64,000 nucleotides of DNA from Tubulanus polymorphus (taxonomy: Eukaryota; Nemertea; Palaeonemertea; Tubulaniformes; Tubulanidae): NCBI RefSeq assembly GCF_964204645.1, contig NC_134034.1, positions 7,869,414 to 7,933,413 of the forward strand. Direction: 5' to 3'. Below are positions 1 through 64,000 of the stretch, in pieces. The notes below the pieces were generated by a model. It did not search any database and had not been told where the DNA came from. It was given only the letters and a program-made list of their open reading frames with translations. A program made the translations under genes and the position numbers. The number at the start of each line of letters is the position of its first letter. Position 1 is the first letter of the stretch.

Positions 1-161
1 TAAGTTCAAAATTAAATATAAAAAGTAATAATGAAAAAATTTACACTAATATAAAAGAAATTAATAAATTAAAGAATACACTAGATTATATAATAAGTTT
101 AAATGGTCATATAACAGATGAAGAACAAGATAAATTATTAAAAGAATTAGTTAAATATTAA
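1..161 (+). pseudogene. C-terminal end of a 2TM Polinton protein
   Basis: The frame beginning at base 3 is open to a TAA at 159-161 and encodes the tail of a small protein. It aligns with the C-terminus of the Polinton II protein at 39497-39930: both contain the run NKLKNTLDYI and end with an EEQDKLLK segment. The membrane segments lie outside the window. The next gene starts 16 bases downstream, so this belongs to the same left-to-right gene train. Whether the missing part is intact cannot be judged. Function is unknown. Confidence 0.75.
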
Positions 162-177
162 TTTTTTAATTATATAA

Positions 178-1413
178 ATGGGGTTTCCAAAAGCTTTCCA
201 ATATAATAAATCAATTAAATATAATATTCCTGCAATAGATTTTAAAAAATATATTACATAAAAAATGTAGTTTTAAATTCATTAACTAATTTAGAAATTT
301 ATGTTACTGAATCACAGTTTTTTATTTCTAAAATGGAAAATATATTTAGTACATATGAAGTTACTTTTACTCGAGATGAATATCATATACATAAAGTAAA
401 ATCTAATATGAAATATTGGCAGAACCAATTAGATTTTGCCGTTTATTGTGCAACAACAGGTTGTGGAATAAGTTGGAATGATCATTTAAATAACTTAGAT
501 AAAAATTTGAAGTATTCTGATTTAAAATTAATTCACACAATATTAAGATTTCACACATATTTTCAAATCAGAATAATATTAAATGAATTAGAATGTCCTT
601 TACCCGGATCTAAATATTTTAAAGAATTAGACAATAATATTAATCTATCTAAGTTTTATAAAATATGTAATGAATTTAATATAATTATTAATTCCGATTT
701 TAGAGCGCATGGTCAATTGCAAGGTGTTGGTGAAGAGTATGAAATAAAAAGAATTGATTATATGCATAGAATTGGAGCTTATCATAATTATAAAATTGAT
801 AATAATAATGGTTGGGTTAATTTCATTTTAGAAAATAGTGAAGGTTTTACTAAAGCTGGAATACAAAGAATAAATCAATCTATTAGAACTTATTTGATAT
901 GTATTTTAGGTGCTCAAGTTGAAACAAGATCACCAATAGTTAGAAATGATAACACTTCATTCGATGCACAGAAACAATTCAAAGTATTATTTGAAGATTC
1001 CATTCATAATGATAAAAATAGATCGATTCCAGAAAACATTGTAAGATATCAAAATTATTTAGATAAATCACATATTAGATTAAATTATTGTATAGGCCCT
1101 AATCTATTTATTATTTCTAATGATTTAGTATTAAAGATGGGAAACATAATTGGTTATAATAATCTAATTGAAACTGCAACAATTAATAATTCATTTGGAT
1201 TAAATGATATAAATAATAAGATTATTACTGCTCCAAAATTAATGGAAGGTGAAAAAAATAAAAAACATATTCAATCAACAGAAACTAAAACTAAAAATAT
1301 GAAATTAAATAATGATTCTAAAATTAAAGATTAGAATACATCAGAAATTATTAAAACTGATAATATTCAACATGATATAATTAAAACTGATAATGATAAT
1401 AAATCCCATAAAA
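178..1413 (+). pseudogene. Conserved Polinton protein (about 400 aa family), frameshifted
   Basis: The gene starts at ATG 178 in one frame and continues in another from about 260 (long open part 333-1334), so one frameshift is needed. It resembles a protein family I know from many animal Polintons, with the signature CATTGCGIS near the N-terminus, RFHTYFQIR, EGFTKAGIQRINQSI and an ILGAQVETRS segment followed by FDAQKQF. Its role is not established; a virion or morphogenesis role is only a guess from its position before the capsid gene. The Polinton II homologue (38167-39480) ends in a hydrophobic helix. Here that end is lost through a TAG stop at 1332 and a small deletion near 1410 that abuts the next gene. 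Confidence 0.8.
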
Positions 1414-2866
1414 ATGTGGAGAAGATATTCCATTGGAAGGCATGGGAAATAATAATGAAGGATATATTGATGATGAACCGCAACCCAATTTAAATGAAAC
1501 TAATATTGATGATGATAATGAATCAGCATATAATTCTAATTTAGCAGATAGTGGTTCTAAAGCCCCATCAACTGAGGATTATATTAGAAGAACTAGATCG
1601 AGAATAAATCCTGAAAATGAAATTCCAGGTTTATCAAAGGAAGATATAGAAAATAACTAATTTATATATAAGTTTCAAGATGTATTTGAAAGATCTGGAT
1701 ATAATATAAATTACAGAGGTGCCAGATATTTAGTAGAAGATTTAAAGTTTTTAGATGGTGAATATTATTATTAATTGAAAGATGATTATTATATTAATAT
1801 CACTAATCAAAGGACAAGACTACCTAAAATATTAGCGGTCTAGATAAAATATTAGATAGGTCTAGATAAAATTAAGAGAATAAGTATTAGTAATGAAATA
1901 ACTGATGTTACACAAGAAGAAAGAGATGATAATATAAGAGTATTTAGTCAAAGAATTGATGACTTATTTAAAATAATCGATGATAATCCAGAAACAGAAA
2001 CAACTTCTGAACAGAATATAACTTCCAAAACTAGTAAACCTAATTCAAGAGAAGTTCAAACTGAAAAACTTTTACCGAATGGATTACTTGATGCAACAGA
2101 TCAAGAATTAGAAGATTTAGATATATTTTCTGATAAAGCAATAAGAGAAATTATTAGTATAAGACTTGCATCTGATGAAATTGCGCATGATAAAAGTATA
2201 AGAGATTTTAAAATTAGAACTTTAGAAAAAGAATTAACTGATAAAAATAAAGAAATAGAACGATTAAAGTCTGATTTAGATCATCAATAACTTGATGAAA
2301 TAGAATATAAGGAAAAAGAATTACGTTTAGAAAAAGAAAAAGATGATTCAGAATATAACATAGAATTACAAAAAGAAGAAATTAAATTATTATTAAAATC
2401 ATATGATTATAATATTAATAGATTAAAAGATGTTTTTAAAAGATATCTAATAAAACCAAATTCTAAAATATCATTGAAAGATAGAATAAAATTATTATTT
2501 AAGTTTGAAGGAATAACAATTCTTTCAATTCTAACAGCTGTAACTATGTTATTTACAACAATTGGTTTAGCTATATCAAATTCACTGAAATCTACTCCTA
2601 CTCCCAATAAACCGGATAAACCCCCAGATAATAATTCTATACAAGATAAAATTAAAGATGGTTTAAAGAAATTAGCAAAATATTTATGGGAACTATCTAA
2701 AAAATCTGCTGCAGCATTACCCGGAATTATTGCATCAATTGTTGGTTTTACATTGAAATCTGCAGGAAACATTATTAACTTTGCTGCTGAACATATTATT
2801 TTATTTTTAATTACAGTTGTAAGTGCTATTATTTTTGGGTTAGTAAAAATGATAAAAAATAAATAA
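1413..2866 (+). pseudogene. Coiled-coil protein with C-terminal membrane segments
   Basis: An acidic N-terminal region (open 1433-1660) is followed, after stops at 1658 and around 1770-1860, by a long charged coiled-coil region (about 1880-2400). The C-terminal part (open 2474-2866) has two or three hydrophobic stretches: one near ILSILTAVTMLFTT, one near LPGIIASIVGF and a last one near IILFLITVVSAI, ending in lysines. The same gene lies at 36827-38150 in Polinton II. It sits directly before the capsid gene (19-base gap). The layout suggests a virion membrane or scaffold protein, but I do not recognise a named family. Several in-frame stops show it is decayed. Confidence 0.7.
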
Positions 2867-2885
2867 TTATTTTTTTGTTAAATAA

Positions 2886-4112
2886 ATGAGTGGGAGTTAT
2901 ATCAATCCTTCTAAGAATCATAGAATATCTAATGCTATTAAAGCAGAAAGATCACATCACATAATTACTCATAACCCTTCTAATATTAATCCCGATGAAA
3001 CTTAATATGGAATTCCTAGATTAACACAAAATACTTTTTATGTTCCAAATAGTATTTATTTATCAGCCGATATAAAAGTAACCGGTAATAATAATAATTA
3101 TGTTGTTGATAATGTTGGAAGATATTTGATTAAAAAATTAACTATAAAGATTGGTCCAGAAACAGTTTTCTCATTAGATGATTATAATTTATTTATGCAT
3201 TATAAAGATTTATGGTTAACTAAAGAAAACAGAAATAATATGATGTTTCAAGGAATCCAATCAGAAAACCAAAATAAATTAAGATCAGAAGCACATAATG
3301 CAATATTAACTAATGCTATAGATAAATTGATAAAAAGTATATATGGAAGCAAATATAAAATTCCATTAGACTTTGAATTGATAAATAATAATGCACCTTT
3401 ATATAAATATGCAATTCAAGAAGACGTTATATTTGAGATAACATTTGCTCCTGTAAATGAAATCGTAATATCTAGCGTTAATAAAGATATGAGTTATAAA
3501 TTATCGAATATATGTTTAGAATATGATACAGTGATACAGTAACCGATGAAAATATTATAATAGTATAGTGAAAGTATAATTCAAACTAAATACAATCAAG
3601 GATTTTCATTATTATATGATTATATTGATAAATTTAAAACCGTAACTATTAATGCAAATGATGAAATTATTAATGAGAATATTAACTTCCCAAGAAGATC
3701 TATTAAAGGTGTATTAATATTTTTTACCATTGCAACATATACTAATGGCGCAATAAATGTTGTTAATTATTATAATCCTGAAATAACAAAAGTAGAAATA
3801 ACTATCGAAGGAATAGCAAATAAAATATTTTGTCAAGGAATGAGAATGATTGATCAGTGGCCAGAAATTAGAAAACATTTTATGAATGAAAAAGTAAAAT
3901 CATCTAAAAATTGTAATATTAATCAAATTGATTATTATACCGGTTATAAATATGCATTATGGTTAGATTTTAGAACAACAGAGGATAATTCATTACATGG
4001 TTCTGGAAAAAAACTACAGAACACTAAAGATGGAATACAATTATTCATGACAAAGAATAAAGGAATCAAAAATTTTAAAATGCACATTTATATTATATCT
4101 GACGCGCAATAA
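2886..4112 (+). pseudogene. Double-jelly-roll major capsid protein, four in-frame stops
   Basis: Read from ATG 2886, one single frame runs to the TAA at 4110 with only four internal stops (3003, 3540, 3558, 3561) and no frameshift. The protein of about 408 codons matches the Polinton major capsid family. Visible landmarks are an IPLDFELI segment followed by a NNAPLYKYAI-like strand (about residue 160), RSIKGVLIFF, the KVEITIEGIANKIFCQGM strand of the second jelly roll, and NSLHGSGKKL near the C-terminus. Such proteins form the icosahedral shell of Polinton-like viruses. The Polinton II copy of this region was lost at the BEL insertion. Confidence in the family is high; the gene cannot make a full product. 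Confidence 0.85.
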
Positions 4113-4183
4113 AATATTGTAAATTCTCAATTGAATAGTGTTATGTATTAAAATTTTAACTTTAATAAAAATATATATAATAA

Positions 4184-4966
4184 ATGGAAGGTGGTAAAGT
4201 ATATAAACGTATTCCATACATCGATACACATGAAAATAATGATGGTTTATATTATGTAATACCTTGTAATATAGCTTTGATATTTGATCCTATTTTCAAA
4301 ATTTATAAAACTAAACTAATAGAAATCGATAATAATAAAAGTGGTGTTGTTGATAATTTAAGTAATGTAATTGATAATAATGTAATACCTTCTACATCTA
4401 ATAATGTAATACCTTCTACATCTAATAATGTAATACCTTCTACATCTAATAATGAAATAATATTAAATGTTAGAGAAAATAGAAATTATTGTGGATATTG
4501 TAAAAGTGAATTTTCAAACGCTACATCAAATTGGAATAAACATATGAATACAAGGGTACATATAAATAATGTTATAGAACGTGTTGGTTTAAAAGAATTT
4601 ATAGAACACCCATTTAGATATGTTACAAAGTTTGTTTCACATCAAAAAGTAAATGGTGAAAAAATATATGAAGATTTATTATTAGCAACACCTAATAAAG
4701 ATGAATTAGATCTAACCGATGCTAATAAAATATTAGAATCAAACACTGTAAATGAAATATTAGGAGCAAACACTAATAAAGATTCTATGAAACATAAAGT
4801 AGAAAATAATGATAAATTTGATTGGATGAATAAGCATAACAATGAAACAACTATTGATGATGCGGTAAAAAGGGTGAAGAATAAGTGTAAAAATAATGAA
4901 GAATTAGAAGAAGATTCGGTGGAGAAATTGAATAGATTGTTAGGGTCTGATAGTGAAAGTGATTAA
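4184..4966 (+). CDS. C2H2 zinc-finger protein of Polinton I, intact
   Basis: This is an uninterrupted 260-codon frame after the capsid gene. It holds one classical C2H2 finger at about residues 105-130 (C-x2-C, 12 residues, H-x5-H). Before the finger is a threefold exact repeat of the eight residues NNVIPSTS, encoded by a 24-bp tandem repeat (about 4379-4450). The C-terminus is acidic and ends in SDSESD. The repeat count can change without breaking the frame. Its function is unknown; single C2H2 fingers of this kind recur in this element family (216/191-aa and 104-aa proteins of the palindromic elements). It is one of few intact frames in a dead element, which may be chance. Confidence 0.7.
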   Translation: MEGGKVYKRIPYIDTHENNDGLYYVIPCNIALIFDPIFKIYKTKLIEIDNNKSGVVDNLSNVIDNNVIPSTSNNVIPSTSNNVIPSTSNNEIILNVRENRNYCGYCKSEFSNATSNWNKHMNTRVHINNVIERVGLKEFIEHPFRYVTKFVSHQKVNGEKIYEDLLLATPNKDELDLTDANKILESNTVNEILGANTNKDSMKHKVENNDKFDWMNKHNNETTIDDAVKRVKNKCKNNEELEEDSVEKLNRLLGSDSESD

Positions 4967-5039
4967 AATATTAATTATATTTAACTCAAATAATAATATT
5001 GGTTGAAAATTGTATAAAATAATAGTAAATAAAAAAGGG

Positions 5040-5146
5040 GGTTTTAAGTATTTAAGGTATCTAATAGGGATCTAATAGCGTATCAATTAGGGTATCTAAT
5101 AGGGCATCAGGTATTAGGGTATCTAATAGGGTATCTAATACATAGA
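5040..5146. repeat. 12-bp minisatellite between convergent gene blocks
   Basis: Imperfect tandem copies of a unit close to GGTATCTAATAG lie between the end of the zinc-finger gene and the end of the ATPase gene, which is the convergence point of the two Polinton gene blocks. The palindromic element P1 also carries a different minisatellite at its centre. Confidence 0.75.
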
Positions 5147-5199
5147 TATACAAATAGTTATTTTATAAATTTATATTCATAGGGAAATTGTAGTCTCAG

Positions 5200-5765
5200 T
5201 CATAATTTTGAACCTTTATTATTCTTTAATTTATTCATATATTCATCATGTAATTCAGTAGGTATAATTTGATTTTCTTCCAATGATTGTTGCATAGATT
5301 TTCTATCTTTGTTATAAAATAAAACTAGAAATCTTATATTCTCCCTAAAGTCTTTAACAATTGAATTATATTTTTGATTTAAAACCCATGTTGTTATCCC
5401 AAAATGTCTCCCAGAGCTAGATGACATAACTCACTTTCTCTAACTTTTGAATCATGTAAATTTGCGCTATCATCTATAATGAATAATGTATTTGATCCTT
5501 TATAAGTATCAATTGCTATTTTTATACAATTATCTAAATTTTCTTTTACTGTTTTAGGATCTAATATAATAAACTTTTTTATCTTAACTATATCTCTATT
5601 ATATGTTTTATTCATTTCATAAGTAGGACAAACTAATGTAATATTATCAAAATGATTCTTATAAATAGTTTCTAACAAATCTAATATGAAATGTCTTTTA
5701 CCACAATTGGTAACTCCAGTTATTAACATATCATGCGGTTCAAATATAAATAAATCTTTATTCAT
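5200..5765 (-). pseudogene. Polinton packaging ATPase (FtsK/HerA, A32-like), one frameshift
   Basis: The N-terminal half (5394-5765) holds a Walker A-like loop GVTNCGKR and a Walker B strand TLFIIDDS. The C-terminal half (5200-5427) holds the GITTWVLNQKYNS region that follows Walker B in this family. The two frames join around 5400-5430, where a frameshift follows the SELCHLA segment. Family members pump DNA into capsids. The residue after GK in Walker A is Arg instead of Ser/Thr, which would by itself disable nucleotide binding. The ATG at 5763-5765 overlaps the end of the integrase gene by 8 bases, as expected for a compact cassette. Confidence 0.85.
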
Positions 5766-6876
5766 TTATTCTTTTAATTTTACTAGATAAAATCCATTCA
5801 TTAAATTTATCATCATATCCTTTATATTTCACCAAAGAATACTTTTTTCCTTTAAGAGTTTTTGTTTTCAATACTCCTTCTATTTTGTATTCTATTTCAT
5901 CTGGATTTGGTACAAGTGATAATTCTTGTTCATAGAAATAACCTAATATTTCTTCATCTTTTAGATCTTCTAGTTTATAACCAAAAGGTTTAGTTAATAT
6001 TATCTTTTTAATCTTGAATATTTCTTCTGTAAAATTTGGAGTATAACCTTTATAAAATGTTTTTCTATATTTAGATATTCTTACGTGTTGTCCAATTTTG
6101 AATCTAGGTTCACCGAAATCATGTGTAACAAATACTCCATATAAATTATTCCAAACTATTTCCGAATTATCTTCTTTTCTAGCTTGTATAGGTTTCATAT
6201 TTATAGAACTATGTTTAGAATTATTATAACCTTTCACTAAATCATCTAACACATCGATATATTTATATGTTTCATTAGCAGTAAAATATTTCCCCATTCT
6301 AGTTTTTTATTTTTATTAAATCTTTCTATAATAGATGCTTTTTTATCTGAATGTGTTGAAAAATATTTTACATCGTTATCAGATAATAGTTTTTTAAAAT
6401 GTTTGTTATAGAATTCCTTACCTTCATCAAATTGTATCTTATCTGGAATAGCTTCTTTAAATATTGATTTAAAAGCATTTGTTACTTCTTTTCCAGTTTT
6501 ATTTTTGATTGTAAATTGACCATGCGTATCTACTGAATATGTCAATAACATTCAATATCCAGAAATATCCTTTGTTGTATTCCTATAAGTTCTTCATGTC
6601 AATTAAATCAGCTTGCCATTGTTGATCGATATATGAAACCATAACTTTTCTTGTTAAATAAGTTTTATCTATTTTCTTTTGGATTTGATATGTTGGTTGA
6701 TTTTGTAACCATGATTTCAATTCACTTTATTTTATTCCACCATGTGGGTGCCGTACGGCGCCATCACCATTTTCATTATCAGATTTAATTTTATTCCATA
6801 ATTCTGAAACGTTAGAATATGATACTTCACTTTCTGGGTTATAATATAAATCTCTTAAATATTGTTCTTTTTTCAT
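5758..6876 (-). pseudogene. Polinton retroviral-type integrase with chromodomain, decayed
   Basis: Homology starts at ATG 6876 and ends at the TAA near 5758. The catalytic core shows its acidic triad: first Asp in WQADLIDM (about 6610), second Asp in FDEGKEF, and Glu in IIERFN 33 residues further on. The C-terminus is a chromodomain (SLVKYKGYDDKFNEW). Polinton integrases of this type make 6-bp target duplications, as seen for elements P1 and P2 here. At least two in-frame stops (about 6728 and 6585) and two frameshifts (about 6525 and 6300) break it. It is followed without a gap by the ATPase gene. Confidence 0.9.
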
Positions 6877-6897
6877 CTTATTTTAATCCATTAATAA

Positions 6898-7251
6898 TTA
6901 TTTAGATTTAGTTCCAATGGTTTTATGATTTGACTTATTTTCTGGTATGATAGGTTTATTGTCATTGGAATCATATTTATCATCAGATTTGAATTTTGAT
7001 TTATAAATTACACCAGATAATATAATAACTGTTACTAATCCAATTGTAATATATAAGTAATTATTACTTCCAGCATTAGAAGAATTAGATGGATTATTAT
7101 TTGAATCAATATCAGATAAAGTCTGTGATTCATTTATATCAGTTAATTTCTTTTTCTTAGCTTTTTTTAATTCTGAAGATCTTTTACCTAATTCTCTTGC
7201 CCATTTAATTTGTTTCTCGGATCTAGCCTTTTTCTTAACTCCATCACTCAT
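6898..7251 (-). CDS. Small basic single-pass membrane protein, Polinton I
   Basis: Intact 117-codon frame. A lysine-rich N-terminus (KKKARSEKQIKWARELGKR) is followed by a polar linker, one hydrophobic helix (YLYITIGLVTVIILSGVIY, about residues 65-84) and a charged tail. Similar short proteins, a basic head plus one TM helix, are usual next to the integrase gene in Polintons; their role is unknown. The start overlaps the end of the 200-aa gene by 8 bases, the same spacing as ATPase and integrase, so the four minus-strand genes probably form one transcription unit. Confidence 0.7.
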   Translation of the reverse strand: MSDGVKKKARSEKQIKWARELGKRSSELKKAKKKKLTDINESQTLSDIDSNNNPSNSSNAGSNNYLYITIGLVTVIILSGVIYKSKFKSDDKYDSNDNKPIIPENKSNHKTIGTKSK

Positions 7252-7846
7252 TTATTTTAGTTAATTTTTGTTCTGATTCATTTTCTGTTTCACTGTTTGG
7301 TTGTAGTACATCTGTTTCGTTCTTACCTGATTTATATTCCATAGGTTTGATGTTCGAAAATGTTATGACACCAGTAGAAATTAATGTCATAACCGATCCT
7401 AATTGAAATGAAGCGTAACCAACCCATTTTTGTAATTCAGTCATAACTAAGTAGTCATTTTTCAAATCACTATATAATTTATTTTCATCATCAATTGGTA
7501 TTAACTGGTTACATAACTTAGAATAACATTTGACAATACCATCTGAAATAGAATCATTTATTCTAGCTAATCTAGCTTCTTCATAAATCTTAAAATATTT
7601 TATTACTTTATCGGGTTTCATAGCATCTAATTCTTGAAAAGTAATTATTTTCCCGATAAACTGATTACATTTCCCGCCAGCAATTAATAATTCTAGATGG
7701 TGTTTACAATATAAATAGTATTCATAATCAATATTACAATTAACTTGAGCACAATTAGTTACAACTGTATCTTTATTATCACTTATACCCAAATCATCTA
7801 ATGTTTTTTCAATATCAATACTATTCTTACTCGATTTCTTTGACAT
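7244..7846 (-). CDS. Conserved Polinton protein of 200 aa, intact
   Basis: Uninterrupted frame, the first gene of the minus-strand block. The middle region (ITFQELDAMKPDKVIKYFKIY, then LIPIDDENKLYSDLK) resembles a Polinton family that I recognise by pattern but which has no settled function. A weakly hydrophobic stretch follows (about residues 145-165, ending in TGVITFSNI). The N-terminus has four cysteines between residues 32 and 60 (TNCAQVNC and similar), which could bind metal, though the spacing is not a standard finger. The tail is acidic and polar. Its transcript would start in the AT-rich stretch at about 7850-7900. Confidence 0.65.
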   Translation of the reverse strand: MSKKSSKNSIDIEKTLDDLGISDNKDTVVTNCAQVNCNIDYEYYLYCKHHLELLIAGGKCNQFIGKIITFQELDAMKPDKVIKYFKIYEEARLARINDSISDGIVKCYSKLCNQLIPIDDENKLYSDLKNDYLVMTELQKWVGYASFQLGSVMTLISTGVITFSNIKPMEYKSGKNETDVLQPNSETENESEQKLTKINE

Positions 7847-7849
7847 TTA

Positions 7850-8158
7850 TATTAGAGAAATTTAATAAGAAAAAAAATATAAGTATTATAAAATGATACC
7901 AGTATCTCTTTAGATTAATACTAGCTTAGTTAAAGGTAAAGAATTTTAGTATTAGTTATTGTTTTTTTAGTATTTTTTATTTGTGATATAAAGTATTCTC
8001 TTTTGAAAAGAATTGTAAAAGAAAATATCAAAAATTAAAATAGAAATAATGGCTAGTTGAAGTTATTGTTTTTTTATTATATTTTATTTGAATTCTATTT
8101 GATATCTCAATACTTTTGTTTATCTATTAGGAGCAGTAATTATAACTGTCCAGATAAG
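7850..8158. other. AT-rich stretch, no gene seen
   Basis: No supported gene. This should hold the promoter of the minus-strand Polinton I block, but no clear TATA or terminal repeat was identified. A 40-base sequence at its right edge (about 8152, containing TCATTTCGGATCC) recurs at about 8469. Confidence 0.4.
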
Positions 8159-8392
8159 TCATTTCGGATCCTTGATATCAAATTCCTCAACATATTGTTC
8201 ATTATTTGGATCATTGTTCCATTGATCAATAAATTTCTTTGCCTTTGTTAACTGTTCTAAATATAACTGTAAATCTAGTTTATTAGATTTTATTTTATTT
8301 TCTTTCTTTTCAAGAGGTCTCAAATTTTTCAAATTCCAAATAAGTTTTTTATTGTATTCATCATTCCATTCCATTTATAAATCAAATTTTTA
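8159..8392 (-). pseudogene. C-terminal remnant of an HNH endonuclease
   Basis: The open 71-codon stretch carries the block LKNLRPLEKKEN-KIKSNKLDLQLYL, nearly identical to the C-terminal half of the HNH protein at 10214-10867, but diverged elsewhere and with a different tail. The His-containing half is missing; homology fades at about 8390. It follows the last gene of Polinton I in the same orientation and may be a terminal gene of that element. It is a second, independent copy rather than a recent duplicate. Confidence 0.65.
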
Positions 8393-8582
8393 ATAAAATT
8401 GATTAATATTTTAGAATCCTCTTCCATTTCTTCGACTAACGTCATCCTTTTTCATTCCTCGCTGCTTTTGATAAGTCATTTCGGATCCTCGATAATAAAT
8501 CCTCAACTGAAAATCAATTCAACGAAACGACTGGTGGAAATATTATTTCATAAACACATATATTTATTATACAAATTTTAGC

Positions 8583-8925
8583 GAGCGATAATAGAACAAT
8601 GGAGAACAATAGAAATGCGGTCCAATCGGACCGGTTATTGCGCAATACACAGTTAACAGTAAATCAAACATAGAAATGTAACCAATCAATATTGAGCAGC
8701 TGTTTCCGTCAACAACGATCAATAATAGAACAATGAAGAACAATAGAAAAGCGTTTCAATCGGACCGGTTATTGCGCAATACTTAGTTAACAGTAAACAA
8801 TCAATACAGAACAACCGCCGCCATTAACAACGATCAATAGTAGAACAATGGAGAACAATAGAAAAGCGGTTCAATCGGACCGGTTATTGCGCTATACACA
8901 GTTAACAGTAATCAATACAATATTA
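8583..8925. repeat. Three tandem units of about 120 bp
   Basis: Three consecutive units share AGAACAATGGAGAACAATAG, a palindromic core TCGGACCGGTTATTGCGC, and a CAGTTAACAGTA segment. The units differ by point changes and short indels. No ORF is associated with them. They may be part of a satellite or of a larger transposon whose ends I cannot see. Confidence 0.75.
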
Positions 8926-8992
8926 AAACAGATATATACAATCGAGATTACATTTTTGATATCTATATTACAAAGACCTTCAGTGTTATAAT

Positions 8993-9461
8993 TTATAATT
9001 TTGTCCAGAATTCTTTTATTACTGGATTGTTTCCAATCATTTCTTCAATTTCTGGTAAATATCTGACTACTTCACTAAATGCTAATCCTAATATTTTGAA
9101 TTTTTCATATTTTAGTAATCTACCTACTCTTCTCAGTTTTCTTTCAAAACCGGCACTGATATCTCCACTCATTTTCTTAGTTTTCGATTCTTTGAGTCCC
9201 AACAGCAATTTAAGTCGCGTTGCTGGTAATTTTGGTAATTGTAGTTCGCGCGGTAATTGTTTATTATGCATTACATCACTCAGAATTTTCACCATTTCTT
9301 GATGATAATCCAAATGTTCTTGTAATTTTGTGAAGTTTGTTCGTCAATTACGAGAGTTTTATCCTCCATTTCGATTGATTCCTGAGTTTCACTATCCAGC
9401 AGCATTAGTTCCTTTTCCGATGGTTGGCTTAGAATTTCTGGTCGATCTCTGTATTCCATTT
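8993..9461 (-). pseudogene. Unrecognised protein of about 155 aa, one frame change
   Basis: An ATG at 9461 opens a frame that reads to about 9330. The following 106 codons (8993-9313) are in another frame, and the join lies near the GACGAACAAACTTC sequence. The second part is basic (LPKLPATRLKLLLG, then FERKLRRVGRLLKYEKFKI) and ends in VIKEFWTKL. I do not recognise the family. Base composition is less AT-rich than the Polintons, so it may belong to another mobile element or be an exon of a host gene; a small frameshift and a short intron are equally possible. Low confidence. Confidence 0.35.
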
Positions 9462-10213
9462 TAATCTAAAAGATGTTGTGAAAATGAATTACTGTACTTA
9501 AATATGTTTAAAGGTTTCCCTACTTCATAATATATGTACTTACATTTAGATTTAGAACTGTAAACTGTGTTTTGAGAGAGAACATCCAATACGTACTATG
9601 TATGTGAAAGTTGATTTCTAACTGCCGACGTGGCGCACGTTCAACCAAACTAATTACTTCTGCATGTTTGCCTGGATTGTAACAGATGTTCCTTTGTGAT
9701 GTAATTGATTAATCCTTTTCAACTGAAATAGCACATTCGATCAATATTCAAATGAGGTGCGCCCCATTCAACTGAATATGAAATACGGCACAGATGTTTT
9801 TGTAAACAACCTAATACAATTACATATAGGCGGTTTGACATAGATCGAGAGTAACCGGTTTTCTAAGATCTACCATCAATGTTGTGTCCAAATTTCATCG
9901 AAATCGGATAAAAATTGATGATTTTCAAAAAATTTGAAATGTCTCTAAAATTTTTAATCTTGGCCATATCTCTACAAAAAAAGATCGCTAGCATCAGATT
10001 TTCATTCCCACTATGACTAGATTATTTAAAATTAGTTTAGAACTTGATATGAAAACTTTTATGAATTTGTCAAATTGTACTGTGTGTGACCTGCTTTTCT
10101 GTTGTGAGCCAACCTCGCTCACTCTAAACATTTTAAACAAGATACTGTAAAAGTGGGACGGCCAATCTCAAGTGTTTGCCACCCGGTTAACTAGCATCCA
10201 TACTCCTCGGCCT
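9462..10213. other. No gene recognised
   Basis: Mixed-composition sequence without a supported ORF. It separates the unrecognised minus-strand frame from the HNH gene. Confidence 0.5.
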
Positions 10214-10867
10214 TTAAGCTTCAACGTATTTTTCATTATGTGTTGAATTCCATAATTCAACAAATGTCTTTGCTTTATCCAGTTGATCTAAATATAACTG
10301 TAAATCTAGTTTATTAGATTTAATTATATTTTCTTTCTTTTCTAAAGGCCTTAAATTTTTCCAGTTCCATATTAGCTTCTTATTATAATCATCACTCATG
10401 TCAAATTTAGAAATCGGCAACACGTGATCAATATGAAAGTATTCACCATAATTATCTATATTCATTTTATCATCGAATTGATATATTATCCATGATTTAA
10501 GAAATTCATCTGAACAACCCAATAAATTAGATAGTGTTTCTGAATGTGTTTCTTTGTTGAATTATTGTGTTAATCTAGATCTTAAGCATTGTTTTAATCT
10601 AAAATTAAGATCTGTTTGATATATTTCTCTCATATATTCTGCCATATAATAATTATAATGTTCTATATTATCTTCTCCATATTGTTTGGTATATAGTTTA
10701 GTACAAGTTTTACAGCAATATTGAAAACCATCTTTGCTAATCTTACGCTTATTAAATTCTGTTATAGCTAATTTATCTAATTCACATTTAGAACACTTCT
10801 TGTAGTATATGTTTATGACACCAGTGTTATTTGTAATATTTATAGTTTGTGGTTGTTCTGATTCCAT
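10214..10867 (-). pseudogene. HNH endonuclease with zinc-binding N-terminus, one in-frame stop
   Basis: A single frame of 218 codons is interrupted only by a TAA at 10562-10564. The N-terminal part has paired cysteines (CSKC, then CCKTC about 24 residues later), the zinc-ribbon module often preceding virus and phage HNH nucleases. The C-terminal part has the His-Asp core YFHIDHVLPISKF and the Asn-Leu-Arg-Pro block WKNLRPLEKKEN. Such proteins act as homing or site-specific nicking endonucleases. The gene reads away from a Polinton-type terminus at 11072, and its upstream sequence (10930-11010) matches the subterminal region of palindromic element P1, so it belongs to the Polinton family. Only one base separates it from an intact frame. 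Confidence 0.75.
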
Positions 10868-10924
10868 TTATTATACATATTTTTTTACTAAATTGATTTT
10901 AGAAGTTCAATGATTTATATCATG

Positions 10925-11130
10925 TATTATTTCAATCACACTTTACTAACACTTTTAATGTTTAAAAATCTAACTCACACAAATATGAATATTGAAATAA
11001 TGTTGTAAATATATACTTTTATATTGAATAATCTGTCAATTTAAATGTTATTCATGTATATGATTATTTTAAGAGTAATAGGGGTAATGGGCTTTCAGGT
11101 GAAAGGTCGAACGGTCGAGTTCATTAAAAG
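10925..11130. repeat. Polinton-type terminus and subterminal region
   Basis: At 11072 the sequence AGTAATAGGGGTAATGGGC followed by GGTCGAACGGTCGAG is a diverged copy of the terminus of P1 (14312). Inside it, the region at 10935-11010 (containing TTTTAATGTTTAAAAATCTAAC) matches the P1 subterminal region near 14560 and 19080. The inner flank CTTAAAAT is shared with the hairpin terminus of Polinton II at 48549. The outer half of the terminal hairpin is not present. Confidence 0.7.
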
Positions 11131-11264
11131 CAAAACATTGAAAGTAATTTAAAACTATAATATATTTTCATAACCGTGTGTATTTCAGTTGAATGATAGA
11201 ATAATTATTATTATTAAAATATATTTGATTATATGAATTTGTGTATTGTAAATAAATCAATTGG

Positions 11265-11936
11265 TCGCGGAGCGTCAAACTCGATAAACACTTCAAGCGA
11301 CACAACGAACGATCCCCAAAATATTGATTTGTCGCGGGTGACAAAACCAAATTAATGAATTGTCGTGGGCAATAAAACCAAAATAATGAATTGTCGCGGG
11401 CGACAAAATCAAAATTATTGTTTTGGCGCGTTATTTTAGTTTTGTCGTTTTGTCATAATGTCGCCCTCATTTGCATATTCGTGTTTTTTTACGCATGGTC
11501 CTCATCAGCCACCACACTAAAGCCTTAAGGTCGCATAAAACTCGATAAACACTTAGAGCGACACAGCGAATGTTCTCCTTTCCCCCACAGCGAACGCTTA
11601 ACCTAGTAGAGGCTACTAGCCTATGTAGGCCTATGTATATGCGTAGGCCTAACATCCGGACAGATTGGTCGTAGGCCTATTGAATAACAACCCACCTAAA
11701 TATCGTAAATTTTGTTTTGAAGTTCAATCCAATGAGTCCGTTAATAAACGCAACAATTATACTCTGTTTGCTTGAGACAGTAAAGCTCAATACCGGTAGG
11801 CCTAAAGCCGCGTCAAACTCGATAAACACTTCAAGCGACACAACGAACGATCCCCTTTCCCCCACAGCGAACGCTTACTCCGAATGTCAAGTGTGAGTCC
11901 AGCATACGGAAAGGATTGTGTTATATACTTGTATTT
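11265..11936. repeat. Dispersed repeat with internal tandem module
   Basis: A module containing AAACTCGATAAACACTT and ACAGCGAACGCTTA occurs at about 11270, 11530 and 11815. The segment 11597-11936 (beginning AACCTAGTAGAGGCTACTAG) recurs at 32399-32722 with high identity. No coding capacity was seen. It could be an LTR or a long MITE; no target duplication could be assigned. Confidence 0.7.
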
Positions 11937-12021
11937 AGTAAATACCTTGTGCATTTGACAATGATAGGTATGTACTGTAGGAAATATAGAGTATTGATGG
12001 TATTGATATGTTGAAGCCCGC

Positions 12022-12743
12022 GGGTCTGACTATTTCAGATGGCTGGGAGTCACCTTCATTTCGGTCAACGAATTATACATTTAGACTTCACCTACTATGT
12101 AACGTAGCCCAATACACTGGGTTCGAATCCCGTAAATCGTTCCACGAACTCGGTCCTTCAGCGCAATTCGTTCAAACAAAATTCCCATTTTTTGTCTGAA
12201 TGAAATTCAAATTAATGACCAATAGAAACTTATTTCCAATCAGGAGATCGGCTATCCAAAAGGAAATTCCTTAAAAAGTCCTCCCAAATTACATTTAACT
12301 TGAAGAAAAATATAAACTAAAACCATGAACATATATGTACCATACAAACTTTTTTATTTCACAAATTTCTTAATTTGAATAAACACCACCTTGTTCTGAT
12401 ATAAATCAACTTCCACAATTTTAAAATTTGAATATACATGTACATAGTTCTGATTGACTTAAAAAAATTTGATTACAACACGGCCTTACAGCATTTTAAT
12501 AGTGCATACGGTGCAGATGATGTTAGGTGACAATGAGTACAATATGGTGAATATTACAAGTCATTGATATACAAATATGGTGATTGTCAAACATTTCTCT
12601 ACAACGATCGGTTTAATAAGATATAAAAAATTATTATGTGTAAAAAGTTAAAAAGCAAACCAAAATGGGCAAATTAGCTCACCTGTCGCCGAAGTGTGCA
12701 GAAAATAAATGTTATCAAATTACCTACCTCCAATTATTGTATA

Positions 12744-12813
<70 letters not shown>

Positions 12814-13784
12814 AATGAGTCCTCACACTTACAATGGACAAAAATTTTCCACAACTTTAAATGTTCCTATATTCAAATAATTAGCATATTTTTTATGTGG
12901 ACTAATCGACACCACATTTGTGCTGTGTAATGATCCCAATAACCTTTATCAAAAATACATCATATACATGTTATATGGAGTATTAGACAAAAACATTAAG
13001 TCAAAAAGCAGTAAGTGAAAGAGAAAAAAGCATGTTGCACCCCCACCAAAAATATGTTTTCGTATTAAGTCCATTCAAGTCAAGCATTTATAAAATTAAA
13101 ATTACAACCAGAAAATTATAGTTTAAGTAGGCTAGGCCAAGCAAAACTGGCAGCTTGTCAAAGCGGCATCATGGGGGGGGGGGGGCGATGAAGCATCTGT
13201 CCCCATAATTTTGGTTACGAACAAATCTTTGTAATGATCACCATTATATTGCGATTTCGCTGAAATGAAATGAAGTGGTTTGCCCCAATAATATCTGTAA
13301 TTCCGGTGACGCGCGCCTGCATGTATTAGCCTATAGGCATACGATCATATCGAAAAAACAGTACAGGAAGGCTTATTCGTACTGGTGTATATATGCTGTT
13401 TGCGAGGCCATATGTCAACACGACACAACACTCATCAGCTTATAAGATATTATACTGTACTATAGGCCTAGATAGATAGAACAGAAAACAATTAACAAGA
13501 CTAGAGTCAGAGAGACATTAAAATTACGGTAAAAGATAAACATACCACCACTATATTCAGAGAACTTTTCCTTTACCAGACGCACCACTTAGTTCTTGAC
13601 TTCAATTCGTGTTCATTGATGAGTGCTGACACCACCATAAAATCATGACAATCATGACAAGAACAAGACGGATCGGAAGATGAAGTTGAATCGTCCGCCA
13701 TTTTAGGTACGTAGGCAAAGTCTAAATGTATAATTTGCAGACCGAAATGAAGGTGACTCCCAGCCATCTGAAATAGTCAGACCC
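12022..13784. mobile_element. Non-autonomous Mutator-like (MULE) element
   Basis: The ends form an inverted repeat starting GGGTCTGACTATTTCAGATG and extending about 60 bp with few mismatches (12022-12085 against 13722-13784). It is flanked by a perfect 9-bp direct repeat GAAGCCCGC (12013-12021 and 13785-13793). Nine-base target duplications with long inverted ends are typical of Mutator-like elements. The 1,763-bp interior has no transposase; it holds a TA microsatellite, a G run at about 13171-13186 and unrecognised sequence. Confidence 0.8.
12744..12811. repeat. (TA)n microsatellite
   Basis: About 30 consecutive TA units inside the Mutator-like element. Confidence 0.95.
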
Positions 13785-13793
13785 GAAGCCCGC

Positions 13794-14311
13794 GGCCGAA
13801 TAAAGTAATATATTCTTTTATTTTGATACCTCGTCGACATAACAGCTTTTCTCCGCTATATCTCTTCGGCGTGTTTCGTTTAGGCCTACGACTCCCCGGT
13901 ACACTTAAGTTTATCTTAGTAAATAAACGGTTAATTTGATAAAGAAAAATATGTATTGCTAAACTAACTGCTTGGCGCCCGCAGCCAAATCACTGGTAGT
14001 AATAAATTAATTTGTACTCGATTTGATTCTCATGATGAGGTGAAACTCGCAGCTGATCCCCAGAACGACGATGTAGTGACACACGTCGATTCGTCGATGT
14101 TTACGGCTCGACAGTGCTTTTAAAATGTAAAGTAATTAATTTCCTGTATATCGGTGTCACAGAGCCGACGGCGTCCCCTGTATGATGAGCTGACGTTGAC
14201 CGCGTAACACCGAACGTCAGGCTCAGGCTCTACAAGACGCCAACACTCCTCGGGTGACAGGTCACGTATCTCCTCCAAGCGGTCCTGGGTTCTTCGCTCC
14301 TGCTACCTACT
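13794..14311. other. No recognised gene; possible exon-like open frame at its end
   Basis: More GC-rich than the Polintons. From about 14202 an open frame runs to the P1 insertion point and, with P1 removed, would continue to a TAA at about 19420. A pyrimidine-rich CACAG at about 14160 could be a splice acceptor. No protein family is recognised. Confidence 0.3.
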
Positions 14312-14633
14312 AGTAATAGGGGTAATAGGCTTTCATACCAAAGGTCGAAAGGTCGAGCCCGAGAAATTTTCCAAAATGTTAAAATAACAACAATTTCTAC
14401 TTGAATTAGTCGCAAAACTCATAAAAATGAAAAATAAATTCTCACACACTCGAATTTATTTTCCATTTTCTACTCACTAGAAGAAAGTGTGAGTAAAGTG
14501 TGAATGAAATGGTTTATATTTTAAACATATTTCAATATTTATATTTGTATGAGTTAGATTTTTAAACATTAAAAGTGTGAGTAAAGTGTGAGTGAAATAA
14601 TTCATATTTAAAACAGTGAATATTTATATTTGA

Positions 14634-15284
14634 ATGAGTTTTAATAAAAATTTTGTTATAAAAATGAAGAAAGAAGAAGAAGAACCCAACTTTAAAATCG
14701 AAATCAATGAAACCAATAAATCATTTTCACAGTTTTACATTAAAAATTATATTTCAGCAACAAATTTAGTGTCCGCAAGGTATTATAAAATCGATAATAT
14801 TACTATGATTAATCAATTATCATCAAATGAAACATATTTAATTACTGAACTAGTAGATACTTTTGATAATGGCGTTAAAAATCCTAAAATATTCAATACA
14901 GTTTTAAATTTTAAAGGAACTTTAGATGAAAACATAATTAATATTCTTAAAACTCCTTTCAATGAAAGGAATGATGATATAATACTTTCAAAAGATTACA
15001 ATGATTTGATTAACTTAAGAATTGAAAAAAGACAATTATATTATTTCAATTTTGATAATAAACAAATTATCTATAATGAAAATTCATCAAATATTGGAAT
15101 TCAATGTGAATTAGATAATGAAAAATCATTTAAAGATATTGCAGTTCAATGTAATTTAGATGATGAATTTAGAAAATTCAATCCTAATGAAAAAGTGCAT
15201 TGTTATTGCGGAGGTAAATATTTAAAATCACATAAATCAAAGCATTATGAAACAATTAAACATAAAAACTGGTGTAAAGAGTAA
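14634..15284 (+). CDS. 216-aa Zn-finger-like protein, P1 left arm
   Basis: Intact frame, first gene inside the left terminus of P1. The N-terminus is charged (KMKKEEEEPNF). The middle contains two short similar segments, GIQCELDNE and AVQCNLDDE. The C-terminus has CYCGGKYLKSHKSKHYET, a C-x-C...H-x4-H arrangement like a small zinc finger. A homologue of 191 aa lies in P2 (45964-46539) with weak overall similarity, but the GIQCNLDN and C-terminal Cys/His blocks are kept. I know no named family. A nucleic-acid-binding role is inferred from the finger only. The identical copy is at 18356-19006. Confidence 0.75.
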   Translation: MSFNKNFVIKMKKEEEEPNFKIEINETNKSFSQFYIKNYISATNLVSARYYKIDNITMINQLSSNETYLITELVDTFDNGVKNPKIFNTVLNFKGTLDENIINILKTPFNERNDDIILSKDYNDLINLRIEKRQLYYFNFDNKQIIYNENSSNIGIQCELDNEKSFKDIAVQCNLDDEFRKFNPNEKVHCYCGGKYLKSHKSKHYETIKHKNWCKE

Positions 15285-15341
15285 CAATTCTACATTATAA
15301 TTATTGAATTGAGTTAAATGATTTAAATATCTAATAGACTG

Positions 15342-15812
15342 TTGAAATGATAAATTGTTTAACAGTTGAAATGTTAAATTGTTTGACAGTTGAAATGTTA
15401 AATTGTTTGACAGTTGAAATGATAAATTGTTTAACAGTTGAAATGATAAATTGTTTAACAGTTGAAATGATAAATTGTTTGACAGTTGAAATAATAAATT
15501 GTTTGACAGTTGAAATGATAAATTGTTCGACAGTTGAAATGATAAATTGTTTAACAGTTGAAATGATAAATTGTTTAACAGTTGAAATGATAAATTGTTT
15601 GACAGTTGAAATAATAAATTGTTTGACAGTTGAAATGATAAATTGTTCGACTGTTGAAATGATAAGACAGTTGAAATGATAAATTGTTCAACAGTTGAAA
15701 TGATAAATTGTTTAACAGTTGAAATGATAAATTGTTTAACAGTTGAAATGTTAAATTGTTTAACAGTTGAAATGTTAAATTGTTTAACAGTTGAAATGAT
15801 AAGACAGCTGAA
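15342..15812. repeat. 24-bp minisatellite, P1 left arm
   Basis: About 19 copies of a unit close to GTTGAAATGATAAATTGTTT plus four bases, with small variants (AACA/GACA; ATGTT). Because 24 is a multiple of 3, frames stay open on both strands, giving an INCLTVEM repeat on one strand and an unrelated repeat on the other. It lies between the 216-aa and 72-aa genes. I regard the ORFs through it as by-products. Confidence 0.9.
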
Positions 15813-15828
15813 ATTTTCTCCTAAATAA

Positions 15829-16047
15829 ATGGATGGTTTCATCCCAACTGGGAAAAGTGATTTGAAACATTATCTTGTAGCAGGAGGATTAATATTGGCG
15901 GCATTATACTTTTACTATGAAAATATTTCAAAAGATTTGATGAATGAAAATAATAAATTGAGTAAAAAATTAAAGAAGTTAAATGGAAACAATCACAGAA
16001 ATAGAAAGAATAAAAAAGTTAATTTAGAAAATGATTTAGAGGATTAA
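15829..16047 (+). CDS. 72-aa membrane protein, P1 left arm
   Basis: Intact small frame. A conserved N-terminus (IPTGKSDLKHYL) leads into one hydrophobic helix (VAGGLILAALYFYY, about residues 16-30), then a basic coiled-coil-like tail (NENNKLSKKLKKLNG). The P2 homologue (46583-46795, 70 aa) is conserved in the helix and the KSDLKHYL motif although the surrounding non-coding DNA is much more diverged, which suggests past selection on the protein. Function unknown; one TM helix with a cytoplasmic or lumenal helix is likely. Confidence 0.75.
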   Translation: MDGFIPTGKSDLKHYLVAGGLILAALYFYYENISKDLMNENNKLSKKLKKLNGNNHRNRKNKKVNLENDLED

Positions 16048-16073
16048 AACAGCATCTTTTAATTTCATATATT

Positions 16074-16388
16074 TTGACTATAAAAATGAGTGAAAATATA
16101 TTAAACTTATTACATCTAATATATAAAAATCAACAGAATATTAAATCGATTATTATGCTTACAGGTTTATTTTCATTCTCAGTTTATACTATAAAACAGT
16201 TGTTAGAATTCTATGATTGCTGTAAAATTAGATACACTGAATTAATAGAAAATATGAATTATATTTCAGATAGATTGAATAATATTAAATGCTGTGAAAT
16301 ATGCAATAAAAGATATAAAAATAAAAAGAGTTTGAGAAATCACATGTATAGTCATGAATTAGATGAGAAATTATATGAATCAAAATAA
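16074..16388 (+). CDS. 104-aa membrane/zinc-finger protein, P1 left arm
   Basis: Intact frame. The second ATG (16086, MSENILNLLHL) is the more likely start because conservation with P2 begins there. A hydrophobic helix SIIMLTGLFSFSVY (about residues 26-39) is followed by a coiled region and a C-terminal C2H2 finger (CEICNKRYKNKKSLRNHMYSH). A membrane helix joined to a C2H2 finger is an unusual combination. The P2 copy (46837-47061) stops at CCEI exactly where its inversion junction lies and has lost the finger. Function unknown. Confidence 0.75.
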   Translation: MTIKMSENILNLLHLIYKNQQNIKSIIMLTGLFSFSVYTIKQLLEFYDCCKIRYTELIENMNYISDRLNNIKCCEICNKRYKNKKSLRNHMYSHELDEKLYESK

Positions 16389-17251
16389 GAAATCGACTGT
16401 TAAATTAGCTGAAAATATAAAATATATTAGTTGAAATGTATTGTATACTAATGGATGAGTGGATGAGTTGGATGAGTTGGATGAATTGGAAGAGTGGAAG
16501 AGTGGATGAGTGTAACAGAAGTAATTTATGTTTTAATTCATTCAAGTATGATATTGTAAATTCTTTACACTTAACTAGGATAATACAAGAGTGATATTAG
16601 TTAGTTGGCTTATTCAATAAGAGAAACAATGGAATAATACATGAGTGATACTAACAGTTAAAGTTATTGAATTTCTTGTTAAATCTATTTGAATTCTAGT
16701 CAATTCTTGTTAACCAATAGGGCGAATAGAAATCAAATAGATTTGAATAAAAAAACAATAAGTTACATCAGTTAGAACCTTTATTATTTTTTAATTACTT
16801 CTGAGACTACAATTTCCATATGAATATAAATTTATAAAATAAAATCCTAATTCAAAATATTATAGAATTCACTGTATACTAATGGATGAGTGGATGAATT
16901 GGATGAATTGGATAGAATTCACTGTATACTAATGGATGAGTGGATGAATTGGATGAATTGGATGAATTGGATGAGTGGATGAATGGATGAGTGTAATAAT
17001 ATATATTCCATTGTTTCTCTTATTGAATAAGCCAACTAACTAATATCACTCTTGTATTATCCTAGTTAAGTGTAAAGAATTTACAATATCATACTTGAAT
17101 GAATTAAAACATAAATTACTTCTGTTACACTCATCCACTCTTCCACTCTTCCAATTCATCCAACTCATCCAACTCATCCACTCATCCATTAGTATACAAT
17201 ACATTTCAACTAATATATTTTATATTTCCAGCTAATTTAACAGTCGATTTC
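16389..17251. other. Centre of palindrome P1
   Basis: Contains the ends of both arms (to 16635 and from 17005) and a unique spacer of about 370 bp. Minisatellite runs of GGATGAGTGGATGAATT occur in arms and spacer. Spacer bases 16775-16841 match the region 3' of the Polinton I ATPase (5161-5231), in two blocks, one in direct and one in inverted orientation. No gene is seen. Confidence 0.8.
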
Positions 17252-17566
17252 TTATTTTGATTCATATAATTTCTCATCTAATTCATGACTATACATGTGA
17301 TTTCTCAAACTCTTTTTATTTTTATATCTTTTATTGCATATTTCACAGCATTTAATATTATTCAATCTATCTGAAATATAATTCATATTTTCTATTAATT
17401 CAGTGTATCTAATTTTACAGCAATCATAGAATTCTAACAACTGTTTTATAGTATAAACTGAGAATGAAAATAAACCTGTAAGCATAATAATCGATTTAAT
17501 ATTCTGTTGATTTTTATATATTAGATGTAATAAGTTTAATATATTTTCACTCATTTTTATAGTCAA
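17252..17566 (-). CDS. 104-aa membrane/zinc-finger protein, P1 right arm
   Basis: Protein sequence identical to the copy at 16074-16388, in opposite orientation. The frame is intact: one hydrophobic helix, then a C-terminal C2H2 finger. The preferred start is the second ATG (17554). Identity of both copies implies recent formation of the palindrome or continuing gene conversion between the arms. Confidence 0.75.
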   Translation of the reverse strand: MTIKMSENILNLLHLIYKNQQNIKSIIMLTGLFSFSVYTIKQLLEFYDCCKIRYTELIENMNYISDRLNNIKCCEICNKRYKNKKSLRNHMYSHELDEKLYESK

Positions 17567-17592
17567 AATATATGAAATTAAAAGATGCTGTT

Positions 17593-17811
17593 TTAATCCT
17601 CTAAATCATTTTCTAAATTAACTTTTTTATTCTTTCTATTTCTGTGATTGTTTCCATTTAACTTCTTTAATTTTTTACTCAATTTATTATTTTCATTCAT
17701 CAAATCTTTTGAAATATTTTCATAGTAAAAGTATAATGCCGCCAATATTAATCCTCCTGCTACAAGATAATGTTTCAAATCACTTTTCCCAGTTGGGATG
17801 AAACCATCCAT
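17593..17811 (-). CDS. 72-aa membrane protein, P1 right arm
   Basis: Protein identical to the left-arm copy at 15829-16047. One hydrophobic helix, then a lysine-rich tail. Frame intact, with the same 26-base spacing to the 104-aa gene. Confidence 0.75.
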   Translation of the reverse strand: MDGFIPTGKSDLKHYLVAGGLILAALYFYYENISKDLMNENNKLSKKLKKLNGNNHRNRKNKKVNLENDLED

Positions 17812-17827
17812 TTATTTAGGAGAAAAT

Positions 17828-18298
17828 TTCAGCTGTCTTATCATTTCAACTGTTAAACAATTTAACATTTCAACTGTTAAACAATTTAACATTTCAACTG
17901 TTAAACAATTTATCATTTCAACTGTTAAACAATTTATCATTTCAACTGTTAAACAATTTATCATTTCAACTGTCTTATCATTTCAACAGTCGAACAATTT
18001 ATCATTTCAACTGTCAAACAATTTATTATTTCAACTGTCAAACAATTTATCATTTCAACTGTTAAACAATTTATCATTTCAACTGTTAAACAATTTATCA
18101 TTTCAACTGTCGAACAATTTATCATTTCAACTGTCAAACAATTTATTATTTCAACTGTCAAACAATTTATCATTTCAACTGTTAAACAATTTATCATTTC
18201 AACTGTTAAACAATTTATCATTTCAACTGTCAAACAATTTAACATTTCAACTGTCAAACAATTTAACATTTCAACTGTTAAACAATTTATCATTTCAA
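17828..18298. repeat. 24-bp minisatellite, P1 right arm
   Basis: Mirror copy of the array at 15342-15812 in register, with one base difference noticed (17951). Keeping the same unit number and order in both arms of a fast-evolving tandem repeat argues for very recent duplication or conversion. Confidence 0.9.
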
Positions 18299-18355
18299 CA
18301 GTCTATTAGATATTTAAATCATTTAACTCAATTCAATAATTATAATGTAGAATTG

Positions 18356-19006
18356 TTACTCTTTACACCAGTTTTTATGTTTAATTGTTTCATAATGCTT
18401 TGATTTATGTGATTTTAAATATTTACCTCCGCAATAACAATGCACTTTTTCATTAGGATTGAATTTTCTAAATTCATCATCTAAATTACATTGAACTGCA
18501 ATATCTTTAAATGATTTTTCATTATCTAATTCACATTGAATTCCAATATTTGATGAATTTTCATTATAGATAATTTGTTTATTATCAAAATTGAAATAAT
18601 ATAATTGTCTTTTTTCAATTCTTAAGTTAATCAAATCATTGTAATCTTTTGAAAGTATTATATCATCATTTCTTTCATTGAAAGGAGTTTTAAGAATATT
18701 AATTATGTTTTCATCTAAAGTTCCTTTAAAATTTAAAACTGTATTGAATATTTTAGGATTTTTAACGCCATTATCAAAAGTATCTACTAGTTCAGTAATT
18801 AAATATGTTTCATTTGATGATAATTGATTAATCATAGTAATATTATCGATTTTATAATACCTTGCGGACACTAAATTTGTTGCTGAAATATAATTTTTAA
18901 TGTAAAACTGTGAAAATGATTTATTGGTTTCATTGATTTCGATTTTAAAGTTGGGTTCTTCTTCTTCTTTCTTCATTTTTATAACAAAATTTTTATTAAA
19001 ACTCAT
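18356..19006 (-). CDS. 216-aa Zn-finger-like protein, P1 right arm
   Basis: Protein identical to the copy at 14634-15284, first gene inside the right terminus. C-terminal Cys/His cluster present and frame intact. Upstream (19020-19180) are the subterminal repeats containing CACTCACACTTTACTCACAC. Confidence 0.75.
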   Translation of the reverse strand: MSFNKNFVIKMKKEEEEPNFKIEINETNKSFSQFYIKNYISATNLVSARYYKIDNITMINQLSSNETYLITELVDTFDNGVKNPKIFNTVLNFKGTLDENIINILKTPFNERNDDIILSKDYNDLINLRIEKRQLYYFNFDNKQIIYNENSSNIGIQCELDNEKSFKDIAVQCNLDDEFRKFNPNEKVHCYCGGKYLKSHKSKHYETIKHKNWCKE

Positions 19007-19328
19007 TCAAATATAAATATTCACTGTTTTAAATATGAATTATTTCACTCACACTTTACTCACACTTTTAATGTTTAAAAATCTAACTCATACAAATATA
19101 AATATTGAAATATGTTTAAAATATAAACCATTTCACTCACACTTTACTCACACTTTCTTCTAGTGAGTAGAAAATGGAAAATAAATTCGAGTGTGTGAGA
19201 ATTTATTTTTCATTTTTATGAGTTTTGCGACTAATTCAAGTAGAAATTGTTGTTATTTTAACATTTTGGAAAATTTCTCGGGCTCGACCTTTCGACCTTT
19301 GGTATGAAAGCCTATTACCCCTATTACT

Positions 19329-19886
19329 CCTACTACAGTGTCTGCACCAATGGGCCGGGACAAGCTGCGGGAAGCTATATCAAAACGACGAGGGGTGGAT
19401 TATGGGTGTCCTCAATTGACGAGTAACAGCACCCAAATTAAACAATGAATACCGAATAAAGTATATGATGATATCGCTTTATTTTACGAAAAACTACCTT
19501 TCCATTCCGGTTTCTTTCCAAAACGGAAGCGTGTTCACAAAAATTACAAAAGAAGAGGGCGCCACAATACAGTGTTAACATCCAGTGGAGCCACCCTATC
19601 ACACTTTCCCCGGGACACGAAAATATCGTCCCCGATATCTGTCCGTATGGTAAATATATTACATAACGTTCCTGCACACATAAAGCAAGCCAACATACAA
19701 ATTGACAGGCGACAATTATATACGCTCTAAGCATACACAAAACTACTGGACTGAGGGTGAAAAATACCCTAGAATCAACTAATATCATCCCTTTTTTCCT
19801 AAAAATTTTGCGATTTTTTCTAAAATATATATACACAATATATCATACAGCTTCGAACAAACGTTTTTAACAGCGACATACGGATT
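19329..19886. other. Flank between P1 and the gypsy element, no gene recognised
   Basis: Starts with the P1 target duplication CCTACT. A minus-strand open stretch (19438-19836) shows no motif and is probably the non-coding 3' region or LTR of the adjacent gypsy element. Confidence 0.4.
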
Positions 19887-20441
19887 TCAGAATATGCCGA
19901 TATGAGTCACCTGGTAATCCTCGAAACGCATCGGCATTCTCCTTGTACGGCCCGATCGCCTGGGCGCTGGTTCATCACTGTGATGCTCTGTTTCAACTTC
20001 CATCTCCACGGGTTCGTCAATAACCTCTCCGGAAACCTCTGAACTAAATGGTCTTTCGTCACTGGATGTCGGCGGCAACTCAGCTATCGGGTATGCCGGA
20101 GATTCTGGAACCGGTGTATTATCCAGAGTATTAATTGAGGGTCCTTCATTCGACGTACCCGTAGAACTTGTAGATTCACTTCCTGGGTGTTCTACTGTGG
20201 TTCCTGCATCCTGGTTTACTAATACTACTTCACTTCCTTGATCTATCGTTGACTCTCTGGGGATCTGTAGGATGACGTCGGAAACACTTTCTTCATCTGA
20301 AACATCGATAGTCGGTTCATCAACAAGATCCTTGGTGTCTCGTTGTGGAGGTGACTCCGGTAACTTCACCTGTCTTGGTCTCTTATGATCTCTTGTCATC
20401 TCCTCACAATCCCTCAAAGGGAAGGCTAGTAAATGCAGCAT
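19887..20441 (-). pseudogene. C-terminal tail of gypsy pol
   Basis: Open frame of 184 codons, acidic and Ser/Pro-rich, ending with the basic APRRSGRTRRMPMRFEDY segment. Many gypsy Pol proteins end with this kind of RRSGR-x-RR motif. It lies downstream of the integrase core in a different frame, with about 150 bases of broken reading between them. Confidence 0.65.
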
Positions 20442-20590
20442 ATTTCAGTGAAGCGTACGCTTCTTCTTTGAATTTCTCCCCTCGATGACATAAACTGGAA
20501 AGTCCTCATCCGGTCGAGCTACAACTACAAATTCCTCATTCCCCCACTTGTTGGACAACTTTCCTTGAGCCTTTGGTCCCGTGTTACGTA

Positions 20591-21276
20591 CTAATACTCT
20601 GTCCCAATGTTGATTGCACCGCCTTTTATTTGGTGATCATAGTATAAGCCGGATCTATCAGCCGCAGATACCATGTGTCGACGGGCTATCTCATGAGCTT
20701 GTTGGATTTCCTCTTGCAGATTTTCTCCAAATTTAGTCCTGCACCTCAATTTGTCTAATTGGAATATCCTATCGAGTTGTAACGTAGGCTCACGCCCAAA
20801 CAGCAATCTATATGGTGAATATCCTGTAGTACGGTGAGGTGTATTATTGTATTGCCAGACGACCGTATTTAGATGTTTACACCATTTCCCTTTTTGATCT
20901 TCAGCGAGTAGCAAAAGTCTGCTCCGAAGGGTCTGGTTCATCTTCTCGACACATCCATTTCCCTCCAGATGATACGGAGACGATCTGCTTTTTTTCCATA
21001 CCCAGCATGGTAGAATAACTCCTTCAACACCAGACTTTCAAAGTTTCTCCCCTGGTTGCTGTGCAGTTTCTTCGGTATACCGTACCGGACAATAAACTGA
21101 CTATAAATCGATCTCGCAGTTGTTGTTGCCAGCAGATTTTTCGTTGGAATTACGACTGAGAACTTGGAGAAGTGGTCCGTTAAGACGAGTAAGTTCTCGA
21201 ATCCTGCGGATGGTTCAAGTTTAAGGAAATCCATACAGAGAAGTTCCAAGGGTTCACCCGTGAGAATGGATTCCAA
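20591..21276 (-). pseudogene. Gypsy integrase core, frameshifted
   Basis: Two frames (20938-21276 and 20591-20941) join at the MNQTLRSRL segment. The first catalytic Asp is in LLCMDFLKLE. The second, normally HSDQG, reads HSNQGRNFES, so the catalytic Asp is Asn. The third region is broken by the frameshift before MNQTLRSRL. The second frame carries the usual WQYNNTPHRTTGYSPY and LLFGREP motifs. Such an enzyme would be inactive. Confidence 0.85.
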
Positions 21277-21297
21277 TGGTGCTCGATCTGCAGTAGC

Positions 21298-21795
21298 TCA
21301 GTTCACTACACATCTACGACACGTATTACAATACTGCTCCACGTCGGAAAACATACCTGGCCACAGAAATCGTGAGTTAACGACAGTCCGCGTCTTGTCT
21401 CTACCAATGTGGCCGAGTCTGTCATGGGCCCAGTGGAGTATGAGTTCTATTTTATGGTAAGGTATCAACACTTGGTGAACGGGACCGCCTTCAACATTTT
21501 TCTTCCGAGTCAGTATTCCATCCTGCACTTCCAAGGAAGACAGGTATTTGACATAGCGCTGTTCCCAGCGATTCGCAAGACAGAACTTCTTGTTCTTCAT
21601 GACGCATTCTTTCAACTTGCAAATAGTTTCGTCACGCTCCTGTAGCTCAATGATGTCCTCCGCCGGTAATTGAACGACTTGGAGACTCTCAGTCTGTGCA
21701 GCACAGCATACAGGTCTAGAAGTAGAAGCCGATGCACATACTGCCTGTATTACATCTTGATTTACCTTACGACTTAGAATGTCTGCGTCTGTCAT
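21298..21795 (-). pseudogene. Gypsy integrase N-terminal HHCC region
   Basis: A 165-codon open stretch ending in the zinc-binding segment: HDRLGHIGRDKT, then WPGMFSDVEQYCNTCRRC. It overlaps the end of the RNase H frame (21767-23152) by 29 bases, where a frameshift follows the DILSR-like region. It links RNase H to the integrase core in the normal gypsy order. Confidence 0.8.
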
Positions 21796-23152
21796 GTTTT
21801 ATTCCAGGAGTGTACACAATGTCCAGTTTGTAAACGGACAGCGATTGGAGCCAACGGTGGCTGGCGGCGTCTAATTTTGCTACTTTTAGCACATGAGTGA
21901 GGGGGTTATTATCCGTTTCAAAGGTGCATGACTGTCCGTACAGGTATTCATGGAAGACCTCTGTTACCGCCCATTTAAGGGCCAGGAACTCTAATTTGTG
22001 GACCGGGTAGTTGACTTCCGCGTTTTTTAAACTTCTGCTGGCGTAGCCTATCACCCTTCGTTTTGCTTCTTGTTCCTGGTAGAGAATTGCTCCTAATCCG
22101 GATCCGCTTGCGTTGCATCGGAGTAAGAATGGTTTATCGTAGTCGGCAAATCCGAGGATTGGAGGATTTACAAGATTGTTTTTCAATGTCTCAAAAGCCT
22201 TCATTTCCAATTCACCCCACTGGACCATTACGTCTTTTCCTTTGACGTTCCGTTTAGGAAGACCTTTCAGCTGTTCGGTGAACGGTTTTGCCACATTAGC
22301 AAAATCTCTAACATATCTTCTGTAGAATCCACTGAATCCGAGAAATTTTCTCAGACCCTCGATCGTATCTGGAGGTTCCCAATTCCTAATGGTCTCTGTC
22401 TTGGCAGGATCCGTTTCAATGCCCTTTTCTGACACTTTATGTCCAGGGAAAATCACGTCGGGCTGCATGAAGGAACATTTTGAAGCCTTGACATTCAGGC
22501 CAGCTTTCCATAGTCTTTTCAGTACTTCGTGTAATCGCTCAGCAGCTGCTTGGCCCCCCTTAGCGAAAATAATTATATCTTTTAAGAGCTCCCGCTCCTC
22601 ATCACCTTTGGCACTAGCTAACTTGACACTCTCCAGAAATTCCTCATCAGTTAATACCTGTCTTCGGTCATCTCCCTTGTTATTTGATTCCGCTTCAATC
22701 GGCACTTCTTCGACCGACGATGCTTGGCAAATGATCGACTTAGCCGGAATGGTGACGTCCCTGTCTGTAAAATTTCGCACTTGTATTCCCACACGACTAC
22801 ACTGAACTTTAGAGACTTTGGATAATGTGGGCATAACACTAAGTCCATCTAGGCGGGCTTTGTCCGTCATCACCAATCCTTCCATATTTCTAACTAGCCC
22901 ACGGATAGTAGATTCCGCGCCTGCAGGTATAATTACCGCAGACGTAGTTTTCACCAAGTTCAGACTTTCCTGTCTCCGATGAACCCCTGGAACTTTTAAA
23001 TAGTCCAAGACATAAGTCCCAATGAGTAGTGGAACCTTTTCATGATACTCGGTTGGTTCTACGACGAACGCTATTATGGCTAAATCATCCACACCATCAC
23101 GGTAATCGAGCTCCGCTATACCTTCATAAGGGAGTATTGAGTATCTCATCAC
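21767..23152 (-). pseudogene. Gypsy pol: post-protease region joined to RNase H, RT core deleted
   Basis: 461-codon open frame. The N-terminal 170 residues are the linker between protease and RT. It then jumps from GDEERELLKD straight to IIIFAKGG, which normally directly follows the YxDD active site. The fingers and palm, about 150-200 residues, are therefore absent, yet the frame stays open. After that come the thumb (LRKFLGFSGFYRRYV) and an RNase H domain whose first catalytic Asp is Asn (RCNASGSG). The precise join suggests deletion in one event; the element depends on other copies. Confidence 0.85.
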
Positions 23153-23222
23153 CAGCTACTGTGCTCAATTCCACCGGCAGGGCTAAGTCTTCAACTGGAT
23201 GAATCTCAACACTATGATGGTG

Positions 23223-23725
23223 TTATTGCAGATATCTCTTAGAAACAGTAGATACGGGGGAACCACTATCTTGGAGTGACATGCATGGTTGGTTCTGTAT
23301 GTACACGAGCTTTTCGCGGCGTGGACCTACTAGTTGCGTCTTGGGTTTCTGGAGGCTGTCTCCATTTTCCGCCTGGCCCCGCCTCCCTGACCAGGTTCCT
23401 CTGCGTTTTCCGGACACTGAGCTTTCATGTGTCCTTTTACTCCACACCTGTAACATGTTCTTTCTTCCACCGGAACCGTGGGAGGTCGGTTCTGTGGACC
23501 ACCATTCCTCCACCTCGATGGTCTCCAGGTCCGTTGCTCTAGTTCCAGTCTCATTTTGTTCATTTCTCCTTCCATCTTCCGAAGTTTGTTAAGGATCATT
23601 TGCATCTCTTCCGATTTGGTTGTTTCGTTTACCTTGGTCTCGTTTACGAAAGTTTTCCTTTTATTCCGAGGTGATCTACTCTGCCTCATGGCCATGGGTG
23701 ATTCGCTTTCAACTTTCCGGGCCAT
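23223..23725 (-). pseudogene. Gypsy gag zinc knuckle and aspartic protease
   Basis: Two overlapping frames. The upstream one (23330-23725) has a CCHC knuckle, CYRCGVKGHMKAQC, after a basic and coiled region. The second (23223-23513) contains the protease active-site triad in MSLQDSGSPVSTVS. The frame change in the overlap may be a natural gag-pol shift or a mutation. Confidence 0.8.
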
Positions 23726-23787
23726 GGTTACTAGTTTCCTGAAGTTGTACTCCTTTTCTTTGTACAGGCGGGTGGCCGCTTTCCCTT

Positions 23788-24675
23788 CTATAATTGACAG
23801 GCCTCTCCAGAACTGTATTTTAGCATATCGTCAGTCACCGGCACGGAGCCTCCCCCAGTAGCTTTTATTTTTGCAGCAATCTCCTCACGACTACTAGCAT
23901 ATATAGCAATGTTTTCGTCCTCTAGTTGTATGCACTGGTGAAACTTCACGAAAATCTCCTCAGGGTCTAAAACTTCCCCGTACATCAGCTCCATCTTGTC
24001 TAGAATTCTCATAGGTGTCAACTCATCTTCGTCCTGGTATAAGTTAGTCAACACTCATAAAGCTGCTCCTCTTAAAGATGAACGGATCGCACGGAGGCAC
24101 GTCAACTCGCTGAGTGTGGTGTCCTTTATTAACCCTCTCACTTCCTGCTTCCATTGGATATAGGAGATTTCTCCCTTAGCTTCCACCCCAGAGAAGATGC
24201 CAATCCTGGTATTCTGAAGAGCCACTGCGGTTATCCCTTCAGCTGCTTTTACTGGTGACTTTGGTGAGGGCGATTCTTGTTCACCATAATTTAATTCAGC
24301 TTTCACTTTACGAGTGCTGCGGAAACTCTACTTTGCGCCCCCGGTTTCATGGCACTGAAACTCTTTACCATCAGGTCGACCATCGAATTATCCTAAGCTG
24401 TGCCCACCATATCTACCAAGAACTCTTCTTGTGACGGATCCAAAGGCAACACACGAAAGGTAATTAAAACGTCTGCGACATTCACACTTTTACCATGGGC
24501 TTTAAGGGCCATGTTCGAAGACCCCGCATGTTTGAATACCAGAAAAACTCCTTCCGGTACTTCTTTTATGGCTATAACTTTCCCACATTTCCTGAAGTAT
24601 TCAGCGCAGTCGTCAGCTTGATGAGTTGTATGTATTATGATTGTGCGCCACCTGCATTTTCCGAAATAATGTTCA
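23788..24675 (-). pseudogene. Gypsy gag, N-terminal part
   Basis: Open pieces at 24055-24306 and 23788-24054 form the capsid-like part (YIQWKQEVRGLIKD; PEEIFVKFHQCIQLEDENI). Upstream, a frame at 24400-24672 (ADDCAEYFRKCGKVIAIKEV, then VFLVFKHAGSSNMALKAHG) resembles an RRM-like fold as found at the N-terminus of some metazoan gypsy Gag proteins. A TAG at about 24400 and frame changes separate the pieces. The family assignment of the N-terminal part is inference. Confidence 0.6.
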
Positions 24676-24742
24676 TATAATTATTTGAAGGGACGATTGA
24701 ACTCAATTATCAACGTACATCTGAATATGTAATAGACGGACG

Positions 24743-24763
24743 CCGGGCGCCGAAGGCGCCCGG
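24743..24763. repeat. GC-rich hairpin with GAA loop
   Basis: CCGGGCGCC, loop GAA, then GGCGCCCGG: a perfect 9-bp stem, with a further outer pair GGACG/CGTCC. Similar stem-loops with purine triloops occur at about 30955, 56565 and 57395. Confidence 0.7.
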
Positions 24764-24779
24764 AGGACGTCCCTTTGGT

Positions 24780-27430
24780 AAACGCGTATATGTGGATACT
24801 ACGAAGTGTCTTCTTAACCGATTCTGACTAGCTGACAAAGTCAGAAAAAATGACGTCAGTTGACGTCCGGTTTGAAGTTCATGGGGAAATCGGAAGTAGA
24901 ATTACGTCACGCTAAAATCCGGCAGCCCATTAACTAAAATCAGGCAATTTATGGATAGGGTTATTTCAGAGTTTATTTATTTCATGAAATTTCGAACAAG
25001 ATTGGGTCGATGAATAGTTTAACAATGAACCGCGTTGATCGATCGAGTTCGAAAATAGCTGAAATCCCCTTAGCAACGGGAGCGAATTCATAATAAACAA
25101 ACGACGCGCCGGCCGCGGCCCGGTGCCACGCGGTTCGGCGCGCAGGTTCGAATCCCGGAGAATTACGCTCTCTCGCGCGCAGCTGTCATTCCCAGCGGCA
25201 GCACTGAAATACACTTTTTTAATCAAAAGTAACGACCCTAAAAACTGCGGTGAGAGTCGCGTTAGAGTCGTAAAATTTCTCGGCCAGCGCGGCGGCGGAT
25301 CGGCACGGCGTAGTCTCGCTCTCGAGCAGCAGCAACATCGCGGTCGGCAAAAACATTAGTCTCCGCCCCTTCTTCACCAAATAAGGAATTCGCAACCGCT
25401 GGCCGCGTGCACTGCTTATTTTGAACCGTATTCCCGGCGGATTAGAAAGAAATTTTTCGCAAGAGAAATCAATTTTCGTACTGACATTCGCATTTCCTGC
25501 TAATTCGAGTTTTTTCTAGCAGAAAATAATTTTCCGATTTGTGCGTTTCAAACGCGTATTCGATTTTTTTTCTTTTTGAAGGTAATTAAGAAATGCGTTG
25601 GTAATCTTCTCATCTTCCTTTTATTTCCAAATGGAGCTAATTTCTAAATTAACTACCAGGTCAAAATTCTTCAATATTGCAAAAACCCCTCTCAGTTTCC
25701 ACCATAGAAATGTCATTGGTAACGGGTTTCACAAAGAGTTTTAAACCATTAAAAAATGACACTTTATCTAAACCGAAAGAATAATCTTTTTAGCAGACAG
25801 TGGTACCGAGACCTGATTTATAAGAAATTTTTCAAGTTTTTTTTCTCGCAAAAATTAAAATATTAAATTTCATTTGATCTTATAATATAGAATTATGAGG
25901 TTTGATTCATTTCTGAAATTTGGGCTTCTAATATATCAAGCCCAAATTTCAGAAATGAATCAAAACTTACAGTTACAGAGTTACAGTTTCATCTTCTTTC
26001 TTCCCACCCCTTAACTCGAGCATTAATTTTAAATTTTCCAAGTTTTGACTAAGAATTGATTTAATTTCTTCATTAATTCATTGCTTTGGGTTCAACTACA
26101 GTACAATTTCAATATGAAATATTGGAGTTGATTCTCTTTCCAGTTTCATTAACAACATTTAAGTGTGCTCCTTGTCACTGACAATATTTTGAGTGTTTTC
26201 GACTTCGTTACCCCGTACTTGAGGTTGTTTTCCAGTATGGAATTACACAACGACAATTGGCTTTAAACTCAACAAACATTATTAAAGAATGTTTCAAACA
26301 AAATGCTTTATATAACGACATGAATAAACTTGTTTTACAAAACAAGAAAGTACATTTTGAACTTTTGAATGGTCGAATCCCATTTATTCACAGTAACCTG
26401 TGATGTGGCGATTCTCGGAGCCCTCCTTCTTGATGACGTCACTAACAAGTGGTCACGGCCGTACGCGTGCACTCATTTCTTTGAAAATCTAGCTTCCCCG
26501 CGCAGCGGGACCTGGTGACGCTGCGCCCCGCCCCCTTCGCGCTAAGAAATATCTTATTCCCAGTCAGCAGAGACAGGTTCTAAAGATCACAGAGTGCATC
26601 GCTGGAGGGTTTCCGATCCATATAATTGAATTTGAATTGGTGCGGTGGCGCTCTCAATGCGGAAGATTTTGTCATTCGGAATTTTTCATTCGGCGACGGA
26701 CGTTTATCGTTGTAAGTGATGTAATATGTAAAAAAATACAGGGAAACCTATCTCAATTTGTTTTTAGCGATGCAATGCAGCGGAACTAATAAGGAACATT
26801 TTTATATATAACATGACCATAGTACACTATCCTTGATGGAATAATAAGCTCCACTCGACAAACTCGTTCCCGTGCATTTTTATCTCTGTTTAAGCACACA
26901 CACACACAGCCCCTCTACCTACCATCAATGTCTAACCCCTGTTCGACCAACTGCGGGCGTTCGAAACATAAGCCTAATTGTAAAAGATAAGCATTAATCT
27001 AAGTTAATGCTGCATCTTAATCATAAAACCTTAGAAAGATTATTCTATTATTTAGGCCTATTCAAATTTTCTGTCACCTACAACCACGTGGAAAAAAGAC
27101 ACAGTCAAAATTGTGCATCACGCTTTGACGAAGAAATTGGTTCTAGGCTATAAATTTTACGACTCAAACGAATCTTTTCCTCAACAAAGCCGCTTTTAAT
27201 TTGATGCAAAATGTCATTTGCTTTTAAAATGTGTAACTAGGCCTAATCAAAAGGATATTTCAAAAGCAAACTTTGCCGGGCCAAGAGCCATATTGAATTC
27301 AATTTTTTCCGAACCAATATGCCTCTTTCATCGTAACATTATTTATCCTATTTCAAGATCTTAGGCCTACAAGTAGAGAGAGGGCCTATGTCGGGTTCAA
27401 ATCGGAATTTTTTAAGATTTATTTCATTTA
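24780..27430. other. No recognised gene; GC-rich promoter-like patches
   Basis: The region 25080-25370 is CpG-rich and could be a promoter or first exon of a host gene. A second CpG-rich patch lies at 26400-26560, with the CRE-like palindrome TGACGTCA (26432-26439) and a CCGCCCCC box. Another TGACGTCA is near 24851. No coding exon could be supported. Confidence 0.3.
25901..25964. repeat. Perfect 27-bp stem-loop
   Basis: The arm 25901-25927 (TTTGATTCATTTCTGAAATT plus TGGGCTT) is followed by a 10-base loop and its exact complement at 25938-25964. The size would suit a small foldback insertion or a hairpin RNA precursor. Confidence 0.85.
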
Positions 27431-27431
27431 A

Positions 27432-27914
27432 TTCCAGTTTTTCACTGTAGATTATCAAAGACATGTGGCGTTGTGGGAGTTCATAGTTGTTTGATAATCC
27501 ATCATTTGTAAGTGTAAAGCTATTTGAGGGATTCGAAACAGACATTTTGTAAATTTTGTAGCTTTATTACGTTTAATTCCAGATGTTTATCATGACACGT
27601 TTCATTTTGGGGGTTTGTCAGCGAATTGGTATGCTGTCGGCAGAAGTAGTTTGATAATTCGTTTCATGTAAGTAAACAGCTATTTGAAGGATTCGAAACC
27701 GAAATCTGTATTGTGAATTTTTTAGTTGTATTTTTTTTTTGATTCTCGGTGAATAGGACATGATTCATTTTGGGAGTTTGTCCGCGAGTTTGTATACTGT
27801 CAAATGAAGTTTCTTCGTCAATTTGTCTTATGTAAGTATCAATCTATAGGTTATTATTAGGGGTTCGATACAGAAATTTGGTGAATTCCTCAGATTTATT
27901 TTAATTTATTCCAG
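27432..27914 (+). repeat. Tandem exon-like units with conserved splice-site pattern
   Basis: Three diverged units of about 145-170 bp. Units A and B begin with an AATTCCAG acceptor-like sequence (ending 27437 and 27582) and contain a 70-85 base block. The blocks end in GTAAGT (27508, 27668, 27832), followed by a shared CTATTTGAGGGATTCGAAAC-like element. A fourth TTCCAG ends at 27914. In unit C the acceptor is not clean. No long frame is shared by the blocks, so protein coding is doubtful. Confidence 0.5.
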
Positions 27915-29268
27915 GTTGTCATCAGAAAAATATGTACTCTATTTCATAGGTTGGTCTTTGATTCAAAACTAAAAATGGATGATAGTTCTAAATGACCAAT
28001 CTAGTAAGTATGGCTCACTCGTCTTTTAGAATAAGAGACCTATTGCATTAATCCTTCAATTCAAGTTGCTATACAACCTTTTATACAGATATTTACCTTA
28101 TCAATATAAACATGTATTTGCCATTAGCCATACAATTCAGTAAAACTTTTCCCGTCCAGATTTTGAAACATCATTTGACTCAATTTTTCCTCCTGGCAAA
28201 TTGCTTTAGCTCATTCCAATGTTCGCAGTAAAAGTGAATTGTAGCATGTATGATTACCATCCATCAATTTTGTCTTGTTTCGTATTTTTAGCGAAAATCT
28301 CGAAAAAGTCTGACGTCGAGGCAGGTGGTGGCCAGAAAAAGGTATATTCTTGGGAAATATTTAAAGACGCATGGCAAACACACTTATTGTTCACTTTTTT
28401 CCTATCCTTATTTTGAAATTGAAGTATTGTAATAAACTATTGATTTATTTTTGTTGATCAACGCAACTAATTTTTGTTGTTTTCTTTCTTAATTTACATT
28501 TGAATTGGATGGTCATCTTGCGTAAGAGTTAGTTTGTCATCGAAGCAATACAGTCTAACTTGTTGACGTCTCAGATGCAGCGGGGTAGGGCGGTCGTTAT
28601 ATTGTGGACTTATCCAAATTACACTTACACAGCCCAACGTGTTTCAGTGTGTAAACTCTGTCGTACTCGGCATTATAAGACAATGAGGAATTGAGTTTTA
28701 GTCACCTGAGCCCTCGGCTTGATTCGAAAAAAAGACCTTAACTGACTTCACAGAATTTGATTATGAGTCAAGGATTTTCTAAATTTCTGAATGCTTTCTC
28801 TGGTTTTAAGATCAATTCAAATTCAATCTTCAAAATATTTTATTGAAATTAATCTACTGAAGACAGATTTTGAAATGAAGGATATATCCAGGCAAATAAT
28901 TACAGCAAAATCAACTGATGATCATGAAGGTGAAGTTTTCATTCATCTTCGGCTAATTTGTCTACCCCTGATGATTGAAGCATTTTGGTTACTCGCGCCA
29001 ATTAGTCAGCCAGAGTTGATTTTCATGCCATCTGACCTCTTTCCATCTGTAATTAAGCAATCAAATGTAAGAATTACTTAGGTAAGGAGCGAAATAATAT
29101 ATAGATATCTTAGGAGACTATTTGAAATCATGAGTTTGTTGTGAAAATCTATTACTACAGTCTCGTAGAGCATAGACACCAAGCCACGTGGCATTGGTAT
29201 TTTAAGGGCTATTCAGTTTACTCCAAAAATAGGTCAATGATTAACATTAAAAAGCTTCATATCAAGGG
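27915..29268. other. No recognised gene
   Basis: Short open frames at 28219-28416 and 28791-29081 show no motif. A possible micro-exon with acceptor (ATTTTTAG) and donor lies at about 28292-28341. Nothing else is supported. Confidence 0.4.
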
Positions 29269-30089
29269 TATGTCGCAGGACTCGTGACGCCCATGAATTA
29301 TCATCCCATAATTACAATGAATCCAATTCTGCATGTACGTTAGCACGACTGATTACTAATCCAAATATTGCATTACAAAAAAACAATTACGCAAAACGTC
29401 AAGTACTTACAGCATCTGAGACAGTTGCGCTTCAGTTAGAGAGTTAAGTTACGTCTTTGGCTGTCAATGTCGAAAAAGCCTAATTTGAAACATACATTTG
29501 CGCACTGTATTCCTTCAAGAATCCGCAAAGGAATTGAAGATCGTAGTGACCAGTTCATTCCACGAATAATAGCTGGAAAGAAAGTAATCAAAATAAATTG
29601 TCATGCACATTCAGTGTAAACCAGGCCATAACTAGCTGCTATTAAGGAATTCCACTGACTGGCTCTACCCATTATATTATATGTCGCAGGACTCGTGACG
29701 CCCATGAATTATCATCTTATAATTACAATGAATCCAATTCTGCATGTACGTTAGCACGACTGATTACTAATCCAAATATTGCATTACAAAAAAACAATTA
29801 CGCAAAACGTCAAGTACTTACAGCATCTGAGACAGTTGCGCTTCAGTTAGAGTGTTAAGTTACGTCTTTGGCTGTCAATGTCGAAAAAGCCTAATTTGAA
29901 ACATACATTTGCGCACTGTATTCCTTCAAGAATCCGCAAAGGAATTGAAGATCGTAGTGACCAGTTCATTCCACGAATAATAGCTGGAAAGAAAGTAATC
30001 AAAATAAATTGTCATGCACATTCAGTGTAAACCAGGCCATAACTAGCTGCTATTAAGGAATTCCACTGACTGGCTCTACCCATTATATT
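29269..30089. repeat. Tandem duplication of 411 bp
   Basis: Two direct copies (29269-29679 and 29680-30089) start with TATGTCGCAGGACTCGTGAC and end with CTACCCATTATATT. They differ at only a few bases (for example CCCA/CTTA near 29308), so the duplication is recent. No gene content was recognised. Confidence 0.9.
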
Positions 30090-30572
30090 TAGGGCCTAAA
30101 TCTATTCTAGGCGCATTCCCCAAAAAAGCTAGGCATTAAGTAAGTAGCTAACAATGATCATTGCTTCACCGAGTAGGCCCACTCATTTGCTACCACACTC
30201 ATATTATTAAAGAAATCATTTAATACATTCCCTGGTTCACGGATTCTCACCTTAAAATACATAAACTCCGCTGTCGTTGTTATCGATCCGAGTCGTCAAC
30301 TGAACGCAGAAGTAAAATTCCGTGTGAAAATTCCGACAATTTCTGTCCATATCACGTTGATTTGAGCCCGAAATCTTCAGGAAATGTAGCCAACGTAAAT
30401 TGATTTACGAATAGAATTAATCAATTGACTCATTTTAGAAATCATGGTTTCGTGAAATTCATTAAAGTCCTAAAACTCGCGATAAATTTAAGCCGAAAAT
30501 GATTTCAACCATCCACCATGTTGTTTCATTAATAAAACAATTGTTGCGCGCCGGCGCTGTACTGCGATAATG

Positions 30573-30652
30573 CATGGTTTCACTGGGATTCGAACCCTCA
30601 ACCTCTCAGTTGTGATTCGAACACCTTATCCACCCTGCCACAGGACAGAACG
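30573..30652 (-). repeat. tRNA-derived SINE head or tRNA-like sequence
   Basis: On the minus strand, a tRNA-like stretch shows an A-box-like region (TGGCAGGGTGGATAAGG) and a canonical B box (GGTTCGAATCCC) about 35 bases downstream. No complete acceptor stem was found, so a SINE relic is more likely than a functional tRNA. Confidence 0.55.
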
Positions 30653-30821
30653 CGTCTTTTACCGTTAGTGGGAGTACGCGACACGGCGAGTGGCCATTGC
30701 TACTTTCATCCGGTGTTATCTTACAGTAAGTAATTTTAAGTTTAAAATAGGATGGAGAGTGCATAGATAGAATCAACGCGGAGAGAATGAGGGTTATATT
30801 ATTATTCTACATTTCGATTAG

Positions 30822-30990
30822 AAGCTGTTAGTTGTCGAATCTGATAGATGAATTTTATGTGCTGAAAAAAGTGGAAAATATGTAAACAATAATAATAATA
30901 AACAGAATTACAAGAGGATTTTCGACGAAAGTCAGAAAACCCTAAATATAGCTGCAAAGCAGCGATAACGGGTTTTCTGCTGTCTTAGAA
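30822..30990. repeat. Dispersed hairpin-tipped repeat
   Basis: Contains GTTAGTTGTCGAATCTGA, later an ACAGAATTACAAGA segment, and ends with the stem-loop GCTGCAAAGCAGC followed by AACGGGTTTTCTGC. Related sequences lie at 56500-56600 and 57296-57432. Confidence 0.6.
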
Positions 30991-31006
30991 TCCTGTTCAA
31001 CGGTGG

Positions 31007-31240
31007 ATTTCGACAAAGCATTTGATAAGACACAACATCAGCCATTACTAAACAGGCTATTAGGAAACAGTATCAATGATAGGTCGCCCAAATGGCTCAG
31101 CAGTTATCTCTGAACGAAAACTTGTAGCCGAAATCAACGGAATCTTGGAATAAGTCGGTCTAACTAGTGGAGTCACGCAAAGTAGTATCCTAAGTCGTCT
31201 TCTGTTTAATGTCCTGACGTACACAGTAGGCTAATCCAAA
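31007..31240 (+). pseudogene. Non-LTR retrotransposon RT fragment
   Basis: A degenerate reading of motifs found in CR1/Jockey-type reverse transcriptases: VDFDKAFDK, then WLSSYL, EINGIL and GVTQSSILSRLLFNV, separated by stops and at least one frameshift. Only the palm region is present; the element is an old fragment. Confidence 0.7.
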
Positions 31241-31264
31241 ATATACCAGACCGAGTAAATTTCC

Positions 31265-31810
31265 AAAACGACCTTAACACGCCGTTCGACCAAAAAACTT
31301 AATGTTCCGACAAGAAAATCTTGTTCAAATGAAAACAATTCTGTTTGATCGAACAATACACTTTTTGTTTGAACCAAAACTTTTCTTCATTCTGACAAAA
31401 ATGTGTTCGAATAAAAAGCTATGTTTTTGTTGAAATGAAGAACCTTTTATCCCGGCAAAGAAATTTGGTTGAGCGAAAACAACTTTTTTGGAACGAATGT
31501 TTGAATGAAAACAATTCTGTTCGATTGAACGAAATACTTAATACTTTTGGTTCGAAGAAAAAACTTTTTACAATATACTTGTTCGAACGAAAAACTTAAT
31601 GTTTTTGACAAGAAAATTCTGTTCAAATTAAAACGATTCTGTTCGATCGAATGATTGTTCGTACGGAAAACCTTTCGTTTGGACAAAAAAAAGTTCAACT
31701 TTGTTCTAACGATTTTTTCAAATTGGTTCAATCGAACAGAATATTAATCATTCGAACAAAATAAATTTCGTTCCGACGAAAGGATTTTCAAGCGAAAGGT
31801 GTTATGAACG
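31265..31810. repeat. Degenerate tandem repeat rich in TTCGAACGAAAA
   Basis: Irregular repeats of about 50-70 bp with TGTTCGA, CGAACGAAAA and AACTTTTT elements. No coding potential is supported. Confidence 0.6.
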
Positions 31811-31845
31811 AAAAAAGATATTTCTGGGGCTCCGCAGTAACTTAA

Positions 31846-32171
31846 AGCCGGACGTAGGTAGGCCTTGCGACACGATGCGATCCTCGCGTTGCATCGCAAG
31901 TTTCGCTGCAAGTCGGTTGCGATACGATTGTCAGCGACTGTGTGCGACTAGTTTCTGCCAGTCGCAAGACCGCGTAGGTCGGTTGTGACAGCCGTGTCGC
32001 GTCGCAGAAAGTAGAACACGTGTGACTTCTTGTGACTGGCGTTGCTGACAGTCGCAACCCGTCGCAAGGGAGCGTAGGTCGATGAGTCGTTGCGACACAA
32101 TCGTCGGTCGGTCGCAGTGAATGGCGTCGCAGTGAGTCACAAGCCGTCGCAAAGCCGACCTACGCCCGGCT
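31846..32171. mobile_element. MITE, Harbinger-like, TAA target duplication
   Basis: Ends AGCCGGACGTAGGT and its near-complement ACCTACGCCCGGCT, flanked by TAA on both sides (31843-31845; 32172-32174). The interior (326 bp in total) is rich in GTCGCAA/TTGCGAC words in both orientations, making it foldback-prone. The 3-bp TWA duplication points to the PIF/Harbinger superfamily; this is inference. Confidence 0.7.
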
Positions 32172-32174
32172 TAA

Positions 32175-33198
32175 GTCATTAGCAATTAATGAAATACCTG
32201 TTCCATTTATGATGAAGAACTTAAATGAAAAGTCTGGCTTATAAAGCTGTCTGCTCGGACGATATTTTCAAAAAAAACTCTTCATTTTTTCCAATAAAAT
32301 TGATAATTGTGATTGATCGTTGCAAATCAGAACCAGTTAATCACTAATTAACATGCATTTTGATAAATCTGATTCTCCTTCACAGTGAACTTAGCTTTAA
32401 CCTAGTAGAGGCTACTAGCCTATGTAGGCCTATGTATATGCGTAGGCCTAACATCCGGACATAATGGTCGTAGGCCTATTGAATAACAACCCTCCTAAAT
32501 ATCGTAAATTTTGTTTTGAAGTTCAATCCAATGAGTCCGTTATTAAACGCAACAATTATACTGTGTTTGTTTGAGACAGTAAAGGTCAGTTAAGGTCGCG
32601 TAAAACTCGATAAAATCTTCAAGCGACACAGCGAACGATCTCCTTTCCTCCACAGCGAACGCTTACTCCGAATGTCAAGTGTGAGTCCAGCATACGGATA
32701 GGAGTGTGTTATATACTTGTTGTTCCGTCGTTGGCGGTCCGTGTTTTAGTGTAGACAGTTATGGAGAATATATTCTGAAACCGTACTCTAATAGTTGGCT
32801 CCGTTTTTGAAGTTCTACTGGATATTTCTCTCTAATATTATATTCCTGCGATTGATGAGATGAAACATATGGTCCCTCGGAGGCGGATGATGTAAAGATT
32901 TGATGTTTGGATGACTACAGATGACCAAAATTTGATGTTTAAGCGAAAACACGTGAGTCGACGTCGTGTTAATTTCTGATGAAACGAAAAATTGATAAAA
33001 ATCTAACTATTGATGCAGAATTGACTTGAATACGAATTAATACTGTCGAAAAATTGTGTGCTTGTAGTATTAATCTTAAAAAGTCAGTTTCGAGAAAAAT
33101 AAAGCAGGGTGCTGATGAAAATTTGATGGATTGCTAATTACCGAAAGAAGACGATCGAGATTGGAATATACCGACCAGAAAGATACAAAATTTCGTAA
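32175..33198. other. Dispersed repeat copy and BEL leader, no gene
   Basis: 32399-32722 is a second copy of the repeat at 11597-11936. The remainder leads into the gag ATG of the BEL element at 33199; an LTR boundary or primer site could not be placed. Confidence 0.5.
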
Positions 33199-34344
33199 TT
33201 GACCATGAATGCTGAACAGAGAAGAGATTTTGAACTTAGAAAACGAAAAAGGACACCACTCAAAGCAAAAATCACAAGAGTGAAGTCCAAAATTGATGAA
33301 AAATTGTTAGATCAGAAGAAATTAGATGAGAAGGAATTACAAAAATGCAGATGGGCATTAGGGGAATTAGCTGATGCATTTAAAGCAATCTCAGAATTAG
33401 ATACTGAGACATCTGAAATTATTCTGGAGATCGATGAAGTGGAGTACAACAAATTTGTGTTAGAATCTGATGAATATTTAGAAGAATTGTCCCTCTTTAT
33501 ATTCAACCTTAAACAGATTTTAGAACAGCGAGAAAAAAGGCCGGCAGGTATTGACAAGAGCCAGGACAAGACAAGAAGACCACATCGACAAGTAGAATCG
33601 ACCTCAGATGAAGAAAGCGACGAGAAACGTCATTCCGATACTTCAACGGAATCAGAAGATGATAAACCACAACGTAATGTTTTTCAGGGTTTGAAAAAAC
33701 CAGAATTATCAACATTCGATCGTCAAAAGGAATACTACCATGACTGGCGAAACCAATTTGATGTTTTTGTAGGGAACACAAAGCTACCCTCAAAAACGAA
33801 GATGATGATGTTAAAAAACTGTTTAAAGGGGAAAGCATTGAAAATCATTGGTAACCTTGGTTACACAAAAACAGAATATGAAGCAGCCTTGAAGAAATTG
33901 GAGCTGAAATTCGGTGGTGAAAAACGTCTCATTAGACAGCACTTAGATAGATTAATGGAAACAAGCTCAATTACAGAAGGGAATAATAAGGCATTGGAAA
34001 TATTTTCAGATAGACTATGTGACATGGTCACCAAATTATCCTTGAAAGGGAGTGGAGGAGAGTTCGAAACTGACAGTGCCTTATATATTCAAGTTCAAAA
34101 GAAAGTACCAGAAAAAATGTTGGTAGACTTTCATCGTCATGTTAAGAGTTCTGGAAAATCGGATGACCTCCAGGAATTTTCGAATTGGCTGGCAGAAGAG
34201 GTAGCATATTTACTTGAAGCTGAAGAAACAAAAGGGTCTAGTACTAGAATTCCCAGAGAAAAAAAGACGGTCTTTCAGTACTGGTCTTATGAGAAAACAA
34301 GGTTGTTACATATGCGGAAAGAACCACAAGTTGACGGAATGTGA
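33199..34344 (+). CDS. BEL/Pao gag, N-terminal and capsid part
   Basis: Open frame of 381 codons. A basic coiled-coil N-terminus (RVKSKIDEKLLDQKKLDEKELQ split over the first 60 residues), then a Ser/Asp/Glu-rich linker (about residues 120-155), then the capsid-like region with LKKPELSTFDRQKEYYHDWR, typical of BEL Gag. From about 34250 this frame ceases to be meaningful, and homology continues in the frame starting at 34214. The frame change may be a mutation or a programmed shift. Confidence 0.8.
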   Translation: MTMNAEQRRDFELRKRKRTPLKAKITRVKSKIDEKLLDQKKLDEKELQKCRWALGELADAFKAISELDTETSEIILEIDEVEYNKFVLESDEYLEELSLFIFNLKQILEQREKRPAGIDKSQDKTRRPHRQVESTSDEESDEKRHSDTSTESEDDKPQRNVFQGLKKPELSTFDRQKEYYHDWRNQFDVFVGNTKLPSKTKMMMLKNCLKGKALKIIGNLGYTKTEYEAALKKLELKFGGEKRLIRQHLDRLMETSSITEGNNKALEIFSDRLCDMVTKLSLKGSGGEFETDSALYIQVQKKVPEKMLVDFHRHVKSSGKSDDLQEFSNWLAEEVAYLLEAEETKGSSTRIPREKKTVFQYWSYEKTRLLHMRKEPQVDGM

Positions 34345-35032
34345 TAACTGGACGAAAATGGCTGTAGGTGATCGATGGGAACGTGCAAAAATGTATAGTA
34401 TGTGTTTTAAATGTCTAAATAAAGGACATAGAAGTTGTCAGTGTAGAGAAACCAGATTCTCTGGATGCAGAATTGAAGGTTGTCAGGATAATAAGCGACG
34501 CCATACACACCTTCATCACCCTAAGGAATCTAAACATAATGCAAATGAAGAGCTGAACCCTCAGGAGGTGAACCCTCATGCAACACATCAAAGAGGTAGA
34601 TGTCCTCCGGGGCGAGTAGCTTTGAGAATAGTGCCGGTTAGATTGGTTGGCGCTCGAGATCAAGAAATAATCATCAACGCCTTCCTGGATGACGGATCTG
34701 ACTCATGCTATATATCTGATGATGTAGCAATTGCTATGGAGTTGGAACGGGAGTCAGAACGCCATATAACAATGAATACTCTGGCTGGTGCGAGTGAATT
34801 GAAAAGTCGAAAAGTCAGTGTGAAACTGAAAAGTTTGGATGGGAAGGTTGATGTACTGCTTCAACCATGGGTGATGGACTCTATGTGTAAGGGTATCAAA
34901 CCAATTGATTGGAGGCGACACGAGGCTGATTGGGGACATTTGAAGGATATTGAGTTTCCAAAACTACCGTCTACTGAAGTAGACATGTTGATAGGTGCAG
35001 ATCAACCGGAATTGATGGCGGCCATTGAATAA
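34214..35032 (+). pseudogene. BEL/Pao zinc knuckles and protease
   Basis: Contains two Cys/His clusters, GCYICGKNHKLTEC and CFKCLNKGHRSCQC, followed by a retropepsin whose active site is LDDGSDSCYIS (D-x-G-S form usual in BEL/Pao). It ends at TAA 35030 just after the MLIGADQPELM segment that normally precedes RT; reading resumes in the same frame after the stop, so the stop is probably a mutation. Confidence 0.85.
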
Positions 35033-36241
35033 CGTCGTGGTGATGTAGGGGGTCCAGTGGCCCGGAAAACCCCACTGGGCTGGACAGTGATTGGAAAAGT
35101 TTCAAATGGATTTAGTGAAAACCAGAGTTTTACGACAACTCATGCGTATAGAACTGAAGTTAGGTCCTTCGATATAAGAACTGATGATTGCTTGAGAAAG
35201 ATCTGGGATCAGGATCTAGATTGCGGAAACCTCCATTAAAAAAGTCGGAGATAGATATGAAGTCCAAATTCCCTGGAAAGAGGAGAAGAGGTATTTACCG
35301 AATAATTTTGAAGATGCTAGTAAACGCCTGATGATGCTGGAAAAACGGTTTTTCAAAGACGAGGAGATTGCTCGACGATACAGAGATGTGTTTATGGCGA
35401 ACGTAGAGAAAGGTTATTTGCAGAAAGTGTCAGATGTTGACTTAGAGAAAAATAGTAGCTGGTTTCGACCACACTTTCCAGTCGTTCGTGAAGATAAGAC
35501 AACAACAAAAGTTCGCATTGTACATGATTCTGCTGCCAAAACTGGAAATATGAGTTTGAATGATGTTATGATGAATGGCCCTAATCTACAGAATAACATA
35601 GTAGAAATATTGATTATGTTCCGAACAAAACCGGTGGCATTGGTAGGGGATATTAAGGAGATGTTTTCTCAGGTCCAAATGTTTGAAGATGATCGAAGGT
35701 ACCATCGATTGTTATGGCGTGATGATACACACTCGCCAGTTGAAACTTATGAAGCAACTAGATTGATGTTTGGGGACAAGGCTTCGCCATTTCTGGCACA
35801 GTTTGTTTTGAGACATCATGTAAACTGCAGTGAAGAAAACCCAAGAGTGTCTGAAGTTATTCACAAGCAAACCTATATGGACGATTTAATTACATCAGTG
35901 GAGAATGTTGTGGATGCGACCACTCTAAGAAGCGAGTTATCATCTGTATTATCTGCTGCAGGATTTGATGTAAGACGATGGTGTAGTAATGTTATGGCTG
36001 TTTTAGATGGCTTACCTCTTGGAGATATTGAGGATTGCTTGAAGATAGTTGACAAAGACAATGCAAATATGGAGACTTTGGCTGTACGATGGTTTGCAGT
36101 GGGAGATTACTTGACGTACTCAACTCCGGCTAGTTGCGGTAGGCGTGGAGTCCCGACAAAGCGTAGTCTGTTGAGTTGTATTGCCACACTCTTTGATCCA
36201 CTGCAGTATTTGGCACCAGTTGTTATACCCATCAGCATCTA
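35033..36241 (+). pseudogene. BEL/Pao reverse transcriptase, truncated
   Basis: The region following protease (KTPLGWTVIGKV) is in the upstream frame up to about 35239, then shifts to the frame open at 35331-36242. RT motifs visible are RIVHDSAAKT, ALVGDIKEMFSQV, and the active site KQTYMDDLITS. The frame ends at 36241 where sequence changes to a second BEL element in opposite orientation; RNase H and integrase are absent. Confidence 0.85.
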
Positions 36242-36467
36242 GGACGTCTTCTTCAAGCGTCAAGACTGCAACCAGTTCATCATTCAAAACATCGATCTGA
36301 TTCACTGTAGCGTCAATCTCCAACAGGACGCACTTCAGCTCCTCGGGTCTAGCGCTTATCTCGATCAAATCATCGGCTTTTTGACACTGGCGAGTCAGAA
36401 CGCCCTTTCTTGCACCACGGGTTCGACGGAGTTTCTTCAGCTGGGCTTCTATTTCGTTTGTCGACAT
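36241..36467 (-). pseudogene. Second BEL/Pao element, gag N-terminus only
   Basis: From ATG 36467 about 75 codons are open: IEAQLKKLRRTRGARKG, then a helical region with LLEIDATVNQIDVLNDEL, the kind of N-terminus seen in lophotrochozoan BEL Gag. It stops being homologous at the junction with the RT of the other element near 36240. It lies 3' of the LTR at 36492-36826. Confidence 0.65.
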
Positions 36468-36491
36468 CTATCTGGCTCGAGGGACCAAAAA

Positions 36492-36826
36492 TGTGGAATA
36501 CGCGACCACCAGTGAAACTGACAACGACGACGACGACAGAAAACTAGATGTCCAGCTGGAGAGAGATCTTTATTTGACTGCCCAGTACAAATTCTACACA
36601 GGTTTATATACAGGCAAAAATCATGAAGTATTAAAATAGCTTTTATCAAAATAGTGCCGGTTTAGGGTTTTTAACAATATAATATACTAGGTAACCGATC
36701 AATTTAGAGAGGACTGTATGGTAGGTTTTAGCCAAATGCTATGAATTAGAGTTCAACAATTGGATTAAATAAACACAATAAGATCAGAAGTTACAACCGA
36801 GGAATATTCAATAAATGTCTCTAACA
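36492..36826 (-). repeat. BEL LTR (5' LTR of the minus-strand element)
   Basis: On the minus strand the sequence starts TGTTAGAGACATTTATT and ends GTATTCCACA. It holds a TATATAA box, then an AATAAAG signal, and is followed by TTTTTGGTCCCTCGAGCC, a primer-site/leader type usual in BEL elements. Its outer edge at 36826/36827 cuts the coiled-coil gene of Polinton II. Confidence 0.75.
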
Positions 36827-38150
36827 GATGCAGTAATTCCGGGTAAAGCTGCAGCAGATTTTTTAAAAAGTTCCCATAGATATTTTGCTAATTTCTTTAA
36901 ACCATCCTTTATCTTGTATAGAATTATTATTATTCGGTGGTTTATCCGGTTTATTAGGTTTTGGTGTAGATTTTAATGAATTTGATATTGCTAAACCTAT
37001 TGTTGTGAATACCATAGTTACAGCTGTTAAAATTGAAAGAATTGTTATACCTTCTAGTTTAAATAATAATCTTATTCTATCTTTCAATGATTTTTTAGAA
37101 TCTGGTTTTATTATTAAATCTTTAAAAATAACTTTTAATCTATTAATATTATAATCATATGATTTTATAATAATTTAATTTCTTCTTTCTGTAATTCTAT
37201 GTTTTATTCTAAATCATCTTTTTCTTTTTCTAAATATGCATTTCTTTTTTTTAATTTAATTTCTTCAATACCTTTATTATCTATATCTAATTTTAATTGT
37301 TCTATTTCTTTAATTTTATCAGTTCTATCTTTTTCTAAAGTTCTAATTTTAAAATCTCTTATACTTTTATCATGCGCAAATTTATCAGCTTCATTTCTAA
37401 TACTAATAATTTCTCTAATTGCTTTATCAGAAAATATGTTTAAATCGTCTAATTGTTGATCTGTTGCATCAAGTAACCCATTTGGTAAAAGTTTTTCAAT
37501 TTTAACTTTATTTGATTTAAGTTTACCAGTTTTGGAAGTTATATTCTGTTCAGAAGTTGTTTCTGTTTCGAAATTATTATTGATTATTTCAAATTATTCA
37601 TTAATTCTTTGTTTAAATACTCTTTTATTTTGATTTATTTCTTCTTGTGTAACATTTTCTATTTCATAACTATTACTTATTCTTTTTATTCTAGATGGTT
37701 CTAAATTACTCAAAGTTGATTCTGCTAATATTTTATTTGATTTTTATAAGAGATATCAATATGATAATCATGTTTCAAATGATAGTAATATTCATCATCT
37801 AAAGATTTTAATTCTCTAACTAAATACCTAGCACCTCTATCATTGATATTATATCCAGATCTTTCAAATATAGGTTTGAAATTATAAATTTATTCATTAT
37901 ATTCTAAATTTTGTTTTATTAAATCTGGATTTTCATTTTCGGGATTTATTCTCGATTTAGTTCTTCTATCAAACTCGTCTGTTGAAGGGGCTTTAGAACC
38001 ACTATCTGCTAAATTAGAATTATATGCTGATCGACCATCACTATCAATTTTAGTTTCATTAATATCAGGTTGTGGTTCATCAGGTATAAATCCTTCATTA
38101 TTATTTCCCATTTCTCCCACTTCATAAGCTTCTCCACCTTCTACATCCAT
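36827..38150 (-). pseudogene. Coiled-coil/TM protein, Polinton II copy, cut by BEL LTR
   Basis: The N-terminus (37890-38150) reads GNNNEGFIPDEPQPD and SAYNSNLADSGSKAPST, nearly the same as in Polinton I. A broken coiled-coil region follows (stops and frameshifts between 37870 and 37200). Then comes the first membrane stretch ILSILTAVTMVFTT (36863-37087). The gene ends abruptly after the AAALPGI-like segment at the BEL boundary, so the last hydrophobic segment and the capsid gene are lost. Confidence 0.75.
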
Positions 38151-38166
38151 TTATATCATATAAAAA

Positions 38167-39480
38167 TTAAAATTTAAAATATAATATTCCTCCAATTACA
38201 ATTCCTGTACAAGATATAGCTAATTTAGTATTTTCATGAGATTTATTATCATTATAAGTTTTAATTATATCATGTTGAATAATATCAGTTTTCATATTTT
38301 CTGATGAATTGTAATATTTTATTTTAGAATCATTGATTAATTTGATATTCTTTTTTTTTAGTTTCAGTTGATTGAATATGTTTTTTAATTTTTTCACCTT
38401 CCATTAATTTTGGAGCAGTAATAATCTTTTTATTTATATCATTTAATCCAAACTTATTATATATTGTTGCAGTTTTAATTAGATTATTATAACCAATTAT
38501 ATTTCCCATCTTTAATATTAAATCATCAGAAATAATTAATAAATTAGGTCCTATACAATAATTTAATCTTACATGTGATTTATCTAAATAATTTTGATAT
38601 CTTATAATGTTTTCTGGAATTGATCTATTTTCATCATTATGAATGAAATCTTCACTTTAAATTGTTTTTGTGTATCAAATGATGTATTTAAATTTCTAAT
38701 TATTGGGGATCTTGTTTCAACTTGCGCACCTAGAATACATATCAAATAAGTTCTAATTTTCGGATTGATTTATTATTTGTATACCAGCTTTAGTAAATCC
38801 TTCACTATTTTCGAAAATAAAATAAACCCAACCATTATTATTTTCTTGTTTTAAATTATCATAGAATTTCGGTAATTTATTGAAATTTAATGTTTCTAAA
38901 TCCTTAGTTTCTATTTTACCATAACCTAATTTATTATTATAGATATTAAAAAAAGTATCAGATGGTATGGGAAGTGCACAATATTCTGCAATCTTTTTAG
39001 GGCAAGGAGGTGATCTTATTGTTCCAAGTTTTGTTCTAAAATCAGAATGGGTCTCTTATTCATTTAATAAAGGGGTCTCTTATTCATTTAATATCAATCT
39101 TATTTGAAAATAAGTATGAAATCTAAATAAACTTTGAATCAATTTATATTTTAAATTATTCAAATGATCATTCCAACTAATTCCACATCCTGTTGTTGCA
39201 CAAAAATCAGCAAAATTTAATTGGTTCTGCCATTACTTCATATTAGATTTTAATAAACATTGTTTTTCATCTTTCGATTTTCTAAAATTAATTAAATATA
39301 CATGAAATATATTTTTCATCTTTGCATTAAAATTATCAGTTTCAGCAAAATAAATATCTAAATTAATTAATGAATTCAAAACAAAATTTCTATATGTGAT
39401 ATTTTTATTAAAATCTATTGCTGGAATATTATATTAATTGATTTATTATATTGAAAAGCTTTTGGAAAACTATCTACCAT
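38167..39480 (-). pseudogene. Conserved Polinton 400-aa family protein, Polinton II copy
   Basis: Starts at ATG 39480 with a SFPKAFQYNKSI-like segment shared with Polinton I (178). Motifs CATTGCGISWND, RFHTYFQIR and EGFTKAGIQ are readable across several frameshifts and stops. The C-terminal 76 codons (38167-38397) are open and end in a hydrophobic helix (LAISCTGIVIGGILYFKF), missing from the Polinton I copy. A short in-place duplication near 39055 (GGGTCTCTTATTCATTTAA twice) adds damage. Confidence 0.75.
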
Positions 39481-39496
39481 TTATATGATAAAAAAA

Positions 39497-39930
39497 TTAA
39501 TAATTTATTAATACTTTTAATAATTTATCTTGTTCTTCAACTGTTATATTACCATTTAAACTCATTATATAATCTAATGTATTTTTTAGTTTATTGGTTT
39601 CTTTTAAATTAGATTTTATTTTTTCTTTATAACTTTTTATATTTAATTTTGAACTTATTCCGGTTAATACACTTGATGATAATCCTAGCACGCCAATTGA
39701 TATAGCTAAAGGTGTTAATTGACTGAATATTGCTAGAAATGTTATTACGGAACTAATTGTAACTGAACTACAAATAATAAAATAATATATAATTTTACTT
39801 TTTAAATATTTTTTCTTTTTTATCTTTAAGTCACTTTCAAATTCTAATATTTGTATTTCCAAATATAATTTTAATTTAGTTTTATTTATATCATGAGGAA
39901 TAATATCAATATTATCATTTTATCAACCAT
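39497..39930 (-). pseudogene. Two-TM small protein, SLATT-like layout
   Basis: The 121-codon open part (39497-39862) has a basic helix, two hydrophobic helices (IIYYFIICSSVTISSVITFL and LAISIGVLGLSSSVL), then a coiled region. Upstream homologous reading (DNIDIIPHDINKTK) to an ATG at 39930 needs one frameshift. The arrangement (helix, TM hairpin, helix) recalls SLATT-type 2TM proteins, but that is a layout similarity only. The Polinton I copy is cut by the window edge (1-161). Confidence 0.6.
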
Positions 39931-39949
39931 TTATTTAGAAAAGAAATTA

Positions 39950-40372
39950 CTAATTAGTAAATCTATATGCTACAAATATAACAATAACTGTTCCACCTAA
40001 AATCCAAATTATTTCATATTTCTTCTGTTCACTACTTGGTGTATAATAATCTGATAATTTAGGTTTATATACATGTAATTTTTCTTTATTTGTTACTGCG
40101 TTATATAAACTCATAGCTTCATCGACTGATTGAAAATCTCTATGTGCAATTATCTGATTATATAATTCTTTATTGATGTAATCCATATAGTTTTGCCTCT
40201 TTCATCCATATTCTTCTGCAGCTTTATTATATTTCTCTAATGCTAAGTTATGTATTCTTTGTTCTCCTAATGAACTATTTTTATCAATATGCTTAAACAA
40301 ATATCCACCACCAGTAAATGCCAAAGCGTTAACAATTGCCGATCCTATAATAGTTATAATTGCAGATTCCAT
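39950..40372 (-). pseudogene. Conserved Polinton membrane protein (about 140 aa), one stop
   Basis: Single frame from ATG 40372 to 39950 with one TGA at about 40193. The N-terminal hydrophobic segment (IITIIGSAIVNALAFTGG), a charged middle (HNLALEKYNKAAEEY), the FQSVDEAMSLY and LSDYYTPSSEQK motifs, and a C-terminal helix (IIWILGGTVIVIFVAY) match a two-TM family regularly found in animal Polintons. Function not established. Confidence 0.75.
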
Positions 40373-40396
40373 TTATTAAGTAAAAAAATTACGCAT

Positions 40397-40618
40397 TTAT
40401 ATAGGAGGAATATATTTCTGTTTTTTTATATAATCAATAGTTAAATTAGATAAAGTAACTGCTAACGTTAATTTTAAAATATCATTGTTATCAAATCTAT
40501 CAACATTAACACTTCCCATTCTAAATACTTTTTTTAATACCATTGAATAACTAACAGTTCCAACTGAAAGTAAGGCACCATTATATAATCCAGTTATTAT
40601 CCACTTATTATCACTCAT
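40397..40618 (-). CDS. 73-aa small membrane protein, Polinton II, intact
   Basis: Open frame with two moderately hydrophobic stretches (GLYNGALLSVGTVSYSMVL and ILKLTLAVTLSNLTI). Its ATG overlaps the stop of the upstream gene (ATGA), consistent with the compact gene train. No family recognised. Confidence 0.6.
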   Translation of the reverse strand: MSDNKWIITGLYNGALLSVGTVSYSMVLKKVFRMGSVNVDRFDNNDILKLTLAVTLSNLTIDYIKKQKYIPPI

Positions 40619-40969
40619 TTATTTACCAAAATAATACCTATCTTCAAAAATTTAGTTAACTTAGTTATAATTATTTCAACATTTATTTCATTACTACTTT
40701 TATGATTATCATATATTTTAGATAATATGTTTTTAATATCATCGATTATTCCATCTTCATTCAATTCATAATATTCTAAAGGCGTTTTCATTAAATCAAT
40801 TACTTTTTCTATATTATAATTTTCTTGAAATTTCTTCTTATAATCATTAATGCATTTTAAATGATTTACTTTTAATATCAGTAATTACATCATTTAGTTT
40901 AATTCTCATTTCTTTACCACGTTTAAAATCAAACCCAAAACATATACTCGGTCCTCCTGTTATATTCAT
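40615..40969 (-). pseudogene. Unrecognised protein of about 120 aa, frameshifted
   Basis: From ATG 40969 the frame reads TGGPSICFGFDFKRGKE to about 40865. After a shift it continues with IEKVIDLMKTPLEYYEL and IIITKLTKFLKIG to a TGA overlapping the next ATG. Position between the penton-like and 73-aa genes suggests a real Polinton gene; function unknown. Confidence 0.5.
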
Positions 40970-40986
40970 ATTTATATAGTGAAAAA

Positions 40987-41350
40987 TTACTCTTTACATC
41001 TTATAACTAATTCATAAATTACAGGAAAGTTATTCAAATCAATTAAATATCCATTATGATTTCTAATTTCTAATTTAAAATTATTAAATTTTGTAATGCA
41101 TGTTTTGAAATCACATTCTGTTAAATTATAATGTATTTGCATTCCAAATTCTTTAACATTCTTCAATGGTAAAATATTTAATACACTAGAATTACAAGTT
41201 GTATCTTTAGTTGCTTCGACACAATTTACAATTCACACAATCTACACAATTCTTAAATTCCCTATCTAATTGTACTAGTAAATTATGTGATTTATAATTT
41301 ATCAGTCTTCTTGAATCAACAAATATTCTGTATTCTTTTAATTCTACCAT
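40987..41350 (-). pseudogene. Penton-like minor capsid protein (single jelly roll), frameshifted
   Basis: Starts at ATG 41350: the N-terminus YRIFVDSRRLINY resembles the DSR start of Polinton minor capsid proteins. After a frameshift near 41225 the C-terminus reads KLEIRNHNGYLIDLNNF then YELVIRC, matching the final strands (D-G-x-L-I/V-D) of that family. At about 120 codons it is shorter than usual. The assignment is based on end motifs only. Confidence 0.5.
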
Positions 41351-41364
41351 TTATTTTACATATT

Positions 41365-41718
41365 TTATTCGAAATCTATTTCATGGTGCCCTTTTTCATT
41401 CTTACCTTTATATATGAAATAGAAATCTCCAGAACATAATTCTTCTAAATCTTCACTTGATAATCTATGAAATCTATCCGGTAAATATGTTCTGAATTTA
41501 TATTTATTTCCTTTTAATCCTTCATATTCTAAGTGGATAACTAATTTATCTCCATATTTGTTAGTAACTGTATCAATATTAGTAATTAAATATTTTTTAT
41601 GAATTGTTAGTTCATTTAACTTCTTAAATTTATAATCTACAGATTTAGCATTTGTGATATCTTTTATTCTATCTAGAAATGATTTGTTGTTCTCACTTTG
41701 TGCTTGTTTACTCTCCAT
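41365..41718 (-). CDS. 117-aa OB-fold-like Polinton protein, intact
   Basis: Open frame immediately after polB. The core reads LNELTIHKKYLITNID, TVTNKYGDKLVIHLE, then FRTYLPDRF and FYFIYKGK. This LNEL...TKYG...LP-x-RF pattern is shared by small proteins beside polB in many animal Polintons and looks like an OB-fold single-strand binding protein; the biochemical role is inference. No disabling change seen, while neighbours are broken. Confidence 0.65.
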   Translation of the reverse strand: MESKQAQSENNKSFLDRIKDITNAKSVDYKFKKLNELTIHKKYLITNIDTVTNKYGDKLVIHLEYEGLKGNKYKFRTYLPDRFHRLSSEDLEELCSGDFYFIYKGKNEKGHHEIDFE

Positions 41719-41748
41719 TTTAATAACGTATTTTTTATTAAAATTTGA

Positions 41749-44700
41749 TTAACATGTAATAATCCTTTTCATAATCTCATTCTCTTTTGTTTCTTCTCTT
41801 TTAAATTTTAAGTATTCATCTAAATTGCAACCATACGCGACTGTATGAATTCCATCATCTAAAGTATATCTTTTATCATCGAAAGGAATCAAATTTATCC
41901 TCTCTATCTCTTCAATAAACATTTCGTCTTCTGATCTTAAACATTTCATCTTATGTTTTCTAACTTCTTCATTGAATATACAATTGATGTAATCTTTGAA
42001 ATGAATATTCTTTTCTACTACGCTTTTGGTAATTCCTTTTAACTTTTTAGCTTCATGTTCCTTAGTTCTATAACTATACATTTTAGATCGAATTCCAATG
42101 AACTCTATCATTTCTACACCTCCTAACTCATCTTTGAATTTACCGGGCACCGTTTTATTATCATTGTTAAACATTGTTCATGATCTTTAGGATAATTACT
42201 CAAGTCGAAATGATGTTTTAATGTTTTTAAATCATCTGTTATATTATTAGTTTTTATCTTTAATATGTAACTGTCGGTATCAAAATATTAGATTTCTATA
42301 TGCTTTTCTCCAAAATGAGGTTGTAATACGTTATAGTAAAATTCATACATAAGTAATTTTGATATTTCTAAAACTGAAGCACCAACATAAATTGGTTTAT
42401 TTAATTTCATAGAAGTTCTCTTCATTTTAACTGCAGCTAAATTTTCATCAAATATTCTGTAACCGATAAATTTAGGATATGTTTGTAAATGTCTAATTCT
42501 TTTACCATTGCTAACTAACTCAATATCATTTCTATTTCTGATATTCTCACAAGTTTTTCCATAGAATTCATTAACTTGAAGAAATCTTTTTCGAAATCTG
42601 TTTTAGCTTTAGTTCTCTGTTTGGTGTTAAAATCTATATATTTTTCTAACCATTTAGATTGACTGAATGAAATATATCTATGTACTTTTTTAGGATCATT
42701 CCTTGATTCAAATAGAATTTTAACATCCGATAATGCACTACATAATTATATTTATCTTCCTGAGTTACCATCAACTTTTCTGTATGAATATGATTTTCAA
42801 GTTTAATTCTTTTTTGATAATTTGATAATTCTTCATGCGTTAAAGTTTTATGTTCGGGGCAGTATGCTAGATTTCTAGATTTAAATTTTTTATCTTCAGG
42901 ATATTCTAAATCTACAACAAAAAAGTAACCAGTATCTGAATCATCTGCAATATCTAGAATTCTTTTCTTCCAATCAAATTTCTCAATTTGTAAAAACTTC
43001 AGTTATTTGAAATACTCCATAAGGCTGAGGCTCCATCATTACCCAACCATATAAATTATTTGCATCTATATATAATAACATATCCAGGGATATCATTTAC
43101 ATTGAAATATCTATCACCTAATACACCTGAAACACCTCCTCTTATAGATTTTTCACATAATAATAATTGATCTATATTTGTTAACAAATCCATTTTATAC
43201 CTGTAAATTTCAAACCACAGTCCCAAGTTAAACCTGGTGATGAATAACAATGACATGGATCAACATTAAAATATTTTAGATTAACGTCTCTAAACCTTTC
43301 ATATATATTAGCTAATAATGATACATCTGATTTTAGATATAAATCTACTAATTGTCCATGATTTTTCATTCCAAAATGATTCCAAATATTCAATGTTCTA
43401 ATATATACTTCATTTTTAACATATTCATTTTTTAATTCATCACAAAATTGTTCTTTTAATAATTCAGTTATGTTGAAATCATTATGCGATTTATAAAAAA
43501 CTATATGGAATTGCTCCATTGTATCTCATTAATTGAAAATCATCATTATTTGGATAGTGTTGTTGTAATATTTTTAATTCATCATCAACTAATGATTTTG
43601 ATAAATTATCTAATGAACTAAATCTATATGAATCTATAAATCTTAGGCACCCAAATTGGAAAGATATATAATTCTCAAATGTTTTAGCTAACATTTTAAA
43701 TTTATAAGTTGGTATTTTATCTTTTGATCTATTTGAATTTACTCTTTCTATTTCATTATTGATTTCTTCTATTTTATGGCACAGTTGCTTGGTGAATAAA
43801 TGTGCATCATACCCTGATAAATTATGAAATATAACTGAAACAAAGTTCATTTTCTTTGCATGTAAGTAACAATTCTCATGCGCCGCACCTTTAAACTTTC
43901 GATTCAAATGATCATGGTCTCTTACTTTTTTATCTTTTAGATTAAATATCTTTTCACAATAATAACATTTATCTGCAAACTCAAATTCGTCTTTATCTTC
44001 TTCGTTCATAATTATTTCTTTATTTGTATCTAATAGTTTACTAAATTTGATTTCATACTCAATTGATAAGTCACAAAAATGATTTATAACATTTTCATTT
44101 CTATAATGATAATATTCACTTTTAATTAGTTCTGGATAATCAGATTTTATATATAACCCGAAAGCTGCAGCACTTTGACGAATCTTTTTAATAGTATTTG
44201 TTATTAGAGGATCTGAATAATCAATTACATCATTTTCATTAGAATTTAATTTCTTTCGTTTATAATATATTTCTTTTCTATCTTGGTCAGTTAATTCTTT
44301 ATTTAGTGATTCAAAATCTCCATATATTACAAATGGTACTTTATTCTTGTAATCATATTTTTCAAATTCTTATATTTTATCCTTTTCATTTGGTAAAACT
44401 ATTTTACAATAATCATGATTTTCACATAATTGTTTATGATTTAATAATGCACTTTCGGTTCTGAATTTAGTTATACATTTTCTACATAGATATATTTTAT
44501 TATCAAAATCATTTTCTGATTTGAAAAATAAATCAATTCGTTTAATCCACGTATAATGATTCTCATTATATAATATATCTATAACATCATTTGAATCATA
44601 ATCTTTTGGTAAGTATAGTGGTTCTAATGTATAATGTTTCATATTATTACCTTTTGTTCTTGGTAATTTGACTAAATCAAATACATTTATATTTATATTA

Positions 44701-45322
44701 TTATCTCTTTCTATTTTTGGGATATTTTTAATGCTAACAGGATAACTGCCTATCTTATAATTATTTTCAAATGGTTTATAATTTGATACTCTACAAATAT
44801 TATCAGTTGGAGGATGTAAGCAACTAATTATTGACCATAGAAAACATTTATCATCAGAATTTTGTACATTTATAACAGCATTAGTTTTAAATGGTAATTT
44901 GATATAACTTGATCCATTAATGTTATCATGTTTATAATATAATAAATTATTTTCATCAATTGGTTTTGATTTAGTTACCTTATTATATTTTGTGTTATAA
45001 ACATGTTAAGTCATAGATATTATTTCATTGAATATTAAACCAGATCCTTCAAAATATTTCTCTTCTATTTTACTTTTTATTTCATTATAACATTTATCTA
45101 ATTTATCATCTAATTGTTTTTTTGAATTAATATGTTGTGAATGAGAATTTATATTATATATTGGTTTATCTTCAGATTTTAAAAATGTTACCTAAACTGA
45201 TATACTAATCTTAGGGTATTCTACACCAGTAATTATTTTTATAATATTTTTCATATTTTCTAAATGTTTTTTATTTTCTTCTAATGTTTTACCTTAATGA
45301 AATTTAAATTCAATGGCAGCTC
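41749..45322 (-). pseudogene. Protein-primed DNA polymerase B, Polinton II, main part
   Basis: Continuous homology over 3.5 kb in several frames. Motifs in order: DIIDI...NHYTWIKRIDLF with a C2H2-like CRKCITKFRTESALLNH, KCYYCEKIF and DHDHLNRKFKGAAHENC, the exonuclease region VIFHNLSGYDAHLF, LYLKSDVSLLANIY, YSSPGLTWDCGLKF, the polymerase site YFDTDS (about 42275; a TAA directly precedes it), and the C-terminal GKFKDELGG...KMYSY and YTLDDGIHTVAYG. This enzyme replicates the linear element by protein priming. It is broken by many frameshifts and by P2, inserted at a conserved Gly-Pro-Ala-Ala codon stretch. Confidence 0.9.
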
Positions 45323-45446
45323 AGTAATAGGGAATATGGGGGTTCAGATCAAAGGTCGTAAGGTCGAAAAATAAATTCTCGCACACTCGAATTTATCTTT
45401 CGACCATCCAACCTTTGATCTGAACCCCCATATTCCCTATTACTTT
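45323..45446. repeat. Hairpin terminus of P2 (left)
   Basis: AGTAATAGGGAATATGGGGGTT through CAAAGGT is complementary to the segment ending CCCTATTACT at 45446. The stem is about 45 bp with a short mismatched region, and a second inner stem formed by AAATAAATTC/GAATTTATCTTT has CGCACACTC in the loop. The right end (about 47903-48024) mirrors it. Confidence 0.85.
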
Positions 45447-45633
45447 AAGTTTAAATGTGTTAAATTTTTGATTTTAACATAAAAAGTACGAGTAATTAAC
45501 AAGTGAAAACTTGCCTCGAGAAAACAGTTAATATTTATATTTTTATGTGTTAAATTCTTATCTTAACATAAAAGTAACGAGGAATTAACGAGTTGAAGAA
45601 AATATCAATTTGAATAAAAAATTTGATATTAAA

Positions 45634-45957
45634 ATGGAAGCAAATAAGTACTACTGTCCGACATGTAAAATCAATATAGATAAATCTAAAAAATCGAGAC
45701 ACAATAAAACTAAATCTCACTTAGAGAATAAATTAAAGTTAAAATATAAAGATGATATATTAGAAACTAAATAAGATGAATTAAAGAATGAAAAAGAAAT
45801 ATATAAATGTGATACATGTAATCAATCATTCAGTGAAAAAAGATATCATAAAGAACATTCTAAGTCTAAAACTCATATTAGAAATATGAATAATGAGTTG
45901 AATGATATAAAAAGTAACGAGTATTGAAGAAAATATCAATTTTAATAAAAAAATGAC
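45634..45957 (+). pseudogene. PolB N-terminal zinc-finger fragment, P2 left arm
   Basis: Reads EANKYYCPTCKINIDKS, then CDTCNQSFSEKRYHKEH, two C2H2-type fingers that also start polB in Polinton II (48104-48493). An in-frame TAA follows ILETK, and the fragment stops before the polymerase. It shows which end of the Polinton gave rise to the P2 arms. Confidence 0.8.
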
Positions 45958-45963
45958 TAATAA

Positions 45964-46539
45964 ATGAATGAACAGATACCACAGTTTAAAGATATCGATT
46001 TAAATGAATTAGAAAAATATTTTACAATTAACAATTTCATTCCTATTAAAGATTTGATTAAAACTGCGCGTCTTCGTTTTCAAGTGAAAAATATTACTGA
46101 ATTAATGTTTAAAAATCATTATCTAATAATAGAGTTATCGAATGATAAAGATAAAATCTTATTCAATACAATAATTCCAAAATTCACAACATTTCATGAA
46201 ATAGATAAACATTTAATAATTACAGATGAAATGCAAACACTTTTTGATAATGAAAATTCACATAAAACAATATTTTTACACTTACGTTATTGCCCTTTCA
46301 GAGAATGCTATGTAATATTTTTCAGAGTAGAAGAAAAAAGATTAACCCCCGCCATTCCAATTGAAAAATCATTCGAAGATGTTGGAATTCAATGTAACTT
46401 AGACAATAAAATCGAAACACCTAAATATGAACCTAATGAAAAAGTGTTATGTAATTGTGGAAAATATTATACTCGAAGCAATAAATCACACCATCTTAAA
46501 TCAAAATATCATAACTCAAAAATAATGATTCAACTCTAA
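45964..46539 (+). CDS. 191-aa Zn-finger-like protein of P2
   Basis: Intact frame, homologue of the 216-aa P1 protein. Shared features are GIQCNLDN (about residue 140), the NEKV-C-C-CGKYY start of a Cys/His cluster, and KSHHLKSKYH at the C-terminus. The first part (to about residue 114, CPF) is duplicated in inverted orientation in the right arm. Function unknown; nucleic-acid binding inferred from the finger. Confidence 0.7.
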   Translation: MNEQIPQFKDIDLNELEKYFTINNFIPIKDLIKTARLRFQVKNITELMFKNHYLIIELSNDKDKILFNTIIPKFTTFHEIDKHLIITDEMQTLFDNENSHKTIFLHLRYCPFRECYVIFFRVEEKRLTPAIPIEKSFEDVGIQCNLDNKIETPKYEPNEKVLCNCGKYYTRSNKSHHLKSKYHNSKIMIQL

Positions 46540-46582
46540 TTATTTAATATTTTATAAACTGTTTAATTTTTCTTTTAATTAA

Positions 46583-46795
46583 ATGGAAGATTTTAGCATT
46601 CCAATTGGGAAAAGTGATTTGAAGCATTATCTTATAGCAGGAGGGTTAATATTGGCTGCATTATATTTCTATCATGAAAATATAAGTAAGGATCTAATGA
46701 ATGAAAATATTAAATTGAGCAAGAAATTAAAGGAGTTAAATGGAAATAAAAATAACAATAAAAAAATTAATGATTTAAAAGAATTAGAGGATTAA
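46583..46795 (+). CDS. 70-aa membrane protein of P2
   Basis: Intact, clearly homologous to the 72-aa P1 protein: IPIGKSDLKHYL, hydrophobic helix IAGGLILAALYFY, then KLSKKLKELNG and an acidic end. It lies in the unique centre of P2, so only one copy is present. Conservation between P1 and P2 is much stronger in this gene than in the flanking DNA. Confidence 0.75.
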   Translation: MEDFSIPIGKSDLKHYLIAGGLILAALYFYHENISKDLMNENIKLSKKLKELNGNKNNNKKINDLKELED

Positions 46796-46836
46796 GACAG
46801 AATCTTTTAATTTAATTTATTTTATATATTTTAACT

Positions 46837-47061
46837 ATGAAAATGAGTGAAAATATATTGAACTTATTACATCTGATATATAAAAATCAACAGAATATGA
46901 AATCAATTATTATGCTTACAGGTTTATTTTCTTTCTCAGTTTACAGTTTGAAACAGTTGTTAGAATTCTATGATAATTGCAAAATTAAATATACAAAATT
47001 AAAAGATAACGTAAATTATATTTCAGATCGAATAAATAATATTAAGTGTTGTGAAATTTGA
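46837..47061 (+). pseudogene. Truncated 104-aa-type membrane protein of P2
   Basis: Homologous to the P1 104-aa protein from MSENILNLLHLIYKNQQN through the helix SIIMLTGLFSFSVY to NNIKCCEI. It then hits a TGA at 47059-47061, exactly where the inverted right arm begins. The C2H2 finger is therefore lost, which dates the inversion after the gene was acquired. Confidence 0.75.
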
Positions 47062-47379
47062 AAGGGCAATAACGTAAGTGTAAAAATATTGTTTTATGTG
47101 AATTTTCATTATTAAAAAGTGTTTGCATTTCATCTGTAATTATTAAATGTTTATCTATTTCATGAAATGTTGTGAATTTTGGAATTATTGTATTGAATAA
47201 GATTTTATCTTTATCATTCGATAACTCTATTATTGGATAATGATTTTTAAACATTGATTCAGTAATATTTTTCGCGCAGTTTTAATCAAATCTTTAATAG
47301 CAATGAAATTTTTAATTGTAAAATATTTTTCTAATTCATTTAAATCGATATCTTTAAAATGTAGTATCTGTTCATTCAT
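47061..47379 (-). pseudogene. Inverted fragment of the 191-aa gene, P2 right arm
   Basis: Mirror copy of codons 1 to about 114 of the 191-aa protein (MFKNHYPIIEL to RYCPF), including a frameshift near 47265. It ends at the inversion junction. Confidence 0.8.
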
Positions 47380-47711
47380 TTATTAGTCATTTTTTTTAAA
47401 TTAAAATTGATATTTTCTTCAGTACTCGATACTCTTTTATTGTTTAACTCATTATTCATATTTCTAATATGAGTTTTAGACTTAAAATGTTCTTTATGAT
47501 ATCTTTTTTCACTGAATGATTGATTACATGTATCACATTTATATATTTCTTTTTCATTCTTTAATTCATCTAATTTAGTTTCTAATATATCATCTTTATA
47601 TTCTGACTTCAATTTATTCTCTCAGTGAGATTTAGTTTTATTGTGTCTTGATTTTTGAGATTTATCTATATTGATTTTACATGTCGGACAGTAGTACTTA
47701 TTTGCTTCCAT
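47380..47711 (-). pseudogene. PolB N-terminal zinc-finger fragment, P2 right arm
   Basis: Mirror copy of 45634-45957 with the same fingers; here the TAA after ILETK is absent (Leu codon), but a TGA lies at about 47624. The two arms have therefore diverged by independent mutations, unlike P1. Confidence 0.8.
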
Positions 47712-48024
47712 TTTAATATCAAATTTTTTATTCAAATTGATATTTTCTTCAACTCGTTAATTCCTCGTTACTTTTATGTTAAAATAAGAATTTAACACAT
47801 ACAAATATAAATATTCACTGTTTTCTCGACGCAAGTTTTCACTTGTTAATTACTCGTACTTTTTATGTTAAAATCAAAAATTTAACACATTTAAACTTAA
47901 AGTAATAGGGAATATGGGGGTTCAGATCAAAGGTTGGATGGTCGAAAGATAAATTCCGTCGAGTGTGCGAGAATTTATTTTTCGACCTTACGACCTTTGA
48001 TCTACCCCCATATTCCCTATTACT

Positions 48025-48493
48025 CAGCTGGTCCAATATCACTTTTAAATGCTTCGGTTATTTCTATTTCTTTTTTTATTATCTAATGAATTGATATAAT
48101 TTCTTACATCTTCCATGTATGGTCTTTTATTTTATTGTTTAATATATTTTTTATTCTTTTAATTGTCTTCTGTTTCTCAGCATTATCATTATTAAAATAA
48201 TCTTCACCTATAATATCATTATTGATATTTGTAATATGACTTTTAGATTTTAAATGTTCTTTATAATATCTTTTGTCGCTGAATGATTGATTACATGTAT
48301 CACATTTGTATATTTCTTTTTCATTCTTCATTTCCTCTAATTCAGTTTCTAATATATCATCTTTATATTTTAACTTACATCTATTCTCTAAATGTGTTCT
48401 AGTTTGATTATGTCTTGAGTTTTGGGATTTATCTATATTGATTTTCCATGTTGGACAGTAGTACTTCTTATTTGCTTCCATTTTAATATCCAA
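48025..48493 (-). pseudogene. PolB N-terminus, Polinton II
   Basis: From ATG 48493, 129 codons are open: two C2H2-type fingers (YYCPTWKINIDKS, where the second Cys is Trp, and CDTCNQSFSDKRYYKEH) and a basic linker ending at 48104. Reading then continues broken to the P2 insertion site. This is the 5' part of the gene at 41749-45322. It begins only 56 bases inside the hairpin terminus. Confidence 0.85.
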
Positions 48494-48548
48494 TTTTCTA
48501 TTAAAATCGATTTTATATGTTATTCATTATATATATGAACATTTTAAG

Positions 48549-48676
48549 AGTAAATAGGAATAAGTTGTTCTAGATTAAAGGTTGAGGGGTCGCATTCATA
48601 AAAAATGAAAAATTTATCATTTTTTATGAATTCGACCTCTCGACCTTTGATCTAGAACAACTTATTCCTATTTACT
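48549..48676. repeat. Terminal hairpin of Polinton II
   Basis: AGTAAATAGGAATAAGTTGT and following bases fold back on the segment ending CTTATTCCTATTTACT. The stem is about 55 bp with few mismatches, with the apex at ATGAAAAATTTATCATTT. The outer edge at 48676 adjoins polB of Polinton III. The same inner flank (CTTAAAAT on the minus strand) is seen at 11072. Confidence 0.85.
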
Positions 48677-51660
48677 TACAATGAACAATATACTTATGTT
48701 TATGATTTTGTGCTAGTATTAATTTTTGTGTAAAACATGATCTTTCGGTTTAATTTTTTTTCTGATATTCACTTATATTACTATCATCTACGACTAAATT
48801 TTCTGGGCAATAATGTAAGTTTCTTGTTTTAAACTATATGTTATCAGGATATTCTAAATCAACTACAAAGAAATAACCAATTGGTGCATCATCTTTTAAA
48901 CTCAAAATTGCGCTTTCCCAATCACTTCTGTAAATATAACATTTTTACATGGTTTTACATAGCCCACCCATAAAGATAATTATCGTCGATATATCGTAAT
49001 TTATATTCATCATTTGCTTTAAAATGCCTCCCATGCCCCCACAAATTCCACCTCTTATAGATTTTTCAAACAATAATACCATGTCTGGTTCTTTTAATAA
49101 ATGTAATTCTACATTTGTATATTTTAAACCACATTGCCAGGTTAAACCAGGACTTGAATAACAATAACAAGGGTCAACATTAAAATGGTTTAGATTAACT
49201 TCTCTAAACTTTTCAAATATATCTGCCAATATCATAATATCTGATTTTAAATATGAATCAACTGATTCGCCATGATTTTTAAAATTGAAATGATTCCATT
49301 CATTCAACGTTTTATTAAAGACTTCATCTTTCACATACTCATTCTTTAATTGATCATAAAACTGTTAATTCAATAATTCTGTTTTTTTGAAATCATCGTG
49401 CGTTGTATAAAATAAATATGGTATTGCACCTTTACATCTTAATAATTTGAAGCCATGTTCATCTGGATAATAATAACGGGTTATTATAAAATCATTGACA
49501 ACTAAACCCTTTGCTAAATTCTAACGAACTTGCTAGAAATCTAAAAGAATCTGAAAATCTAATGCAACCAAATTGAAAGGAAATTTAATTTTCAGCTGTC
49601 TTAGCTAATAGTTTAAAATCATATTTTCTTACATTTGTGTCATTTATAGCATTATATTCTTCTATTTATTGATTGATTACACCTGATTTTCCTGATAGTT
49701 GTTTTATAGATGAATGGGTATCATAACCTGATAAATTATGAAATAATATTGGTACGAAGTTAACTTTCTAAGCTTGTAAGTTGCAATCTTCATGATCAAC
49801 TCCACGAGATTTTGCATTTAAATGATCATGATCTTTAACTTTTTTATCAAATGAATAAGAACGTTTTTCGCAATAACAACAATGAGTTGCATAATTAAAA
49901 TCAACTTCATCTTCTTTGGTCATAATTATTTTTTTTTATTTAATGATTGTGCAAAATCACTTTCTAATTCAATTATTTTATTACAAAATTCGTTTACTAC
50001 ATCTTCACCTCTAAAACAAATATATTGACTTTCATATAATTCTGGATAATTCCATACGCAGCAGCTCTTTGATGAACTTTTTTAATTGTATTTATAATTG
50101 GTGGGTCTTGTATTGTGTCTTCATTTAGTTCATTTCCTTTATCCATTGATTTTAGAATTTGTTTTTGTTGTATATTTCTTTTCTAGCTTGGTCATTTAAT
50201 TCTTTATTCAACGATTCAAAATCTCCATATATTACAAATGGAACAATATTTTTAAATTTATGATTAGTAAATTTCAACTTATAAAATATTTTTCTGTTGG
50301 CATTATTAATTTACAAAAATCGTTATTATCACATAACTCTTTATGTTTTAATAATGCATTCTCTGTCATACATTTAGATGAACATTTTCTGCATAGATAA
50401 ATTTTATGATGATGATCACTTTCTGTTTTAAAGAATATGAATCTATTTGTTTTAACCACATATAATGTTCATCTTCATCTTTTTATAGTATAATGAATCT
50501 ATAACATTTTCATCATCATAATGTTTTGTTAGATATAATGCTTCCAATGTATAATCATAAATATTTCCACCTTTTGTCTCTGGTAGTTGCATTAATTCGA
50601 ATACATTTATTTTTAAATAATTAATTTTTATAGTAACTGGGTATTGATCAATTTTATATAATGATTCATACTTCCGATAATCTGTTACTCTACAAACATT
50701 GTCCACAGTTGGGTGTAAACAACTAATAATTGACCATAGAAAACATTTGTTATCTTCATTTTGAACATTTATAACTGATTTCGTTGTAAATGCTAATTTA
50801 AGATAAGATGATGCTTCAATATCCTTTTCTGTTGTAAAGTTTGAATCATTTGTAAACATTTTATTACTTTTTGATGTTTTATTTTTTTTGTATGATAGAT
50901 ATTTAAATCTAAAAATGTAATTTCATTCAATGATAAACCAGAACCTTCAGAATATCTTTCTTCAATATGACGTTTAAATTCATTAAATATTTTTTCTAAC
51001 TTCCCTTTGATTTGTATTTTTGAAAGTATTTCTTCAGAGTGTGTTTGAATATTATTATCCATTTTTTCTTCTGACTTTATAAACTTACTTTCCAAGAGGC
51101 ACTTATTTGTGGATATTCAACATCTGTAACAAAGTCCATAAATTTTTCCATTATTTCAATATATTTGCTATAATCTTCTATTGTTGTTCCTTTAAAAAAT
51201 CTAAATATTATAGCTGCCGGTCCAATTTTACTACATGTATGTAGTGTTTCTAAGATTTCAATTGTATCTTTTATATCTAGTGAAGCAATATAATTTTTAA
51301 CATTTTCCATATAAGATTTATTTAAAATAGATTTAGTTTTTTCTATAGTTTTTTTTTACATGTTGATGTTTTTCATCAAAATAATCTATTCCTAAAAAAT
51401 TTTTACTTAAATTTTTGTTGATGTTTTTGTGACTCAAGATGCCTATCATAATTCCTTTTACTTATAAATTCACTACAAACATAACATTTGATTTCATCTA
51501 CATTCATATTTTTAATCGTTCTTTTCATTCATTTGAACTTTCTGGTGTTTCAAAATCTATAACATTTTTTTTCTGATGATTTGTGTTTTTTCATGCCTTG
51601 ATTTTTGTGACTTATCAATATATTTTTTACAGTATTGACATTAATATTGATTTTTATTAT
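48677..51660 (-). pseudogene. DNA polymerase B remnant of Polinton III
   Basis: Second polB copy, diverged from that of Polinton II. From right to left it shows a C2H2 start (CYVCSEFISKRNYDRH, about 51430-51507), a region matching the P2 target (IGPAAIIFRFF), NEDNKCFLWSIISCLHP, CRKCSSKCMTENALLKH, the exonuclease region, and YSSPGLTWQCGLKY (48945-49334). It is cut at 48677 in the CPENL...HKHKYIVHCK part. The active-site YxDTDS part is missing. Many stops and frameshifts are present. Confidence 0.85.
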
Positions 51661-51699
51661 CATCAATTTTTTTTTCTTGTTGTTCACTGTCCCCTATTT

Positions 51700-52205
51700 A
51701 TTAGAGGAAAATCGATAGAAAGGCACGTCTCGGTCCCAAAATGCCGTTCAACGCGAGAAAAGCCGTTTTCTCGTCGATTTTCGTTGTATCGGAATAATGA
51801 CTAATTCGATATGCAAAAGCGCTCAAATCGACGGGAAAGCCACATTTCGGCCCAAAAACACCGTTCAGCGTGAGAAAAGGCGTTTGCTCGTCGGTTTTCG
51901 TTCTATCGGAAAAGTGATTAAGTCGAGACGCAAAAACGCTCAAATCGTCAGGAAAAGCACATTTCGGACCGAAAACGTCGTTCGTCGCGAGAAAAGTCGT
52001 TTGCGCGTCGATTTTTCGTTCTTTCGGAAAAATGACAAAGTAGAAATTCAAAAACGCTCAAATCGCCAGGAAAGCGCATTTCGGCCCGAAAATCGATATC
52101 TGCAAAAGCGCCCTAATCGCCAGGAAAAGCGAACACAGCGTCCAGCGCGAGAAAAGTTGATTCTCGTCGATTTTTCGTTCTATCGGAAAAATAACAAGGT
52201 TGATA
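51700..52205. repeat. Tandem satellite of about 120 bp
   Basis: Four or so units sharing CGCGAGAAAA, CTCGTCGATTTT, CTATCGGAAAA, GCAAAAGCGCTCAAATCG and CATTTCGG. The open frames running through both strands are by-products of the repeat. Confidence 0.75.
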
Positions 52206-52782
52206 TGCAAACTTTATGTTTTTACGTTAAACCCAAACAGTTTCTTTCAATCGGTGTCTCTATTCAAAATTAAAGTTCAAGTTGGAAAATTACCAATTTG
52301 AATCTTTTGGATTGACTGCTTGTTGGTTGCATCGTGATGAAGTAAACATCCAATGGCTTCACTCTAGAACAGATTTCTCAAATTACATATCGCTTATTTT
52401 TTTTAATTAGAAAAAAATCCAATCAGAGTGACTTTTTACGGGAAACCCTCGATATATGTTCGAAATATCTGGCTTCCGAGTATATGTATATGCCATAACA
52501 GTAAGACCCTCTACATAGGTTTGTTGCTTTAAAGATTAAATGAACCGCGTGTTTATGCTCCTTCCTAATAATTTTCAATATCACCCCTGTAAACAAGCTT
52601 TCAAAAGTGTTAACAGAATAGCAAATGTATAGCGGATACATTAACAATCAGTAAAATCCAAGCAAGTTCACGAACCGTGCCTCGTCGTGACAGCCGCTGG
52701 CTCCGTTGGTTTCCCAGTCGGTAAAAGTTTGCATTTTTTTTATATATATATTCACGGACTGTTGATGATATAAAATCATAAG
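52206..52782. other. No recognised gene
   Basis: Intergenic sequence between the satellite and the MITE/SINE composite. No supported ORF. Confidence 0.5.
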
Positions 52783-53341
52783 GCGCGTTCACACTTCGTA
52801 CTTTAGCCCGATCTAAATTTGGTCCGTTCCAATCTAACATTTAGACATATATTTCCTGGCAAACGATAATTATGGCGACATCTTACGGGGCAAGTCATAA
52901 CTGTAGGTAGCCAATTTAGCAACGCGTCAGTGGAGCGGTGTGGTCGGGTGGTTAGAGCGTTCGGCTCTGGGAAGCCAGGTCATGGGTTCGAACCCCGTAC
53001 ATTGCCGTAGTGTCCTCGGGCAAGACACTTATCCTCATTGCCACTCTCCACCCAGGAGTAAATGGGTACCTGGCCTGATAGATGACTCCTGAGCGCTTGT
53101 AAGCAGCTCGGTGTTACCTCTCCCCAGGGAGAGATGACTGATACATGTTATGTTAGAGTATAAAAATGGCCTCGGAAATAATACCGAAAATGTAAAGCGC
53201 TCTGAGCAGCCTGGCTGGATTTAGCGCTGTACAAGACACATATTATTAGTGAACGCACAGCACTGTGATTTTGTCTGTTCCAAATTTGGCCCTTTGCAGG
53301 TACGGACCCCGGTCTAACTGGTGGTAGTGTGAACGCGGCTA
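52783..53341. mobile_element. MITE with inverted ends, carrying a nested SINE
   Basis: Left end AGGCGCGTTCACACT and right end AGTGTGAACGCGGCT are near-complementary; CCAAATTTGG-like and GGTCCGT/ACGGACC segments also pair between the two sides. The SINE lies inside. No target duplication was resolved. Confidence 0.6.
52928..53250 (+). mobile_element. tRNA-derived SINE
   Basis: tRNA-like head with GGTGGTTAGAGCG (A-box region) and GGGTTCGAACCCC (B box) spaced as in a tRNA gene. A body with CTCGGGCAAGACACTTATCC and GGAGTAAATGGGTACCTGGC, widespread in marine invertebrate SINEs, follows, with an AT-rich tail (ATATTATTA). Confidence 0.8.
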
Positions 53342-53972
53342 TACAGCGAATCAATGATCAGAAATGATGCAGTAGTATAAAGAGAATCGTTCCCTGGAGG
53401 AACTTGACTCTACCTTTGTCCGTTCTGTGTTTGTTATAACATTTTCATAATTTCGTAAGCTATAGCGAGAATTATCGTCAGAGCATGGATGGTGTTTTGT
53501 CAATCGTGATGATGTGTTAACCGATGCAACCTAGAAACCTAGAGTTTGAGGTAACTTATACGCGCGAAACAAGCTTGTAGGACAATTCATCAGGTCCAAC
53601 GACCCAGACAGTTAAGTATACTTTTAGCAAAATCGTTTCTGATAATCAACCCCAACCCAAGCGCAAATTGTCCTCGGTAAGACTACCTGGATAATAACTC
53701 TCTTCAGACATACCGTACATCTTCCTCTTGGGACGTCATTTTCATAGATAAAAGAATTCTGTTATAGATCGATCGAGAACAATATGTTGAAGAAAAAAAT
53801 TACTATTCTTCTAATTCTATGTTGGTTTTGTATGACCATCTACGACTATCAACGATAGTAAATTCGTGAAGTTAAATGGTAGAACGGCACTTTATTCAAC
53901 TCTTACAAGGTTCCACCACTATCGAACTATTTACCCCCAGTATATAATACGTCATTCATGTTTAAGTTCGTT
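53342..53972. other. 3' flank of the TGF-beta gene
   Basis: No gene seen. On the minus strand an AATAAA signal lies about 18 bases after the stop codon, near 53975, the probable cleavage/polyadenylation signal of the TGF-beta gene. Confidence 0.5.
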
Positions 53973-53993
53973 TTATTTTGCCTCGCTTAGTAT

Positions 53994-54374
53994 TCAGGCG
54001 CAACCGCACCGTACGACAATCATCCCTGGTAAATTCGCCAATACGACGTTTCCTTCATTTGAAGCGTAAAGTAGGGTCAAGGGTTCTAATTTACGGGGCG
54101 TGCAACATGTCGCACCTTGTGGAATGGCTGCCTGCACCAGAAACGTGTGCAGTTGATCATTTAGAAATCTCATCGGACACTTGCCAGAGCAGAAATCCGA
54201 TCGATAACGTTTCGGGCCTTGAATCCAATCCCAGCCGAACTGTTCGAAATCTATGGTAAGTGGATATTTACAACAGCGGACCTCAGCTGTGTCCGTGCCA
54301 TCACATTCCAGTCCTAGCATATCTCTCTTATTTCGGGTCTGAAACGGGCGGACCTTCATGTCGAGCGTCGGAGC
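53994..54374 (-). CDS. mstn: Myostatin/GDF11-like ligand, last exon
   Basis: Begins after a TATTATAG acceptor and ends with a TGA following the canonical RCGCA C-terminus. It contains the furin site RNKR, then the complete mature TGF-beta cystine-knot domain of about 107 residues with nine cysteines: LECDG, RCCKYPLTIDF, FGWDWI, FCSGKC, TCC and RCGC. FGWDWI, the extra N-terminal Cys pair and CCTPRKLEPL favour the myostatin/GDF8-GDF11 group, which in animals signals through activin-type receptors and limits muscle growth in vertebrates. The region corresponding to the receptor-binding wrist (MRFLNDQLHTF) is diverged. This is the only clear host gene in the window. Confidence 0.85.
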   Translation of the reverse strand, partial: APTLDMKVRPFQTRNKRDMLGLECDGTDTAEVRCCKYPLTIDFEQFGWDWIQGPKRYRSDFCSGKCPMRFLNDQLHTFLVQAAIPQGATCCTPRKLEPLTLLYASNEGNVVLANLPGMIVVRCGCA

Positions 54375-54474
54375 CTATAATATACAAAACCGAATGACAA
54401 AGGATGATAATAAGATAAGTCAATAAGTTGCACGGTAAGTTGATATTTGTAATCCAATCAGCAATATATTAAAC

Positions 54475-54935
54475 CTTTAAATTTGTGGATTGATCGTTGA
54501 CTGACACGTTCATACTTACATAGGCTTTATCTAAATCGTCATTATCTTTAAGTGAATGAAGCCAGTTATTTGTGACGTCATTGTCGTTGGTGTCAAACAC
54601 TAATGCCTGTAATCCGTAGTTTTCATCATCATTACTCAACCATTTCTGTACACTAGCTTTTACGTCAATCTTAATCCATCGTCCTGTTGGATTATTGCGA
54701 CTGGCTATTGGCGAATTTACCTTACGGCGAATAGTTCGTGCCTTCAACATTTCTCCGCGACTCGGGAACCGGGCCCCTTTCCGCTTCTCCATGTGGTATA
54801 GACAAAGTTTTACAGGGTTGCTACCTGAGTATCGCAGGTGCAAATAAAGTGTTGCCCTCAGCGTGTCATAACCGGCCGTCTTGTCATCAAACGTGAAATA
54901 TATGACATCATCCGGTAAGCTCAAATAGTGTGGGG
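54475..54935 (-). CDS. mstn: Myostatin/GDF11-like ligand, propeptide exon
   Basis: Bounded by a CTTTTTCAG acceptor (54936-54944) and a GTTTAA donor (54474). It is in phase 0 with the last exon across an intron of only 100 bases. It encodes the latter half of the TGF-beta propeptide: VIYFTFDDKT, ATLYLHLRYSG, then GRWIKIDVKASVQKWL and YGLQALVFDTN, matching the arm domain of myostatin prodomains. The exon with the signal peptide must lie further right; I could not find it before 57 kb. Protein-level match is to family motifs, not to a specific species. Confidence 0.8.
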
Positions 54936-57290
54936 CTGAAAAAGATACATCGATGAAATAATAGTTGGCGAAAAAGAAACATCGAACCTGCTAATAATGC
55001 CGCACGTGACGCTCATTGTTAGTAATGATATTTAAAACAAAAGGTTTATGGACCTCGAGACTTGGTCGAATCGGAAGTTCCAGACTGTTTGGGAACAGGA
55101 ACAACGTCAACTTCAAACATCAATATAACTTTATCGATTTTTATAATTGCCTTGCTTTTTCATGAACCCTAAAATTGAACCCTAAAATATGCACGTCTGT
55201 GCTCAAATGAAATTTAGAATTAAACACTTTGGAAAATTTGAAGTTTAAATGTTATGTATGTTTTTAGGCATTGGCTTTTTAACCAAAAATGAATTTATTT
55301 TACAAAAGGAACAAGAAAATTAACAAAACAAACAAACCACACCACACGAAGCGTCATGATGACGTCATATGCGTGGTAATGGTTCTGGGTTTAATTTCTC
55401 CAAAATCAGCTAAAGCTAAGCTATTCGCTATCAATTATTTTGGAGGTTTATGTTTGGTGCTCTATCCAACCACTCCAGTTTTAAGCTGCACATCACTAAA
55501 TACCTATATAGGAGGAGACGAATAACAACAACAGCAAAACATTTTCTTAGAAGGTGAAAAAACGCTTAATGGTTGTACAACTTATTCGAACTTTATTGGA
55601 AATATTTCTGAGAAAATTTCAATATAAAATCTTTCAATGAAAAATGGAAATTACAGAAAGGCGTAATTCTAATGACATATTGTTTATCACCACAAACATA
55701 GTTATCAATATAACCACATGAAATATTTCGGCAATTTGTTACTTTTGAATTTAATTGTGTAAGGGTAACAAAAATCAACAAAACTGTCGTTGCTATTAGA
55801 TTTTAATGGTTACTGGCAGAATATTGATAAGCTTTGACATTTAAACTAACTTGTAGAATTAATTATATCGTCATACCGAAAAAATATGTTCTCTTTTTTC
55901 TGGATTTGAAGTGAATATAGGTTGAATGAAACACATGTGATAAAACCAAAATCGATCTGCTTCTCTTTATTTTTGAAAACGCTCAACAGTTTTGATTGCC
56001 ATCAAGTTGTTGGACGAAGATAGGCCGTAGAGACTCGAATTACCGTCAAATCGGCTTAATCCTGATGGACCGGCAATATTTGTCCGGATTACATGAATGA
56101 GAAATTTTCTAAAATATATGAAAAATCTGGAGGTTGGTCAGACAAGCTTCTGGGACATGGACCTTTGAATATCAAACATACTAAGTATCTGCCATGAAAG
56201 GTGCTTAGAGGTGACTTCGCAAAATATTGCCGTTATGAATATCTGACAGGGGACATTACACGAAGGGATAGCCACAGAAAGAACCTCCTTTGCAAGAACA
56301 ATCTACGTCTGAAAATCATGTTCTTTATTAAAGTTAAGCCCTGTCTATGGAACCGGACCCAGAAGTATTGCACCGTGTATCCATCAATGCATAAATCTAT
56401 CAACTCGGGTGCTATAACAAAACGTGTGGCAACTTCTCTAACTAAATGCATTTGCACATCGAATGCTGCTCCTTAATTGTACACATAGAATATTTGTAAA
56501 ATGTAAAATATTAGTAATAGAATAGTAAGAATAAAAGTCAAATTATAATACGGAATATTGCTGCAAAGCAGCGACAACGGGTTTCTGCCTTGCTGTTTTA
56601 GATTTCGCACTGGAAAGCGCACAAAGATTTCACCAAAATAATTCTTATCAGTTTATAATATGCGACTATTTTGAAGGAGCGCGAAACATATCCGGGATAT
56701 GTGGATCCACAAGGGCTTACCACGTAAAAAGTACTGATGTACCTTAATTGTTTGGCGCTTTCATAGTTCCGTTGGGAGTTGCATGAACTAATCGTACCCG
56801 TTGGCATATGGTACTTGTGTGTATATGTACTTATACCATGTTTGTTGATGTAATCCAGCTTTGAAACTGAATTAAACCACCTGTACTCAATAAATGCTAA
56901 TTGATTTCAACATACATTCGTGAAGCATTTTGCTAATATCACATCATTAAAGATCTTGATTTGTTCTATCAAGAACGAATCAATTCTGATCTGATCTATC
57001 TTATTCTGATGATATAATTTTGGAAGAGTATCCAGATAGTTAAATAATAATAAAAACGCAACTATAACAATCTTCGTGATGATAATGAGATTATTTACAT
57101 GTTCAAACGTTACGATCGATTTCGACTCATCTCTTCGAGTCCTTTTCAAGAAATGACATGAAAAGATACAAACTATGCATAGTATACTGTTACTAATTAC
57201 AGAGAATATCATGCAGGCGTGAAGTGGCCTAGTTTACAAAGTACAAATGGATTGATTATAAACATATAACATAATGCTGTCAGAATTGAA
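54936..57290. other. Intron or upstream region of the TGF-beta gene, no exon found
   Basis: No coding exon recognised. A repeat related to MITE ends (about 56336-56363, CCCTGTCTATGGAACCGGA) and a stem-loop repeat GCTGCAAAGCAGC (56560-56600) are present. Confidence 0.4.
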
Positions 57291-57514
57291 AATCAAGTTT
57301 ATGAGCGGTTAGTAGTCGAATCTGAGAGGAGACATTTTTTGAAAAACATTTGTCTGGAAAGTGTAAAAGGTAATAATAACAAGAATTACAATACGGTTTC
57401 TGCGAAGAAGCAGAAACTCTAAATATGCAAATTATTATGTAACCGCCATATCAGTGTTAAGTCTACTTATACCTTTTTTATGTCATACAAGTTATGTAAA
57501 ACCTTGACTGAGAT

Positions 57515-58285
57515 ATGTATCAACTAGTTTTCGGACCTAACAATGTACCTTGGTTCAAACTTTTAATTCTCATGTATGCAGATGACACGGTTTTATTAAG
57601 TGAATCGCCCGAGGGACCCCCAAAACTAATAGATAATCTCTGCCAAGAATGGACACTTTCAATTAATAATGACAGGACAAAGGTCATTATCTTCTCGAAA
57701 AGAAGATTAAGAATCCTACCAGAATTTTACATCAATGGTCACAAATTAGAAATAGTTGATACGTTCAAGTACCTGGGCGTTCTCTTTTCATACACTGCAT
57801 CGTTCACACAGTGTCGTGAAACTCGGAACAAGTACTGAAATCGGTATATTTTGTATTATAAAAGTCAAGTGAACATTCATTAGACCTACATCTGACCTTG
57901 AAAATTTATGAGAGCATGGTATTACCAATATTGCTGTTTGGCTGTGAAATTTGGGGATATGAGAACACACGTACTCGAGCGTGTTCAGCTACAATTGTAT
58001 AAATATCTACTCAGATTGAAAAGGTCCACGTCTCGTGTATTTATTTACGATGAGCTTGGGCGCTATCCTTTAGAGATTTATGTTAAACTGAGAATCGTTA
58101 AATTTTGGACAAAATTAATCTCCCAGACTGAAAATTTTTCTTTTTTTATGCACGAACATATTTATCAAACGCACCACGGTGGTCGCAGTAACGCTTGGAT
58201 TCTTAACGTCAAAAATATTCTTGTAACAAATGGTCTCGGCCACGTTTGGGAAACTCAAACTGTACCCAGTGCTAATTATCTTTAA
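57515..58285 (+). pseudogene. LINE reverse transcriptase fragment
   Basis: The first frame (57515-57838) holds the RT active site LILMYADDTVLLSES, then WTLSINNDRTKVIIF and FKYLGVLFSY. After a gap with stops, homology resumes in 57908-58285 (ERVQLQLYKYLLRLKRS, ELGRYPLEIYVKLRIVKFW). This is the palm/thumb to C-terminal part of a CR1/RTE-like non-LTR element common in molluscs and other marine animals. The 5' half is missing. Confidence 0.8.
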
Positions 58286-58369
58286 AGTATTAAACAGAGA
58301 CTCGCGAATCAGTAGGCACAATCCTTGCACTCCAAGGTCAACGAATCAAACCTCAAACTTATACAATAG

Positions 58370-59345
58370 TACCTATAATGGACTATGGCAGTGCTGTTTG
58401 GGGTGTAAAAATATATCAAAGTTGTAGTAAAATCCATTATCGAGCTATGCGCTCTTTTCTCGGTACGGGGAAAAATTCATCGTTGTTATCGATTGAAGGT
58501 GATATGGGATGGCTACCGGTTTCTATTAGGCATCGTATTGAGGTTTTACGTCTATGGTTTCGACTTTGTAATATGCCAGATACGAGACTTACCAAACACT
58601 TGTTTCTTTATGATTATGAACTGGCCGTTATTGGCAAAGCTAATTGGTGTTCATTTGTCAAGACAATACTAACTGAATGCAATATGGAATATTTTTATGA
58701 GAACTTGCAGTTTTCTACTCTAAATACCTATCAAATTAAAAAGGTTTTGAATGATATTAGAAAAATTTTATATAGGAACTATGCTTTAACGTGGTCAAGA
58801 AATGTTCCTCTGCAACCAAAACTCCGTACTTATACCTCACTTAAGCCAAAATTTGGAACAGAAGATTATGTCAAATTACACACATCACGTTCAAACCGCT
58901 CCACAATAGCAAGATTAAGAAATGGTACTTTCCCCTTAAACATAGAACTAGGTCGCTACCGTAATCTGCCAATTGAACAAAGAATATGTGTTGCATGTAC
59001 ATCGAATGAAGTTGAAACAGAGGAACATTTCTTGTGCACTTGTCTCAAATACGTTGATCTACGTAATGACCTTTTTTCTAAGATTAATGCTATCTTGGGC
59101 CTAGACATATATCTTTTGTCAAATATCGATAAGGTTAGAATTCTATTAAGTAATAGTCGTATTGTAACTAGTGTTTGCAGATTCATATCAGCCGCAATGA
59201 AACTTCGCAATTCCTAATTCATTTTAATCCAATTATATCCAATCTGAATTAGTTGTACCAGTTTGTCACATGTTTGTTGTACTTGTAAATGTCAATGTGT
59301 CTTGTAAGCCTTATTATAGGCTGGCTTGTCTATCGAGATGACACG
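58370..59345 (+). pseudogene. LINE 3' end, open C-terminal frame and 3' UTR
   Basis: 279-codon open frame (58378-59217). The start (AVWGVKIYQSCSKIHYRAMR) corresponds to the same domain as the end of the fragment before it, so this is a second, 5'-truncated copy. A Cys/His cluster near the end, CVACTSNEVETEEHFLC, is typical of LINE C-termini. The 3' UTR contains GGCTGGCTTGTCTATCGAGA and AATAAAG, then runs into a TA repeat. Confidence 0.75.
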
Positions 59346-59352
59346 TAAATAA

Positions 59353-60860
<1,508 letters not shown>

Positions 60861-60869
60861 GCCCTTTTT

Positions 60870-60967
60870 GGTTTTCTCGCGCGAGAATTCAAAACTTTTG
60901 GTTTTCTCGAACGCGTTCGGTTTCGCGCGAGAAAACCAAAAGTTCTGAATTCTCGCGCGAGAAAACC
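60870..60967. repeat. Foldback repeat with CTCGCGCGAGAA palindromes
   Basis: The left arm GGTTTTCTCGCGCGAGAATT plus CAAAACTTTTGGTTTTCTCG pairs with the right arm CGCGAGAAAACCAAAAG plus TTCTGAATTCTCGCGCGAGAAAACC around a loop AACGCGTTCGGTTTCG. Each arm has its own CTCGCGCGAG palindrome. Confidence 0.85.
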
Positions 60968-61439
60968 AATTGTTTTGTTTTCTCGAACATATTTTCATTA
61001 TTCCCCGAGCCGTATAAAAAAAAATTTTATACCCCGAATCAGCCACCATACTCATCTGAACGTTTTTTGAAAATGTACGAAGCAGCGAGAATGTTGGCCT
61101 ACAACTTTCTGCTGATTGTGAATCGTACATTCGTTTCATACTGCTCTTTAATCTTCCTCGTGCTGGTTCTTAGCTCAAATTGAGGCTGGCCTATATGAGT
61201 TCTAATTGTACCTTAATGCACCCAAATACATCGGCAGCGATGGACAAGCTCAGACAAATCATGACAAATTTTTCTTTTCTTTTTTACTTCTATTTCATTT
61301 CACAATGAAATGTTTTGTTTACAATTGTACTGAACCAGAAATGATGGAAGTTCTTAGATTTCATGAAAAACTTCCGATTTGTATACGTTAAAAGGTCACA
61401 TTTTCAGAATCAAGGGGTAAAAACTACTTAACCAGAAAA

Positions 61440-61842
61440 CGGGGTTGATAATCATGGGTATAAATATAGACGATAAATGATCATGGATTAATCACATCAA
61501 TGATGTTCAACGTAAAGTATCTAGGAGTATCAGTATGTTGTATAGATTAAAACGATTTTAGCGGAGAAAAAAATCTTAGTCAATTATATTTCAGTTTAGT
61601 AGAACCGTATCTCAGTTATTGCAATATATATGGTTTGGGCTCAAAATTTTAATGTTTATTTAAATTCATTATTGATACTTCAGAAACGTGCGGTTCGAAT
61701 TATAACAAATTCAAATTATTTAGAACACGCTGAGCCACTTTTTAAAAGACTGAAAATATCAAGAATCAAAGGAATTAACAAATTAAAGTTAGGTTGCTTT
61801 ATGTTTAATTATAACAAATCCATGCTACCTGATTCTTAATTA
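61440..61842 (+). pseudogene. LINE (Jockey/CR1-like) C-terminal RT fragment
   Basis: Degenerate first part (MGINIDDK, then HINDVQRKVSRSISMLYRLK) and an open second part (61630-61839) with LLILQKRAVRIITNSNYLEH and AEPLFKRLKI, motifs of the RT thumb and C-terminus of many invertebrate LINEs. At least one stop and one frameshift. Confidence 0.75.
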
Positions 61843-61943
61843 TTATTTTCAATTTCGATATGAAATTCATAATCATCAAACTCGTAGCCATGGAAATCCC
61901 TAGAAATCAAACTCAAAGAAGTTATTTTTCAGTAAAGACTTCA

Positions 61944-62092
61944 GGGGTCGGTTCCATAGTCAAGACTTAAGACCAAAAGTGGTCTTAAACATTAAGACTG
62001 GTCTTAAGTTGTTAGATTGGCTATAGAACTAAGTTTGTCTTAGACCGGTCTTAAGTCGAAGCCCTGTCTACGGAACCGGCCCCTGGTCTACT
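61944..62092. mobile_element. Short MITE with GGGGTCGGTTCC ends
   Basis: Left end GGGGTCGGTTCCATAG and right end CTACGGAACCGGCCCC are near-complementary. The interior has several GACTTAAGACC/GGTCTTAAGTC words in both orientations. No target duplication assigned. A partial relative lies near 56336-56363. Confidence 0.65.
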
Positions 62093-63374
62093 ACTTTGGA
62101 ATTCACTCGATCCAACTTTAAAGAAGTGTCTAACACCCTTTTATCTCTAGGGTGAGATCGAAACGTCGTGTCTTTTATATATTTTTGATTGAATAAATAA
62201 ATTCTGGTTTTTAAATTCTTTTAATCTGTAAATAGTGGGATTTTATCTTATTATATTGATCTGAATTAATCTGTGTGTGTGTGTGTGTGATTTCCATGGG
62301 TGCAATGGGCAAGTTTTTAACTTCTCCTAGTATCTGTCACCCTGATATAAGTCACATATTTTATAATCATACGTATCTACAATTTCATATCGAACGGTTC
62401 ATAATATTTCATATCTCTTACTACATGAAATGCTTAATAATGATAACGTTATCAATAGTATAATATAACATAGGACTATAGTATCAATGTGCCTAAAAGT
62501 CGTAATCAACATGTGACATTACTCAATATGTTTTCATAGTAATTAGTTCTAGTCAGCGCTCATCAATAATTAATTAATGTCTCTCAAATATGTCACTAGG
62601 TTTTAGTTTGTGAGTCCTGATGTCTACAACTTCTCTGACACCTAGTTCCCACATCAAACTAAGTTATGATAATCATTCTCATTCCGGGATGCAATAAAGA
62701 TTGTACATATAAGGTTTAAATGCCTTGTTCCTGATGGATGGAATCCTGTACCGCTGGTGTAAATGCTAGTTCCGCAGCCAGCCTGCCGATACAACAACCA
62801 GCCGGTTACAGATGGCGGAGAACCCAGATTTAAGTCCTAGTGACTTATGCAAGTATCGATGAAGCTGCTGATATATGGATAATGACTAGAACGTCTACCA
62901 CAAAGAGAAGATCGTAGTCAACTACACCCGTGACGACAACACAGTGCTGATCGGATGGTGGATACTACGCATTGCGGTTAACTTGTCAACCATTGGTAAT
63001 ATAATTGCATCTTCATCTCAAATTCATGGTCAAATTATGAGTATAGAAAGTTATAGGCGTTTGAATTTAGATGCGCTACCGTGTAATTGAGCGGCTTAAT
63101 GTGTATATATCTCAGTTTTCGATTGTTTAATTCAAGATATTTCCTAGTTATCCACTCCCTACGACAATCAACATCAGTTTCATACAATTATTAGGGAATA
63201 TAACTCATATAAATTATCTTAGTTCGTCTAGTGGGATATCTAATTTTGTCGCGGCGATCTATATTTTTACAAAACCTCTATCTTTAACATTCAATATAGA
63301 TAGCTTTCCATTTTTTACGTTGACGTATATAACTATAGTATAAAGATGAAGCGCCTACATAGTAGTAAAGATGT
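62093..63374. other. No recognised gene
   Basis: A short TG repeat at about 62271-62289. The part from about 62800 may be the gag or leader of the gypsy element that follows, but no motif confirms it. Confidence 0.4.
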
Positions 63375-64000
63375 TTGCCACAAAGAAGCATCTCGATTAC
63401 GTGTATCAACGCGGTTGATATAAGCTTAGTTTCAGGATTGAATCGGAATATTATAAACATTAATATTGATAAACTCACCCAACGAGCATTAGTCGATACA
63501 GGCGCATCGATTTCTTGTATTGCTAGGTCAACGTTCGAAAGTTGTATCAAAAATCCCATATATATTCATTCGGATATAAACATTATCAGAGGAGTGTGGG
63601 GAAGCACATTCAGTGATTGGTAGAATTGATGTACCCATTTGCACTCAATCTCATATAATAACGCACAAGTTTTATGTATTCGATAGGCTATACACAGATG
63701 TTATTCTAGGACTGGATTTTTTGGAAGAAAGCAATGTAAACATTAACCTTGCATCAGGCACAATTGAATTTAAAGATTCTTAGGAATAACAAGAGCTGTA
63801 CAGAAATAAAGCTAAAACGGTTAACAGGATTATCTCACCAAATACTAAAGAAATAGTTCAGATAAGTGCCGATACGTTGGCGGAAGGTTCATTGGTTGTT
63901 TTTGAACCATACAACCACAAGTTATTTAATAAATTTTTAGGTGGAAGTAAAACATTATGCAAAATCGCAGACGGTAAAAATTTTCGCTACTAATGTGAAT
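63375..64000 (+). pseudogene. Ty3/gypsy protease region, runs off the window
   Basis: The first frame (63375-63623) contains the aspartic protease site ALVDTGASISC. After a frameshift near 63590, the reading continues with IITHKFYVFDRLYTDVILGL (flap and LGLDFL strand) and a linker with NIDLASG-like residues. A TAG at about 63781 interrupts. It is a different gypsy lineage from that at 19887-24675. Confidence 0.8.

Follow-up and report, generated by a model that had tools for sequence, protein, structure and literature searches.

Mobile elements built as two mirrored, gene-bearing arms are not the usual form of a Polinton, and the palindrome analysed here (P1) raises the question of what such an element is and how its arms stay alike. 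Polintons are large autonomous virus-like elements. P1 lies in a stretch of 64,000 nucleotides (hereafter the window), which also holds Polinton pieces and a smaller sister element, P2.

Structure of P1

Self-alignment placed P1 at positions 14312-19328 (5,017 bp), with two inverted, ungapped arms and a mirrored fraction of 93% (Table 1). The element starts with AGTAATAGGGG and finishes with CCCCTATTACT. These coordinates and flanks confirm the 5-kb palindrome with AG...CT ends and direct CCTACT repeats described in the initial annotation. The arms, reported there as perfect and 2,324 bp long, are near-exact: they measure 2,325 bp and differ at four positions, all transitions (14504, 14969, 15689 and 16412; 99.83% identity). 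Each arm does bear genes, as claimed, with ORFs of 216, 72 and 100 aa (genes A, B and C), the first being the longest ATG-started ORF in P1. The claimed lack of a polymerase and an integrase also stood, since tblastn of P1 with one Polinton polymerase (L038) and one Polinton integrase (L037) of this genome gave no match at E ≤ 1e-5.

The 24-base end motif has three matches in the window, with 0 mismatches each, against an expectation of 0 from 100 shuffles. Together with the recurrence of the palindrome across the genome, this count excludes a chance origin. Nucleotides 1-306 of the P1 centre are present, wholly or in part, in both arms of the related elements L016, L018 and L020, and the centre is largely the leftover of one arm from a longer palindrome.

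Table 1 Positions of P1, P2 and Polinton features in the window.
Feature	Position	Strand	Remarks
Left target-site duplication	14306..14311		CCTACT
P1 left arm	14312..16636	+	2,325 bp
Polinton-type terminus of P1	14312..14469	+	Arm positions 1-158; 85% identical to polB-end terminus of L038
Gene A	14634..15284	+	216 aa
Gene A, second copy	18356..19006	-	
24-bp tandem array, left arm	15341..15802	+	18 units
Gene B	15829..16047	+	72 aa; hydrophobic segment by eye
Gene B, second copy	17593..17811	-	tblastn 17811-17596 plus stop
Gene C	16086..16388	+	100 aa
Gene C, second copy	17252..17554	-	
P1 asymmetric centre	16637..17003		367 nt
P1 right arm	17004..19328	-	2,325 bp
24-bp tandem array, right arm	17838..18299	-	18 units
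Right target-site duplication	19329..19334		CCTACT
P2, sister element	45323..48024		2.7 kb; 71% mirrored; inside Polinton polB gene
Polinton polB codons 1-89, P2 left arm	45634..45900	+	One in-frame stop
Polinton polB codons 1-89, P2 right arm	47445..47711	-	One in-frame stop
P2 gene A relative	45964..46539	+	191 aa; 35% identical
P2 gene B and gene C relatives	46589..47058	+	Same order; 86-87% identical over matched parts (B residues 2-48, C residues 1-72)
polB of P2-interrupted Polinton, residues 149-1344	41752..45320	-	Several pieces, broken
polB of P2-interrupted Polinton, residues 1-149	48026..48481	-	
Left-hand Polinton integrase	5761..6876	-	Three pieces, broken; weak chromodomain match

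A multicopy palindromic family

P1 is a member of a multicopy palindromic family. Its arm has at least 251 matches genome-wide (38 of 1955 first-look candidates were scored). Among the gene A matches listed (150 of 162), 58 make up 29 inward-facing neighbour pairs, which are partly non-independent (a C14 pair and a C2 pair have identical spacing and scores); one pair is same-sense, none is outward-facing, and 92 of the 150 have no listed partner. The arm search that the initial annotation had suggested for finding other palindromic copies with 6-bp duplications thus retrieved many. In the 17 elements with both ends located, which range from 2,611 to 7,741 bp, 15 target duplications are perfect, every 6-mer being different; the flanks of P2 (CAGCTC/CAGCTG) agree at five of six bases and those of L009 at one of six.

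Symmetry varies within the family. The mirrored fraction is 100% in L009, L010 and L020 and 99% in L016 (these four span 5.5-6.7 kb), symmetry is partial in L014, L018, L025, L027, L034 and P2, and only 13-14% of the one-armed L015 and L021 is mirrored. No Polinton end was found in a diverged subfamily; L031 has no end-motif match, and its mirrored stretch runs into other sequence at its limits with no duplication evident. The diverged L035 retains the order of genes A-C. Nothing related to gene A, the integrase or the end motif was found in searches of the viral_contigs set.

Kinship with Polintons

A full-length Polinton of this genome has 575-bp terminal repeats and its own 6-bp duplication, TACAGT. 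Over the terminal 55 bp, 31 of the 34 satellite ends lie within 2-10 base differences of this Polinton, those of P1 differing at 7 bases. Sequence around the gene A start (arm positions 295-412) is 69% identical to the surroundings of the Polinton polB start, and the Polinton pieces compared hold nothing that corresponds to most of the P1 arm, the part with genes A, B and C. Since the termini are close to those of the Polinton and both P2 arms carry the start of polB, the family descends in part from Polintons, and the tie is firmer than first proposed.

Candidate helpers are numerous. Polinton integrase and polB each have at least 150 scored matches in the genome, mostly without an internal stop; the integrase contains an integrase core domain, and relatives of the polymerase bear PF03175. 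Assessed gene by gene, the candidate helper frames include both intact integrase and intact polymerase. A positional tie between gene A and Polintons was dropped; 6 of the 150 listed gene A matches lie within 20 kb of any of the 150 listed integrases, and two of the six are P1 itself.

Genes A, B and C

Comparison between elements shows that genes A, B and C are under purifying selection. Summed dN over summed dS is 0.42 for A, 0.12 for B and 0.28 for C, and dN/dS is below 1 in 627 of 629, 113 of 113 and 388 of 401 pairs with dS > 0.02, respectively, these estimates being drawn from intact frames only and from related, non-independent pairs. Variable sites are concentrated at third codon positions. 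Because three genes per arm are under selection, the family is more than debris.

None of 98 candidates drawn from 5.8 billion proteins matched gene A at E ≤ 0.001. On inspection by eye, its C-terminus has a Cys/His cluster. Pfam matches of gene A, at E 0.019 and E 0.03, did not reach the cut-offs, and its AlphaFold model has a mean pLDDT of 32.6. In gene C, a hydrophobic segment was seen by eye, and a C2H2-like finger did not reach the Pfam cut-off. The PHROG matches, at E 0.002 for gene B and at E 0.008 for gene C (to a 'major head protein'), were too weak to be trusted. An OB-fold relationship between gene A and a 117-aa Polinton ORF (41365-41718) was rejected at an hhalign probability of 1.7%, and comparison of gene A with a 260-aa ORF gave 0.07%; a two-sequence match of gene C to a 125-aa Polinton ORF (E 0.018) was set aside.

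Arm likeness and the origin of symmetry

Arms of one element resemble each other far more closely than arms of different elements do. Among two-copy loci, the arms group as sisters in 11 of 12 cases for gene A, 8 of 9 for gene C and 5 of 6 for gene B; the exceptions are L035 for genes A and C and L010 for gene B. The 24-bp arrays, with 10-96 units per arm, have equal counts in both arms of six elements and counts within one in two, and unequal counts in L014, L018, L025 and L034. L009 and L010, with arm ends ~91% identical to each other, have one axis spacer in common, and L018 and L020 have another; axis positions vary between groups. Since axis spacers are common to several elements, the symmetry is inherited.

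We consider that P1 is probably a symmetric Polinton satellite, helped in trans by Polintons, with its arms re-copied through a hairpin stage; both the mobilisation and the hairpin are what we infer from these patterns. Since no polymerase or integrase was found in the satellites, Polintons would supply replication and integration, with protein-primed copying that starts at the satellite ends and insertion by the Polinton integrase. The strand displaced in replication would fold back via its two arms, and repair or copying within the hairpin would allow one arm to template the other, so that the arms would stay identical and the loop alone would be unique. Genes A, B and C may be retained because they benefit the element, for instance in the way it depends on Polintons or competes with them. 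A more far-reaching proposal, which we put forward tentatively as falling a little short of probable, is a self-perpetuating, self-complementary mobile element with two mirrored gene sets, whose inherited symmetry is renewed by the hairpin at each replication with Polinton polymerase and integrase. The palindrome itself would then be the adaptation of this satellite lineage, because the two ends are equivalent to each other, as are the two displaced strands.

Gene conversion could also account for arms that are alike within elements, if these were foldback-type non-autonomous transposons with Polinton ends whose arms were homogenised once inserted in the chromosome, in the manner of chromosomal palindromes. 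Long-inverted-repeat elements are known among other DNA transposons, and mismatches are unevenly placed, as conversion tracts might give, in four of nine elements (L009, L016, L020 and L022; simulated P under 0.05). However, the unevenness in L009, L016 and L020 lies next to the axis, in non-complementary spacer, and only 2, 6 and 0 arm mismatches, respectively, fall outside the last 60-115 bases before it. Conversion in place is also not keeping pace, as the arms of L014, L018 and L025 have reached 2-3% divergence, and it leaves selection on three genes unexplained. We therefore regard this explanation as unlikely.

The polB start in the P2 arms and the group-specific axis positions would fit inert defective Polinton genomes, formed recurrently by end duplication with no lasting lineage. 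The shared axis spacers of L009/L010 and L018/L020 argue against such repeated origins, as do the selection on genes A-C, their order in L035, and the failure to find these genes in the window's other Polinton stretches (tblastn, E ≤ 1e-4); this reading is disfavoured and has little chance of being correct. Near-perfect inverted arms are a known signature of assembly fold-back, but such an artefact is very unlikely, since 15 of 17 elements have their own perfect duplication, the palindromes end at the element ends with direct repeats outside, only L033 has an inverted match between left and right flanks (48 bp, among the flanks compared), the four P1 arm differences surround an asymmetric centre, and at least 29 inward pairs occur among the gene A matches listed.

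Discussion

The reading of P1 as a symmetric satellite helped by Polintons supports the interpretation in the initial annotation, a non-autonomous symmetric Polinton, and changes its label: since the family has conserved genes of its own, 'satellite' fits better than 'deleted Polinton'. P1 may thus be a parasite of a parasite, in an unusual self-complementary form. If this is true, populous gene-bearing symmetric satellites would add a second level of parasitism to an animal-like genome, with a bearing on displaced strands and hairpins in Polinton replication, and the reach of Polinton integrase and polymerase in trans would become testable. The elements would also provide natural multi-kilobase palindromes, whose arm differences could date insertion.

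No description of a symmetric or palindromic Polinton satellite was found in open-access titles and abstract openings, a corpus mostly outside subscription journals. Neither 'non-autonomous Polinton', 'non-autonomous Maverick' nor variants of these phrases occurred in the open-access literature searched, and among the papers listed for symmetric defective adenovirus genomes none contained that phrase.

Comparison with known systems

Polinton/Maverick elements make 6-bp target-site duplications, and vertebrate Mavericks have AGT/ACT ends (PMC8097293). P1 shares with them the 6-bp duplication, 5'-AG...CT-3' ends and terminal inverted repeats. The satellites are shorter, at 2.6-7.7 kb (n = 17) against the 15-20 kb given for Polintons (PMC4028283). 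P1 differs further in having no detected polymerase or integrase, in being mostly inverted repeat, and in carrying genes A-C of its own.

Among other families of DNA transposons, FB and Galileo are foldback elements with very long inverted repeats and variable arms and centres. The P1 family resembles them in that most of the element consists of inverted repeats (93% in P1) and arms and centres vary, whereas its Polinton ends, 6-bp duplications and conserved genes in both arms set it apart. In the symmetric defective genomes of adenoviruses, a linear genome that replicates by protein priming has one of its ends duplicated, giving a self-complementary, helper-dependent molecule. The duplicated end and self-complementary form are shared, as the need for a helper would be, but the P1 family is a heritable, integrated and diversified lineage with conserved genes. 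Compared with satellites of large DNA viruses, virophages among them, P1 has no ORF over 216 aa, no polymerase that we found, a proposed helper that is itself integrated, and a symmetric structure; by analogy, it resembles them in its putative helper dependence, its own genes and its family's residence in the helper, as with P2 in the Polinton polB gene.

Structure and gene content of P1

P1, the palindromic Polinton-related element of the window, consists of two inverted arms around a centre of 367 nt. The initial annotation described the arms as perfect and 2,324 bp long; long inverted arms are present, but each measures 2,325 bp and they differ at four sites, every one a transition. CCTACT borders the element on each side in direct orientation, as had been claimed. 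Three genes lie in each arm, in the order A (216 aa), B (72 aa) and C (100 aa) from outside to inside, with a 24-bp tandem array between A and B. At 24%, the G+C content of P1 is below that of the adjoining 2 kb on either side (36% and 44%). None of the three genes matched Pfam at the curated cut-off; below it, gene C matched C2H2 fingers weakly (best E 8e-5), and gene A gave two weak hits (E 0.019 and 0.03). Gene A had no relative at E ≤ 0.001 in a large protein collection. The centre is one-sided: since its first 306 nt hold sequence present in both arms of the satellite loci L016, L018 and L020, P1 looks as if it derived from a longer palindrome by deletion at the centre.

Features of the window and mirrored share of the 17 satellites with both ends
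Feature	Window position	Length	Mirrored share of element
P1 element	14312-19328		93%
P1 left arm	14312-16636	2,325 bp	
P1 right arm	17004-19328	2,325 bp	
LTR retrotransposon fragment, reverse-transcriptase RNase H domains	21767-23149		
LTR retrotransposon fragment, reverse transcriptase and weak Pao peptidase match	35331-36242		
Region of putatively nested Polintons	41752-51355		
P2	45323-48024	2.7 kb	71%
Second, more divergent polB	48681-51355		
L009, L010, L020			100%
L016			99%
L022			94%
L013			85%
L032, L033			80%
L018			68%
L034			58%
L025			57%
L014			50%
L027			33%
L015			14%
L021			13%

Family size and target-site duplications

The genome searched was the 267.8-Mb assembly of 77 contigs, including the window. 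The P1 arm has at least 251 matches there (38 of 1955 first-look candidates scored). When neighbouring gene A copies up to 12 kb apart were paired among 150 of the 162 genome matches, 29 pairs faced inward, none outward and one ran in the same sense; 58 of the 150 matches lie in inward pairs and 92 outside them. In at least one case (contigs C14 and C2), two gene A pairs have equal spacing and scores and may duplicate one locus.

Our satellite sample comprises 28 elements, namely P1, its sister element P2 and 26 genome loci (L009-L028, L031-L036) chosen mostly as best arm matches, which biases it towards P1. Both ends were found in 17, on which the duplication and mirror counts rest; L011, L012, L017, L019, L023, L024, L026, L028, L031, L035 and L036, with one or both ends missing from the sequence read, lie outside these counts. 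Perfect 6-bp duplications flank 15 of the 17, each with a distinct 6-mer; further palindromic copies of the kind that the initial annotation proposed to count do exist. The duplication agrees at five of six positions in P2 and at one of six in L009. Arm identity within the matched parts is 95.8% to 99.8% across the 17. L011 and L012 represent a one-armed satellite in two same-sense copies ~13.3 kb apart with an identical left flank, and look like a tandem duplication of one host DNA segment. Host-type coding sequence in the window or L011 (among others, a TGF-beta domain, a CUB domain and a rhodopsin-type receptor) makes an animal genome likely.

A fold-back artefact of assembly would run on into the flank, and direct duplications are beyond its reach. 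Among the 17 elements, with flanks up to 500 bp compared, only L033 showed an inverted left-right match (48 bp); the L010 flanks have direct repeats in common. As far as the assembly itself shows, the palindromes are not such artefacts.

Selection on genes A, B and C

Genes A, B and C are kept by selection, as judged from their substitution patterns. Between elements, summed dN over summed dS was 0.42 for A (654 pairs), 0.12 for B (130 pairs) and 0.28 for C (426 pairs), and among pairs with dS > 0.02 the ratio was below 1 in 627 of 629, 113 of 113 and 388 of 401, respectively; the pairs are non-independent, and the choice of intact frames pushes the values down. These frames were 37, 17 and 30 copies from 25, 11 and 21 loci, with P2 excluded. 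Variable sites at codon positions 1/2/3, with one arm per locus, numbered 49/49/82 in A, 7/8/25 in B and 30/21/54 in C. Among single-piece matches covering at least 85% of the gene, in-frame stops occurred in 4 of 42 (A), 1 of 17 (B) and 0 of 30 (C).

Relationship to Polintons

At 31 of 34 satellite ends, the terminal 55 bp differ at 2-10 positions from those of a full-length Polinton on contig C1, whose terminal repeats are 575 bp long and 99.8% identical and whose duplication is TACAGT. Both P1 ends differ at 7 of 55 bases; both P2 ends and the left end of L015 show 18-33 differences in ungapped comparison. Genome-wide, 841 end-motif copies with at most one mismatch lie on one strand and 843 on the other, against none for the reversed control. 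The C1 terminal repeat (L029/L030) is itself a compound hairpin: ~400 bp inside lies another copy of the end motif, in inverted orientation, followed by CTTAAAATATTC, which some satellites also contain. Because this repeat extends to the start of polB, its integrase-side copy holds ~30 polB codons.

Positions 1-158 of the P1 arm are 85% identical to the polB-end terminus of a Polinton other than that on C1, and positions 295-412, where gene A starts, are 69% identical to the surroundings of the polB start (E 2.6e-5). Another polB, a broken Polinton gene of the window, is split by P2 at about codon 149, and each P2 arm contains polB codons 1-89 (77.5% and 78.7% identity, one in-frame stop per copy), so the satellite arms were built, at least partly, from the Polinton polB end. 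Relatives of all three genes also occur in P2, in unchanged order, that of A at 35% identity; A, B and C were not found in the other Polinton stretches of the window. A Polinton-like terminus at about 48676 lies close to where the polB interrupted by P2 stops, and a second, more divergent polB, in pieces 51-73% identical, follows right beyond this terminus, as would result from insertion of one Polinton into another.

A diverged subfamily (L031, L035, L036; gene A ~80% identical) retains the symmetric structure, and L035 has genes A, B and C in the same order in both arms. No Polinton end was found in this subfamily, L031 lacks an end-motif match, and its mirrored stretch ends in other sequence with no evident duplication. 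These missing ends count against a simple picture.

Polinton integrase and polymerase each have at least 150 scored genome matches (from 1457 and 1426 candidates), most of them without internal stops and, among the matches scored, ~95-98% and ~88-91% identical to the window pieces, which suggests recent Polinton activity in this genome. In one 362-aa integrase frame, the integrase core matches at E 9e-9 and a chromodomain weakly. A 1,344-aa polymerase frame has no Pfam polymerase match of its own; its relatives at 43-59% identity carry PF03175. Six of 150 gene A matches, two of them in P1, lie within 20 kb of an integrase among those listed.

Inherited axes and apparent renewal of the arms

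L009 and L010 have one short asymmetric spacer at the axis (the palindrome midpoint) in common, with arm ends ~91% identical. L018 and L020 have a common axis region (93% over 452 columns; asymmetric spacer very roughly 200 nt), of which L016 apparently has a shorter version. Given these common spacers, the elements did not arise by a separate fold-back each; other groups have different axes, such as that of L022 within gene C. In two-copy loci, the arms were sisters in 11 of 12 cases for A, 5 of 6 for B and 8 of 9 for C (some support values are undefined because of identical rows); L035 departs from this pattern twice and L010 once. Symmetry is thus passed on between elements, and the arms are apparently renewed.

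Tandem-array counts, with 10 to 96 units per arm, are equal between the arms of P1, L009, L010, L013, L020 and L032, within one in L016 and L022, and unequal in L014, L018, L025 and L034. Arm mismatches are unevenly placed in four of nine elements, and the excess adjoins the axis in L009, L016 and L020; away from it, mismatches number 2 in L009, 6 in L016 and 0 in 2,917 bases in L020. Expanded 24-bp arrays total 101 units in L021, 73 in L027 and 157 in L034, those of L021 and L027 in a single sense only; in one frame the units encode a repeated MINCLTVE peptide.

Discussion

The data establish the satellites as a family with Polinton-type ends and 6-bp duplications, Polinton-end descent, selection on the genes, axes shared between elements and arms alike within each element. 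The satellites would be replicated in trans via protein priming. The displaced strand may form a hairpin, and copying or repair between its arms would explain why the arms are identical but the loop unique. Integration would also occur in trans, by Polinton integrase. The chief rival attributes arm likeness to conversion between arms within the chromosome; copies at 2-3% arm divergence oppose this as the sole cause.

Foldback forms are known in other transposons. We found no described symmetric Polinton satellite in the open-access literature searched. There is a real chance that the family described here is a distinct class. For vertebrate Mavericks, AGT-type ends have been described together with 6-bp duplications and end repeats that act in jumping back (PMC8097293). 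Their size is given as close to 17 kb, varying by about 10%, a rule that the 5-kb satellites would break (PMC8097293).
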